The notes under the pieces: generated by a model
The model's input: the letters and a program-made list of their open reading frames with translations, nothing else
Told to the model about the DNA's origin: nothing
Databases searched by the model: none
Shown here: piece by piece, positions 1-64,000 of the stretch
Layout: the number at the start of each line of letters is the position of its first letter
How positions within the stretch are numbered: position 1 is the stretch's first letter
Position numbers and translations under genes: made by a program
NCBI GenBank assembly: GCA_039583875.1
Contig: CM077162.1
Location: 63,408,822 to 63,472,821, forward strand
Reading direction: 5' to 3'
Source: Platanthera guangdongensis
Taxonomy: Eukaryota > Streptophyta > Magnoliopsida > Asparagales > Orchidaceae
Length of the DNA: 64,000 bases

Positions 1-8
1 TGATAGAG

Positions 9-1821
9 ATGAAATACATTGCACCTACTATCATTATAGGGGACACCATCCTAATCACACCAAACGAAAAGTGGGATGACGTGGAGAAGCATAGATGCAC
101 GAATAATGCTAAGGCAATGAACTCTCTATTCTGCGCATTAGATAAAACTGAATTCAATCGAATTTGTAACAGTGAAACTGCATATGATATATGGCGGTTA
201 CTTGAACTTACTAACGAAGGTACATCGCAGGTGAAAGAGTCAAAGTTGTTTCGACTCGAGTCTGAATATGAGCAGTTCAGGATGGAGATCGATGAGGAGG
301 TTGACATCATGTATACATGATTCACCAAGATTTTCAAGGCCTCAAGATCACTTGGGAAGAGTTTTTCAAATGGTGATCTAGTGAGGAATATCCTGCGATC
401 TTTTCCTCCTCGCTTCAAACCGAAGGTGACTGCAACCGCTGAATCTCACGATATTAGCACCCTGGAGATAGAAAGCCTTATCGAAAATCTGAAGTCACAC
501 AAACTTGAATTGAAGATTCAAGCGGAAGAATATCTCAGTGAAGTAACAAAGAAGGGATTGGCGTTCAGGGCTACAAGGGAGAAAAAGGTTGCTGAAGAAT
601 CTGAGGAGTAGGATGAAGAAAGATTCTACGTTCGGGAGTTCAAAAAATACATGAAGAATCCCAAGAAGTAGGGACAATTTAAGAAATTCCTGAAGAGAGG
701 ATATGGAGAAGCCTGAAGGTGGACCAAGTCGGTGAAGGAAGCAGAAAGTGATGATGAGAAGTCTCAGCCTAAGTGTTATCACTGTCACAAGCTTGGGCAC
801 TTAAAGAGGGACTGCCCAAGGCTCCAGAAGGAGGAAAAGGAAAAAAGCTAAGCCGACATAAAGGGAAGAAGAAGGTGCATAAGGCGCTCATATGGGATGA
901 AGAAGGATCTGACGAATCCAGCACCTCAGATTTTATCTCTAAAGATGAGGCAAATCTATGCCTCGTGGGAAGGAGTCGAGAAGAATCTGATGATGAGTCC
1001 AGTGTCCAGAGTGATACCAAGGTAACCACACCCACATATACTGAACTTCTTGAAATTTATGGTCATTATGTGAGATATTGGATAATGTGATTCTTGAGAA
1101 GAAGTACATGCGAAATGAGAATAAGAAAATCAAGGACTTTGAAAACTTAAAGAATGAACTATTAAAGAGTGGCAAAGAGAAGATCGAATGTCTAGAGTGT
1201 CCTCTCATGTTGGCAATGATCGAAGAACTAAAAGCAAGTCACTCCAAGGCATCATTGAGAACAACTAGTCTCATCAATGAAAAGAATGCCTTGGAGAAAA
1301 GACTTCAAATGTCTCTTGCCAAGATAGAGGAAAGCAATAAGCAATTTGTCAATCGGTGTGTAATGCTAGTTACTGAGAACACCGCCTTAAAGTCAAGCAT
1401 CCATGATCTTAACTGTGTTGTCCAAAAATTCATAATAGGCCAAAAATCATTGGATATGTTGTTGGTAGCACAGTGTCATGGATCTGGGAAATTTGGACTA
1501 GGATATGTGAGTCCAACTTCACCACCGAGCGAAAATCACTATCATGCCAAGCCTAAGGACAACTTTAAGAAATCTAAAGATAAGGTTAAAGTTTCTGGAG
1601 TGTTATCCCCATCCTCAAGCAAGAGCTTAAGCAACTCGATAAAGGCAACATGCACTGCTTACACTATGTGTGCAAATTGTCATAAGTTTGGTCACACATC
1701 TGACTCGTGCTTGAGGAAAGGTGCCACGAAAAATTTTCAAGTCTGGCTACCAAAGTATTCTACCTATCGAATGGGTGGGACAACATGGGTAAAAAGATCT
1801 TTACCCTCATCTTCTTGTTAG
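9..1821 (+). pseudogene. Cop1 gag (UBN2 capsid, two zinc knuckles), decayed
   Basis: Retrotransposon capsid/nucleocapsid, which packages element RNA in virus-like particles. Positions 9-611 read as UBN2-type copia gag, with AYDIWRLLELTNEG and VKESKLFRLESEYEQF. Stops at 318, 609 and 669 lie in one frame; the first is explained by CGA to TGA. A CCHC knuckle (CYHCHKLGHLKRDC) lies at 774-815. The frame changes near 840 and again near 1080. Positions 1078-1500 encode a long charged coiled coil, and a second knuckle (CANCHKFGHTSDSC) lies near 1672-1713. An in-frame TAG at 1819 separates gag from protease. It cannot encode a working protein. Confidence 0.8.
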
Positions 1822-2777
1822 GTGTGTTGCAAGGCTAAGGATAAAAGGAACGTGTGGTACTTGTACTCTGGTTGCTCCAAGCACATGATAGGAGATAAAG
1901 ACAAGTTCCTTAGCCTGGAGAAGAAGAAGGGAGGCATGGTGACATTTGGGGACAATAGCAAAGGACGAATACTTGGAAGCGGCACTATAGGTAACAAGAC
2001 ATTTTTTATTTATAATATTCTGTTTGTAGATGGACTTAAGCACAATCTCATTTCAATTAGCCAATTGTGTGATAAAGGTCAAAATGTCATATTTGAGTCA
2101 TCTACAAACGCTTGCAAAATTATTGATGCCAAAACTACTAGTGTATTACTTGCAGTTCACAGAACTCATAATGTTTATACTGTTAGTTTTGATGATATAT
2201 CTGTGTCTGATTTGAAATTTCTAGTTACCAAGAGTGAGGAATTAGATCTTTGGCATAGGAGATTAGGACACTCGGGGAATAAGCATATGTGTTAAACTAT
2301 CTAAGAACAAGCTAGTTCGGGGAATCCGCACACTTAGTAGTAGTCTAAATTCGTTATGTGGTCCATGAGAAAAGGTCAAATTCGTTAAAACCTCATTCAA
2401 AAGTAAAAATGACGTTTCCACGATTAGAACACTAGAACTCATTCACATGGATTTGTTTGGTCCCCTAAGTACGTGTAGTCTAGGTGGAAAGTGATACACC
2501 TTTGTTGTTATAGACGACTACTCTCGATTTTGCTTGACATTTTTTCTTGCGAATAAATCTGACACTTTTTGCGAATTCTGAAATCTTTGCACGAGACTCC
2601 AAAATGAGAAGGAACTAAAAATAAAATGCATTAGGTCAGATCATGGAGGAGAGTTTGAGAATGAGGATTTCACAAATTTGTGTGACTTGTTAAGGATTAA
2701 GCATGAATTCTCAGCCCCTCGCACTCCTCAACAAAACAGGATTTGTTGACAATGCTCGCCGAGTTTGGCTTGCCACG
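1822..2777 (+). pseudogene. Cop1 pol fragment: protease, pre-integrase, partial integrase
   Basis: Copia aspartic protease reading WYLYSGCSKHM from 1855; the catalytic Asp of the usual WYLDSGCS is Tyr (codon 1864-1866), so it is inactive. GLKHNLISISQLCD and the pre-integrase motif LWHRRLGH (about 2248) follow. After a stop at 2293, integrase is recognisable only across frameshifts: IRSDHGGEFEN near 2634 carries the second catalytic Asp, and APRTPQQN near 2716 precedes the expected Glu. About ten codons are then missing and the text resumes as TMLAEFGLPR, cut by the Gyp1 LTR at 2778. Reverse transcriptase and RNase H are absent. Confidence 0.78.
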
Positions 2778-4587
2778 TGTAACGCCTCCGTTTGTCACAA
2801 GGAATATAACGGTGGGTGCGGTCGGGGCCCCATGCCATATTTCATAGACAAACGACAGAATTATGTGTGGAAATCAAAATCTTATTCTACTCGTGCCTAA
2901 CACAAAGCATTCTAGCATAGCATTTTAGGTTAGATGAACTCAGCACGGCGAATGTCCACTAATATATAAACTCCACATTTATATATAGATAACAGGAATG
3001 TATAGAACACACAAACGCTCAAGGCCTTAAGACATTACAGGTTACTTTTACAAATTTACATCTCCGTACATCGGCACGCAGGTCGGCCACACATGAAATC
3101 CAAACATTCTTTGCACGGCCTTCAAGGGCCTTCGCAGCAAGACTTTATTCCGCTCAATTCAATCCACTAGCACCTACAAACAATCATCCACCCTAAGAGA
3201 GGTAAACAAAGCAACGGTCAGCATTAGATGACTAATTATAACGACCCTACCCCTTACTTGGGGCAGTGGTTCCTTCCCTGTATGCATTGCCATCATAATA
3301 TCTCCTATCTATCAAACTGCCAAACACAACCATGTCACAAATGTCGGTCTCCACCTAACATTACGTGAACTCAGGGCACATTATTGGTGTACCAGATATA
3401 CCCGTCATCCACCGCCGATCCAGAGGTTTTTAACTTGTTGGTTGGTCGGTCCTAGTCCACCAATCCCGTAGGCTGGCGACATTCCATCCATCCCACTCAG
3501 AGGTACTAACCTCACAACAAACATGAGCAGATCAACCCACCGTAGTGGTGTAGCAAGCCCGGTTTAACTCGACTCCCCAGGCATTACCACCAATCGACCC
3601 CCAACTAATCCAGATCAACCCACCCTAGTGGTGTAGCAAGCCGGGTTTAACTCGCGTTCCCCAGGCGTTGCTACCAATTGACCTCTCAACACAACTAGAG
3701 CTTTCGCAAAGCATCCAAGATCACCATCCATACATCCATACATCCATACAATAGAGGCTAAACGCATATATCGTACACAACATCAAATATACAGAGTCTT
3801 CTTCGGTTTACCCATAACCATCACCAATCCAGACTACCCATCCAGATGGGCTTCACACAGCATGCCTACATCGTACTCCAAATTTCCAACACTAGATGCA
3901 GACTCAACCAAGGAATCACTTACTACATCCACTTCTTAGTGTAGGATTCCATGCATATGCATAAGGAAAGGACTTCGATGTCCAAGAAGGAGATCGTTAC
4001 CCTTGAAGATCGCTTTGGAGCCATGACCTAGCCGAATTGAAATCACTGCCTCGGCTTTGCCTTCACAAATCCAAACTCGGATCTTGGCTTCCGCACTCCG
4101 CAGCTCCTCCAACAGCTGGCTTCCTCCTTTCCTTCCCTTTCTCCCTTGATCTTCCTTTCTCTCTCTTTGAGAATGAGAAGAAGAAGAACAGAATGGCTTA
4201 AATACTTCTTCATCCCTTCATTCTCGGCCTCATCTCAGCAGGGAAGAGCCTAAGCTCTTGGATCTAGGATAATGGAAACGAACGGCCCTGATTTGCCCAG
4301 AAAAAGGCTTAACACGACCTAACACGCCCTGTGACACGCCCGTGTCACAGGCCGTGTCCCTTAAGCAGCACAAAACCCGACACCAAGGCCGATCGTCGAC
4401 CCGGCCTCGACATGCCCTGCGATACGCCCGTGTCGCAGGCCGTGTCCGCTGTTCAACACCGTCGACTCCAAATTTCGTCGACTTCGCGGCCAACTCATCG
4501 ACCCCAGCTTGACACGCCCTGGGACACGCCCGTGTCCCAGGCCGTGTCACCCAAAAATTTCCTGTTTGAGAAATTTGGGCTGTTACA
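2778..4587 (-). repeat. Gyp1 3' LTR (1,810 bp)
   Basis: Bounded by TGTAACGCC on the left and GCTGTTACA on the right, and followed inward by the polypurine tract. The stretch 4390-4587 closely matches 11820-12021 of the other LTR, whereas the opposite ends share only short blocks. It contains several GACACGCCCGTGTC-type palindromes between 4320 and 4550. A possible minus-strand TATA box (TATTTAAG when read on that strand) lies at 4197-4204. No gene lies inside. Confidence 0.88.
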
Positions 4588-4602
4588 ATCCTCACCTCCT
4601 AC
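4588..4602 (-). other. Gyp1 polypurine tract
   Basis: Read on the minus strand the sequence is GTAGGAGGTGAGGAT directly before TGTAAC of the 3' LTR. A purine-rich run abutting the 3' LTR is where plus-strand DNA synthesis is primed. Confidence 0.8.
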
Positions 4603-4706
4603 AAGAAATTTCATCCTCGAAATTCAGACACAGGAAGGCAATCAGTAACCAGCAAGAAAAATGTTACAACATGCAAATTTTTATGTTACAACATCCTCTC
4701 TACAGA

Positions 4707-5757
4707 TTACAAAAACAGCTCGGGGAATTCTTCTCGCATGGTTTGCTCTCGCTCCCATGTCAGTTCTTCACGGCCGCAATTGTCCCACCGGACTTTTACC
4801 ATGCCGACCGTCTTGTTCCGCAACTGTTTCTCGGCTCGATCTTCGATCTGAATGGGTCTCACTTTCGTTGTTAGCCCATACTCCACCGGCACACGATCAT
4901 CCGCGATCACTTGAGCTGGATCTTTCACGGCCTTCCGAAGCACCGAGATGTGAAATACATCATGTAATCCACCCAAGTCTGCCGACAGAGCTAGCCGATA
5001 AGCCGCTTCGCCAACTCGCTCAACCACTTCAAAAGGACCCAAATATCTTGGACTCAACTTTTTCAATCGTCGAATCCTGGAGACACCTTTGAATGGCTTG
5101 ATCTTCAAGTAGACCCAATCGTCAACCGCAAATTCCACGTTCCGATGCTTGGCGTTGTAGTACTTCGCTTGTCGATCTTGAGCAATAAGCAACCTTTCTC
5201 GAATTGTCCGTATGGTTGCGTTTGCTTCATCAACCTCATTTGTTTTAAAAATCCGAGCTTCACCCGCTTCTATCCAAGCCAAGGGAGTACGACACTTCCT
5301 TCCATATAGAGCTTCATATGGTGTCATCCCAATGCTCTCCTGGTAGCTGTTATTATATGCAAACTCTACCATATAGAGATGATCTTCCCATCTCTTTCCG
5401 AAGTCAAGGGCACACATTCGGAGCATGTCCTCCATTGTTCTGTTGGTACGTTCAGTTTGGCCATCCGTTTGGGGATGAAAGGCCGTACTGAAAGTCAACT
5501 TCGTGCCCAACAGTCGGTGAACTAGCCTTCAATCATTTGACGTGAATCGCCCATCTCGATCACTTACGATGCTCCGAGGAACACCGTGAAGCCGTACAAT
5601 CTGGTCAACATATAACTTTGCCAAACTTTCCACTGAATCCTCCCGCCTGTTCGGGAGAAAATGTGCCACTTTCGTTAGCCGGTCAACAATCACCCAAATG
5701 GAATCATTTCCTCGCTGCGATCTCGGCAACCCGTGCACAAAATCCATGGAAATATCA
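4707..5757 (-). pseudogene. Gyp1 integrase core, C-terminal domain and chromodomain-like tail
   Basis: Inserts the DNA copy into the genome; chromodomain tails of this clade guide insertion to particular chromatin. Visible in order: [10 protein letters not shown] and [11 protein letters not shown] (first catalytic Asp), [11 protein letters not shown] (second Asp), HPQTDGQTERTNRTME (catalytic Glu), the GPF segment (LSPRYLGPFEVVERVG), HISVLRK, and a tail with VRWDNCGREELTWERE, as in Tekay chromodomains. A TGA at 5526-5528 replaces a Trp expected there. The frame differs from the upstream RNase H/integrase part because of one extra base in an A/T run near 5765. Reading ends at 4707, about 105 bp before the polypurine tract. 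Confidence 0.87.
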
Positions 5758-6552
5758 TCAAATTTTCCACTCTGGGATCGGCAGTGACTTCAAATAACCG
5801 CCTGGCTTTTGGCATTCCGCCTTCACCATTGCACATGTTTGGCATTTAGAGACATAAAGGGCAACATCTTTCTTGAGCCCTGGCCACCAGAATAGCTTCT
5901 TCATATCGTTGAACATCTTCGTGCTCCCGGGGTGAATGGAATACTTTGTATAATGCGCTTCATACATCAGTTCTTCCCTCAATTTCCCCACATTTGGGAC
6001 GCACAAACGGCCCTCCTTTCGCAAAAGACTGTCATTCCAGGTGAATGTGCCCTCTGTCCCTTCCTTCACATAGCGTAAGAGATCTTCATCCAACTCCGTT
6101 GCCCGTCGAACTCGGTCTGCAAGGTCACATTGCACCTCAGTCCAGTTCAAACATGCAGTGGCAGTGGAATTCTTGTCAACACAATAAATCTCCAACGCCT
6201 CCAGCTCCTGGATAAGACGTTCATCATGCCTTTGTAACCAATTTGCTCTAGCCGGAACCCGCCGACTCAAGGCATCTGCGACAACATTCCCCTTCCCGGG
6301 CGTATAGTGAATCTCAAAAGTGTAGTCCCCAAGGAACTCCAACCACCTTCGTTGTCGCATATTCAAGTCTTTCTGCTCCAATAGGTACTTTAGGCTCTTG
6401 TGATCTGTATAGATCTCCACCTTCACTCCATAAAGGTATTGTCGCCACAACTTGAGTGCAAAAATCACCGCCGCTAATGCCAAATCATGGACGGGATAAT
6501 TTCGCACGTGCACCTTCAGCTGGCGTGAGCCATAAGCAATAACCTTTCCATT
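5758..6552 (-). pseudogene. Gyp1 RNase H and integrase zinc-binding domain
   Basis: The RNase H part contains [31 protein letters not shown] and the exit motif [12 protein letters not shown], all usual for Ty3/gypsy. The integrase HHCC finger follows, with [15 protein letters not shown] (the two His) and [11 protein letters not shown] (the two Cys). A TAA near 6550 separates it from the RT end (GCVLL) where a Gln codon is expected. It is in the same frame as RT and protease. A 1-base insertion near 5765 throws the downstream integrase core out of frame. Confidence 0.87.
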
Positions 6553-7788
6553 TTACAGAAGAACGCAGCCTAAGCCGCTCCCTGAGGCATCACTATAAAT
6601 CACAAATCCATCGGTTCCACGTGGCGAAGACAACACCGGCGCCGTGGTCAACCGAATCTTCAGCTCTTCAAAAGCTCGTGCGCACTCTGGCGTCCAAACG
6701 AACTTCTGATCTTTTCGCGTCAATGTGGTTAGCGGCAAAGCGATCCGCGAGAAGTTTTCCACAAGTCGTCTATAGTAGCCCGCAAGTCCAAGAAAACTCC
6801 TGACTTCGGCCACGGAAGACAAGATTGGCCACTCCTGTATGGCCCTTATTTTCACTGGATCCACTGCAATGCCCGCTCCACTCACCACATGGCCCAGAAA
6901 TGCAACCGACGATAGCCAAAACTCGCACTTTGAGAACTTGGCATAGAGCTGATTTTGCCTCAACGTATTCAATACCAACTGTAAGTGCGTCTCATGCTCA
7001 GCTTTCGACTTCGAGTACACCAGGATGTCTTCAATGAACACAATCACAAATAGATCCAGGTACTCACGAAAAATACGGTGCATCAAATCCATAAACACCG
7101 AGGGCGCATTGCACAGTCCAAATGGCATGACGGTGAACTCATAGTGCCCGTAATGCGTTCCAAATGCGGTTTTGGGAATGTCACCTTCCCGAATTCGCAA
7201 CTGGTAATAACCAGACTTCATGTCCAACTTCGAATAGACGGTCGAGCCCACCAGCTAATCGAACAACTCATCAATCCGGGGTATCGGATACTTATTCTTC
7301 TCGGTCAGCTTATTCAGTTCATGGTAATCGATACACAACCGCAACCCACCGTCTTTCTTCTTTACAAAAAGCACAGGCGCGCTCCAAGGTGACATGCTTG
7401 GGCGTATATAACCTTGCTCCAGCATTTCTTGCAGTTGAACCTTCAATTCAGCCATCTCTTTCGGCGTAACGCTATATGGCGAGCGGGCCACAGGTTTCAC
7501 ACCTGGCACCAACTCGATCGTGAAGTCAATCTCCCGCTGGGGTGGTAGCCCAGGGAGATCCGTGGGAAACACATCTGTAAATTCCGCCACAATCGGAACC
7601 TCACTCACATGGGCCTTAGGCTCAACAGCCTGAATCAGTCCAAAGTAACACTCTGCACCCTGCCGAATAGCTTTGACTACCTGGAGTACAGACATCAATG
7701 TCCCGCCCACTCCTCGCATACCCGCGAACTTTGTCTCCTGTTCGGTATTCTGGCCCAATGTGATTTCTTTAGACTGACAATCAATCAT
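6553..7788 (-). pseudogene. Gyp1 reverse transcriptase
   Basis: Copies element RNA into DNA. The N-terminal part has [32 protein letters not shown] and [17 protein letters not shown]. The palm follows, with [15 protein letters not shown], the [12 protein letters not shown] region and [12 protein letters not shown]. The catalytic motif, usually F/YVDDIL, reads FIEDILVYS near 7030, so one metal-binding Asp is Glu and activity is doubtful. The thumb/connection shows [11 protein letters not shown] and [13 protein letters not shown]. An in-frame TAG at 7252-7254 replaces Gln (FDQLVGS expected). Frame is shared with the protease upstream. Confidence 0.88.
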
Positions 7789-8072
7789 GGCATGCTGCTC
7801 CGCAAGTCAATCCATCCCAAAAATCACGTCGAATTCCGATATTGGCAAAACAAATGCAGTTAAACTGAAATCCCGACTTCCAAACTGAACCGCCACATCG
7901 CAAGCTTGATCCGCAAGCATCCAACAGCCATTCGGCAAGACCACTCTGACGCTATCTGTCTTTACACGACTGGGTATCCCAAGCTGCGTTATAAACTCAC
8001 TAGACAGAAAAGAATGCGATGCACCCGTATCAAACAGTGCTCGCGCCAGCGTGTCCCGAATCAACACAAAGA
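7789..8072 (-). pseudogene. Gyp1 retropepsin protease (candidate exon 2 start)
   Basis: Aspartic protease that would mature Gag-Pol. The active-site motif is intact as ALFDTGASHSFLS, and the flap-side text VVLPNGCWMLADQACDV and FDVIFGMD is typical of Tekay elements. A TGA at about 7804-7806 follows GMD where Trp is expected (GMDWL). The protease is in a different frame from gag. If the 89-nt segment 8073-8161 is removed, gag and protease become one continuous frame. No ATG lies at a sensible place for independent translation. Confidence 0.83.
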
Positions 8073-8161
8073 CTGTGACAAACATGTCACACACACACAA
8101 ACCGCAAACATAGGGGTACTAAGCAAAGCATACAATAGCATATGCAAAACTAAACTCATAC
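8073..8161 (-). other. Candidate 89-nt intron between Gyp1 gag and protease
   Basis: On the minus strand the boundary reads CACAG|GTATGAG on the gag side and TGTCACAG|TCTTTG on the protease side: a strong GT donor and an AG acceptor after a T/G-rich run. Removal joins gag (minus-frame start positions congruent to 2 modulo 3) to pol (congruent to 0) exactly in frame, giving DVVTVFVLIRDTLARALF, which aligns with the usual gag-protease linker. Unspliced RNA would stop soon after, near 8061. The repeat GTCACAG at both edges leaves open a small insertion with duplication instead. Confidence 0.55.
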
Positions 8162-9236
8162 CTGTGACCACGTCACTCTGCTTGATAGCCTCCTGCAGGC
8201 CAAGATTGTAGACCCGGGGTTGCGCCTGCGAGGCAGAGGAATCCACCACCGCCTTTCCTTTTTCCGCATAAGATGCTCCCGCCTTCTTTTCACTCTTTGG
8301 CGGCATCCGACAATCTCGCGCAATATGCCCCATCCGGCCACAATTGAAGCAGATACGAGTATCTGGCTTGGAGGTAGCCCCTGACGTTGCTCCCGTTGCA
8401 ACTGATGAAGGAGCTTGTCCACTAGGCTTGGACTTCTTACCTCATCTCTTCTTATAAAATGGTTTCCCCGATCGGGTCGCCTTCCACTCCAGTTGCGACA
8501 CAGCCAAAGCTCTCTTCCCTTGCACCCTTTTCAGATCTTTTTCCAACGCGCTCGCAGTGTCTACCAACGCTTGGAAACCTTGGTTCACCGAACTTGACAC
8601 AAGGAACCTCAGCTCGTCCCTCAGTCCTTCATAGAACTGATTGGTCTTCCTCTGCTCATCAGCAAATATAGAACCCGCATACCGCCCCAAGCGAGTAAAT
8701 TCATGCAGGTATGCGTCAACACTGCCATCGCCTTGTGTTAATCTTTGGAATTCATTTTCCATGGCTATCCGTTGAGCTGCAGGAAGGTGCTTCGCTAGGA
8801 AAAGTCGGGAGAATTCTTCCATGGATACTTGAGTTAAAGGACGACCCGCCAAGTGATTCAACTCCATCTCATCCCACCATAATCGAGCTTCTCCTTCAAG
8901 CAAGAAGGTAACTAAGGTAACTTTCTGATGCTCCGCCGTTCCAATCGCCGTCATCACTCGCTTGACGCGCGATAGCCAATCCTCAGCCTGCGTCGGAGTT
9001 CCCGCTCCCGAGAACGTAGGCGGATGGAAACTAATAAACCACGTTAGCTGCTTCTCAGCCGCTCGAGGAGCCACATCCATTACAGGTTCAGGCCTTGCCG
9101 CCACCTGTTCTGGCCTAACAGTCGTTTGTTCCTGCCTAAGTGGCTGGCCTTGGATCATGGTAAATAAAGCCTCCGCAACTAAACGCACATGTTTGCAGAC
9201 GGTGGAAGTGTCGGCACCGCGGCTGGTGCCGTACTT
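8162..9236 (-). pseudogene. Gyp1 gag with CCHC zinc knuckle
   Basis: Ty3/gypsy capsid and nucleocapsid. The Retrotrans_gag core shows FHPPTFSGAGTPTQAEDWL, LLEGEARLWWDEM, FSRLFLAKHLPAAQR and QGDGSVDAYLHEFTRLGRYA. After KPFYKKR a TGA at 8442-8444 interrupts, explained by CGA to TGA. The same frame then continues through a Ser/Thr/Gly linker to an intact CCHC knuckle (CFNCGRMGHIARDC, about 8310-8350) and on to SDVVTG at the candidate splice donor. The true start is unclear: the frame is open up to a stop at 9237-9239, the first ATG is near 9158, and family members usually begin with a basic N-terminus not visible here. Confidence 0.82.
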
Positions 9237-9488
9237 TCATCAGAACGCTGGGGCTCAAACGGCCCAGCTCCACTTCGTGTCACCTAAAGGTGGACAAGAC
9301 ACACACATTAGCGGTCGTACCCAAGCAAACAACACAAAATAAGAACACGCAGGTTCCTCAAACACATCAATTTTGCATTCCTATCATGGACATTCAGGAG
9401 TTCATTGGTAGACTTTGGTTTGCACAAACACGTGCTCGCCACCCCACAAAAGAAGTCGACCACGACTTCGAGAGGGAAAGACCAAAAC

Positions 9489-9499
9489 AACTGATACCA
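9489..9499 (-). other. Gyp1 primer binding site
   Basis: The minus strand reads TGGTATCAGTT, four bases inside the 5' LTR end. It matches the initiator-methionine tRNA primer site used by many plant LTR retrotransposons, and fixes the element orientation. Confidence 0.85.
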
Positions 9500-9503
9500 A
9501 AAA

Positions 9504-12021
9504 TGTAACAACCCATCCGTTCATATGGTATATTCTAGAAGGTCCGGCCGGGTCCCCACAGTATATATCACAAAACAGGCGGTGAAGGTACAGGATGATA
9601 CCAGAGTAGCGTAATTGTACCTATCACAAAGCATTCTAGCGGAAGCCTAGACTACAACTTGAACTCCTCATGAATGCCCAAATATAAAACTCCACATTTT
9701 ATACGATATAGGAATGTCTTACAACAAGTAAAAAGAGTTGGCCTTATGGCCTTATATGGCTGTCAAAAGTGGCCTAAACAGATTGGCGCGCAGGCCGGCC
9801 ACATGAAAAGAAAACACACAAAAGCAACACATATAGCCTTTGAGGGCTAGCAGCAGTAGCAGCAACAGCAGCATGAACATCAGCCTTTACGCGTCCCGCT
9901 TGGCTCTCCAGCACCTGTACAGGAACAATCCACCAACGGTGGTAAACAAAAGCAACGGTCAGCATTCAGCTGACCAAATTATAACGACCCTACCCCTTTT
10001 CTCGGGGCAGCGGTAATCGTCCCTGCAGGCATATCATATCATAGTATGGCAAGATATCTCATCAAAATGTGCTTTCACGCACACAAGCCATCACAACCGT
10101 TCGCCACCCGGCCCAACGGTCCGTGCACTCAGGGCACATTCTTGGTGTTCTGAAAAAGCTCTTGCCCACCACCGTATCAGGGTCACAACCCAACGGTAAA
10201 TCTCTTGAGCATTTACTCCATGGCGTGCAGTCGGAGTTAGTCTTCCTACACCGGGATGGCCCATAGCCCCCCATTATGTCATGGCGCGCAGGCCGAAGAC
10301 TCTTGCTATGCGCTCCAACAGACCGCACCTTTTGGTCTCACGTCGGACCGACATAGTGCATGTCGGATCCTCCACCCCCCGTTGCTCAAATCGCCTTGCC
10401 TTCTCCGAGTACAGCGTACTCATGGCTATATCAAAGGCGTGGGTCGGTCTCACCAATCCTGTTCTTGGCATTCAAGCCTGGGTATTTCTCGATACCCCTT
10501 TCCTTATCACAACAGCGGGTCTTTCCTGGGCCTCCCAGTACTTTCTGTGACTCATTTCACAGGTGGACACCGCAAAATCACAAATGTCAGGGGTCTTTCC
10601 TAGCTACCATGCCAGTACTTCCTGTTACTAGCTTCACAGGTGGACACCCTACGACATCAAGCATCACAAAGGGCCTTTCCTGGTCACAGGTTGGACCCAA
10701 AAACATAACATGGCTATTTTTCCTGGGCTACCACTCCAGTACTTCCTGCTACTCTTTTTCGTAGGCATAACCCGTTGACTCCTTAAACTACACGTTTATC
10801 ACGGAGTCTTCTCTGGTTCGTATGCAACATCACCAATCCAGACCAACCTGTCCAGATGGGCTTCACATAGCATGCCTATTCCGTACTCCATTTCCGTATC
10901 TATATGCCAACAAAGGGGATTTCATGAATCACCCAAACGACTCACAAAATCAGCCACCTCTTGGTGGGGGAATCACAAAGATATGCTAAAAGGAAGCCTT
11001 CACATGGCTAGGAAGAAAAGTCGTTACCCTTGACGACCGCTTCGGTGCAATGAACTCAAATCTAGCTCGAAAGACTCGTAAGAGCTTTTCCTCCGCAACG
11101 CCGGCTTCGGCTTTCTCGTCGGAAAACTACAGCACCACCGGTGACCAGCCCCCTTTCCTCCTCCTCCTTCTTCCTCTCTCTTTCTCTCTCTAAGCTTGTA
11201 GAAAGATGAAGGCCAAAATACACTATGAGAAATCCTTTCTCATTCACGGCCTTAAGGAAAGCTGGAGGCCTTTCAGCCTTTGGATCCAGGCTGAAGGAAT
11301 GGACGGCCACGATTTTGCCAAAAACACAGATTTTGACCTGACACGGCCTGTGACATGCCCGTGTCCCAGGCCGTGTGCCTCAAGCGGTGGTCAACCGACC
11401 TATCCAGACCAGTGACATGCCCATGGAACACGCCCATGTTATGGGCCGTGTCACCCAACACGCCTTCAGACACGCCCATGTCTGTGGTCGTGTGCCTTGG
11501 CGAAAATAATCCCAAAACATCCCGAGACTTCACACGGCCTGTGACACGCCCGTGTCCCAGGCCGTGTGCCCAGACACGGCACGAAGACACGCCCTGTCGA
11601 AATCCTTCGTCGGGCTGAGTTCGTCGACCCAAATTGACACACCCTGTGACACGCCCGTGTCACAGGCCGTGTGCAACTTCTCGACACTCGACGCCTACAT
11701 CTCGACACTCGACGATCTCGACATCTCGACACTCGACGACACGGCCTGGGACACGCCCGTGTCCTGGGCCGTGTGCCCCCTCTCGACACATCGACGAGCG
11801 AAAAAATCGTCGACACCAAGGCTGATTGTCGACACGGCCTAGACATGCCCTGCGACACGCCCGTGTCACAGGCCGTGTCCACTGTTCAACGACCATCGAC
11901 TCCAAATTTCGTAGACTTCGCGGCCAACTCGTCGACCCCAGCTTGACACGCCCTGGTACACGCCCGTGTCCCAGGCCGTGTCACCCAAAAATTTCCTGTT
12001 TGAGAAATTTGGGTTGTTACA
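9504..12021 (-). repeat. Gyp1 5' LTR (2,518 bp)
   Basis: Starts TGTAACAACCC and ends GGGTTGTTACA on the plus strand. It is about 700 bp longer than its partner, mainly through extra palindromic repeat units at 11330-11800. It is well matched to the other LTR only in blocks, such as the final 200 bp and the segment with AAAACTCCACATTTTAT. ORF-like stretches in the repeat zone arise from stop-poor repeats and are not genes. Confidence 0.87.
11330..11960. repeat. Gyp1 LTR palindromic array (ACACGGCC / GACACGCCCGTGTC)
   Basis: Repeated nested palindromes: an outer pair ACACGGCCTG...CAGGCCGTGT around an inner GACACGCCCGTGTC. Units recur irregularly at about 11340, 11410, 11530, 11635, 11740, 11850 and 11940, interspersed with CGACACTCGACG-type units at 11690-11740. 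Fewer units occur in the partner LTR at 4310-4555. The units could form hairpins in RNA or single-stranded DNA. Spacing is irregular, so this is not a simple satellite. Confidence 0.85.
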
Positions 12022-12459
12022 CCCGGGCCAGCTCTCTCCTCCACGGATGCTCCGGACACTGATGAACACGACAACCTGGATTTTCCCATTGCTCTTCGCA
12101 AAGGGGTGCGAGTGTGTACCCAACATTCGCTTACTGTCATTATTTCCTATGCTCGTCTTACCCCTTCTCGCAGGAATTTTGCATTGGCTATCTCTGCCAC
12201 TGCCACTACCCGAGCATACCAGGACGTCGTTGTTGTTCCTCATTAGAAGGCCACTATGGATGAGGAAATTGCCACCCTCATAGAGTGGGGTACATGGACT
12301 CTTGTTACTCCTCCTTTGGGCACTGACGATGTTGGTTGTCGTTGGGTCTTTGTTGTGAAGTTCCGTCAGGATGGCAGTGTAGACCATTATAAGGCACGAT
12401 TGGTCGCTAAATGCTTCACTCAGACTTATGACACTGATTACTTTAACACCTTCTCTACC
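12022..12459 (+). pseudogene. Cop2 reverse transcriptase, N-terminal part
   Basis: Begins in the pre-RT linker (LDFPIALRKGVRVC), typical of the segment between integrase and RT in copia elements. The RVT_2 start follows: MDEEIATLIEWGTWTLVTPP, GCRWVFVVKF and YKARLVAKCFTQTY. A TAG precedes KATMDEE where a Trp codon is expected. The last bases CTACC (12455-12459) are the target duplication made by SireA. Its continuation lies at 20181. Confidence 0.85.
12455..12459. other. Target-site duplication of SireA (left copy CTACC)
   Basis: CTACC directly precedes the SireA LTR (TAAAAGTGC, a mutated TGAAAGTGC) and is repeated at 20176-20180 directly after its CCAACA end. A 5-bp duplication is the normal integration footprint. 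Confidence 0.9.
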
Positions 12460-14411
12460 TAAAAGTGCAGGTTAGATCTGAAATACTCTAGAGGGGGGTG
12501 AATAGAGTATTGTGCTCACTAAAAACTTTTTACAACTTTTGTTGTAATCCTAAGTGAACAAGTCAGTAAGTAAAATAGAATAAGCACAGCAACCTATTAA
12601 TCACAGAACAACACAGCCAAAACAAAAATAAAGGGCAACCAGACGACACAAGAATTTTATAGTGGTTCCCCAACCTGGGTACATCCACTCTTCTACCACC
12701 CTGGTAGGAATCCACTCAGGTTTTTGATCAGGTGCCTGACACCAATGAGCTTTTGTTCAGGTGCTCAAAAACCAAACCTCAAGTCTTTTGAAAGGAGACT
12801 TGCAACCAGAATAATTTTGAAGGGAATTAAAACCCTGTACAGGAATTGGAAATAAGGTGATGGTGTCTTCTCTTTCTCAAAATAACTGAGAAGACTGTGG
12901 ATTGATGTTAGCAGATTTTGCTCCCCTTGAGATCTTGAGTGTATCAGGAAAAACTGGAGCACTGATACAGGGTGATAGGTCTTCAAAGACCTAGAATGCC
13001 TGGACCAGAAATTGCTTCAGGACTCCTTTGACAGATTGAAATTTGTTGTCCTTTGAAGTTGTCCTGTAGGATTGAAGGAAGAAGACTCTTGATAGTGTTT
13101 GAATGTTCTTCTTCTTCTTCTTCTTGATGAAGTTGTTCTCTGGTCAAGGCTGATTGTAGTAGAACTTTTGATTTCTGTATGATTGTTCTTCTGTGCAATC
13201 TGAGAGTGTCTGTCTGATTGTCTGTATTGCTTCTGGTACTATTACTGATTGATTCTTTTCTTTTCTTGTCTATAGTCTGACTAAGAACATTCGAAATTTG
13301 AATGTTTGAGTAGTAATTGCAGTCGGCCTGGGAAGGAAGCGATAATCAATGATTTCCCTAACTGTCCAATGGAAAAACGGCATGTAATAGTCCAAGATTA
13401 ATTGCACGTTCTAACGGTAACATTCTGAGAAGATCTGGCATTAATAACTCTGGAATCATCGCCAAGAAACGGGACGGGAAAACTGAAGAAGACCTAGTCT
13501 GGAATCGTCGAACGAAGAACACAATTCGTCGAGCTGAGTTGGCGTTCATCGAGCTGAGCCTGAGTTCGTCGAGCTGAGCTTGAGAGAGTTCGTCGAGCTT
13601 AGCTTGACAGAGTTCGTCGAGCTTAGCTTGAGAGAGTTCGTCAACCAGACAATCTTCATTCATCGAAAAGACAATCTTCATTCGTCGAGCTGAGATCCAA
13701 ATTCGTCGAGCTGAGAACAGTTTGTGGACTTTTCCAAATATTCTGCATCTGCTGATATTCAGTGTCGACATAATCTGGTGTCGACTGATTGATCTTGGTG
13801 TCGACTCAAAACTTCTGGTGTCGACATAAGCTGGTGTTGACTGATATCCTGGTGTCGACATAAGTCTTCTGGTATCGACAGGAATTGTCTGGTGTCGACA
13901 CAAGCCCTAAGTGTCGACACAAATATTCTAGTTTCACAATTCGTCGAGTAGAGAGCTGCATTCGTCGACCTGAGAAGTTGACTTCGTCGACCTGAGAAGT
14001 TGAGAACTTGAGGTCCAAGTTTGTCGAGCTCAGAATCTAGTTCGTCGACCAAAGATTTAAGTTGGACTTAGAAAAATTCTGAAGTTGTCCTGACTTTGGC
14101 TTGATGTAGAAACTCAGTCTTTGTCGAACAGAGAACTAAGATCGTCGAGCTCAGCACTAAGAATTGTCTCACGATCGTCGAGCGCAGAACTCCTTTCGTC
14201 GAGCTGAGTTCGACGAACGTCGAACTCACTTTACTTAGTCTTGAAATCCTCTAAGTCTGGAGTCTCTGATGGTCTTGATGAAAGTTGGTCCATCTGAAGT
14301 TGAGCCTAAGAACTTGACCTAGACTCTATGATACAAAATTGACCCTGGCTATACATGTTGGGTCACATCCTAAGTCAGTGAACCTAGCCCAAATCAACTA
14401 GGGATCCAACA
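12460..14411 (-). repeat. SireA 3' LTR (1,952 bp)
   Basis: Left boundary TAAAAGTGC (TG changed to TA), right boundary GGGATCCAACA. It is nearly the same as 18253-20175, with scattered substitutions and small indels such as a longer CTT run near 13105. It contains dozens of TCGTCGA / TCGACGA motifs (13500-14220) and GTGTCGACA motifs (13760-13925). Confidence 0.93.
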
Positions 14412-14430
14412 ATCTCCCCTTGAGATCTGG
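14412..14430 (-). other. SireA polypurine tract fused to a deletion junction
   Basis: On the minus strand CAGATCTCAAGGGGAGAT runs straight into TGTTGG of the 3' LTR. In SireB, CAGATCTCAAG (ending near 36066) continues into the pre-RT linker, and GGGGGAGAT is its polypurine tract 4.8 kb further on. The junction thus joins these two sites. Confidence 0.8.
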
Positions 14431-16014
14431 GGTGATCTCTAAGTGTGACAAGATCAGTTGGTGGAGTTTGTTGAGCAACAGCTTCTATAATTAATTCCTC
14501 TTGAGGAATGGTACTAGATGTTGAGGGAAGTTCAGCCACTTCCACTTGAAGTTCTTCTTCACTATCTTCAGCAACCTGTGGAGTAGGATGGGTTGATACC
14601 TCTTGGGTAAGTTTTAGTCCATCCATAGACTCACACAGTGGGGGAACCTGCAAAGAGCTATTGGTAGAAATCTCTTTCTCCTTATAAGACATGTTTACTT
14701 CATCAAAAGATACATGAACAGACTCTTCAATTTTAAGAGTGGATTTATTAAAAACCCTATAGGTCTTGCTTACTTGGGAATATCCTAGAAAAATCCTTCT
14801 TCAGCCTTAGCCTCAAACTTTCTATTGTATCTCTTGTTATTTGTGTGAATGTAACATATACAACCAAAAACTTTAAAGTATGTGATTTTAGGTTTCTTCC
14901 CTTTAAGTAATTCATAGGGGGTTTTATTTTTCAGTTTATGTATAAGGCTTCTATTTAGGACATAATTGGTAGTATTTACAGCTTCTGCCCAAAAGGATAG
15001 AGGCATGTAAGCATCTGCCAATAATGTGCCTGCAGATTCAATGAGTGTCCTATTTTTCCTTTCAGTAACCTCATTTTGTTGGGGAGTTCTAAGAGCTGAG
15101 AAGCACTGCCTGATACCTTCCTTCTCACAGAACTCATGCATAAGAAGAGACTCAAACTCTGTGCCATGATCACTTCTGATCAATGCAACATGAGTAGAGA
15201 ACTCAATCTGTATGGTCCTGAGAAAATCTATAAGAACCTTGAATGTATCTGACTTAGCTCTCAGAAAGGCTACCCAACTGAATCTAGAGAAGTCATCAAT
15301 AATCACTAAAGTATAAGACTTCCCACCTAGGCTTTGTACTGCAATGGGTCCAAATAGATCCACATGAAGCAAATACAATATCCTAGGTGAATCACTTTTA
15401 TTAATGGATTTAAAACTAGTTTTGGTTTGCTTGCCTAATTGACAAGCCCTGCATAGGCTTTCCTTCTTGTAGGGGCCAGAAGGTAAACCTCTAACAAGGT
15501 TGTCTTTAGATAACCTAGATATATTCTTAAGATTTACATGCCCTAATCTTTTATGCCATAACTCATTTTGATTACTAGTAAAATTCAGTAAGCAGATATC
15601 AGTTGTGGCAGAAATGAAATCTACTAGATATATGTTTCCTTTTCTAATTCCAATTAAAACAGTTTTGTTTTCATTATCAATAATAGAACAGGAGGTAGAG
15701 TTAAAGTGTACCTGATAACCTTCATCACATAATTTACTTATGGATATAAGGTTATGTTTAAGTCCTCTTACATATGTTACTTTCTTGAATGTAACTGATC
15801 CAATCTTGACTGCTCCATATCCTTCTGACTGGCCACTGTTTGAATCTCCAAAAATCACCTTTGGTCCTAGCTTGGATTTGTAGTTGGATAAATTTGCCTT
15901 GCTGCCTATCATGTATTTGGAGCAACCACTGTCCAAGTACCAGGTCTGACTTACCCTTGGACATCTCTTCACCTGTACCTTTAATGAAAAACAAAACTCA
16001 ATTGTTCTTGACAC
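14431..16014 (-). pseudogene. SireA pol: protease and integrase only
   Basis: After the acceptor-like site at 15973 the frame reads KRCPRVSQTWYLDSGCSK, the copia protease with its catalytic Asp. Then come ISISKLCDEGYQVHF, the pre-integrase motif LWHKRLGHVNLKN, zinc-binding LCRACQLGKQ, LLHVDLFGP (first Asp), IRSDHGTEFESL (second Asp) and RTPQQNEVTERKNRT (Glu). The integrase C-terminal region includes NYVLNRSLIHKLKN and VFGCICYIH. A frameshift at about 14783 follows EGFF. The linker (MSYKEKEIST to DHPRSQ) ends at the deletion junction, and no RT is present. Confidence 0.88.
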
Positions 16015-18121
16015 AGGTTACCTTGGATCCTTTATTTGGTTGAAAAGAGAAACTGGATATAACTGATAATGCAGGTTGAGATTTATAACCTAAGGGGTGA
16101 TATCTCCTAGGTGGAATAATCCAATCAGCTACTTGATTGAATGACTTATTAGCTGGTTTAAAGTTTCTGTAAGAGAAATTGTTTAAGTTTGGTCTTTCTG
16201 GATTCGACGAATTGTTGTAAGTTCGTCGACCAGAGTTCGACGAATAGGGATGAGATCGTCGATCTATGCTCAGAGAATGACAATAATCATTTTCTGCGCC
16301 CTAAGTTCGTCGACCTCTGCTCGACGAACCATACAGAGTTCGTCGATCGCAGTTAGACGAATTGTTATAACTGAAGTTTGCGTTCAGTGTTCGTTGATCT
16401 GGGTTCGACGAAACGGCCACATTTCGTCGATCTGAGTTCGACGAATGCTGCTGAACTTTGTTTTTATTTGCTGTTTTCAGATTTTTGTTTCTCTTGTCTA
16501 TGGGTTTTGAGTTGTTTTCTGACATTGGTTTGTCTATTAACTTTTCTTTTCCCTTGGCAGAGATAAATTTAATAGGGGTTGTAAGAATATTTTTCTTAAT
16601 TATGGGGGGTAAACTTGATGAAGAACCCAAGCCCAGTTTGTCATTTAATCTGGCATTTACTGTGCTTGTTATGTCCATCAGCTTGAGGCTTCTCCCATTG
16701 AGAGATTGCTCAAGTTGTTTGGCCTCACATAATTCAGATTTTAATTTAATTATTTGTTCATTAGCTAAGGTTAGTTGATCTTGTAGTTTAATGTTTTCTG
16801 AGTTAACAGATTCATGACTTCCTAGTCTTTCTCTAAGAGTTTTTATTTCTTTTTCTGAATTGATTAAGTTTAAGCACATAGTTTTGAATTCAGTTTTAAA
16901 TAAATAAGAATTAAAATCAAAAATAGAAAGAACCTGATCTCCCTCTGAGTCTGAGGCTGCTTCATCTTCAGATTCTCCTTCTGATCCTGAATTGCTCCTG
17001 GAGGCATCAATTGCTATTAGGCAAACGTCCTTGGATCTTGCTTCTTCCTCTTCTTCACTTGAACTGGAAGAGGATGATTATTCCTCTGTGCCACTCCATG
17101 TCTCAGCAACAAAGCCCTTTTCTTTCTTTTTATACTTGCTGGAAGAGGGTCTGCTGCTGTGTTTTCTTCTGGAGTCTCTTTCTTTATTTTTCTCCTTCTT
17201 CTGATTTTCTGGACATTCTGAGATGTAATTTCCAGGCTTTCTACATCCAAAGCACACAACCTCCTTGGTTGGTGTCTTGTCATACTTGGGCTTGTCATCC
17301 TGTCTGGATAACTTCCTTCTGAAATCCTTTCTAGCCATCTTGTAGAATCTTTTTGCAAAGAGGCTCATGAGTTCCTCATTGGAAGTTGATGTCTCACTTT
17401 CCTTAGATGCTTTGAAGGCTATGATGTGCTCCTTTCTAACTGGAGTTGTTGCCTTCTATTCTGTTGCTTCTCTTGATTTGATCAGTTGCTCATAGGATTT
17501 TAATTTGCCTAGTAGAGATTTAGTTGATATCTCATTTAGGCTTCTGGCTTCTTTGATTGGCCAGATTCTGGAGTCCCAAGAGCTAGGGAAGCACATCAAT
17601 ATCTTGTCATTCATTTCTGTCAGGGTGATATCCTTATCCAAGGTTTTGAGCTCATTGATGATTGAGCTCAACCTGTTGTACATATCAGCCACTGATTCTA
17701 TCTCATCCTTTTTGAAGTTCTCATACAGGGTTATGAGATTGGTTCTCCTGTCTTTTATCTCATCTGCTGAGCCAGCTACCATTTGGTTAAGGGAGTCCCA
17801 AATGGCCTTGGCTGAGGTGCACTCAGCCACCTTCTGGAATATGTCATCTGACATAGTCTGGGCCAAGATATTCATTGCCTTAGCATCTGCCATTTTGGCA
17901 TTCTTGTAAGCTTCATTGTTCTCTGGAGGAGGAACTGCAGTCATGTTTGTTGAGGTGCTTGTAGAAGCTGTAGGTGTTGGAGGTACTCCTGTCAAGATAA
18001 TAGAAAAAATATCCTCATCAATAGAATTCATGTATAACCTGATTCTTATCTTCCAGATGGCAAACTTGTTAAGATTGCACATTGGAGGTCTGATGCTTGC
18101 ATAGTCTTTGTTTTGGGCCAT
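16015..18121 (-). pseudogene. SireA gag
   Basis: Capsid/nucleocapsid precursor starting ATG at 18121 (MAQNKDYASIRPPMCN). The UBN2-type capsid includes KIRIRLYMNSIDEDIF, AKAIWDSLNQMVAGS and MYNRLSSIINELKTLDKD. A TAG at 17456 (Gln expected) and a TAA at 17078 break one otherwise continuous frame. The zinc knuckle reads CFGCRKPGNYISEC, with Asn in place of the zinc-binding His. A coiled coil follows, ending in the conserved LEQSLNGRSLKLMDITSTVN. The last part has SSNSDRR-like repeats encoded by the TCGTCGA motif, then IIPPRRYHPLGYKSQP, and gag stops just before pol, which is in another frame. Confidence 0.87.
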
Positions 18122-18238
18122 GTCTGTGAAGAAATAAATCTAATAACAAAATCAAAACAACAAGATCTAACTAGAGGGATCTTTGTGGTTCAGGTGTTAG
18201 CCTGTACAACCACTAAGGTGTGGTATTTTAACAAACCT

Positions 18239-18250
18239 CGCTTTGATACC
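18239..18250 (-). other. SireA primer binding site
   Basis: The minus strand reads TGGTATCAAAGC, two bases inside the 5' LTR. It matches the initiator-Met tRNA primer site. The bases GCGAG|GTTTGT just downstream could be a splice donor. Confidence 0.85.
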
Positions 18251-18252
18251 AA

Positions 18253-20175
18253 TTGAAAGTGCAGGTTAGATCTGAAATACTCTAGAGGGGGGGTGAATAG
18301 AGTATTGTGCTCACTAAAAACTTTTTACAACTTTTGTTGTAATCCTAAGTGAACAAGTCAGTAAGTAAAATAGAATAAGCACAGCAACCTATTAATCACA
18401 GAACAACACAGCCAAAACAAAAATAAAGGGCAACCAGACGACAAAAGAATTTTATAGTGGTTCCCCAACCTGGGTACATCCACTCTTCTACCACCCTGGT
18501 AGGAATCCACTCAGGTTTTTGATCAGGTGCCTGACACCAATGAGCTTTTGTTCAGGTACTCAAAAACCAAACCTCAAGTCTTTTGGAAGGAGACTTGCAA
18601 CCAGAATAATTTTGAAGGGAATTAAAACCCTGTACAGGAATTGGAAATAAGGTGATGGTGTCTTCTCTTTCTCAAAACAACTGAGAAGACTGTGGATTGA
18701 TGTTAGCAGATTTTGCTCCCCCTGAGATCTTGAGTGTATCAGGAAAAACTGGAGCACTGCTACAGGGTGATAGGTCTTCAAAGACCTACAATGCCTGGAC
18801 CAAAAATTGCTTCGGGACTCCTTTGACAGATTGAAATTTGTTGTCCTTTGAAGTTATCCTGTAGGATTGAAGGAAGAAGACTCTTGATAGTGTTTGAATG
18901 TTATTCTTCTTCTTGATGAAGTTGTTCTCTGGTCAAGGCTGATTGCAGTAGAACTTTTATTTTCTGTATGATTGTTCTTCTGTGCAATCTGAGAGTGTCT
19001 GTCTGATTGTCTGTATTGCTTCTGGTACTATTACTGATTGATTCTTTTCTTTTCTTGTCTATAGACTGACTAAGAACATTCGAAATTTGAATGTTTGAGC
19101 AGTAATTGCAGTCGGCCTGGGAAGGAAGCGACAATCAATGATTTCCCTAACTGTCTCATGGAAAAATGGCATGTAATAGTCCAAGATTAATTGCACGTTC
19201 TAACGGCAACATTCCGAGAAGATCTAGCATTAATAACTCTGGAATCATCGCCAAGAAACGGGCGGGAAAACTGAAGAAGACCTAGTCTGGAATTGTCGAA
19301 CGAAGAACACAATTCGTCGAGTTGAGTTGGAGTTCGTCGAGCTGAGCTTGAGTTCGTCGAGCTGAGCTTGAGAGAGTTTGTTGAGCTTAGCTTGAGAGAG
19401 TTCGTCGACCAGACAATCTTCATTCGTCGAACAGACAATCTTCATTCGTCGAGCTGAGATCCAAATTCATCGAGCTGAGAACAGTTTGTGGACTTAGCCA
19501 AATATTTTGCATCTGCAGATATTCAGTGTCTACATAATCTGGTGTCGACTGATTGATCTTGGTATCGACTCAAAACTTCTGGTGTCGACATGAGCTGGTG
19601 TTGAATGATATCCTGGTGTCGACATAAGTCTTCTGGTGTCGACAGGAATTGTCTGGTGTCGACACAAGCCCTAAGTGTCGACACAAATATTCTGGTTTCA
19701 CAATTCGTCGAGTAGAGAGCTGCATTCGTCGACCTAAGAAGTTGACTTCGTCGACCTGAGAAGTTGAGAACTCGATGTCCAAGTTCGTCGAGCTCAAAAT
19801 CTAGTTCTTCGACCAAAGATTGAAGTTGGACTTAGAAAAATTCTGAAGTTATCCTGACTTTGGCTTGATGTAGAAACTCAGTCTTCGTCGAACAGAGAAC
19901 TAAGATCGTCGAGCTCAGCACTAAGAATTGTCTCACGATCATCGAGCACGGAACTCCTTTCGTCGAGCTGAGTTCGACGAACGTCGAACTCACTTTACTT
20001 AGTCTTGAAATCCTCTAAGTCTGGAGTCTCTGATGGTCTTGAAGAAAGCTGGTCCATCTGAAGTTGAGCCTAAGGACTTGACCTAGACTCTAGGACACAA
20101 ATTTGACCCTGGCTATACATATTGGGTCACATCCTAAGTCAGTGAACCTAGCCCAAATCAACTAGGGATCCAACA
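18253..20175 (-). repeat. SireA 5' LTR (1,923 bp)
   Basis: Starts TGAAAGTGCAGG, ends GGGATCCAACA, and is followed by the right target duplication CTACC. It is the near-identical partner of 12460-14411. The same TCGTCGA and GTGTCGACA motif fields lie at 19270-19990. Confidence 0.93.
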
Positions 20176-20180
20176 CTACC
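20176..20180. other. Target-site duplication of SireA (right copy CTACC)
   Basis: Second copy of the 5-bp duplication, after which the Cop2 RT reading resumes. Confidence 0.9.
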
Positions 20181-21459
20181 GTTGCTCATCTCAGCATTAT
20201 TCGGGTTCTCCTGTCTGTTGTCGTCAATAGGGATTGACCCATTTCTCAACTTGATGTCAAGAATGCCTTCCTCTATGGTGATCTACAAAAGGATGTATAC
20301 ATGGAGCAACCTTCTGGGTATGTTGCTCAGGGGGAGACACACGTATGTAAGCTAAAAAAGCCACATATGGCCTAAATTAGAGCCCTCAGGCGTGGTTTGG
20401 TAAGTTCAGCGACATTGTGGCAGCCATTGGGTTCACAAGAAGCTCTGCAGATCACTCTTTATTTATTTACAAACCACCCTGCGTCTGGTGGTTCTCATTG
20501 TATATGTTGATGATATTCTTCTCACTGGAGATGATAAGGCTGGTATAGCGCTGACAAAGAAACATCTCCGTCAACACCTTGTTACAAAGGATATGGGCTC
20601 CCCAAAGTACTTTTTGGAGATAGAAATCTCTCGAAAGCCTAATTCCTTGGTCATCTCCCAATGTAAGTATGCTCTTGATCATCTAAAAGAGACAGGGTTG
20701 ACTGGGGCTAAACTTGCCTGATGCTATATGGCTACTGAAGAAGATAAAACATGAACAGATGACTCGCCTCCTCTATTAGAAGTTACAAGATACAGGCGTC
20801 TTGTTGTCAAACTCATTTATCTCACTGTAACTAGACCCGACATCTCCTATTTTATAGACAAGGTAAGTCAATTCATGCAAGCTCCCAGGGAGAGCCATCT
20901 ACAGTCTGCCCTGAGGATATTGGAATATTGTCAAAGCGGCGCCAGGTAATGGACTACTGTTTCAGAGGAATGGACATTTGAAGGTTGAAGCCTACTCAGA
21001 TTCTAGTTATTCTAATGACAAAGGTGATCGCAAGTCCACATTGGGATTTTGCACATTCGTGTGAGGAAACCTAGTGAGCTGGAAGAGCAAGAAAATATCT
21101 ATTGTCTTCAGGTCCAGTGTAGAAGCTAAATATCAGAGTATTGCGTCAACCACTTGTGAGTTAAAGTGGTTACGGGCTCTCATGCTTGACTTAGAAGAAG
21201 TCTATAACCATCCTCTACTTATGTTGTGAAATAATAAGGTCGCTATATATATCTCCAAAAATCTGGTATTTCATGAGAGAACAAAGCACGTCGAAGTTGA
21301 CTGCCATTTCATAGGAGAAGGGATCTTGAAGAACCAGATTTATACTCCGTTAGTTACTTCAGACAATGAGTTGACAGATATCTTCACTAAGCTTGTGTCC
21401 GCTTCTTTTTTTCATATTTGCGACAAGCTGGGCATGATTGATATATATGCTCCAGCTTG
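20181..21459 (+). pseudogene. Cop2 reverse transcriptase C-terminal part and RNase H
   Basis: Resumes the [34 protein letters not shown] and [11 protein letters not shown], then a damaged stretch, then LIVYVDDILLTGDDKAG with the catalytic YVDD intact (about 20497-20530). KDMGSPKYFLEIEISRK follows. RNase H is recognisable through frameshifts: DRKSTLGFCTFV near 21030, SSVEAKYQSIASTTCEL near 21115 (degenerate A-E-A-E motif), RTKHVEVDCHFI near 21280 and the end motif ELTDIFTKL near 21370. Several stops make it non-functional. Confidence 0.83.
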
Positions 21460-21467
21460 AGGGGGAG
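21459..21467 (+). other. Cop2 polypurine tract
   Basis: GAGGGGGAG immediately before TGTTGGAGTC of the 3' LTR. Confidence 0.85.
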
Positions 21468-21936
21468 TGTTGGAGTCTGGAGACTGGGAGGTCTGGCGGT
21501 TTCACTCCGGTGGCTTTAAGACCGGGCGATCTGGCGGTTTATCTCTGGCTGCTTGATGGCTGTGAGGTCTGGCGGTCTCTCTATTAGAGTCTGGAGACCG
21601 GGCGGTCTGGTGGTTTTACTCTGGCGGCTTTGAGACCAGACAGTCCGGAGGTTTTCTCTGGAAGCTTGATGGTTGTGCGGTCTGGCGGTCTCCTCTGGCG
21701 GCTTGTCATCTCTTATGTATGTGGTCAGGTGAAAAACCTAACCGCACGACCTATGTGGTTAGATTCTGTCTAGCTGCTTGTTACCATGAATGTATTTAGT
21801 CCCACATTGGTTATTTGTATTCTTTCTCTTCTCCTCCATTCTATAAAAGGGAGGCTATACCTTTGTAATACTTACATTTTTTGGAAATAAAAACTCTATT
21901 ATTGTCCAAATTTTGGTTTATCTTTTTCTGTTCACA
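21468..21936 (+). repeat. Cop2 3' LTR (about 470 bp)
   Basis: Starts TGTTGGAGTCTGG after the polypurine tract and ends near TTCACA; the exact 3' end is uncertain by a few bases because no partner LTR is in the window. The first 250 bp repeat GTCTGGCGGT-like units. A TATA box lies at 21842. Confidence 0.75.
21842..21850 (+). promoter_or_regulatory. TATA box in Cop2 LTR
   Basis: TATAAAAGG about 95 bp before the LTR end, the usual position for the U3/R promoter of a short copia LTR. Confidence 0.7.
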
Positions 21937-21967
21937 CAAGTCAGATGTCGGATGCTTTCAAGTGCTG

Positions 21968-22330
21968 ACACCTTATCATCATCTTAAAAGAGAAGGCTAG
22001 GGACTGGTTCCACCCACTTCCCATGATTTTGATTTATTTCTTTGAGGACCTGCATCGAGGGTTCCAATTATGGTTCTCAACTTCTAAGAAAAGGAAGAAA
22101 GGAGCATAGTTCTTGTTCTCAATCAAGCAGGGCCCGAAGGAGATGCATGGGAGTTATGTAGATAGGTTCCAGGAGTTCCTTTTGGTCCAGGAGGTGCCGG
22201 GGTATACCCTAATGCTATCCTTCACCCTTGGGCTCCATGAAGGGTTCTTCAGGGTAGAGCTAAAGAGAGACCCCCTTGTCTTTCGAAGATTTCATGGAGA
22301 GAGCGACAAGAGAGATCGAGGGTGAGGTAG
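21968..22330 (+). pseudogene. Ty3/gypsy gag remnant
   Basis: Fragment of the Retrotrans_gag domain: LKEKARDWFHPLP, FEDLHRGFQLWFSTSKKRKKGA, a stop, then FLFSIKQGPKEMHGSYVDRF and VPGYTLMLSFTLGLHEGFF. This text is typical of gypsy gag and unrelated to Gyp1 gag. Nothing else of the parent element is visible; it ends before 22340. It is probably an old relic. Confidence 0.75.
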
Positions 22331-22544
22331 CGAACCCAATGCTCGCTAGAAAGCTGGTTAGATTAGGGAAAGGATAGATAAGAGAGCAAGGAGTAAGCGA
22401 GCAGTAGGATGCCAGGAGGAGAGATGAGCCCAAAGGACAAGGATTCCTTGAAATGGGGTATGGGCCTAATATATAATAAAGCAAACGAACAGTCTACATA
22501 GCATAATCACGCTGAATAATAGATAACAACTCTTAGGATTAAGT

Positions 22545-22987
22545 CATACCTCTTTCCCAATCAAAATCACAATAAGTGGACATCTTTGCAACATGGTTAG
22601 CGGCTCCATTTGCTTCCCGATCGACAAGGGAGATGAGCACCCTCGGAGCCTCCAAGAGCCTCTTTGATAAAGAAATTTTGGTGTCCCCGTAAGGATATGG
22701 TTTTGCTTTGTACAAGTGTCCAATTAATCTCCCTCTAGGATGATTGCAATTGCTCCATTGAAGAAACGTCGTGCCAACTCCAAGCCCATGCAAGCATTTC
22801 TAAAATCATTCATGTTGACCGAACGGCTATAGCACTTGACGCCTTTAGCAGCATAGAGATCCCCGAGATGGTTACGCATGACAAACCCCAAATCAGAATT
22901 GAAATTTGTATGGATCGAACTGTTAAAATTCTCCATCAACCATCCAATGGGCAGGGAAGTCCAAGATGTTTGTTTGTTATAATGCAC
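22545..22987 (-). pseudogene. RVT_3-type RNase H remnant
   Basis: The minus strand shows MENFNSSIHTNFNSDLGFVMRNHLGDL..., with the usual G-W-x-x-x-N-F-D/N start of the plant RNase H-like domain (RVT_3). NACMGLELARRFF and IILEGD (catalytic E and D region) follow, then after a frameshift LISLVDREANGAANHVAK, the REAN.AAD end motif with Asp changed to Asn. Such domains occur at the end of plant LINE ORF2 and in related host-encoded fragments. No reverse transcriptase lies next to it, so the parent type is not certain. Confidence 0.7.
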
Positions 22988-23388
22988 GTTCCAGCTCCCA
23001 TTTTGGCATCATGTAAAGCATTTATGTCATTGACAAGGAAGGGGATACCAAGAGCCAAATAACCGACTGACCTAGAGACCTAAAGGCAGACCCATTCAGG
23101 TGCAAGTAAGAGTGTTTCACGGTGGGGAGAATTACCACAGGGCAGGGGCGGTTCAACCCTTCGGGGAGGAGACAGGGCCAAAGGCCTCCCTTCCCGCAGT
23201 AGCAGCAAGCGATGATGATTGTCCGAGGAAAGGGAAGAAGAAGGGAGAATGGAAGAGGAGGAAGAGGAGGGGGCAGGGTGGCATTGCACACTTGTGTCCT
23301 CCACTAGGAGGAAGGCCACATAACAGCCACTTACCCGGAGTTTCTGGAAATGAAAAGAGCGAGAGGTCTGAAAGTGATATCAGATATG
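22988..23388. other. Unassigned spacer
   Basis: No convincing gene or repeat. The stretch 23150-23290 is rich in GGAGGAAGAGG-like purine runs, which give low-complexity proline-rich or basic readings in several frames. Confidence 0.5.
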
Positions 23389-23400
23389 CTCTGATACTAA
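23389..23400 (-). other. Primer-site-like sequence outside the SireD LTR
   Basis: The minus strand reads TTAGTATCAGAG, two bases from the outer edge of the SireD 3' LTR, and aligns with the SireA primer-site/LTR junction. In a simple element the primer site lies only next to the 5' LTR, so its presence outside the 3' LTR is unexpected. Confidence 0.6.
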
Positions 23401-23401
23401 T

Positions 23402-23501
23402 TTAAAGTGAGGGATAGATCTTATCTTTACTCTAGGGGGTGAATAGAGTGTTTTAAAACCTCTGAGTTATTTTTATAGCGTATTAAAATAGGTGATATAT
23501 A

Positions 23502-23593
<92 letters not shown>

Positions 23594-25068
23594 AACAAAA
23601 CAAAATAAAGAATAGAGCACAACCAGACGACATAAGGAAATTTATAGTGGTTCCACAATAAACCTAGGTACATCCACTCTTCTACTACCCTGCTAGGAAT
23701 CCACTACAGATTTTTGATCAGGTGCCCTGCCACTACAAGTTTTTGCTCAGATGCCCAGTCACCACAAGATCTATTTTCAAGGGAGATCTCGCAACCCTTT
23801 GGGCTTTTGATCAGGTGCCCAATAACAAAACTAAGTCTTTTGATCATGAGACTTAACAACCAAAGGGATAACTTTTGAAGGGAGTAATAAACCCTTTTAC
23901 AGTTGAGTAAGAAAGAAATTTTATATTGTCTTCTCTTTCTCAATGTTCTGAGGAGGCTAGTGGATTGTTGTTGTTGTCAAAGCTCCCCCTAAAATATAGA
24001 ATAGTTCAGGAGAATGGAAGCCTTGCTCTGGGTGTAGGCCTTCAGATTGCTTGTGATCTTCAGGAAGCTTTTAGACAGATGTTGATGGATTGTCTCTTGA
24101 AAGCCTTGAAGCAAAAAATGATGAAGAACCTGAGTTGTATATGAGATATTCTTCTTTCAGTTTTCTGTAAATTCTTCTTTCTGTCACAACCATCTACAAT
24201 TGCTTCAAACTTTTGAAAATAATCCTTATATATTTCATGCAGATTTCAGCCTTTGAATTTTGAATTCTTTTCCTTTACTGACTGTAGAAATTCTGGGAGT
24301 TAAACGGCTAGAATTTGTCTTTAATGAGTTTCCTCAACTGTCCTAATAAAATAAGCAGAGTAATAACTCTGTGAAGACCATAATTAATGCTGTCATGGAA
24401 TAGTTATATTCATAAGAATATTGAGCATTAATTATCATAGCATTGTAGACATATTATAATATAATTTGACAATCATCTGCCTTAGTCAAACTGAAATCAA
24501 TCAGAGAAATAGTCGAACTAAACAAATTCTCTTCAACTTGAGATCCAAAATTCGTCGAACTAAAACTAGGAGAAATTAGTCGACCTCAACAAATTCTCGT
24601 CGATCTCAGATCTAAATATGTCAAACTGAAACCTCTCCTTCGTCGAGCTGAGCTCCAAGATTGTTGACCAGAAAATTAACTTGCCAAACTGAGCTCCATG
24701 TTTATCGAACAGAGATAGTCTTTCGTCGAACTGAACTACTGAGGTGAGATCGGACTTCGTCGATCTCAGCTAGGCTTTCGTCGAACTCAACTCAGAGAAG
24801 AAATCTGAGTTCATCGATTTGAGATCGACGAAAGTCGAGCTCTGTTCAGCTAATCTTCGAACGACATTATGTCTCTTAGAAAACTACTTTTCTCTAGAGG
24901 TCTTCTGTCTCTAAGTTTTCTGAAGGTGAGAACCAATCAATCAAGGTTGTTGACTGACATTGACCATGATAAAAACCTATGATCCTAGACTATAGATGTT
25001 GTGTCATCTAATAATCCTAATAGTGAACCTTGCCTAAATGAACCCTAAACATAGGTGGGGTTCCAACA
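23402..25068 (-). repeat. SireD 3' LTR (1,667 bp)
   Basis: Starts TTAAAGTGAGG (TG mutated), ends GGTTCCAACA, and is followed by the polypurine tract. Its layout matches the SireA LTR: a near-end CTCTAGGGGGTGAATAGAG block, GATCAGGTGCC repeats and TCGTCGA motifs at 24550-24840. It holds a long AT microsatellite. Confidence 0.85.
23495..23590. repeat. (AT)n microsatellite
   Basis: About 48 AT dinucleotides with one interruption near 23504, inside the SireD LTR. Confidence 0.95.
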
Positions 25069-25086
25069 ATCTCACCCTATTTGGGT
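25069..25086 (-). other. SireD polypurine-tract position
   Basis: The minus strand reads CCCAAATAGGGTGAGAT against the LTR; the usual GGGGGAGAT is altered to GGGTGAGAT. Confidence 0.7.
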
Positions 25087-25226
25087 GAGGTCACTATGAA
25101 TAACATAAAAAAAATCACAAAGCATAAAATAATATCTGGCAGAATTATAATGTTTCAGCAGATATATAAGCAAGGTGCCTTGTCAATTATTTACAACAAA
25201 TAATAATTAAAAAAGTGGAAAATCTG

Positions 25227-26017
25227 TCAAACTTTCTTTGTAGCATCCTGTGAAGTTTCAGAAGATGGTTTAGTGAAGATTATCTCTCTCTTGGGATCAA
25301 TTGGTTCTCTTATAGTCATCTTCATGTCTTCTGCTCCAAGAAATTTTACAGAAGCAGCTCTTGACACAACTGCTTCAGGATGTAAACACATATAAGAATC
25401 AACATTGAAAAGTTTTTGTACATGATATTTATCCAGTTCTTTATTTCTGTAAGAAGACATAGTTGAATATTGAGAAGTATCTTTGGCTTCTTCCTTGGCT
25501 TTTCTGATCTGTGAAAGAGTTATCAGCTCATTAAATCTAGTCATTCTAGAATTAGGATCCATTTTAGGATCATATATTGGAGAGGGAGGTCTCTCTGGAC
25601 TGGAATCTCTTTCTGATTTTCTTCTAATTTCTGTTGTTGACTACTATGCTTCATGTATTGTTGTTTACTACTTTGAGAACTGTGTTGTTGTTTGCTGCTG
25701 CTGTAAGATGGTCTGGATTGATGAGAAGCAGACCTTTGAACTTGAGAAGTATTTCCTGCTGATCCTGCTGCAGGAGGAGGAGGAGGTCCTCTCCAAGTAT
25801 TCTTAGGAGGAGAATTATATCTCTTCATTTTCTTTCTTCTCTTTTGTTCATTAATAGAAAGTCTCATCCAGCAGGGAGTATCTGGAGTGAGAGTAATGTT
25901 ATGCAGAATGTAGTAGGGAGTATTTGCTTTAGGATTTGGTTTTGGTGCAGCCTTTACTAAAGCCTTTCTCTTCTTAAATTTTCTTTTCTTGGAACTGGAG
26001 TCATCTGACTCATCAGA

Positions 26018-26060
<43 letters not shown>

Positions 26061-26612
26061 GATTCATCTACAGGATTATCATACAAAGCATTAATCTATT
26101 TAAGCAAAGCATCAGACAATACAAGAAGAGCTTGTGATTGTTCAGTTACATATTCTTCTTCAGCCTAAGGCTGTACTTCTGACTCTATTATTTTTGTATC
26201 TATATCCTCAAACATGAGATCATTAAGATTAGGCAAGGGGGATTCTGCCCAACCAAATGTAGGAGGAGAGAAAGCATTTGGCTCTGGAGTTATTATTTGC
26301 TCTATAATATTCTCTTTAACTACAAAACTTGTCCTAAGTTGTTCCAATACTTGAGGATATATAAGTGTTGTATAACAAACTATAGCTTTAGTGCAAGTGG
26401 AGAAATCTGGAAGACTGTTGCAAACTATATCAAATGAATGAAGTAAAGAATAGATGTCAACTGTTAGATTAAGAATAAAATCACCAACAGTTTTTATTAC
26501 TACATCAACTGATTCTTCTTCAAAACAAATCATATCAGTGTCATCCTCAAGAATTTCAATTATTTCTGTTGCTGGAATTGTTGATGTTGCTGGAATTATT
26601 GTTATTGCAGCT
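25227..26612 (-). pseudogene. SireD ORF3, C-terminal part
   Basis: Continuation of the SireD third ORF, function unknown. In protein order: AITIIPATST, TVGDFILNLTVDIYSLLHSF (compare TVGDFILNPTVNLQALLKTF in SireB), LYDNP, a run of Asp encoded by TCA/ATC triplets (25990-26060), SSSKKRKFKKRKA (nuclear-localisation-like), ANTPYYILHNITL, a Pro stretch, a Gln/Ser-rich part, and the conserved end with LHPEAVVSRA. Stops at about 26162 and 26096 and a frameshift near 25610 break it. LardE separates it from its N-terminal part at 55931-57365. Confidence 0.82.
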
Positions 26613-28048
26613 TGATAAGTCCAAATATTACACTGATTTTTGGACTCATCTGGGCCAGTTTTATCGTCTTAGCACTGCACTTGAGAGCTATAACTGCTTA
26701 TTTTTGCTTATTTGCCTATTTCATGATTAAGTGCACTTTAGGCCCGTTTTCTGTGTGCTTTAGATGTTTCTGTATTTCCGTTTCTTTTACTTGTTCTCTC
26801 GCCGTGTCTTGAGAATGTGGTGTGCACTTTTGGTGGTCTATCTGCCTCTTCTGCTGGTGCATGGGTCGTGTGCGTGCTCCGGAACCGCTCGGGAGACCCC
26901 CGATGATACAGGAACACTGCGCACGATCACTGGACTCACTACACACGACCACTGGTTGTACGCCACTGATTGTGCGCATTACATTCTCCTTTTCCCCAGT
27001 TCTGTCTTAGCAAATCGCACGATTAGAGGATTTAGTGTGCATGACCACTGGTCGTGCGCCACTGATCGTGCGCATATCTGCTGATCTTTCTGTCCAAGTT
27101 GCAGGTTTAATTGTAAATTGCGCACGATCATCGACCGACAGTGCGCATGACCACTGGTCGCGCGCCACTGATCGTGCGCTCTGCTTATTCCGCCTCCATA
27201 TTTAAGGGCCTGCTCCGCGATTTAGGGCAAGGCTGGTCATTTTCTGCGATCGGGGAGTACACGGGAAGTGTCGTTCTACTTCTCCAGGCCCTCCATACAC
27301 CTCCACCTTCATCGAGAGTCCGTAGCCGGTGATTCTGAAGCTTTCCAAACCCTCCGGCGAAGCTCCCGTCCATTGATGACCTCAACTACAAGCTTTCCAC
27401 CGGAGTTGGAGAAGAAGATGACCTAGAGAACGGACTCAAAGGCCTTCGAGGTGACAGCTCGTTGGTACCGGAAGCCTCCTCAGAGTGAGCCCGGAAGCGG
27501 ATTGACAACTCGCTATTCTGGCCACGACCTGCGATGGACCTTCACTCTCTAGTGGTTTACTCCTCTTCCCCTTCCTCCATTGCATGGAATGATTTGATAT
27601 TGTAATGAACTACATTTTCTACTCTATATCTAAGGGGATGTTTGTAGTTTTCATTTGCTTTTGAGTTGTGTGTTGTGAATGCACCTCGCCCACTCCACAT
27701 CCACTCCATACCCTTGTTTCACCTGATTGCACTCCGCACAAGAACACTTCCATCCATTAGCTTTCGGTCCACTCGCCCAACCGAAGTTCGACATCGCAGC
27801 CGATACACTAACCTCACGTTGCGAAGCGGTGCCTTCGACCCGCATAGCCTTAATTAGTTTATTAGATCAAGAAACCATAATCTCACAAGCCCCCTTTTTA
27901 ATCTTTTCTAAGTATAACCCTCATAACGATATGTTCTGACTATCTCCGCTCTATGCTAATTGCATTCCTCAAGACACCGACACTCGGGGATTTATTCCCA
28001 AATTTTATTACTTGTGCGACCGGTGCGCTTGCCGATTTCCACACATCA
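26613..28048 (+). repeat. LardE 5' LTR (1,436 bp)
   Basis: Starts TGATAAGTCC and ends CACACATCA, with its partner at 43730-43759 plus 54521-55930. Positions 26880-27180 carry repeated GCGCACGACCACTGGTCGTGCGC-type palindromes. A TATA-like TATTTAAGG lies at 27199. Confidence 0.88.
27199..27207 (+). promoter_or_regulatory. TATA-like box in LardE LTR
   Basis: TATTTAAGG, conserved at the matching place in the other LTR (55083-55091), directly after the palindrome field. Confidence 0.55.
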
Positions 28049-28054
28049 AGTTTT

Positions 28055-28073
28055 TGGCGCCGTTGCCGGGGAA
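28055..28073 (+). other. LardE primer binding site
   Basis: TGGCGCCGTTGCCGGGGAA begins six bases after the LTR end. This primer site is common in plant Athila/Tat gypsy elements and their non-autonomous derivatives. Confidence 0.88.
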
Positions 28074-28277
28074 TGCAACTATAGAGCGACTCAGGATGAC
28101 TGAAAATTTCATTATAAGAGTTATTTTTGTCGCTAAAAGTAGTTTTTAGGAGTTGTTTTGTTTTGTTTTGTTTTGATCCCTTTTCTCTTGTGTTGTTATT
28201 CCGTCAGTTGGAATTGTTAGTTTTATTCTCAGAATCTATGCAAAGTAGTTGTGTCCTTTATATTTGAAATCTTCGCA

Positions 28278-29387
28278 ATGTGGGCCAATTTCAATATCCG
28301 TTGCCATCATTATGGAGACATCTCTCATGCTAGTGATAGATGCCCTCAAAAGTATAATAGCCAGGAAATTCAAGAGTCTACATATCGTAGACATAAGCCT
28401 GTTAGCTACCGACCCGCGGAGCCATTGCCGCACTACTTCTATTCGGCTTTAGCACCTGTTACACCGCTGAAGCCGGCTAAGCAGTTCCTTTTTTGTCGAA
28501 GCTGGGATCATGCATTGAAGGATTGCGCTGCTTACCTGGTTGAGCTAGAAGTGGATGACGAACCGGATCTTCTGATTGTCTCCACTTCAATCTTGGGCAG
28601 CACCCCTTCCATATCGGGTTGTTCACCATTGCAATCTCTATGTTATGGAGAAGGCATCCTATGTATGTGCACTGATACATGTGTTTATACCCATTCCGAC
28701 ACGGATATTTATACTCCTGAAGTGTATACATCACCTAGCATAGAGTCTATTAGTTGCGAAGAGCCAGTGCTCGACATCCTACCGAGCTTCGTGCCTTCAA
28801 CTTCTTCTTTGTATAGCATTCTTTCTTTTTCTGACAGTGTTGTTGAGGTTGATTCGCAGGTGGAAATTAGAGTGTCCAGCATTCTATTAGATCCAGTCGA
28901 GGAGGATGACTTTGTGGCCGAGGTTGTGACCTCTACCCCATGTGAGGATACCCGATGCGCGGGCGAGGCAGATGCAGCTTTAGAACATTCTTGCATCAGC
29001 CTAGACAGCTGTGTAGAATCACCCACAATTCCACCAATGGGGTATGACTCTGGGACCATCCCCAAGATTGAGGTTCCTTTATGTTATTCTTCTAGTTTAT
29101 TTCTTGACCCCGTTCTCGTGTCTACTTCCCTGCAGGACCACATCATGGAACTGGTCCAATCAGTGCAAGGGCCTGTAATGCGGCCTAGGACTTATAGTGA
29201 CCAGATGCAAGTGGAGTTGGAGCCAACGAGCTTGCCAAGTTACTTTCTGCCCATGCCTAACACACATAACATGTATATGTATACAGGTATTGGGGCTTCG
29301 GTTCTATCTCCGTTCCAGTACCCACTACCGAAACGCGAACATGAACCACCGCCTGAGCATTTCAAGTTTCATACGCCAATCAGTTAG
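28278..29387 (+). CDS. LardE single ORF, zinc-knuckle-like N-terminus, function unknown
   Basis: Uninterrupted ORF of 369 residues, starting at the first in-frame ATG and ending with TAG at 29385-29387. Near its start lies CHHYGDISHASDRC, a CCHC-knuckle shape with Tyr in place of the second Cys. About 60 residues on, FCRSWDHALKDC resembles a second degraded knuckle. The rest is acidic and Ser/Thr/Pro-rich (IESISCEEPVLDILPSF, LLDPVEEDDFVAEVV). There are no transmembrane segments and no enzyme motifs. It is the only coding region of LardE, so it may be a gag-derived RNA-binding protein; this is inference. An intact frame this long in a decayed neighbourhood is notable. Confidence 0.55.
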   Translation: MWANFNIRCHHYGDISHASDRCPQKYNSQEIQESTYRRHKPVSYRPAEPLPHYFYSALAPVTPLKPAKQFLFCRSWDHALKDCAAYLVELEVDDEPDLLIVSTSILGSTPSISGCSPLQSLCYGEGILCMCTDTCVYTHSDTDIYTPEVYTSPSIESISCEEPVLDILPSFVPSTSSLYSILSFSDSVVEVDSQVEIRVSSILLDPVEEDDFVAEVVTSTPCEDTRCAGEADAALEHSCISLDSCVESPTIPPMGYDSGTIPKIEVPLCYSSSLFLDPVLVSTSLQDHIMELVQSVQGPVMRPRTYSDQMQVELEPTSLPSYFLPMPNTHNMYMYTGIGASVLSPFQYPLPKREHEPPPEHFKFHTPIS

Positions 29388-29589
29388 GAAATGCTCAAAT
29401 TTTGAATAAGTCCTGTTGGGAGACAATAAACCCAACAGTTATCTAGGGTAGTGTTTCTTTTGTTTTAAATATATGTATGTATTTTTTTGTCTCTATTTTA
29501 GGATGGTCCACCTTAAGGACGGTGAACAAAAGTGGCTTTTGGGAGACAACCCATGTTGGATCATTTGGTCATGTGCTGTGTTTTGAGCT

Positions 29590-29706
<117 letters not shown>

Positions 29707-30382
29707 TCCATCTTTTGTTTTGCGTATGTATTTAAATCGCAGGTGCAGAAATTTTTGAGGCGCGGTAACTTTGCCGCACTTGGATATCTCATCGCACGAA
29801 CGGTATGCTCAATTTTGAGCATGGGTACTTCTTCCCCTAGCCCTTTATTTTTATTTACATGTTTTACTTTTTCGTATTGTCATATTCTAGTCTGGGGGTG
29901 GAGTTGCCTGTGATCACGACACAGCGCAGTTTATTACATAATAGTCTGCATTTATTTATTTCATGATCACTAATTGCACACGCTGAATCACCCACATGAG
30001 TGCGCACTTAACCATGCGCGCAGCTCAGGGCGAATGTATTAATTTTGTGTAAACTCTAAAAAGTGGTGCTGACTTAGGATTTTGGGATATAGTTGTTCAA
30101 AACTCATGCATTGCTCCTAATAGAGTACTCATGATTTGCATAGAAATAATATAGGATTACTTTTTCTTCATGCTCATAGACTTAAATTTATTTTACAAAA
30201 GTAAATTTTGTTTGTGCTACTTAAAATTGTAGAATCTGAAGTAATCGAACGGTAGTGTAGAGATGAGTGTAGCCGTCACTAGACTCGTATTGCTCGAGTC
30301 GGGGGGAAGGATCATCTTTTTCGGGGACTGAGAACTTGCCCCAAGCTACTCTAGAAGCATTGGTGCCTGGTTAGTCGAGTAC
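29707..30382 (+). other. LardE interior, non-coding part before SireB
   Basis: No gene seen. AGTCTGGGGGTGG at 29889-29901 repeats the core of the 3' polypurine tract (43717-43729) and could be an internal one. The rest is AT-rich with no recognisable domain. Confidence 0.6.
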
Positions 30383-32257
30383 TGTTGGATCCCTAGTTGA
30401 TTTGGGCTAGGTTCACTAACTTAGGATGTGACCTAACATGTGTAGCTAGGGTCAAATTTGTGTCCTAGAGTCTAGGCCAAGTCCTTAGAGTCAATCTCAG
30501 ATGGACAAGCTATCAACAAGACCATGAGAGACTAAAGACTTAGAAGATTTCAAGACTAAGTCAAATGAGTTCGACGTTCGTCGAACTCAGGTCGATGAAA
30601 GGCATTCTCAGCTCGACGATCTTGGGATATTTCTCTGAGCTGAGCTCGACGATCTTCGTTCTCTAGTCGACGAAAACTGGGATACTTCAACAAACTAAAG
30701 ACAGGATAACTCCAGATTATTCTAAGTCCAACTTCAGGCTTTGGTCGACGAACAAGATTCTGAGCTTGACGAATATGGACTTCAACTTCTCAGTTCGACG
30801 ACGTCAACTTCTCTGGTCGACGAACTCAGTACTCTATTTGACGAATTCTGGAACCAGAAGATTTATGTTGACACTTAGGGCATGTGTCATCACCAACTTA
30901 TGTTGACAGACAGAATATCAGTCAACACAAAATATTTGACTAAATCCAGAATTGTTGCTGAACTCCAGTCGACGAATGAAATTGTCAGCTCGAAGAACTT
31001 CAGACAGAAAAGGCAAAGGTTCTGAAGCATGCAAGTTCTGTTATCAGCTCGACGAACTTGGAACTTAGCTCGACGAACAGAAGCTGTCTGGTCGACGAAT
31101 ACAACATCTCAGTTCGACGAACTTGTAACTCAGCTCGTCTAATTCTGTTATTCGTTCGACGATTCTAGACATAGCCATTTCCGGCATTCAATCCTCACTC
31201 AAATGCAATAATTCCTGACAGATTAATGACTCAAACATTCTCTGAATGTAACCGTTAGAGGAAGCATTAATTACAGTCTTCTTCAGGAATATTACTTGCT
31301 GATTTTCCACGGGGTAGTTGAGGAAATGATTAAATGCCGATTATTCTCAAGGCGTCAGCATTAATTACAGAGGATTCAAATTTTTTAAAAGATATAGAAG
31401 AAAAGAAGATCGAGAATCAGAGAGAGAAAAACGAACACGTGAACAAGAATATACTCAGTCAGAAAAATATAGACACACACAGACTGACTACAAAAATTCA
31501 AAAAGTAGCAGAAGAGCTTCACACAAGAAGAATATATACAAAAAGCTCACAGTGATAGGAAGTGATATTCATTCAGAAGAAGAAGAACAATCATACTATA
31601 TCAAGAGTCTTCTTCTTCAACATTCCCTCCAGGACTTCCAAGAACAACAGATATCAAATCAGTCAAGAAGATCTTGCATCACTGCTTGTCAAGAACTCTG
31701 ATTGAAGACCTATCACCCTGCAGCAAAGCTCTAGATCTTCCCTAAATCATTCTACATCTCAGGGGGAGCTGTTTGCTAACATCATTCCACATAAGTCTTC
31801 TCTATGTTTGTTGACAGAGAAGATAAAATCACTCTCTCACACCCTCCTATACAAAGGGTTGTCATCTCCCTTCAAAAGTGATTCCTGGTTGCAAGTCTCC
31901 TCATCAAAACACTTGAGTTGGTTTTTGGGGACCTGATCAAAACCCATTGGTGTCAGGCACCTGATCAAAAACCTGAGTGGATTCCTACTAAGGGTGGTAG
32001 AAGAGTGGACTACCCAGATTTGGGGAACCACTATAAATTTCTTGTATCGTCTGGTTGCTTATATTTTTTTTGTTTTTGTTGTGTGGCGGTGATTAGGTTT
32101 AATATTATCTATATTTCAGTTTTCTATTCACTGCACTTCTTCAGTTTACAGCAAAAGCTGTAGCAGCACTTGTATTTGGACATAACCAAAAATTTAAATA
32201 TACTCTATTCACCCCCCCCCCCCCTCTAGAGTATTGTAGACCTAACCCTCACTTTCA
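30383..32257 (+). repeat. SireB 5' LTR (1,875 bp)
   Basis: TGTTGGATCCC to CTCACTTTCA. TCGACGA/TCGTCGA motifs fill 30570-31170. A TATA-like TATATACAAA lies at 31534-31543. Several GTCGAC sites present in the 3' LTR read GTTGAC or GTCATC here. A C run at 32212-32223 lies near the end. Confidence 0.93.
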
Positions 32258-32259
32258 AT

Positions 32260-32271
32260 TAGTATCAGAGC
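32260..32271 (+). other. SireB primer binding site (one mismatch)
   Basis: TAGTATCAGAGC two bases after the LTR, against the usual TGGTATCAGAGC. AGCAAG|GTTCC just beyond could be a splice donor. Confidence 0.8.
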
Positions 32272-32367
32272 AAGGTTCCTTTGGTTGCACAAGTTAATCC
32301 TTGAACCAAAGATCCTTTGTTAGATCTATATATCACTTTGTTCACATTTTAAAGTAGAACCACAACC

Positions 32368-33332
32368 ATTCAACAGAACAAAGATTATGCAAGCACTAGA
32401 ACTCTAGTTTGAAACTTGCAAAAGTTTGGAATCTGGAAGGCAAGAATCAAGTTGTATATGAATTCTATTGATGAAGATATATTTGCTTCCATCTTAACAG
32501 GAGTACCTCCAGCACCTGCAGCTCCTCCAAGCACTTCCACAAATATGACTGCAGTACCTCCTCCAGACTATAATGATGCTTATAGGAAATCCAAGATGGC
32601 TGATGCAAAAGCCATGAACATATTAGCACAAACAATGTCTGATGACATTTTCCAGAAGGTTGCTGAGTGTACATCAGCAAAAGACATTTGGGACTCCCTA
32701 AACCAAATGGTTAATGGATCATCTGATGAAAGGAATGATAGGAGATCAAATCTCATATCCCAATATGAGAATTTTAAGAAACTGGAAGCTGAGACAGTGT
32801 CAGAGATGTACAATAGATTAAGCTCAATTATTAATGAGCTAAAAACTCTGGATAAGGTCATCACTCTCACTGAAGTGAATGACAAAATTTTGATGTGTTT
32901 CCCAAGCTCATGGGACACAAGAATTTGACCCACAAGGAGGCCAGATGCCTGAATGAGAAGTCAACTGAATCTCTACTTGGAAAACTAAAATCTTATGAGC
33001 AGTTAATTAAGACAAGGGAGGCTGCTGAACAAAGAACATCTCCTGCAGCCAAAAGAGATCAGAACATAGCATTCAAAGCCTCAGAAGAATCAGAATCTTC
33101 AACATCAAATGAAGAACTTATAAGTCTCTTGGCTAAGAGATTTTTCAAGATGGCTAGAAAAGACTTCAGGAGGAAGTCAGCAAGAAAGGATGACAGGCCA
33201 AACTATGATAAGACACCAACAAAGGAAGTGGTGTGTTATGGATGCAGAAAGCCTGGGCACTTCCTATCTGAGTGCCCAGAGAATCAGAAGAAAGAGAAGA
33301 GAAGAGAAAAGGAAAAGGATTCCAGAAAGTAG
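32368..33332 (+). pseudogene. SireB gag: capsid and zinc knuckle
   Basis: UBN2-type copia capsid. The start codon is ATT where SireA has ATG (32368-32370), and a TGA at about 32408 interrupts STRTLV*NLQKFGIW. From 32416 the text is clean: KARIKLYMNSIDEDIF, AKDIWDSLNQMVNGS and MYNRLSSIINELKTLDK. A short frame slip lies near 32925 (SSWDTRI). The downstream part holds KRFFKMARKDFRRKS and an intact CCHC knuckle CYGCRKPGHFLSEC (about 33235-33276). A TAG at 33330 ends this stretch, but the same frame continues beyond. Confidence 0.87.
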
Positions 33333-34514
33333 TTCACCAGCAAACCCTCTTCCAGCAAACACAAGAGGAAGGAAAAGGGGTTTGTAGCTGAGACTTGGAG
33401 TGAGACTGAAGAGGAGTCAACATCTTCAAGCTCCAGTGAAGATGAAGAAGAAGAGAGATCAAAAGAGGTTTGTCTCATGCCAATTGATGCCTCAAGAAGC
33501 AACTCAGAAGAAGGACATTCAGACAATGAGGAAGCTTCTGAATCAGAAGCTGATCAGGTATTATCATGGTTTGATTATAATTCTGAATCTTTTAAATGAG
33601 ATTTTAAATCATGTGTTTAGACTTAATCAACTCTGACAAGGAAATCAAACTTCTCAGAGACAAGCAAGTTAACTATGATAGCTTAGTATTAGAAAATACA
33701 AAATTGAAAATGAAATAGATATGTTTAGTGAACAAATCACCCTTCTGAAAGATGAATTAAATAAGGCAAAACAGCTAGAAGAATCACTAAATGGAAGAAG
33801 CAAACAACTAGCAGAAATCACTAACACATCTAATGCTAGATTTAATGAAAGTAAGTTAAGGATTAGGTGCATCATCTAGTGAACCACCTGATATTCAGAA
33901 AAACCATCTATCACAACCCATCAATTTTATTTCTGAGAAAGGAAAGAAGAATACTGATCAAGTAAATAAGGTAAATAAAATTCTTGAACAAATTAAAACT
34001 AAGGACAAAATGGAAAAACAGAAAACCAAATAAAAACAAAGTTCAGCAATTTTTGTCGACCTCGGATCGACGAAAAGGGGCCAGTTCATCGAACCCAAAT
34101 CGACGAACTCTGAAAGCCAACCATAGTTATCATTATTTGTCTAACTGCGATCGATGAACTTTGTATGGTTCGTCGAGCAGAGATCAACGAACATGGGGCG
34201 CAGAGAATGAACATGTTTATTCTCTGGGCAGAGATGGACGATCTCAACTCAATTCGTCGAACTCTGGTCGACGAACTTACATAAATTTGTCGAACCCAGG
34301 AAGACTTAACCAAAACTTTAACTTTAACAGAAACTTAAAAACTTCTAGGAAATCATTTAATCCCCTAGCTGACTGGACCATTCCACCTAGGAGATACCAC
34401 CCCCTAGGATATAAATCCCAGCCAAAATTTTATGTTATTTCTAGTTTCTCCTATTAGGCATACAAAGGGCCCAAGGCAACCTGGGTCAAAAATCACTAAT
34501 TATTTATATTGCAT
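33333..34514 (+). pseudogene. SireB gag C-terminal part: coiled coil, SNxRR repeats
   Basis: Acidic Ser-rich text (STSSSSSEDEEEERSKE), then a coiled coil broken by frameshifts near 33600 and 33700. The family-conserved LEESLNGRSKQLAEIT follows near 33777. Positions 34050-34290 contain TCGTCGA/TCGACGA motifs that encode short Arg-Arg-containing units. The gag end is conserved with the other elements: IPPRRYHPLGYKSQP, then TWVKNH and TAA near 34497. The following ATTTATATTGCAT resembles the acceptor-like site ahead of pol in SireA, C and D, with CAG changed to CAT. Confidence 0.75.
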
Positions 34515-35911
34515 GTGAAGAAGTGTCCAGGGGTAAATGAAACTTGGTACCTGGACAGTGGCTGCTCCAAGCATATGACTGGCAGCAAGGACATCCTATT
34601 CAACTACAAGTCCAAATTGGGGCCAAAGGATATCTTTGGTGACTCAAAATGTGGTCAGTCAGAAGGAGTTGGAGAAGTGAGAATAGGGGCTGTCACATTC
34701 AGAAAAGTGATATATGTAAGTGGACTGAAGCATAACCTCATCTCCATAAGTCAATTATGTGATAATGGTTATCAGGTATACTTTAACCCTTCTACTTGCT
34801 CTATCATTGATAAAAACAACCAAACTGTTTTAACTGGAAGTAGACAAGGCAACATTTATCTAGTAAATTTTTCTTCTGCCACAACTGATATCTGCTTGCT
34901 GAATTTAACTAGTAATCAGAATGATTTATGGCACAAAAGACTAGGACATGTAAATCTGAAAAATATTGCTAGGTTATCTAAGCACAACCTTGTTAGAGGT
35001 CTACCTTCTGCCCCCTACAAGAAGGAAGGTCTATGCAGGGCTTGTCAATTAGGCAAGCAAACTAAAACTACTTTCAAATCAATTAATAAGAGTGAGTTAC
35101 CTAGGATCTTGTACTTGCTACACTTGAACCTTTTTGGACCCATTGCAGTACAAAGCCTAGGAGGTAAATCCTACACTTTAGTTATAGTGGATGAATTCTC
35201 CAGGTTCAGTTGGGTATTCTTTCTGAGAACAAAGTCAGATACATTCAAGGTTCTTACAGATTTTCTTAGGACCATACAGATTGAGTTCTCTACTCATGTT
35301 GCATTGATCAGCAGTGATCATGGCACAGAGTTTGAGTCTCTTCTTATGCATGAGTTCTGTGAGAAGGAAGGTATCAGGCATTGCTTCTCAGCTCCTAGAA
35401 CTCCCCAACAAAATGGGGTAGCTGAAAGGAAAATATAACACTCATTGAAGCTGCAGGTACATTACTTGCTGATGCATACATACCACTAACCTTTTGGGCA
35501 GAGGCTGTAAGCACAGCAAACTATGTCCTGAATAGGAGTTTAATTCACAAACTAAAGAATAGGACTCCCTATGAATTGCTCAAAGGGAAGAAACCTAAAA
35601 TTAACTATTTTAAAGTATTTTGTTGTACCTGCTATATACACAATAACAACAAGAAATACATTAGAAAGTTTGAAGCTAAGGCTGAAGTGGGAGTCTTTCT
35701 AGGATACTCCCAAGTAAGCAAGGCTTATAGGGTATTCAATAAATCAACATTAAAAGTAGAAGAGTCAATTCATGTTTCTTTTGATGAAACTAACATGTAT
35801 TGCAAGGAGAAAGAAGTTTCTACCATTAGCAACTTTCAGGTACCCCACTTGTGTGAGACATTGGATGGACTAAACCTCACCCAAGAGGTTCCCACTCATC
35901 CCTCTCCATAG
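34515..35911 (+). pseudogene. SireB pol: protease and integrase
   Basis: Protease TWYLDSGCSKHMTGSK with catalytic Asp, GLKHNLISISQLCDNGY, pre-integrase DLWHKRLGHVNLKN, and zinc-binding GLCRACQLGKQ. The integrase core has LLHLNLFGP (first catalytic Asp replaced by Asn), ISSDHGTEFESL and APRTPQQNGVAERK. Frame is lost at about 35437 just after the catalytic Glu region, then resumes: NYVLNRSLIHKLKN, ELLKGKKPKINYFKVF and LGYSQVSKAYRVFNK. A TAG near 35909 lies in the linker before RT. Both the Asn change and the frameshift would abolish integration. Confidence 0.88.
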
Positions 35912-37518
35912 GTCATTGAAGATAGTGAAGAAGATGAAGCTGAAGAACATGAGCCTCAACCAACCACAAATATAATTCCATAAGAGGAATTTATTCAAAA
36001 TATTATTGCACAACCAATTCCACCCACTGATTTTGTCACACTTAGGGATCACCCCAGATCTCAAGTAATTGGAGACATTTCAACAGGTGTACAGACAAGG
36101 CATCAACTCAACCAAGACTTGATGCATGCCTGTTTTCTCTCTCAGGTTGAACGTCTAACCATTCTTGATGCTGAGCAAGATCTCTACTGGATCCTTGCAA
36201 TACAAGAGGAACTAAATCAATTTGAGAGATGTAGAGTTTGGGATTTGGTTCCAATACCCCAAAACTATCCAGTTATTGGAACCAAATGGGTTTTCAGGAA
36301 TAAGCTTAATGCCCAAGGAGTTATTGTGAGGAACAAGGCTAGGCTTGTTGCTCAAGGATATAGGCAAGAGGAAGGAATTGACTATGATCAGACCTTTGCA
36401 ATAGTTGAAAGGTTGGAAGCTATAAGGATTTTCCTTGCCTATACAGCATTCAAAAGATTCAAAGTCTTTCAAATGGATGTGAAAAGTGCCTTCTTAAATG
36501 GAGTGCTACAATAAGAGGTTTATGTAGAACAACCTCCGGGTTTTGTTTCTCCAACTTATCCCTCTAATGTTTTTAGATTAAATAAGGCTCTTTATGGTTT
36601 AATGCAAGCTCTAAGAGCTTGGTATAAGACCTTAGCAAGTTTCTTATTAGAGCATAAATTTACAAGAGGAACTGTAGATAAAACACTTTTTACTAGACAA
36701 CATAAGGACCAAATATTGTTAATACAAATCTATGTAGATAACATTATATTTGGCTATACAGATTCAAAATTGTGCAAGAGGTTTTCTGACCTCATGCATT
36801 CTAAATTTGAAATGAGTAGCATGGGAGAGCTTTCATATTTCCTTGGTCTCCAAGTGAAACAACTCCCTGATGGCATCTTCATCTCACAAGCAAAGTATGT
36901 TAAAGAACTTCTAAAGAAGTTTGGGATGGCTGATGCCTCAGCAAAGAAAACTCCCATGGCCACAAATGCTGTTGTGGACTCTGATATATAAAGAGTTGTC
37001 CTGATCTAGGCCTATAGTATCCTACTGAATCAGAATTTAGGTTAACTGGATACTCTGATGCTGATTTTACTGGATGCAGGGTAGATAGAAAAAGTACTTC
37101 AGGAACTTGTCAGTTCCTGGGTATGAGACTAGTATCTTTGTTTTGTAAGAAGTAAACATCAGTGTCAACATCCACTACTGAAGCAGAATATATTGCAGCA
37201 GACAGCTGTTGTTCACAGATGCTGTGGATACAAAATCAACTTCTAGATTATGGGTTCAACTTAAATAATTCAACCCTATTCTGTGATAATACTAGTACTA
37301 TAGCCATAGCATAAAATCTAGTTCACCATAGTAGGAAAAAATATATTGACATAAGACATCATTTCATTAGGGAGTGTGTAGACAAAAATAAGATTAAGCT
37401 TGTCTATATCTACACCGATTTACAAAAAGCTAATATATTCACCAAACCTCTGGATGAGAAAAATCATGCTTTCTTTCTAAATCAGCTGGGAATGATCAAT
37501 GGAGAAGACTTAGCTTAA
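35912..37518 (+). pseudogene. SireB reverse transcriptase and RNase H
   Basis: The linker with [14 protein letters not shown] leads into [72 protein letters not shown], a stop, [13 protein letters not shown], and YVDNIIFGYTDS, where the second Asp of YVDD is Asn. After VVDSD (36985) about 70 codons are missing compared with SireC, and the text resumes at SCPDLGL-like sequence. RNase H follows with several stops: [32 protein letters not shown] and a degenerate RKKYIDIRHHFI. Pol ends with TAA at 37516-37518. Confidence 0.86.
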
Positions 37519-37916
37519 GTTCTGTCTGCATTCGACGAATTTTCCAAAGTTCGTCGAACGGAGTTCGACGAACCGGGGAAGGTTTGAGAGATATCCGTCG
37601 AACGGAGTTCGCCGAATTCTCTGTGTGAAACAATTTTCGTCGACCGGAGCTCAACGAACTTTGCTTCAGAAGATATTCATCGGTCGGAGTTCGACGAATT
37701 ATCTTCAAGTCTTCTGAATGAGATCGACGAATTACTTATTATTAACTCATTTCGTCGACCTCAGTTCGAAGAATTAATTGTATTTTCGTGGAACGGAGTT
37801 TGTCGATTCATATTCAGGAAAACCTTATATCTAGGTTTTCTTCGACCTCCATCCCGCGCTTTTTGTTCCCTTGTACATGATCGTCATTTTCTCTGTCTTT
37901 CTTGCAGGTGATCTCA
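37519..37916 (+). other. SireB pol-ORF3 spacer with splice-acceptor-like site
   Basis: About 400 nt without a gene, dense in TTCGTCGA...TTCGACGAA palindromes (37530-37800). It ends in the pyrimidine tract TTTCTCTGTCTTTCTTGCAG (37888-37907), nine nt before the ORF3 ATG. SireC and SireD have the same layout. Confidence 0.7.
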
Positions 37917-40721
37917 ATGGTGGCTCTGGAAAGTAATCTCGCCGGAATGAAGTTTGACACAGGTTTTGACGTGGATTTCGACTCGTTTCAGCATTCTGAT
38001 CCAATCTTTCTATATATCCTGGAACTCCATGAAGAGCAGGAACTCAAAACCCTGATGACTAGGAGGATCAAACTACACAGCATGGAAATCAAAGAATGGG
38101 TATACACATTGTCGTCCACAGAATAGAATATCTTGACAAGCACCATCGCGGGTAACTCAATTTCTTTAACCACCGCAATCTTAATTGAGATTTTCGGATT
38201 TAAAAATGGAGAAGATGACCTCGAACTTGAAACGGAAGAGTCTGATATGATGTTGAACCTCATGGAATATGCTAGAGACAATCCCCATAAACTGTTGAAT
38301 AAACACTTGTCTGCGCCATATAAATTCTTAGCAGACTTGGTTGGTAAAGTACTACTGGGAAAACACACTGCACACAATTACATCACCAGACAACAGTTTC
38401 TGGTTATATGTGCAATTATCAACAAGAAGCAAATAGACTCGGCACAACTTCTGTTTGATTTGATAAAGAAGAAGAATACTAAGAAGGAAGTATATTTTGG
38501 AAAAATTCTAGGAATCTTCCTCCAGGAAAAGGCTGCTGAATCCCTGGTCTCCCCGACCATATTCATAAATGTCAGTAAAAGGCTGACCTGTGCCTTATTC
38601 GGCAGATGGGAGAGGACCATTACTAAGACCTCTCAGGCTTCCACCTCTTCCATCAAAGCTTCTAAAGGCACAAGGGGTGTCAAAGCCACTCCTCACCCTG
38701 CTGAAGAGAGCATTCCTTCCACATCTTCTCTTCCAGCCCCCCTTCCAACAACAACACAATCCCTAGTCACCCCATCTGTACCAATCCACATCATTGATAT
38801 TCCATCTTCCTCCCTTCAGGCAAATCAACCACCCACACCTCTTGAATCCCCTCAAGACACCTACATTTCCACACCACCACAGTCTACACTTCCCCCACAT
38901 TTATCTTCCATACCATCTTACATCCTACCCTCAGACACCATGATGCAAGATGCCACCCTTCCATCCCCATCAACATCTCACCTTCAGATCCCTGATGTTC
39001 CACCCTCCATTCCATCACTGGTTGCCACCTCTTCCACGCCAACTGCACCACCATCTACCACTTTCTCACTGGACCCCTCTACCATCTCCTCTATCATCAC
39101 CATCATCACTCCCATTCTTAAAACACTCATAGCAGAGGCCATTACACCTCTTGCTACAACCATTACCTCCTTATATGCTCAAATATCTGCTCTTACTGCT
39201 GCCCCCTCCTCAGTCAGGGGTCTGGCCTCAGTTCTCACTGAACCTAAGCAGGGGGAGATGTCTGATGATGAAGCATCAGCTATAGCTTCAGATACTTCAG
39301 CCCCAGCTATAGATAAAGATTTAATTGATTTTATTGATACTAATATGGACATTGATGAAACTGTTGGTGATTTTATCCTCAATCCCACAGTTAATTTACA
39401 AGCATTGCTGAAAACTTTTGATACTGTATATATGCATCCTCTTCCAGCAACATTCACTAAGCTACATTTGGCTATTGTGCCTTATACTTCTCCTGTCAGT
39501 CCAGCAGTTGCTCAGTAACTATGTGACAGTTTTGAAATTCCAGTTTCTGCACCAACCTCTGCAGTCATTCCATCCTCTCTAGAAGCTATCTCAGCACCAA
39601 TCTTTGTGATGGATGACTCCCCTATGCCAGATCTAGATGAGTTGATCTTGGCTGACATTGAAGAAGAAAATAAGGAAGTAGCTGAAAGCTCTGTCCCAGT
39701 TACTTCTGATTCTTGTATAGTCTCTTCTTCAACTCCTGTTGAAACTGCAGCCTTTGAAACTTCTGCTCCTGCTACAGAAAAGACTGTTATTTATGACAAA
39801 GCCTTCAAAGCATTGGATGCTCTATATGATAACCCTCAGGGTTCTGCAAGTTATAATGATGAAGATGATGATGAAGAAGATTCAGATGAAGAAACTGCCA
39901 AGAAGAAGAAGAAAATGTTGTCAAAGAAAAGGAAAGCCCCTCCTCCTCCTGCTGCTAAGCCAAACCCAAAGAATGACACTCCATTCTATATTCTCCAAAA
40001 TATTACTCCTTATAAAGGAATGCCAGCATGGATGTGTTTATCATAAAATCAATAAAAGGAGAAGAAAAGAAGTAGAAAATATTCTCCTCCACCAGTTCAT
40101 AAGTATAGAAGAGATCCACCTCCTCCACCTCCTCCATCAGCTGGTGTCACTGGATCTAGCTCTCAGAGATCTACCCCTATGTAAACTTATCAGAGACATC
40201 AAGGGGGATCTTCTGGAAGCAGTCAGCAAAGGCATCATTCTTCAGGAAATCAACAACAGCAACATCAACATCAACAGCATCAGCAGCAACATCCAACTCT
40301 CTCTACAGAACAGAAAACTGACAGTCCCAACAGGCCAGATTCACCTCCTGTTCCTTTTGAAGATCCTGAAATAGCAAATATTGCTAAAATGGCCAGGTTC
40401 CAGGAACTTGTTGGTCTATCCTTGATTAATAAAGCAAAAGCTGAAGGCAAAGATATAACAGGATATTCCACTATGTCCAAATACAGGAAGGAAGAACTCA
40501 AGAGATTTGACAAAGAAAATAAATTGTTCAATATTGATGAGTACAGGAAGCTACATCCTGAAGCAGTTGTCCCCAAAACTACATCACTGAAGATTATTGG
40601 GGCAGCTGACATGACAATGACACAGGCATAGGCTTTGGATCCTAAAAGAGAGATAGTGTTTGCAAAGCCAGGTGAAAAGACTAAAGAAGACAAGCCCATG
40701 GAGAAGAAGCAGAAGAAGTAA
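37917..40721 (+). pseudogene. SireB ORF3 (third ORF, 934 codons), function unknown
   Basis: One frame from ATG 37917 to TAA 40719-40721, broken only by stops at 38124, 39516, 40044, 40053, 40182 and 40629; no frameshift. Residues 1-230: conserved domain (MKFDTGFDVDFDSF, EIKEWVYT, KFLADLVGKVLLGKHTAHNY, INVSKRLTCALFGRWER). Then a Pro/Ser/Thr-rich linker; a helix-prone stretch (TPLATTITSLYAQISAL) followed by KQGEM; TVGDFILNPTVNLQALLKTF; LYDNP plus an acidic run; KKKKKMLSKKRK (nuclear-localisation-like); DTPFYILQNI; Pro and Gln/His-rich parts; and the conserved end LHPEAVVPKT. No signal peptide or membrane segment is seen. The N-terminal domain recalls plant transposon-associated domains such as Transposase_32, unverified. 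Confidence 0.8.
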
Positions 40722-40896
40722 TCCTTACTTTGTTTTAATTCCTCTTCATTTACTTTCAAACTGTGTTAACTGTTTAAACAAAGCTTATGTACATATATAT
40801 CTGCTGCATGTGTTAGTAATTCTCTGCCAGATATATCTTTTTCTTGCTTTGTTTATCTTTATGTTTATGCTCTGAGTCTATTAGTGACCTCACCCA
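40722..40896 (+). other. SireB 3' untranslated stretch
   Basis: About 175 nt, T-rich, between the ORF3 stop and the polypurine tract. No gene seen. Confidence 0.6.
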
Positions 40897-40909
40897 AATA
40901 GGGGGAGAT
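40897..40909 (+). other. SireB polypurine tract
   Basis: AATAGGGGGAGAT immediately before the 3' LTR (TATTGGATCCC, mutated TG). Confidence 0.9.
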
Positions 40910-42785
40910 TATTGGATCCCTAGTTGATTTGGGCTAGGTTCACTAACTTAGGATGTGACCCAACATGTATAGCCAGGGTCAAATTTGTGTCCTAGAGTCT
41001 AGGCCAAGTCCTTAGAGTCAACCTCAGATGGACCAGCTATCAACAAGACCATCAGAGACTAAAGACTTAAAAGATTTCAAGACTAAGTAAAATGAGTTCG
41101 ACGTTCGTCGAACTCAGGTCGACGAAAGGCATTCTTAGCTCGACGATCTTTAGATATTTCTCTGAGCTGAGCTCGACAATCTTCGTTCTCTGGTCGAACG
41201 AAAACTGGGATACTTCAACAAACTAAAGGCAGGATAACTCCAGATTATTCTAAGTCAAACTTCAGGCTTTGGTCGACGAACAAGATTCTGAGCTCGACGA
41301 ATTTGGACCTCAACTTCTCAAGTCGACGAAGTCAACTTCTCTAGTCGACGAACTCGGTACTCTACTCGATGAATTCTGGAACCAGAAGATTTATGTCGAC
41401 ACTTAGGGCATGTGTCGACACCAACTTATGTCGACACACAGAATATCAGTCAACACAAAATATTTGACTAAGTCCAGAATTGTTGCTGAACTCCAATCGA
41501 CGAATGAAATTGTCTGCTCGACGAACTTCAGACAGAAAAGGCAAAGGTTCTGAAGCATGCAAGTTCTGTTATCAGCTCGATGAACTTGGAACTCAGCTCG
41601 ACGAACAGAAGCTGTCTGGTCGACGAATACAACATCTCAGTTCGACGAACTAGTAACTCAGCTCGACAAATTCTGTTATTCGTTTGACGATTCCAGAATT
41701 AGCCATTTCTGACATTCAATCCTCACTCAAATGCAATAATTCCTGACAGATTAATGACTCAAACATTCTCTGAATGTAGCCGTTAGAGGAAGCATTAATA
41801 ACAGTCTTCTTCAGGAATATTACTTGCTGATTTTCCACGGGACAATTGAGGAAATGATTAAATGCCGATTATTCTCAAGGCATCAGCATTAATTACAGAG
41901 GATTCAAATTTTTGAAAAGATATAGAAGAAAAGAAGATCGAGAATCAGAGAGAGAAAAAAAAAGAACATGTGAACAAGAATATACTCAGTCAGAAAAACA
42001 CACACACACACAGACTCGCTGCAAGAATTCAAAAAGTAGCAGAAGAGCTTCACACAAGAAGAATATATACAAAAAGCTCACAGTGATAGGCAGTGATATT
42101 CATTCAGAAGAAGAAGAATAATCATACTATATCAAGAGTCTTCTTCTTCAACATTCGCTCCAAGACTTCCAAGGCCAACAGATATCAAATCAGTCAAGAA
42201 GATCCTGCATCACTGCTTGTCAAGAACTCTGATTGAAGACCTATCACCCTGGAGCAAAGCTCCAGATCTTCCCTGAATCATTCTACATCTCAAGGGGAGC
42301 TGTTTGCCAACATCATTCCACATAAGTCTTCTCTCTGATTGTTGACAGAGAAGACAAAATCACTCTCTCACCCCCTCCTGTACAAAGGGTTGTCATCTCC
42401 CTTCAAAAGTGATTCCTGGTTGCAAGTCTCCTCACTAAAAGACTTGAGTTAGTTTTTGGGGACCTGATCAAAACCTATTGGTGTTAGGCACCTGATCAAA
42501 AACCTGACTGGATTCCTACCAAGGGTAGTAGAAGAGTGGACTACCCAGATTTGGGGAACCACTATAAATTTCTTGTGTCATCTGGTTGCTTATCTTTTTC
42601 TTTTTGTTTCTTGCTGTGTGGCTGTGATTAGGTTTAATATTATCTGTATTTCAGTTTTCTATTTACTGCACTTCTTCAGTTTACAGCAAAAGCTGTAGCA
42701 GCACTTGTATTGGGACCTAACCAAAAATTTAAATATACTCTATTCACCCCTCTCTAGAGTATTGTAGACCTAACTCTCACTTTTA
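40910..42785 (+). repeat. SireB 3' LTR (1,876 bp)
   Basis: TATTGGATCCC to CTCACTTTTA (both terminal dinucleotides mutated). It is the partner of 30383-32257 with the same motif field at 41095-41690, where GTCGACAC sites at 41396, 41413 and 41429 are intact. Confidence 0.92.
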
Positions 42786-43729
42786 GTGAGCATGAGGTAG
42801 GCCATCATTTTGGCTAGTTTGAGCCTTTTTGTACCTAGTCCTAGCAGCTGACACTTGCAAGCCAAATTTGCGCCTACCCTCGTTTTATTTCAGCTCTACC
42901 TATATTCACCAAAGCCTAAAAGCCAACCCTTTTGTCGCAACCAAAACTTTGAGCTTGATCGATTTCAAAAATTTGATATGTTGTGATATTTGGGATTCAT
43001 GTGATGTGGAGTTGAATTCATGAATTGCTAATTTTTAGATTTGGGGATTGTTGAATGAAAAAGAAGAAAAATGAAAAAGAAAAAGATGAATAAAAAAGAA
43101 AAAAAAATTAAAATTATTACAAGGAGAATTGCAATCCCCATCTTGTCTGTTAGTTTTTGGTCGGGATAGGCCATGTGCATACCCAGTTTTCAAGCCATGT
43201 ATGGGGGTGTGTCACACATGCATTTCTTAGTGGTTGTTTGGGTTTAGCTCTTGTTCGCTCGCTTTGGTTGCGTGTAGCCTCCTTGTTTATCATTGACTAC
43301 CACACCTTAGCCTTAGCCCCATTCAAACCTACAAGTCCTGCTGATTCACATTTGAGTCTACTTAGCATCGTGGAGAGAGTGTGAAAGGGCAAGTTATGGT
43401 TCCTGACATTGATGGATTTCTTTGGAGGTGATCACGAGCCCCGGTCTTGGGCAATGCTCACCTTAGTGTCCTGTCTACTTTCTTCATACACATGACCGAA
43501 TGATTCTCCAGAATTCTAATTTTAAGTAGACATAATATTTTTTTACCTCTGTCGAATAATTTAAGCTCCGTAGTATAATTAAAAAGTTTTTCTATTCTAT
43601 TTTCTATGCGCATGATGTATTTGATTTCTTGTCCTACTATATTTTGATGTTTCTAAGCCAGCTAGCTTTCTTTACAGTACACGGAGTAATGATTTGCGTG
43701 GGATGCGCAAATGGGTAAGTCTGGGGGTG
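42786..43729 (+). other. LardE interior after SireB, with polypurine tract
   Basis: No gene seen. An A-rich tract lies at 43060-43125. It ends with AAGTCTGGGGGTG at 43717-43729, the polypurine tract before the 3' LTR. Confidence 0.7.
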
Positions 43730-43759
43730 TGATGAGTCCAAATATTACACTAATTTTTT
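43730..43759 (+). repeat. LardE 3' LTR, first 30 bp
   Basis: TGATGAGTCCAAATATTACA matches the 5' LTR start with one change, then is cut by SireC; the last five bases TTTTT are the SireC target duplication. Continues at 54521. Confidence 0.9.
43755..43759. other. Target-site duplication of SireC (TTTTT, left copy)
   Basis: TTTTT before TGAAAGTGGGG; the second copy is at 54521-54525 after CCAACA. Joining across it restores the LardE LTR text as in the 5' LTR. Confidence 0.85.
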
Positions 43760-45253
43760 GAAAGTGGGGATAAGATCTACCTTAACTCTAGAGAGGGGGT
43801 GAATAGAGTTTATTAAAATAATTTTCAAGTTAAAAACTATTTTGCAGTGGAAGATTTAATTTAAATATATGTGTAAGGTTCTTGCAGTAAATAAAAAACT
43901 ATGAAAGCAAGAAATAAAAACACAACACACGGCAAACAAAATATAGCAACCAGAAGACACAAGGAGCTATAGTGGTTCCCCAACCAATCTAGGTGCATCC
44001 ACTCTTCTACCACCCCTAGGTAGGAATCCACTGCAGGATGAGTTGATCAGGTGTCCTGGGCACCAATGAGATTTTGATAAGGTGCTCAAAAACCAAACTA
44101 GATTTTTTGATCAGGTGTCTTGCCACCACTGAGTTTTGACAAGGTCTCAGAAACCAACACAAAACTTTTGAAGGGAGTTTTGAGAAACCCTTTTACAGCA
44201 GAAAAAAGAAAGAGGTGAGATGTTCTTCTCTGTCAACAATCAGAGAGAAGACTAGTGGATGATGTTGTTAAAGCTCCCCCTGAGATCTGGAAGTTGTTCA
44301 GGAAAAGAAGCTTTGCACTAGGGTGATAGGCCTTTAGTAGATGAGATCTCCAACAAAGGATGATTCCAGCAGTTGCTGAAATGTGTAGTGTCTGGAGTCT
44401 TGATGGATGAAGCCTTTGAACACTTGAGGCAAAAGAGATCTAGAAAATCTTCTTTTCTGTATGTTGATCTCCTTCAGTGGTGTGTGTTCTTAAAGAATTC
44501 TATCTGTGTGTCTGTCTGTTACTGTTCTTTTTCTGTGTATATCTGTTGTTAGGAGTAGCAGAAGTTATATCCTCTTTTATTCCTTAGATCTAAAAAGAAT
44601 GAATTGATTCTCTGTCTCCAAGATAGCCGTTAGCCACTCATTAATGACTTCCTTAAAATATATTTTGTCTCTGGAGGAAAGTCCTAGAAAACATTCCTTT
44701 AATCTCCCTTGAAACTTGCTCCAGATTAATTGAAACGGCTACAAGATCCTTGAAATAAATGCTGGGAATAAATAAGATAGAATTCCATAACTGTCTGAAT
44801 TTGAATCTTGAGAATCGTCGATCACTCTAGAAAATCGTTGACCTGAGCTCAACTATCGTCGACCTGAGCTCAGAGACTGGAACTAGACTGGAAATAGAAA
44901 TCGTCGATCTGAGCTCAACTATCGTCGACCTGAGCTCAGAGACTGGGAAAACAGCTAGAGACAGAAATGTTGATCTGAGCTCGAAGATCGTCGAACGGAG
45001 TTTGACGACTCGTTGAACTGAGCTCAGAGATAGTCGAACTGAGTTCGACGATTCGTCGACCTGAGCTCGACGAAAATAACTTAGTCTCCTGAATTTGAAT
45101 ATCTGATCTGAGGGTCTTGGGGGCAGCTTTCAAGCCTAAATTCTAACCCTTAGACTCAATCTAATTGACCTTAAAAACTATACAAGGAGGTCAACACAAA
45201 TTTCCTAAAGACATAGTGATCCTTGCCCAAATCAGTAATAGGGTGTTCCAACA
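43760..45253 (-). repeat. SireC 3' LTR (1,494 bp)
   Basis: TGAAAGTGGGG to GTGTTCCAACA, followed inward by ATCTCCCCCTATTTG (polypurine tract on the minus strand). The field 44815-45070 is dense in TCGTCGA and GAGCTCA motifs. From 44039 it matches 53303-54520. Confidence 0.92.
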
Positions 45254-45402
45254 ATCTCCCCCTATTTGTGTTAGGATTACTATTTACATGACATAGGAAA
45301 TAAACGCATACAATGCAGATATAAAATCAAAAACATCATTGCAGAAACACAAATAAATTCACATCAGAAAGTCAGAATAGATAACACTGTCAGCTTACAT
45401 AA

Positions 45403-48283
45403 TCATTCCTTTTCCTTGCTCTTTTTGAGAACTATTTCTCTGTTAGGGTTAAGAGCTTCTTTCTTGGATCTTGTGCCATCAGCTGCATCTAGAAAAGTTT
45501 GAAGTTTTGTCCTGGGGACTACAGCTTCTGGGTGCAGCTTCATATAGCTTTCTGAGTCAAAGAATTTGCTGGAGGAATATCTTTCAAGTTCTTTCTTTCT
45601 CTGTTCTGATAGAGTAGTGAAACTTGATGTATCTTTTCCTTGTTCTCTTGCCTTTTTAATTTGATCTAGTGCAACCAACTCTTTCATTCTTGCTGTCCAA
45701 GAAGTAGGATTATTCTCTGGGTCTTCAAATGGAACAGGAGGTTCATATCTGTTTGATGAATCATCAGGAGTAGTTCTGGAAGAAACTAGAACTCTTAACT
45801 TATAAGGGAAAGGACCAGATGTAGTGTCAATGGGACCTTGTCCTTCTCTATGAAAAGGATGCTGCCTAGAATAACCTTTGCAATAAACTCTGAATTCTCT
45901 TTGATTTCCCCTATACTGTCCTCTTCTAGACTGGTAGCCTCTTGATTGATATTCTCTTGATTGAGATCTTCCTTGAAACTGAGAGGTGCTATGACTTTTA
46001 GCAACAGATGACTGATAAGCCGAACTTCCACCAGTACCTGCATCTGGTAAAGGAGGAGGAGGAGGAGGATTGAAGTGAGATGATCATTTATCATATTTCC
46101 TCTTTTTCTTCATTGCCTTTAGTTGATTCCTGGAAAACTGCATCCATGGTTCTGAAATTGGACAATCATGCAAGATATAGTATGGAATATCATTTTTATC
46201 TGTAATTTTCTCCTGGGGAACTCTCTTTAGGGCCTTGCTTCTAGCTTTCCTCTTCCTTGCAATGGCTGTAGAGGAATCATCAGAATCAGTTCTAAATTGA
46301 TCACTATCTGAGCTCTGAGGATTGTCATATAGTTCATCAAGCCTTTTGATGGAATCTCTTTGTTGTTGGGATTGAACAGAAGAAACAACAACAGCAGCAG
46401 CAGTACCAAAAACAGTACTAACAGATGTAACTGGAATAACAGTTTCAGAAATAAAATCTACAGAAACAGCAGGCTCAGAGTCATTGGCCGCTGTCATAAG
46501 CACATCATTAGAAACTAAAACAGCATCAGCAGTAGCAGCAAGAGCAACAGAAACTGAAGGAGCACTGTCCACAGCCTTGAAAGAATTTATATAAGAAGAG
46601 ATTATGCTGGGCTCACAGCTAGAAATAGGCACAATGGCCTTAGTAAGATCTTCACTTTTCTGATCTGGAAGACAGCTGAAGTAGATAGTATCAAACTCTG
46701 ACAGCAGTGACCTGAGGTCAACTGTTATAACTGGAACTGGAGCTGGAATCTCTGAAGCAGCTGGAATCTCTGAAGTAGGCAATCTCTCTACTTCATATGG
46801 CATTTCCCCCTGCCTAGATTCAGTAGATACTGGATCAAGGCACCCAACAGAAGCGATTTCCTGATGAGGATATAGGGAAGAGAGACTGTCAGATAACTCC
46901 TGAACTGATTTCAGAAGTGGAGCTAGGGAGGTCTCCAGCAGGAGTGATAGCCTTGGAGCTAACATCTCATAGAGCTTATCTACTATGTATGAGAGATCTA
47001 CTGCTCAAGTGGTGCTTAAGTAGAGGTAGAGATGAGTGTGGCAGAGATGGATGTAGGAGCTGTAGATGTGGTTGGAGAAAGTGTGAATGTGGATGGTAGA
47101 ATTGATGGTTGCGATATAGGAATGGTGGAGATGGAAGTTAATAGAATGGAGATAGATGGATTGAAGGATGGTTGAGCAATGATTTCTTATAGTAGTTATT
47201 GATATGATGGAGAAGAAGATTGTGGCTCAAGGGGTGAGGAGTGAGAATCATCCATATAGGAATCATCTAAGAGAGTGAAGGAGGGAAGGTGAGATGATGA
47301 GTCAGTGGTTATGTGTGGATAATGATGTAATGGATGGAAAACATCTTCAGTGGATATTGGTGTTGGTGAAGGAATTGAGTTTGGAGATGGAATGGATATG
47401 GGGGATGAAATTGAGATGGTTATGGTGGATGTGATAATTGTTGAGGGAACAGTAGCTAGATAAGGTGGAGATGAGGAGGCAGGCAGTTCTTCTGATGGGG
47501 CAGTTGCCTGAGGGGAAGTGAATGGAGCAGTCCTGGTGCCTGAAGATGAGATGACTGCAGAGGCTCTGCTTGGCTTTGCAATTTGCTTGTCCCATTTGCC
47601 AAAAAGGGCACAGGTTAACCTCTTAGAGGCATTGATATGCATCCCATTTGAAACAAGGAGCTCAGGGCATCTGCTAGAAGAAATAGCCCTATAATCCTTT
47701 CAAAATTGACAAAGTTCTTATTCACTTTATTCTTGATTAGGTCAAAAAAAACTTCTCCCCAGTTCAACTGTTTCTTATCCACCAAAGCACCCATTAAACA
47801 TAATTGATACCTGGATATGGTATCATGGGCATAATGTTTTGCTAACAGGACCTTTCCAACAACATCTGCTAGAAACCTGTATTCCACTGACAGATTTTTC
47901 TTAAGCAGCTTGTTAGGGTTTGCTGCTGAGTGACCCATCCAATCAAGCATACTTGAAAACTCTTCTCCAGACAACTCAAGATAATATTGACCAGTACTTA
48001 ATTGAAAAACTTCTGTTAATATAGCAGAAGTAAGAGATACCTGATTGTCTGATATAGTTCCAATCACTGTATTTTGATCTTGATTGTGAGCAGTATACAC
48101 CCATTCTTTGATTTCATCTGCAGCCAGTTTTATCCTTGTGGTTATAATGTGTACTAGCTGTTGATCTTTGAATAAATCCAGAATATCCTTGAAAATCTGA
48201 TCACTGTTCTCAAACGAGTCCATATCGATATCAAATCCAGTGTCAAATTTCATTGCTGCCAAAACTGCAACAGAAACGGCCAT
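45403..48283 (-). pseudogene. SireC ORF3, function unknown
   Basis: Starts ATG at 48283, seven nt after an acceptor-like CAG. The first 215 residues are clean: MKFDTGFDIDMDSFENSDQI, DEIKEWVYT, MGHSAANPNKLLKKNLSVEY and FLADVVGKVLLAKHYAHD. Frameshifts follow near 47640 (before INASKRLTCALFGKWDK) and between 47196 and 46965. Then come ESRQGEM (46801-46815), LYDNPQSSDSD, KRKARSKALKR, DIPYYILHDCP and KKKRKYDK; a TGA near 46082 is explained by CGA to TGA. A Pro run and an Arg/Gly/Gln/Ser-rich part (YQSRRGQYRGNQRE) precede the C-terminal block with LHPEAVVPRT, ending at 45403. Total about 960 codons. Confidence 0.82.
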
Positions 48284-48744
48284 TTTTTCCTGCAAAAATG
48301 AATAAACAAAAGACCAAGTGTAGAAACATTTGGAGGGAAAGGGAAATTCTGCAGAGAGTATGAAAGCGCAAAGGGAGAACGACGGCCGAAAAATGAATTT
48401 TATATTAGGGTTCGACGCAGAAAAGGAAAGATTGTTGAACTCCGTTCGATGATCTGGGCTTCTAAAGGAATCTGAAAGGTCTGCAACATCGTCGATCTCC
48501 GTTCGACGATATTGGAAAGCGTCGATCTCCGTTCGACGATCACTGACCGGAAGAGGATAGCTTAGAACTATCTGGAAAGCGCTGAACTCCGGTCGACGGT
48601 TTCTAAGAACGTCAATCTCCGTTCGACGATCATTGAGAAAAACGTCAAGCGCAGTTCAGAGAGCAGAAACAACCTATAGACACTAGAAAAATCAAATTGT
48701 TTGCCTACTCTTGATCAATTTTTAGAGTTTTAAAATCTTGGATC
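48284..48744 (-). other. SireC pol-ORF3 spacer with splice-acceptor-like site
   Basis: About 460 nt with GTTCGACGAT / ATCGTCGA motifs. On the minus strand TTGTTTATTCATTTTTGCAG ends at 48290, directly before GAAAAAATGG of ORF3. Confidence 0.7.
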
Positions 48745-51700
48745 TTATTTTAAACCTCCTCCATCTAACATTCCTAACTGATTCAGGAAGAATGTATGTT
48801 TCTTTTCATCCAATGGTTTGGTGAAAATATCTCCCCTTTTCAAGTAAGTTGGGATATATTGAAGTTCAATTTTATTTTTCTCAACATTGTCCCTTAAAAA
48901 GTGATGCCTAATTTCTATATGTTTTGTCCTACTATGGAGGACTGGATTTTGTGCTATAGAAATAGCACTAGTGTTATCACAGAATATTTTTGACTTCTCT
49001 AAGTTGTATTCATAGTCTGTGAGCTGATTTTGAATCCACAAGATCTATGAGCAACAACTACCTGCTGCCATATATTCAGCTTCAGCAGTTGATGTGGATA
49101 TAGATGTTTGTTTCTTGAAAAACCAGGAGACAAGTCTGTCACCAAGAAACTGGCAAGTTCCACTGGTGCTTTTCCTGTCTATTCTGCATCCAGCATAATC
49201 AGCATCTGAAAATCCAGTTAAGTCAAATGCTGAGTCTTTTGGATACCAGAGACCTAGATTTGGACAACTTTTCACATACCTAAGAATCCTTTTTACTAAG
49301 GTTAAGTGTGACTCTCTAGGGCTCACTTGAAATCTAGCACATATGCATGTAGCAAACATTATGTCAGGTCTACTGTCTGTAAGGTACAATAAAGAGCCAA
49401 TCATTGCTCTATATGTTGTCTGATCAACAGATTTCCCATGTTCATCAGCATCTAATAAAGCATTAGTAGGCATAGGTGTTTTCATACATGAGGCTTCAGA
49501 CATACCAAATTTCTTAACCAGTTCTTTTGCGTACTTGGTTTGAGAGATGAATATGTCTTCAGCATGCTGTTTGACTTGTAATCCTAGAAAGAAGGAAAAC
49601 TCACCCATGCTACTCATTTCAAATTTAGAATGCATTAGGTTGGAAAACCTTTTGCACAGATTTGAATCAGTAGAACCAAAGATGATGTCATCTACATAGA
49701 TTTGTACTAGTAAGGTATTGGACTTATGGGTTCTAATAAAAAGAGTTTGGTCTACTCTACCCCTTATAAAATCACTTTTCAGAAGAAAGCATGCTAGGGT
49801 CTCATACCATGCTCTAGGAGCTTGCTTTAGACTATATAATGCTTTATGCAATTTGAAAACATAATCAGGATGAGTTGGAGAAATAAAACCTGGGGGTTGT
49901 CTAACATAGACTTCTTCTGTGATGTCTCCATTGAGAAAAGCCCTCTTTACATCCATTTGATATACTTTGAATCCTTTGTGTGATGCATAAGCTAAGAAGA
50001 TTCTTATGGCCTCTAACATTGCAATTGGTGCAAAAGTCTGGTCATAGTCTATCCCTTCTTCCTGAGAGTATCCTTGAGCAACTAGCCTTGCCTTGTTCCT
50101 TACAATGACTCCTTGATCATCCAATTTATTTCTGAACACCCATTTTGTTCCAACAATGGAGTGATCCTTTGGCCTTGGCACTAGTTCCCAAACTTTGTTC
50201 CTTTCAAATTGATGTAATTCCTCTTGCATTGCAATGATCTAGTGTGGATCTTGTTCTGCATCTTGAATGGATTGAGGCTCAATTTGAGAAAGAAAGCAGG
50301 TGTGCATCAGGTTTTGGTTGACCTGATTTCTGGTTTGCACACTAGCTGAGATGTCTCCAATCACTTGGGAGATTGGATGGTCTCTTGATGTTACTAAATC
50401 AACAGTGGGTGTTGATTGTTCACCAACCTGTGTTGTTGTTTCCTCTTGTGGAACAACAACTGGCTCTTCAAGAAGATTCTCTCCAAGATGTTGAATATCT
50501 TCTTCATCTTCACTGCATTCATCCTTTTGTATAATATGTAACCTGTCCAAATGTTCAGCAAGAGAGTGTACCTGCAAAGATTCTATGGTAGAAGCATTCT
50601 TCTCCTTAAAAGACATGTTAGATTCATCAAAGGATACATGAACAGATTCTTCAATTTTAAGAGTAGATTGGTTATACACCCTATAAGCTTTACTGATCAT
50701 GGAGTATCCCAGAAACACTCCTTCATCAGCTTTAGCTTGAAATTTTGCTATGTATTTCTTGTCATTATTGTGAATGTAACAAATGCAACCAAATATTTTA
50801 AAATAATCTACTTTAGGTTTCTTCCCTTTGAGTAATTCATAGGGAGTCTTGCCCTTCAGCTTATGTATCAAACTTCTATTCAACACATAGTTGGAGGTGT
50901 TCACTACCTCTGCCCAAAAGAATAGAGGAAGGTGAGCATCTGACAACAATGTAGTAGGAGATTCAATAAGGGTTCTATTTTTCCTTTCAGCTACCCCATT
51001 TTGTTGAGGAGTTCTAGGAGCTGAGAAAGTGTGCATGATCCCTTCACTCTGACAGAACTCTTGCATAAGAAGAGAATCAATTTCTGTCCCATGATCACTT
51101 CTGATCAGGGCAATGTGAGTATTGAACTCACTCTGTATGCATTTGAGAAACTCTGTCAAACACTTAAAGTTATCAGACTTCTTCCTCAGAAAGAACACCC
51201 ATGTGAATCTAGAAAAGTCATCTACAACTACTAAAGTATAAGATTTCCCTCCTAAGCTTTGTACTGTAATGGGTCCAAAGAGATCCATGTGTAACAGATA
51301 CAAAATCCTAGGTGAATCACTCTTATTAAGTGACTTGAAGCTATTTTTGGTTTGCTTGCCTAATTGACAAGCCCTGCAAAGTCCTTCCTTCTTGTAGGGG
51401 CCAGAAGGTAGTCCTCTAACAAGGTTGTCCTTGGATTGCCTAGCAATGGTTCTAAGGTTTATATGTCCTAATCTTTTATGCCAAAGTTCATTAGGTATAC
51501 AAATGGAATTGAACAAGCATATATCTACCTTTGTTGAAAGAAAATCTACAAGATAAATGTTACCTTTCCTTTTACCTGTCAACACAGTTGTGTTGTCCTC
51601 TGATTTGATTTTGCTTGAGGATTTGTTGAAAGTCACTTGGTAGCCTTCATCACACAGTTTACTGATGCTGATTAAGTTGTGCTTCAGTCCTTCCACATAA

Positions 51701-51912
51701 GCTACTTTCTTGAATGTGACTGAGCCAATCTGGACTGCACCATATCCTTTTGTTAGTCCAAAGTTTGAGTCACCAAATATTACTTTGGGTCCAAGTTTGG
51801 CTTTGAAGGATGTGAAGTTCTCCTTGTTTCCGGTCATGTGCTTTGAGCACCCACTATCCAGATACCATTGCTGGTTTGATGTTGGATAGATCTTCACCTG
51901 CACATAAAACAA
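48745..51912 (-). pseudogene. SireC pol, complete apart from two stops
   Basis: Best preserved pol here. Protease WYLDSGCSKHMTGNK; pre-integrase ELWHKRLGHINLRT; zinc-binding GLCRACQLGKQ; integrase LLHMDLFGP, IRSDHGTEIDSL and APRTPQQNGVAERKNRT (D, D and E present); then RT with [27 protein letters not shown] and catalytic [13 protein letters not shown]; RNase H with [32 protein letters not shown] and SRTKHIEIRHHFLRD; end motif RGDIFTKPLDEKKH. A TAG at 50236 replaces Trp (H-W-I-I-A expected) and a TAG at 49042 replaces Gln. Both are single G-to-A or C-to-T changes and there is no frameshift. Pol has no ATG before the protease and is in a different frame from gag. Confidence 0.92.
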
Positions 51913-51913
51913 T

Positions 51914-53302
51914 TTATTTATTTTTGACCCAGTTTACCTTGGTCCTAGGTTGATAACCTTTAAATTCTGAAATAAAAGACATCCCTGGTTGACTCTTATA
52001 GCCTTCAGGATGATATCTCCTAGGAGGTATTATCCATTCAGTATAAGGGTTAAACCTCTGAGATGTAGGACCTCTAGGATTGAAGTTTGTTTTACCTTTG
52101 AAAGATTTTTCAAAACTCTGAGCTCTGTTCGACGATCTCTGAGCTGAGTTCGACGATCTTTGGTCAGATCGTCGAGCTCCGTTCGAAGATCGACTATGCC
52201 AGAGTTCAGGGTTCAGAGATCGTCGACCTGAGTTCGACGATTCAGCCTGAGATCGTTGAGCTCCATTCGGCGATCGTCGAGCTCCGTTCGACGTTTTCTG
52301 TTGAACTTTTGTTTTCTTAGGTAAATCAGAATTCTTCCTAGCCACCTCTACAACTCCCTTACCTTTATCTGAGATAAACTTGATTGGGGTTGTTAATACT
52401 ATAGGTTGGCTGGATGAAGCACCCAAGCCTAGTGTATTATTGAATCTTGAGTTCACTGTGCTTGTGATGTCCATTAGTTTGATACTTCTCCCATTGAGGG
52501 ATTCTTCAAACTTCTTGGCCTCTGATAGTTCACTTTTCAGTGAGGCTATCTGCTCCCTACAGCATTCCAACTCCTCAGAGAGTTTGAGGTTATCTGATTT
52601 TAAGGTGCTTTGTTCAGACAGTTGATTTCTGAGAGAAATAATTTCTTTCTCAGATTTTAATAGATCTAAACAAAGTGCCTTAAATTCACATTTGAAGTCC
52701 TTTGAATTAAAATCAAATGAGTCTATTACCTGATCCTCTTCAGATTGAGTTTCTGATTCAGACTCTGACTCTTGTTCTGCATCAGTATTATATTGAGAGG
52801 CATTGATAGCCATCATGCAGAACTCCTTTTCTTCAGCATCATCTTCATCATCACTTGAGCTGGATGAAGATTCTGATTCTTCTTCTGTTTCACTCTAGGT
52901 TTCAGCTACAAACCCCTTCCTGGTATGTTTATTCTTGCTAGAGGAGGGTTTGTCATTGCTATTTTTCCTGAAGTCTTTATCTCTTCTCCTTTCTTTCCTG
53001 TCCTTCTTGCCCTTATTCTGATTTTCTGGACAGTCAGGCTCAATGTGGCCTGGTTTCCTGCATCCAAAATAAATAATTTCTTTGTTATTGGACTTATCAT
53101 ACCTTGGCTTTTCATGTCCTCTGAATGACTTTTTCCTGAAGTCCTTCCTGGCCATTTTATAAAACCTTTTGGCCAGTAAGCTTAGCAGCTCTTCATTTCC
53201 TGTGACCTTATCTTCAGGCTGATCTTCAATAGCTTTGAATAGGTATCAATTTCTCTTTTCTGAATGCTAGTGAAGCGGCCTTCTGCTCTTCTTCTCTGTT
53301 AT
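51914..53302 (-). pseudogene. SireC gag, C-terminal half
   Basis: The N-terminal capsid is deleted; reading starts at DQLINNREEEQ just inside the deletion junction. MARKDFRKKSFRG and a zinc knuckle reading YFGCRKPGHIEPDC follow; the first Cys is Tyr. After a stop near 52893 come an acidic Ser-rich stretch and, from 52816, a clean 300-codon frame. This holds a coiled coil, KKFEESLNGRSIKLMDITST, the SSNGARRS / SSNSGRRS repeats encoded by the TCGTCGA motif (52090-52310), IIPPRRYHPEGYKSQPG, and the stop after NWVKNK (51914). Confidence 0.85.
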
Positions 53303-54520
53303 TGATGAGTTGATCAGGTGTCCTGGGTACCAATGAGCTTTTGATAAGGTTCTCAAAAACCAAACTAGATTTTTTGATCAGGTGTCTTGCCACCACTGAG
53401 TTTTGACAAGGTCTCAGAAACCAACACAAAATTTTGAAGGGAGTTTTGAGAAAGACTTTTATAGCAGAAAAAAGAAAGAGGTGAGATGTTCTTCTCTGTC
53501 AACAATCAGAGAGAAGACTTGTTGATGATGTTGTCAAAGCTCCCCCTGAGATCTGGAAGTTGTTCAGGAAAAGAAGCTTTGCAATAGGGTGATAGGCCTT
53601 CAGTAGATGAGATCTCCAGCAAAGGATGATTCCACCAGTTGCTGAAATGTGTAGTGTCTGGAGTCTTGATGGATGAAGCCTTTGAACACTTGAGGAAAAA
53701 GAGATCTAGAAAATCTTCTTTTCTGTATGTTGATCTCCTTCAGTGGTGTGTGTTCTAAAAGAATTCTGTCTGTGTGTCTGTCTGTTACTGTTCTTTTTCT
53801 GTGTATATCTGTTGTTAGGAGTAGCAGAAGTAATATCCTCTTTTATTCCTTAGATCTGAAAAGAATGAATTGATTCTCGGTCTCCAAGATAGCCGTTAGC
53901 CACTCATTAATGACTTCCTTAAAAGAAATTTTGTCTCTGGAGGAAAGTCCTAGAAAACATTCCTTTAAATCCCCCTTGAAACTTGCTCCAAATTAATTAA
54001 AACGGCTACAAGATCCTTGAAATAAATGCTAGGAATAAATAAGATAGAATTCTATAACTGTCTGAATTTGAATCTTGAGAATCGTCGATCTCTCCAGAAA
54101 ATCGTCGACCTGAGCTCAACTATCTTCGACCTGAGCTCAGAGACTGGAACTAGACTAGAAACAGAAATCGTCGATCTGAGCTCAACTATCGTCGACCTGA
54201 GCTCAGAGACTGGGAAAACAGCTAGAGACAGAAACGTCGAACTGAGCTCGAAGATCGTCGAACGGAGTTCGACGACTCGTTGAACTGAGCTCAGACATAG
54301 TCGAACTGAGTTCGGCGATTCGTCGACCTGAGCTTGACGAAAATGACTTAGTCTCCTGAATTTGAATATCTGATCTGAGGGTCTTGGGGGCAGCTTTCAA
54401 GCCTAAATTCTAACCCTTAAACTCAATCTAATTGACCTTAAAAACTATACAAGGAGGTCAACACAATTTTCCTAAAGACATAGTGATCCTTGCCCAAATC
54501 AGTAATAGGGTGTTCCAACA
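53303..54520 (-). repeat. SireC 5' LTR, truncated (1,218 bp)
   Basis: Matches 44039-45253 of the partner LTR closely. The first 280 bp (in plus-strand coordinates) are missing because GATGAGTTGATCAGG of the LTR is joined to gag. Confidence 0.9.
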
Positions 54521-55930
54521 TTTTTGAACTCATCTGGGCCAGTTTTATCGTCTTAGCACTGCACTTGAGAGCTATAATTGCTTATATTTGCTTATTTGCC
54601 TATTTCATGATTAAGTGCACTTTAGGCTTGTTTTCTGTGTGCTTTAGTTGTTTCTGTATTTTCGTTTGATTTACTTATTCTCTCGTCGTGTCTTGAGAAT
54701 GTGGTGTGCACTTTTGGTGGTCTATCTTCCTCTTCTGTTGGTGCATGGGTCGTGTGCGTGCTTCGGAACTGCTCGGGAGACCCCCGACGATACAAGAACA
54801 CTGTGCATGATCACTGGACTCACTGCGCACGACCACTGGTTGTGCGCCACTGATCGTGCACATTACATTCTCCTTTTCCCCAGTTCTGCCTTAGCCAATC
54901 GCACGATCAGTGGATTCAGTGCGCACAACCATCGGTCGTGCGCCACTGATCGTGCGCATATCTGCTGATGTTTCTGTCCAAGTTGCAGGTTTAATTGGAA
55001 ATTGCGCACGATCATCGACCGATAGTGCGCACGACCACTGGTCGAGCGCCACTGATCATGCGCTCTGCTTATTTTGCCTCCGTATTTAAGGGTCTGCTCC
55101 GCGATTTAGGGAAAGGCTGGTCATTTTCTGCGATCGGGGAGTGCACGGCAAGTGTCTTTCTACTTCTCTAGCTGCTCCATCCACCTCCACCTTCATCGAG
55201 GAGTCTGTAGCCGGTGATTCCTAAGCTTTCCAAACCCTCCGGCAAAGCTCCCAGCCATTAATGAGCTCAACTCCAAGCTTTCCACCAGAGTTGGAGAAGA
55301 AGACGACTAGAGAACGGACTCAAAGGCCTTCGAGGTGACAGCTCGTTGGTACCAGAAGCCTCCTCGGACTGAGCCCGGAAGCGGATTGACAACTCGCTAT
55401 TCCGGCCACGACCTGCGGTGGACCTTCACCCTCTACTGGTTTACTCCTCTTCCCCTTCCTCCATTGTACGGAATGATTTGATATTGTAATGATCTACATT
55501 TTTACTTTATATCTAAGTGGATGTTTGTAGTTTTCATTTTCTTTTGAGTTGTGTGTTGTGAATGCGCCTTGCCCACTCCACATCCACTCCATACCCTTTT
55601 TTCACCCGATTGCACTCCGCACAAGAACACTTCCATCCATTAGCTTTCCGTCCACTCGCCCAACCGAAGTTCAGCATCGTGGCCGATACACTCACCTCAC
55701 CTTGCGAAGCGGTGCCTTCGACCTGCATAGCCTTAATTAGTTTATTAGATCAAGAAACCACAATCTCACAAGCCCCCTTTTAATCTTTTCTAAGTATAAC
55801 CCTCATAATGATATTTTCTGACTGTCGCCACTCTATGCTAATTGCATTCCTCAAGAGACCGACACTCGGGGTTTTATTCCCAAATTTTATTACTTGTGCG
55901 ACCGGTGCGCTTGCCGATTTCCATGCATCA
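54521..55930 (+). repeat. LardE 3' LTR, remainder
   Basis: Resumes TTTTTGAACTCATCTGGGCC after SireC and ends CCATGCATCA. It matches 26636-28048 closely, including the palindrome field 54800-55070 and the TATA-like box at 55083. The first five bases are the right-hand SireC target duplication. Confidence 0.9.
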
Positions 55931-57365
55931 CTATTGGAGTTGCTGCTGCTGCTGGAGGAGCTTTTTAATTGGACATTTCCCCCTGCCTGGTTTTAGAGAG
56001 TCCTGAACCTAGGCCCCTAGAAGAAGGGACAGAAGAGGAAGAGGCAATTTTGGAAGAGAGAGCAGCAATGGTAGAAATAAGAGGCGCAACAGCTTCCTTT
56101 ATTATCTTATTCAGAGGAGGAGTGATAAATTCAAGAAGATCAGTTGCAATGTAAGAGAAATTTAGATAAAGTGGTTCAGGAGTAGATGGGGTATAAGTGG
56201 ATTGGTGTCCACAGTTGGGACAGACTGAGAATGCTTGAGGGAAGTCTATATGTTGGAATGATGGGAATGCTGGTGGAATGATTATTGGTATTTTAGTAGG
56301 GATTTCTTCCTGGATAGGGGAATGATGTGGAGAGAGGTATGAAGATAGAGATGGAGATAATGTTGTCAGACTAAAGGTTGGAGATGTTGTTGTTGGAATT
56401 GTAGAGGTGGATGAGATAGTCTCTAGGTGGAGTGGTAGAGGAGATGGAGGAGGTGTAGATGGTATGTGTGAATCTGGAGGGATGACAGTGGATGGTATTT
56501 CTTCAATAACAATGGTAGACTCTTGTTGCTATGGAGGAGTTTAAGGTGGTCTAGAAGATGGTGGTGGAGGAGAAGCAAGAACTTCTGTAGGATTTGGAGG
56601 AGTGACATCACTTGTCCTTGTGTGCTCTGAAACTCTGGAGGAAGAGACCCTACAGGGCTTTGAGATTACTCTCTCACACTTGCCAAAGAGGGATGAGGTC
56701 AGCCTCTTGGAGGCATTTATGAAGGTGGTCTGAGAGACCAACGGCTGTGGGCATCTGGCTTGCAGAAATAAGCCAAGAATCCTCCTATAACAGACATCAT
56801 TTTTAGTTATCTTCTTGATGGAATCAAACAAGATACAATCCCAATTCACTGACTTTTTGTTCACCAAGGCACTCATCAGTAGAAATTGATGCCTTGTAAT
56901 GTAATCGTAGGTAGTATGTTTACCCAGGATTACTTTCCCAACTATGTCAGCCAAAAACTTGTACTCCACTGATAAGTTTTTCTTCAAAAGCTTGCTAGGG
57001 TTTCCTGCGGAGTGACCCATCTTAATCAACATATCATTATATTCAGACCTATCCATCTCTATATCATCATTTCCATTAACAAGATCAACAAGTTCAGATA
57101 AAATTACAAGCATTAGGGGAACCTGTTCTTCAGATATTGTGCCGATGAGGGTTGTTACATCTGGTAAGGAGGATGTATAAACCCATTCTTTAATCTCTAT
57201 GATTGGAAGCTTGATGTGAGTTGTCATAAACTTCCTTAGTTGCTGCTCCTCAAATAATCTCAGAATATCAGTGAAGATTTGATTGGAGTGAGTGAATGAA
57301 TCATTGTCTATACCAAAACCAGCATCGAACTTCATGTTGGTGAGTACCGCCGCTGAGATCGCCAT
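55931..57365 (-). pseudogene. SireD ORF3, N-terminal part
   Basis: Starts ATG at 57365. Conserved domain: MKFDAGFGIDNDSFTHSNQI, EIKEWVYTSS, MGHSAGNPSKLLKKNLSVEY, KFLADIVGKVILGKHTTYDY, LMSALVNKKSVNWDCILFD and INASKRLTSSLFGKCER. Stops near 56541 and 56530 open the Pro/Ser/Thr-rich linker, which is otherwise readable to EAVAPLISTIAALSSKI and TRQGEM (55973-55990). A TAA follows three codons later. LardE then interrupts, and the C-terminal part continues at 26612. The NWDCILFDSIKK segment recalls the K-x-INWG-x-ILF pattern of plant transposon-associated domains, an unverified resemblance. Confidence 0.83.
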
Positions 57366-57756
57366 TATTTTCCTACAAAAACAAGAGAAAGATCAAGTGC
57401 AAGGGAACAAGAAAGCACGGGATTTAGTTCGATGAAAACTTAGATATAAGTTTTCAGAAGGCAAAAAGTCGAACTCCGTCCAGCGAGAAACACAAACTCC
57501 GAGCTCAGTTCGACGAAATTCTCAAAATAGAAAATAAGATCGTCGATCTAAGCCGGAAGAAGAGAAAACGTATCATCGTTCTCCGTTCAACGAAATATTT
57601 TCTGAAAAAAATTCGTCGATCTCCGTTTGACGAATAGTTTCACAAAGAGAAATTTGTCGATCTCAGTTCGATGAACTCTTCACGAAGAGTTCACAGATCG
57701 TCGATCTTCGTTCGACGAACTGTGCCCTAATCGTTGAACTCAGAATAAAAATTAAA
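57366..57756 (-). other. SireD pol-ORF3 spacer with splice-acceptor-like site
   Basis: About 390 nt with TCGTCGAT / GTTCGACGAA motifs. On the minus strand TTTCTCTTGTTTTTGTAG ends at 57373, eight nt before the ORF3 ATG. Confidence 0.7.
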
Positions 57757-60700
57757 TTATGCCTCCTCATTTATCATGCCTAGCTGATTTAGAAAAAACA
57801 GATGTTTCTTCTCATCTAAAGGCCTAGTGAAGATGTCTGCTCTTTATAAATCAGTAGAGAAAAAGACAGGATTAATTTTATTTTTATCCACACAATCTCT
57901 TTTGAAATTATGTCTAATTTCTATATGTTTGGTCCTACTATGATACACTGGATTTTGTGCAATGAAAATTGCAGTGGTACTATCACAAAATATAGTTGAA
58001 TTATTTAGATTTAAACCAAAATCCAGAAGTTGGTTTTGAATCCACAAAATTTGTGAACAATAACTGCGAGCTGCTATATATTCAGCTTCAGCAGTTGAAG
58101 TTGACACAGATGTCTGTTTCTTACAAAACCAAGACACAAGCCTATCACCAAGGAACTGGCATGTTCCTGATGTGCTTTTCCTGTCAAATCTACATACAAT
58201 AAAGTCAGCATCTGAGAATCCAGTTAATTCAAATTCTGACTCAGTTGGATACCAGAGTCCTAGATTTGGACAACCCTTTATATATCACAAAATCCTTTTA
58301 AGTAAAATAAGATGAGATTCTTTAGGGTTCACTTGAAATCTAGCACATAGATATGTAGCAAACATTATATCTGGCATACTAGCTGTGAGATACAACAAGG
58401 ACCCAACAATAGCACAATATGTTTTTTGATCAACTGGCTTGCCCTGTTCATCAGAATCAATCACAATATTGGAAGTCATGGGTGTTTTCATAGCTGAGGC
58501 ATTATACATCCCAAATCTCTTAATTAGCTCCTTAGTATATTTAGATTGGGAGATGAAAATTCCATCAGGGGATTGCTTCACTTTAAGACCAAGGAAGTAG
58601 GAAAGCTCACCCATGCTTCTCATTTTAAAATTGGAATGCATCAGGTCGGAAAACCTTTTGCATAGTTTGGAATCAGTAGAGCCAAATATGATGTCATCTA
58701 TATATATTTGTACTATCAAAATTTCATTTTATGATGCCTAATAAAAAAAGTCATATCTACAATGCCCCTAGTGAACTTATGCTCTAAAAGAAAGCTAGCT
58801 AGGGTCTCATACCAAGCTCTTGGAGCTTTCTTTAAACCATATAGAGCTTTATGCAACTTAAAAACAAAAGAGGGATGAGTTAAAGAGATAAAACCTGGTG
58901 GTTGCTCCACATAGACTTCCTCTTTGACTTCAACATTAAGGAATGCACTTTTGACATCCATTTGGTAAACTTTGAATTTCTTGTATGCTGCATATGCAAG
59001 AAATATTCTGATAGCCTCCAGCCTTACAATAGGGGCAAAGGTCTGGTCATAATCAATTCCTTCCTCTTGTGAATAGCCTTGAGCTATCAATCTTGCTTTG
59101 TTCCTTACAATTGATCCTTGAGCATCCAACTTATTCCTAAAAACCCATTTAGTTCTAATGTCTGGGTAGTCTTTGGGTCTTGGAACTAAATCCCAAACTC
59201 TACTTCTCTTAAATTGATGGAGCTCCTCTTGTAATAATCCAGTGGGGATCTTGCTCTGCATCTTTTATGAATTGAGGTTCAATCTGATATATGAAATAAG
59301 CATGTATCAAATCTTGGTTGAGGTGATGCCTTGTTTGCATACCAACTGATATGTCTCCAATCACTTGAGATATGAGATGATATCCAAGTGTGACAAGATC
59401 AGTTAGAGGAGTTAGTTGATCAATAGCTTCGGGAATTAATTCCTCTTGAGAAATTATGTTTGCTGCTGTTGGTTCAACTGTTCCAATAATTTTTTCTTCA
59501 CTTTCTTCATCAGTCTGTGGAGAAGGATGAGATGTAACCTCTTGGGTGAGGTTTAAGTCATCCAATTTCTCACATAGAAAGGGTACCTGCAATGTATCTC
59601 TGGTAGAAGAATCATTCTCCTTGTATCACATGTTAGCTTCATCAAAAGTTATATGTACACATTCTTCCATTTTTAAGGTTGATTTGTTAAATACCCTATA
59701 AGCATTGTTGACTTGAGAATATCCAAGAAAAATTCCCTCTGCAGCTTTGGCTTCAAACTTTCTAAGATGTTTCTTGTTATTATTGTGAATATAACACCTA
59801 CAACCAAATACTCTAAAATAATCTATTTTAGGTTGCTTCCCTTTAAGCAATTCATAGGGAGTCTTGCCCTTAAGTTTGTTTATTAAACTTCTATTCAAAA
59901 CATAATTTGTCATGCTTGCAGCCTCTGCCCAAAAGGATAGGGGCAAGTAAGCATCTACAAGTAATGTCCCTGCAGCTTCAATAAGGGTTATATTTTTCGT
60001 TTGTGCTACCCCATTTTGTTGAGGAGTTCTAGGAACAGAGATGCAATGCCTGATACCTTCCTTCTCACAGAATTCTTGAATAAGTAGGAATTCAAACTCA
60101 GTATCATGATAACTTCTGATCAATACAACTGGAGTATAGTACTCAATCTTTATGCTCCTAAGAAAGTCGGTAAGAACTTTAAAGTTATCTGACTTGTTTC
60201 ACAAAAAGAACACCCAAGTGAATCTAGAAAAGTCATCTACAATAAGTAGAGTGTAAGATTTCCCTCCCAAACTTTGTACAGTAATGGGTCCAAAAAGATT
60301 CATGTGTAGCAAATACAAAATTATGGGTGAATCACTCTTATTAATTGATTAAAAACTATTTTTAGTTTGCTTGCATAATTGAGAAGCCCTGCAGAGACTT
60401 TCGTTCTTGTAGGGGCTAGAAGGCAATCCTCTAACAAGGTTGTCCCTAGATAGTTTAGCAATATTTCTTAAATTTATATGTCTTAGTCTTTTATGTCATA
60501 AATCATTAGCATTACTAATCTAATTAATAGACAGATTTCTGTACTGGCTGGTTTAAAATTTACTACATAAATATTTCTTTGTCTAATTCCATTTAAAATA
60601 ATTTTGCTTTTATCAGAAGTAATGGTACAACAAGATTGATTAAATTATACCTGATAACCTTCATCACATAACTGGCTTATGAATATCAGGTTATGTTTGA

Positions 60701-60911
60701 GACCACTCACATAGGCTACCTTCCTAAAGGTGACAGCTCCAACTTTGACATTCCCATATCCTTTTGTTTGGCCACAGCTGGAGTCTCCAAAGATCACCTT
60801 TGGTCCAAGATTTGACTTGTAATCAGTTAGATTTCTCTTGCTGCCTGTCATATGTTTTGAACACCCACTATCCAAGTACCACTGTTGCTCTGTGGTAGGA
60901 TAGTCCATCAC
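57757..60911 (-). pseudogene. SireD pol
   Basis: Protease QQWYLDSGCSKHMTGSK and GLKHNLIFISQLCDEGY lie at 60917-60645. The pre-integrase and first half of integrase (60640-60125) are readable only through stops and frameshifts. Integrase resumes with IRSYHDTEFEFL, where the second catalytic Asp region is altered to YHD, and VPRTPQQNGVAQTKN, where the catalytic Glu is Gln. [49 protein letters not shown], and [13 protein letters not shown] (variant of YVDD). RNase H: STAEAEYIAARSYCSQ and SRTKHIEIRHNFKRD, then a stop and RADIFTRPLDEKKH. The stop is at 57757-57759. Confidence 0.86.
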
Positions 60912-62530
60912 CTGCATGAAAATAGATTAGGTGTTCTTGACCCAGGTAACCTTGGGTCCTTGATTCTTCTCAAATTTATAACTGGAAATGAAAGAAAATT
61001 CTGGTTGGTCTTTATATCCTAAGGGATGAAATCTTCTAGGTGAAATTATCCACTGGGTAAAGGGATTAATAAAAGATCTAGGTTGATTAAAGTTTCTAAA
61101 GGAATTTAGGTTTCTATTATAATTAGTTTGATAGTAATTAAAATTTCTGCTTTCAGTATTTGAGTTTGACGAATTAAATTGAGTTCGTCGAACTGAGTTC
61201 GACGAAAAGTATTGATTTCGTCGATCTCAGTTCACAGAATGATAATACTCATTTCCTGCATTCCACGATCGTCGATCTGTGTTCGATGAAACATGTTGAT
61301 TTCGTCGAGCACCCGCAGATGAGTAATTGTACCCAAATTATGGGTTCAGAGTTCGTTGATCGCCGTTCGACGCATAATACTGATTTCGTTGATCTCAGTT
61401 CAACGAATTTTGTTGAACATGATTTTTTTGTGAATTTTTATTTTCTTTGATTTATTCTTTGGTAAGATTTCAGTATCTTTATTATTAACTTCTATTTTTT
61501 CTTTGCCTTTAGCAAAAACAATTTAATAGGAGTAGAAAGAATGTTTTTTTAAGAAGAAGAAGAGGATGACTTGATGAAGCCCCCAAGCCCAGTTTGTCAT
61601 TAAGCATGACATTGACTGTGCTTGTGATATTCATCAATTTGATGATTCTCCCATTAAGGGATTCTTCAAATTCTTTAGCCTCATTTAATTTAGTTTTTAA
61701 TGAAATTATTTGTCGAGAATCTAAGTCTAATTTAACTTTCAGTTTGATGTTTTCAAAAAAAAGATTATCATATTCAATTTGTTTTTTCTCTGAGAAGTTT
61801 GATTTCCTTCTCAAATTTAATTAAATCATTATATAGGAGTTTGAATTCAGTTTTAAATTGATCAAAAGTGAAATCAAAAGAAGTTATTACCTGGTTCTCT
61901 TCTGACTCAGATTTTGAATTTTCTGCTTTTGAATCAGCAGCTTCTGAGTTAATGCAAGAGGCATTGATTGCCATTAAGCAGATCTATCTAGCTTTTGCCT
62001 CTTCTTCATCCTCACTAGAACTGGATGAAGTTTCTTCTTCTGAATCACTTCCATATCTCAGCCACAAATCCCTTCTCCTTCTTCTTGTATTTGTTAGAGA
62101 AGGGCTTGCTGAGTGCTTCTTAGACTCTTTCTCTGTTCTCTTATCCTTCTTTTGAGCCTCTGCACATACTGGGAGAATGTGTCCTAGCTTTCTCTATCTA
62201 TAGCAAACAATTTCCTCAATAGGAGTCTTATCATACCTTGGCTTGTCCTCATTTCTGGTTGACCTTCTCCTGAAGTCCTTCTTAGCCATTTTGTAGAATC
62301 TTTTAGCTAATAGACTCATTAGTTCTTCACTAGCAGGTAGTGCTTCTGATTCCTCAAATGCCTTGAAGGCAATACTTTGCTCCTTCCTTCCCGAGGTAGA
62401 AGTATTTTGTTCAGCTGCTTCCCTGGTTTTGATAAGCTACTCATAAGACTTGAGCTTGCCTAATAATGACTCAGTAGAAATCTCATTTACGCTTCTGGCC
62501 TCCTTGATTGGCCAGATCCTAGAATCCCAT
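60912..62530 (-). pseudogene. SireD gag, C-terminal two thirds
   Basis: Cut at the right by LTR-F inside the capsid text WDSRIWPIKEAR. Going down-gag: EISTESLLGKLKSYE, KMAKKDFRRRST, and a zinc knuckle near 62170-62210 reading CYR*RKLGHILPVC with a stop at the second Cys. An acidic Ser-rich stretch, a coiled coil, and FEESLNGRIIKLMNITSTVN follow near 61625-61685. The TCGTCGA-encoded repeat region is at 61160-61400, and the end WVKNT plus TAA lies just before the acceptor-like ATTTTCATGCAG at 60912. Several frameshifts are present (for example near 61550). Confidence 0.8.
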
Positions 62531-62675
62531 TGTTGGGTACATTGGTCAAATGTACCTGATTTGAAGAAGCCTGACCCAACTCAATGATATACATCATAAT
62601 GTATTTGATGTGTGTTTGAGTTACTTGTGCAGGTTAGGTATTCACTAGACTGAAGCTAAAAGTTTCTAAGTCCAT

Positions 62676-63405
62676 GTGTCGACACCCAGAGGGAAAGTGT
62701 CGACACTTGAGAAAGCTTGTGTCGACACCCAGACAAGTAGTGTCGACACTTGGAGTCATTGTGTCGACACCTGGGATGAAGAGTCGACACCAGACAGAAA
62801 GTGTCGACACTTGGAGCTATGTCGACACTCAGTGAAGAAGTATGCAGAAAAGCTGTGTCGACACTTAACAGAAGTGTCGACACCTAGAAGAGCTGAGTCT
62901 ACATCAGGAAGTGTCGACACTTGGAGTTGTGTCGACACTCAGCAAAATTCTGCAGAGACTAAGGACACGTGTCGACACTCAACACAATGTGTCGACACTC
63001 AATCAGCAGAGTCAACATATGAAGAATGTGTCGACACTCAGCACAATGTGTCGACACACATCCAGAAGAGTCAACACTTGAAGAAAGTGTCGACACTCAG
63101 CTGAAGAAACAACATTGAAGACTTGTGTCGACACCAAGAAGCAGTGTCGACACTTGACAAATTCAACACAAGAAGTTATGTCGACACAAGGGAGATGTGT
63201 CGACACCTAGAAGAATTCAACAAGTTACAGAAGATCAAGTACTTGTGTCGACACTTAATTTCAGTGTCGACACTTGAAGAAGAATCTGTGTCGAGACATA
63301 CAAGGAGTTGTGTCGACACCTTATAGACTTGTGTCGACACTTACACAGCATGTGTCGACACTTGGCTATAAGTGTCGACACTTAAGAACAGAAAGTCTCG
63401 ACACT
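62676..63405. repeat. GTGTCGACAC palindrome array
   Basis: About 24 perfect copies of the 10-bp palindrome GTGTCGACAC, plus several one-base variants (GAGTCGACAC, ATGTCGACAC, GAGTCAACA), in 730 bp. They are spaced irregularly at about 15-60 bp, mostly within TGTGTCGACACTTGG or ...ACTCAG contexts. Frame readings of Cys-Arg-His or Ser-Thr repeats across it are artefacts. Confidence 0.95.
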
Positions 63406-63537
63406 ATCTGACAGTTAGAGAATTTCAAGAAGTGACTGGTTGACATGACAGCTGCCGATCCAGCCGGTCTACAGCAACTGTCAGAGAAGTCAGAAGTCTG
63501 TTATGAACCGGACCAGCCGGTTACCATGAAGGAAGCC

Positions 63538-63547
63538 TATAAAAAGG
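63538..63547 (+). promoter_or_regulatory. TATA box in LTR-F
   Basis: TATAAAAAGG about 130 bp after the end of the palindrome array. It is the basis for calling this LTR plus-strand. Confidence 0.65.
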
Positions 63548-64000
63548 CACTCACAGTTTACAAAAGTGTGGATGTTATTGTAAGAATTACAAGTTGTTCT
63601 TTCAAGTAGTGAGAATAATTAAAGTGGTTGATCAGATTATTCAAGTAATCAGAAAAGTGAAACACAGAGGATCAATACAAGAAGATCTGGCAGTCTAACT
63701 GCAGATCTAAGAAGTTGGAGAGAGAGAGCTCCAATCAAGAATTCAGTCTTTGGAACTAAGGCTGAGAAGAAGGATTCAGAATCATTTGGATCTCAAGAAG
63801 CAGAGGTCAAGGATCAACTGCAGAGGATTCAGACTAATTCAGTTCTACTCAAGAAGCTTTGAAGGAAGCTAAGTCAGTTTGGATCTAACTAAGTTCTTCC
63901 AAGAACTCTTCAAGAAACTCTCAACTCCTCTCTTATTTTCTGAGTTGTAGAGTTAGTTATTGTAATTCAATCTTAACTTGTAGGATCCATTGGATCTGAG

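Follow-up and report, generated by a model that had tools for sequence, protein, structure and literature searches.

SIRE elements typically carry an extra open reading frame (ORF) in the position of ORF3, in sense after pol and before the 3' LTR (74%, in 19 groups; Neumann 2019), and the function of such env-like ORFs in plants is described as unproven and controversial (PMC2829016, PMC3414828). In Sireviruses the ORF is paired with RM boxes in the linker that precedes it, and a CGG-CCG core has been named for the RM boxes of most Sireviruses (Bousios et al. 2010). In SIRE1 of soybean, pol and ENV are separated only by a suppressed stop codon (PMC2829016). The sunflower Athila elements, which belong to Ty3/gypsy, have a 3' extra ORF with a Transposase_32 domain (PF20167) and a predicted nuclear location (PMC11728184), and VANC21 of Arabidopsis (PDB 9lnj), encoded by the DNA transposon VANDAL21, acts with short repeated motifs in the non-coding DNA of its own element; VANC proteins carry DUF1985 and DUF287.

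The window, meaning the whole 64-kb stretch of Platanthera guangdongensis DNA that was analysed, contains three SIRE-like Ty1/copia copies (SireB, SireC and SireD), each with a homologous sense ORF of about 900 codons between pol and the 3' LTR (Table 1). This ORF3 is almost certainly the SIRE eORF-3'F, or env-like ORF (Neumann 2019, Bousios 2010), here carried as a 3' extra ORF by an orchid family of SIRE-lineage Ty1/copia elements. With SIRE and Sirevirus elements the copies also share RM boxes of dyad symmetry in the LTR and immediately 5' to the extra ORF, and a polypurine tract (PPT), AGGGGGAG, that starts 10 bp before the 3' LTR (exact in SireB and SireC, with one mismatch in SireD and in a further copy, SireA); with SIRE1 they share the lineage and the position of the third ORF. 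Unlike those of most Sireviruses, their RM boxes have the arms CGTCGAAC and GTTCGACG and lack the CGG-CCG core, and a strong splice-acceptor sequence stands at the start of ORF3. Pol and ORF3 are about 400-460 nt apart in SireB and SireC, with the acceptor before ORF3, whereas SIRE1 has its single stop codon there. Extra PPTs appear to be absent from the linkers, which hold one octamer each at up to one mismatch, a further octamer lying inside ORF3, whereas the Sirevirus linker has several, about four per element. ORF3 is thus known as a kind, because the extra ORF is typical of SIRE elements and is called env-like, and its VANC-like reading and its acceptor are new within the literature searched.

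Table 1. Positions of ORF3 and associated features in the window (+ and -, strand; ranks are among all AG sites scored)
Copy	Feature	Position	Strand	Remark
SireB	5' LTR with RM boxes	30383..32268	+	
SireB	pol-ORF3 linker	37519..37906	+	RM array; 33 CpG
SireB	putative 3' splice acceptor	37892..37907	+	AG 9 nt before ORF3 ATG; rank 3/9102
SireB	ORF3	37917..40721	+	degenerate; six internal stops
SireB	ORF3 N-domain	38127..38616	+	PF20167-like, E 3e-5, below cutoff
SireB	QGEM codons containing PPT octamer inside ORF3	39249..39260	+	
SireB	ORF3 C-terminal conserved domain (..LHPEAVV..)	40275..40628	+	
SireB	terminal PPT AGGGGGAG	40900..40907	+	starts 10 bp before 3' LTR
SireB	3' LTR	40910..42796	+	93.7% identical to SireB 5' LTR
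SireC	5' LTR as aligned, with RM boxes	53304..54520	-	
SireC	pol-ORF3 linker	48291..48755	-	RM array; 29 CpG
SireC	putative 3' splice acceptor	48290..48305	-	AG 6 nt before ORF3 ATG; rank 2/9102
SireC	ORF3	45403..48283	-	degenerate; frame breaks
SireC	ORF3 N-domain	47618..48226	-	PF20167-like, E 5.3e-5, below cutoff
SireC	terminal PPT AGGGGGAG	45256..45263	-	starts 10 bp before 3' LTR
SireC	3' LTR as aligned	44037..45253	-	96.4% identical to SireC 5' LTR
SireD	pol-ORF3 linker	57374..57762	-	RM array; 28 CpG
SireD	putative 3' splice acceptor (TAG form)	57373..57388	-	7 nt before ORF3 ATG; rank 6/9102
SireD	ORF3, N-terminal part	55931..57365	-	
SireD	ORF3 N-domain, modelled	56736..57308	-	PF20167-like below cutoff (E 1.4e-5); both models resemble VANC21
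SireD	ORF3, C-terminal part, beyond nested insertion	25227..26612	-	
SireD	terminal PPT	25071..25078	-	one mismatch
	LTRs of element nested in SireD	26636-28048, 54520-55930		

Three decayed copies of a conserved third ORF

The initial annotation had placed ORF3 in these three copies and claimed that nine short blocks follow in the same order in each. Both the coordinates and the block order hold: over all six frames of the window, eight of the nine blocks (MKFD, EIKEWVYT, FLADxVGKV, SKRLT..LFG, QGEM, LYDNP, P[YF]YIL and LHPEAVV) occur exactly three times, once per copy. The ninth, KKRK, is present as a basic K/R stretch but is commoner, with 13 matches in the same six frames; SireC reads RKRK at its place and has KKRK further on. 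The description of a large conserved ORF (about 934, 960 and 940 codons) stands as to conservation but not as to openness, all three being decayed copies of one ORF. In SireB in-frame stops occur at 38124, 39516, 40044, 40053, 40182 and 40629, in SireC the blocks are spread over three frames, and in SireD three stops in the N-terminal part come in addition to a split by a nested insertion of ~29 kb. The pol domains of the Sire copies are of Ty1/copia type and order. SireA apparently lacks ORF3, its 3.8-kb interior consisting of gag and an integrase ORF followed by the LTR. A 378-aa ORF at 28251-29387 (+), within the element nested in SireD, has no Pfam match.

QGEM, although found once per copy as a protein block, is probably an additional polypurine tract that lies within the coding region, a DNA signal more than a protein motif. 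It is coded CAGGGGGA(G/A)ATG in SireB, SireC and SireD; the block was found in 14 of the 40 genome copies described below, 12 of which have CAGGGGGAGATG. The first 2.7 kb of ORF3 contain AGGGGGAR in 17/40 genome copies as against 1/40 when shuffled.

All named matches in protein searches with ORF3, a further difference from the SIRE/Sirevirus ORFs, are Platanthera zijinensis proteins, with 37-74% identity over the aligned parts; no source host gene was found in these searches, and some of the matches are chimeric gene models with ORF3 pieces. Three annotated P. zijinensis proteins that include such pieces (P0007, P0008 and P0009), one that contains DUF674, one called HOX32 that contains a START domain and one called ribonucleotide reductase, are probably gene-model chimeras.

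Selection and the N-terminal domain

Differences between the N-domains of the three copies lie in excess at third codon positions (first/second/third, 85/58/137 for SireB-SireC, 72/63/143 for SireB-SireD and 82/56/130 for SireC-SireD; p 3e-8, 1e-9 and 1e-7), and the C-terminal domain has the same pattern more weakly (p 0.005, 0.03 and 8e-5, in the same order). Synonymous sites of the N-domain are saturated (pS 0.80-0.86), and ORF3 is faster-evolving than pol, because pN is 0.29-0.32 in the N-domain and 0.12-0.16 in RT of the same copies.

Across the 4.25-Gb assembly at least 141 matches to ORF3 were scored, 26 of which have no stop in the matched part by a hand count that includes the query itself. 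Forty copies were hand-picked from them, half from the closest matches and half from more distant ones (16 of these 20 stop-free), and together with SireB, SireC and SireD they form the 43 rows used for dN/dS. The median dN/dS is 0.82 at dS 0.02-0.1 (6 pairs), 0.47 at 0.1-0.2 (170 pairs), 0.34 at 0.2-0.4 (61 pairs), 0.17 at 0.4-0.8 (25 pairs) and 0.12 at 0.8-2 (131 pairs), in bins that hold 393 of 903 pairs, with 180 pairs of dS at least 2 and 330 that were saturated or below 0.02 excluded, the pairs sharing history and not being independent. The pattern is one of selection while the family was active and then of near-neutral decay after insertion, and there is hardly any doubt of the purifying selection between lineages. 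The earlier claim of selection on the protein is therefore borne out by the third-position excess and by dN/dS across family members, which is not near 1 between lineages and reaches 0.82 only in the six youngest pairs. That ORF3 is instead a gene captured from the host, or else a neutral passenger, as the breakage of all three window copies might suggest, is scarcely credible given the number of genome matches, the median of 0.12-0.17 between old lineages and the searches for a source gene, in which no match to a captured host gene limited to this locus occurred.

PF20167 is listed for all eight trimmed ORF3 domains, below the Pfam cutoff (15.3-25.5 bits where scores are shown, the gathering cutoff being 45 bits). 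ORF3 and the Athila ORF have in common a PF20167-type domain and a protein predicted to be nuclear, although Athila is of another superfamily and the Sire match is below cutoff. The best structural neighbour of both N-domain models is VANC21, a DNA-bound protein that is likewise transposon-borne, and on balance the models suggest that the N-domain may have a VANC-like fold. VANC21 differs in coming from a DNA transposon and has no detectable sequence similarity to ORF3, DUF1985 not being listed for the ORF3 N-domains at E<=10. Of the nuclear or RNA-binding role first proposed, the nuclear part is kept, but DNA binding fits better, given the PF20167 region and the VANC21-like model. A function as RNA-silencing suppressor or RNA-binding chaperone, close to that first view, would suit the composition of ORF3, with its basic, Gln-rich and Arg/Gly-rich parts, and has a parallel in the proposal that Tekay extra ORFs are dsRNA-binding (PMC11728184); it has a low probability, since Pfam gives no convincing RNA-binding domain in ORF3 (an RNA-recognition family appears for one member of eight, at E 0.25) and the nearest fold is that of a protein bound to DNA.

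The reported absence of membrane segments holds in part. By Kyte-Doolittle hydropathy (19 residues, cutoff 1.6) no window reaches the cutoff in SireB (1.59 at the closest) or SireD, but SireC has two, 1.69 at a frame break and 1.92 where the sequence is rich in Ala, Val, Ser and Thr, and one of 1.98 is present in P0010, which is related to SireC. The windows of 1.92 and 1.98, the place of ORF3 in the element, its traditional name and the resemblance of a spliced message to BAGY2/Athila (as cited in PMC2829016) are what a true envelope-like or movement protein at membranes or plasmodesmata can call upon, and such a protein is very unlikely in view of SireB and SireD, of cysteines that make up at most 1.7% in the pieces counted and of the basic K/R clusters.

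A putative splice acceptor before ORF3

Directly before each ORF3 ATG stands a T-rich tract with CAG|G (TAG|G in SireD), and a plant acceptor matrix gives these sites the ranks of Table 1. An equally strong acceptor lies within 15 nt of 4 of 2177 ATGs, three of which are the ORF3 starts, and AG-free runs of 71, 57 and 64 nt extend upstream of the ORF3 acceptors. By plain pyrimidine count the sites stand out less, 66 of 861 YAG|G sites reaching 12/16 pyrimidines where the ORF3 sites have 13-15. Among the genome copies, 35/40 have an acceptor score of at least 8 within 20 nt of the ORF3 start, in 31 of the 35 this is the best AG of its 4 kb, and the site lies 3-10 nt from the start; among the 35, L046 has ATA in place of the ATG. 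No acceptor of this strength is present in five, of which L015 and L029 have other sequence upstream of ORF3 and L023, L041 and L043 a changed AG or context.

Because the acceptor is conserved at a shifting distance from the start, the evidence for a spliced message is strong, and ORF3 is probably translated from one; a donor for this message was looked for and not found. Even without the VANC-like reading, such a message would set ORF3 apart both from the stop suppression of SIRE1 and from the internal promoter suggested for other Sireviruses. An internal promoter within the RM-rich linker could instead give an unspliced transcript. Bousios et al. see support for this in the case of Sirevirus ENV, without having been able to locate the promoter (PMC2829016), and here the RM array is rich in CpG and TATA-like sequences stand about 85-120 nt upstream of the ORF3 ATG. 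Such a transcript is improbable for ORF3, as an acceptor kept in 35/40 copies would then have no purpose, a start ~30 nt below the TATA-like box would leave little room for donor and intron, and the LTR TATA boxes look nearer consensus.

Within 15 nt upstream of the likely SireA gag ATG, at 18121 (-), there is also an acceptor-like site (score at least 9). At the gag-pol junctions (15940-16085 (-), 34440-34580 (+), 51840-51985 (-) and 60850-60995 (-)) a gag stop stands, by reading, directly before pol in all four Sire copies. The two frames are separated by 39-49 nt of the form AAG|GT...stop...CAG|GTG, with a GC donor and a lost acceptor in SireB; excision of this separator would join gag and pol in one frame despite its varying length, and its acceptor ranks first among the AG sites of the window in SireC and fourth in SireD. 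It may be a mini-intron or a recoding signal, and 39-49 nt is unusually short for a plant intron.

RM palindrome arrays and a possible anti-silencing role

The RM box of the Sire copies, CGTCGAAC-N-GA-GTTCGACG, occurs 68 times at up to three mismatches, strands counted apart, as against none in 100 shuffles, and is found in three places of the element, the upper LTR, the gag 3' end and the linker before ORF3. At least three linker boxes at up to five mismatches, with recurring spacing, are present in 38/40 genome copies, the misses being L015 and L029. RM boxes contain 26/33, 20/29 and 20/28 of the linker CpG in SireB, SireC and SireD, respectively, where ~3 kb of pol has 3, 2 and 6 CpG and ORF3 has 17, 7 and 9+0; in the LTRs of SireA and SireB about half or fewer of the CpG fall inside RM boxes. 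The genome copies have a median of 63 CpG per kb in the linker versus 7 in ORF3, and in five the part taken as ORF3 has 20-46 CpG per kb, so that the CpG desert is not universal or other sequence has been inserted there. A degenerate Ty3/gypsy element at 4700-9200 (-), with a weak chromodomain match, has normal, undepleted CpG, in contrast to the CpG-poor Sire copies.

Tentatively, ORF3 may be a nuclear, VANC-like factor that binds the RM boxes of its element and counters silencing. RNA driven by the LTR would be spliced to the acceptor, as the sequence strongly suggests, and ORF3 would be translated from a 3' exon starting 3-10 nt before the ATG, not by SIRE1-style stop suppression. The protein, with a putative N-terminal DNA-binding domain of VANC21 fold, a Pro/Ser/Thr-rich linker, an acidic/basic stretch and the conserved C-terminal domain, would enter the nucleus, where its N-domain would bind the RM boxes that the element itself carries in the LTR, at the gag end and in the linker and would counter DNA methylation at these sites, just as VANC proteins act at their tandem motifs, and the CpG-rich RM regions, and so the promoter, might be kept free of silencing. 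The RM arrays, which like the VANC21 motifs are made of short repeats in non-coding DNA of the element but differ from them in sequence, would take the part of those motifs, both binding and anti-silencing by ORF3 being putative. Binding of RM boxes with an anti-silencing effect is itself somewhat doubtful, its odds slightly lowered by the report of six Sireviruses that have ENV and no RM boxes.

The same six elements, together with RM boxes in the LTRs of Sireviruses that are without the ORF (both in PMC2829016) and the basic, Gln-rich and Arg/Gly-rich composition of ORF3, agree with another arrangement, in which the RM boxes are enhancers for host transcription factors and a nuclear ORF3 protein acts elsewhere, in RNA export, packaging or integration-site choice. 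This is unlikely, and it leaves unexplained the pairing of linker RM array and ORF, seen here in 38/40 copies, and the VANC21-like model. If ORF3 does bind RM boxes against silencing, two Sirevirus puzzles are joined, the variable third ORF and the RM palindromes. The wider proposition, that SIRE envelope-like genes are not envelopes and encode VANC-type, sequence-specific anti-silencing factors co-evolving with RM palindrome targets, is a rather speculative one; if true, it would explain the variability of the ORF (19 groups), the differences among RM boxes and the linker RM-ORF pairing, and Ty1/copia, Ty3/gypsy (Athila) and VANDAL elements would all rely on one domain class (PF20167/VANC fold), two retrotransposon superfamilies and a DNA transposon escaping methylation by one kind of protein.

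RM palindromes also lie within the 3' coding part of gag (16204-16443, 34054-34273, 52116-52293 and 61186-61405), with recurring spacings of 33, 51 and 84 nt between copies, and the peptide is therefore repetitive there. Adjoining the broken SireD gag, 62650-63400 is a dense array of another palindrome, GTGTCGACAC, which may be the RM array in the LTR of another element.
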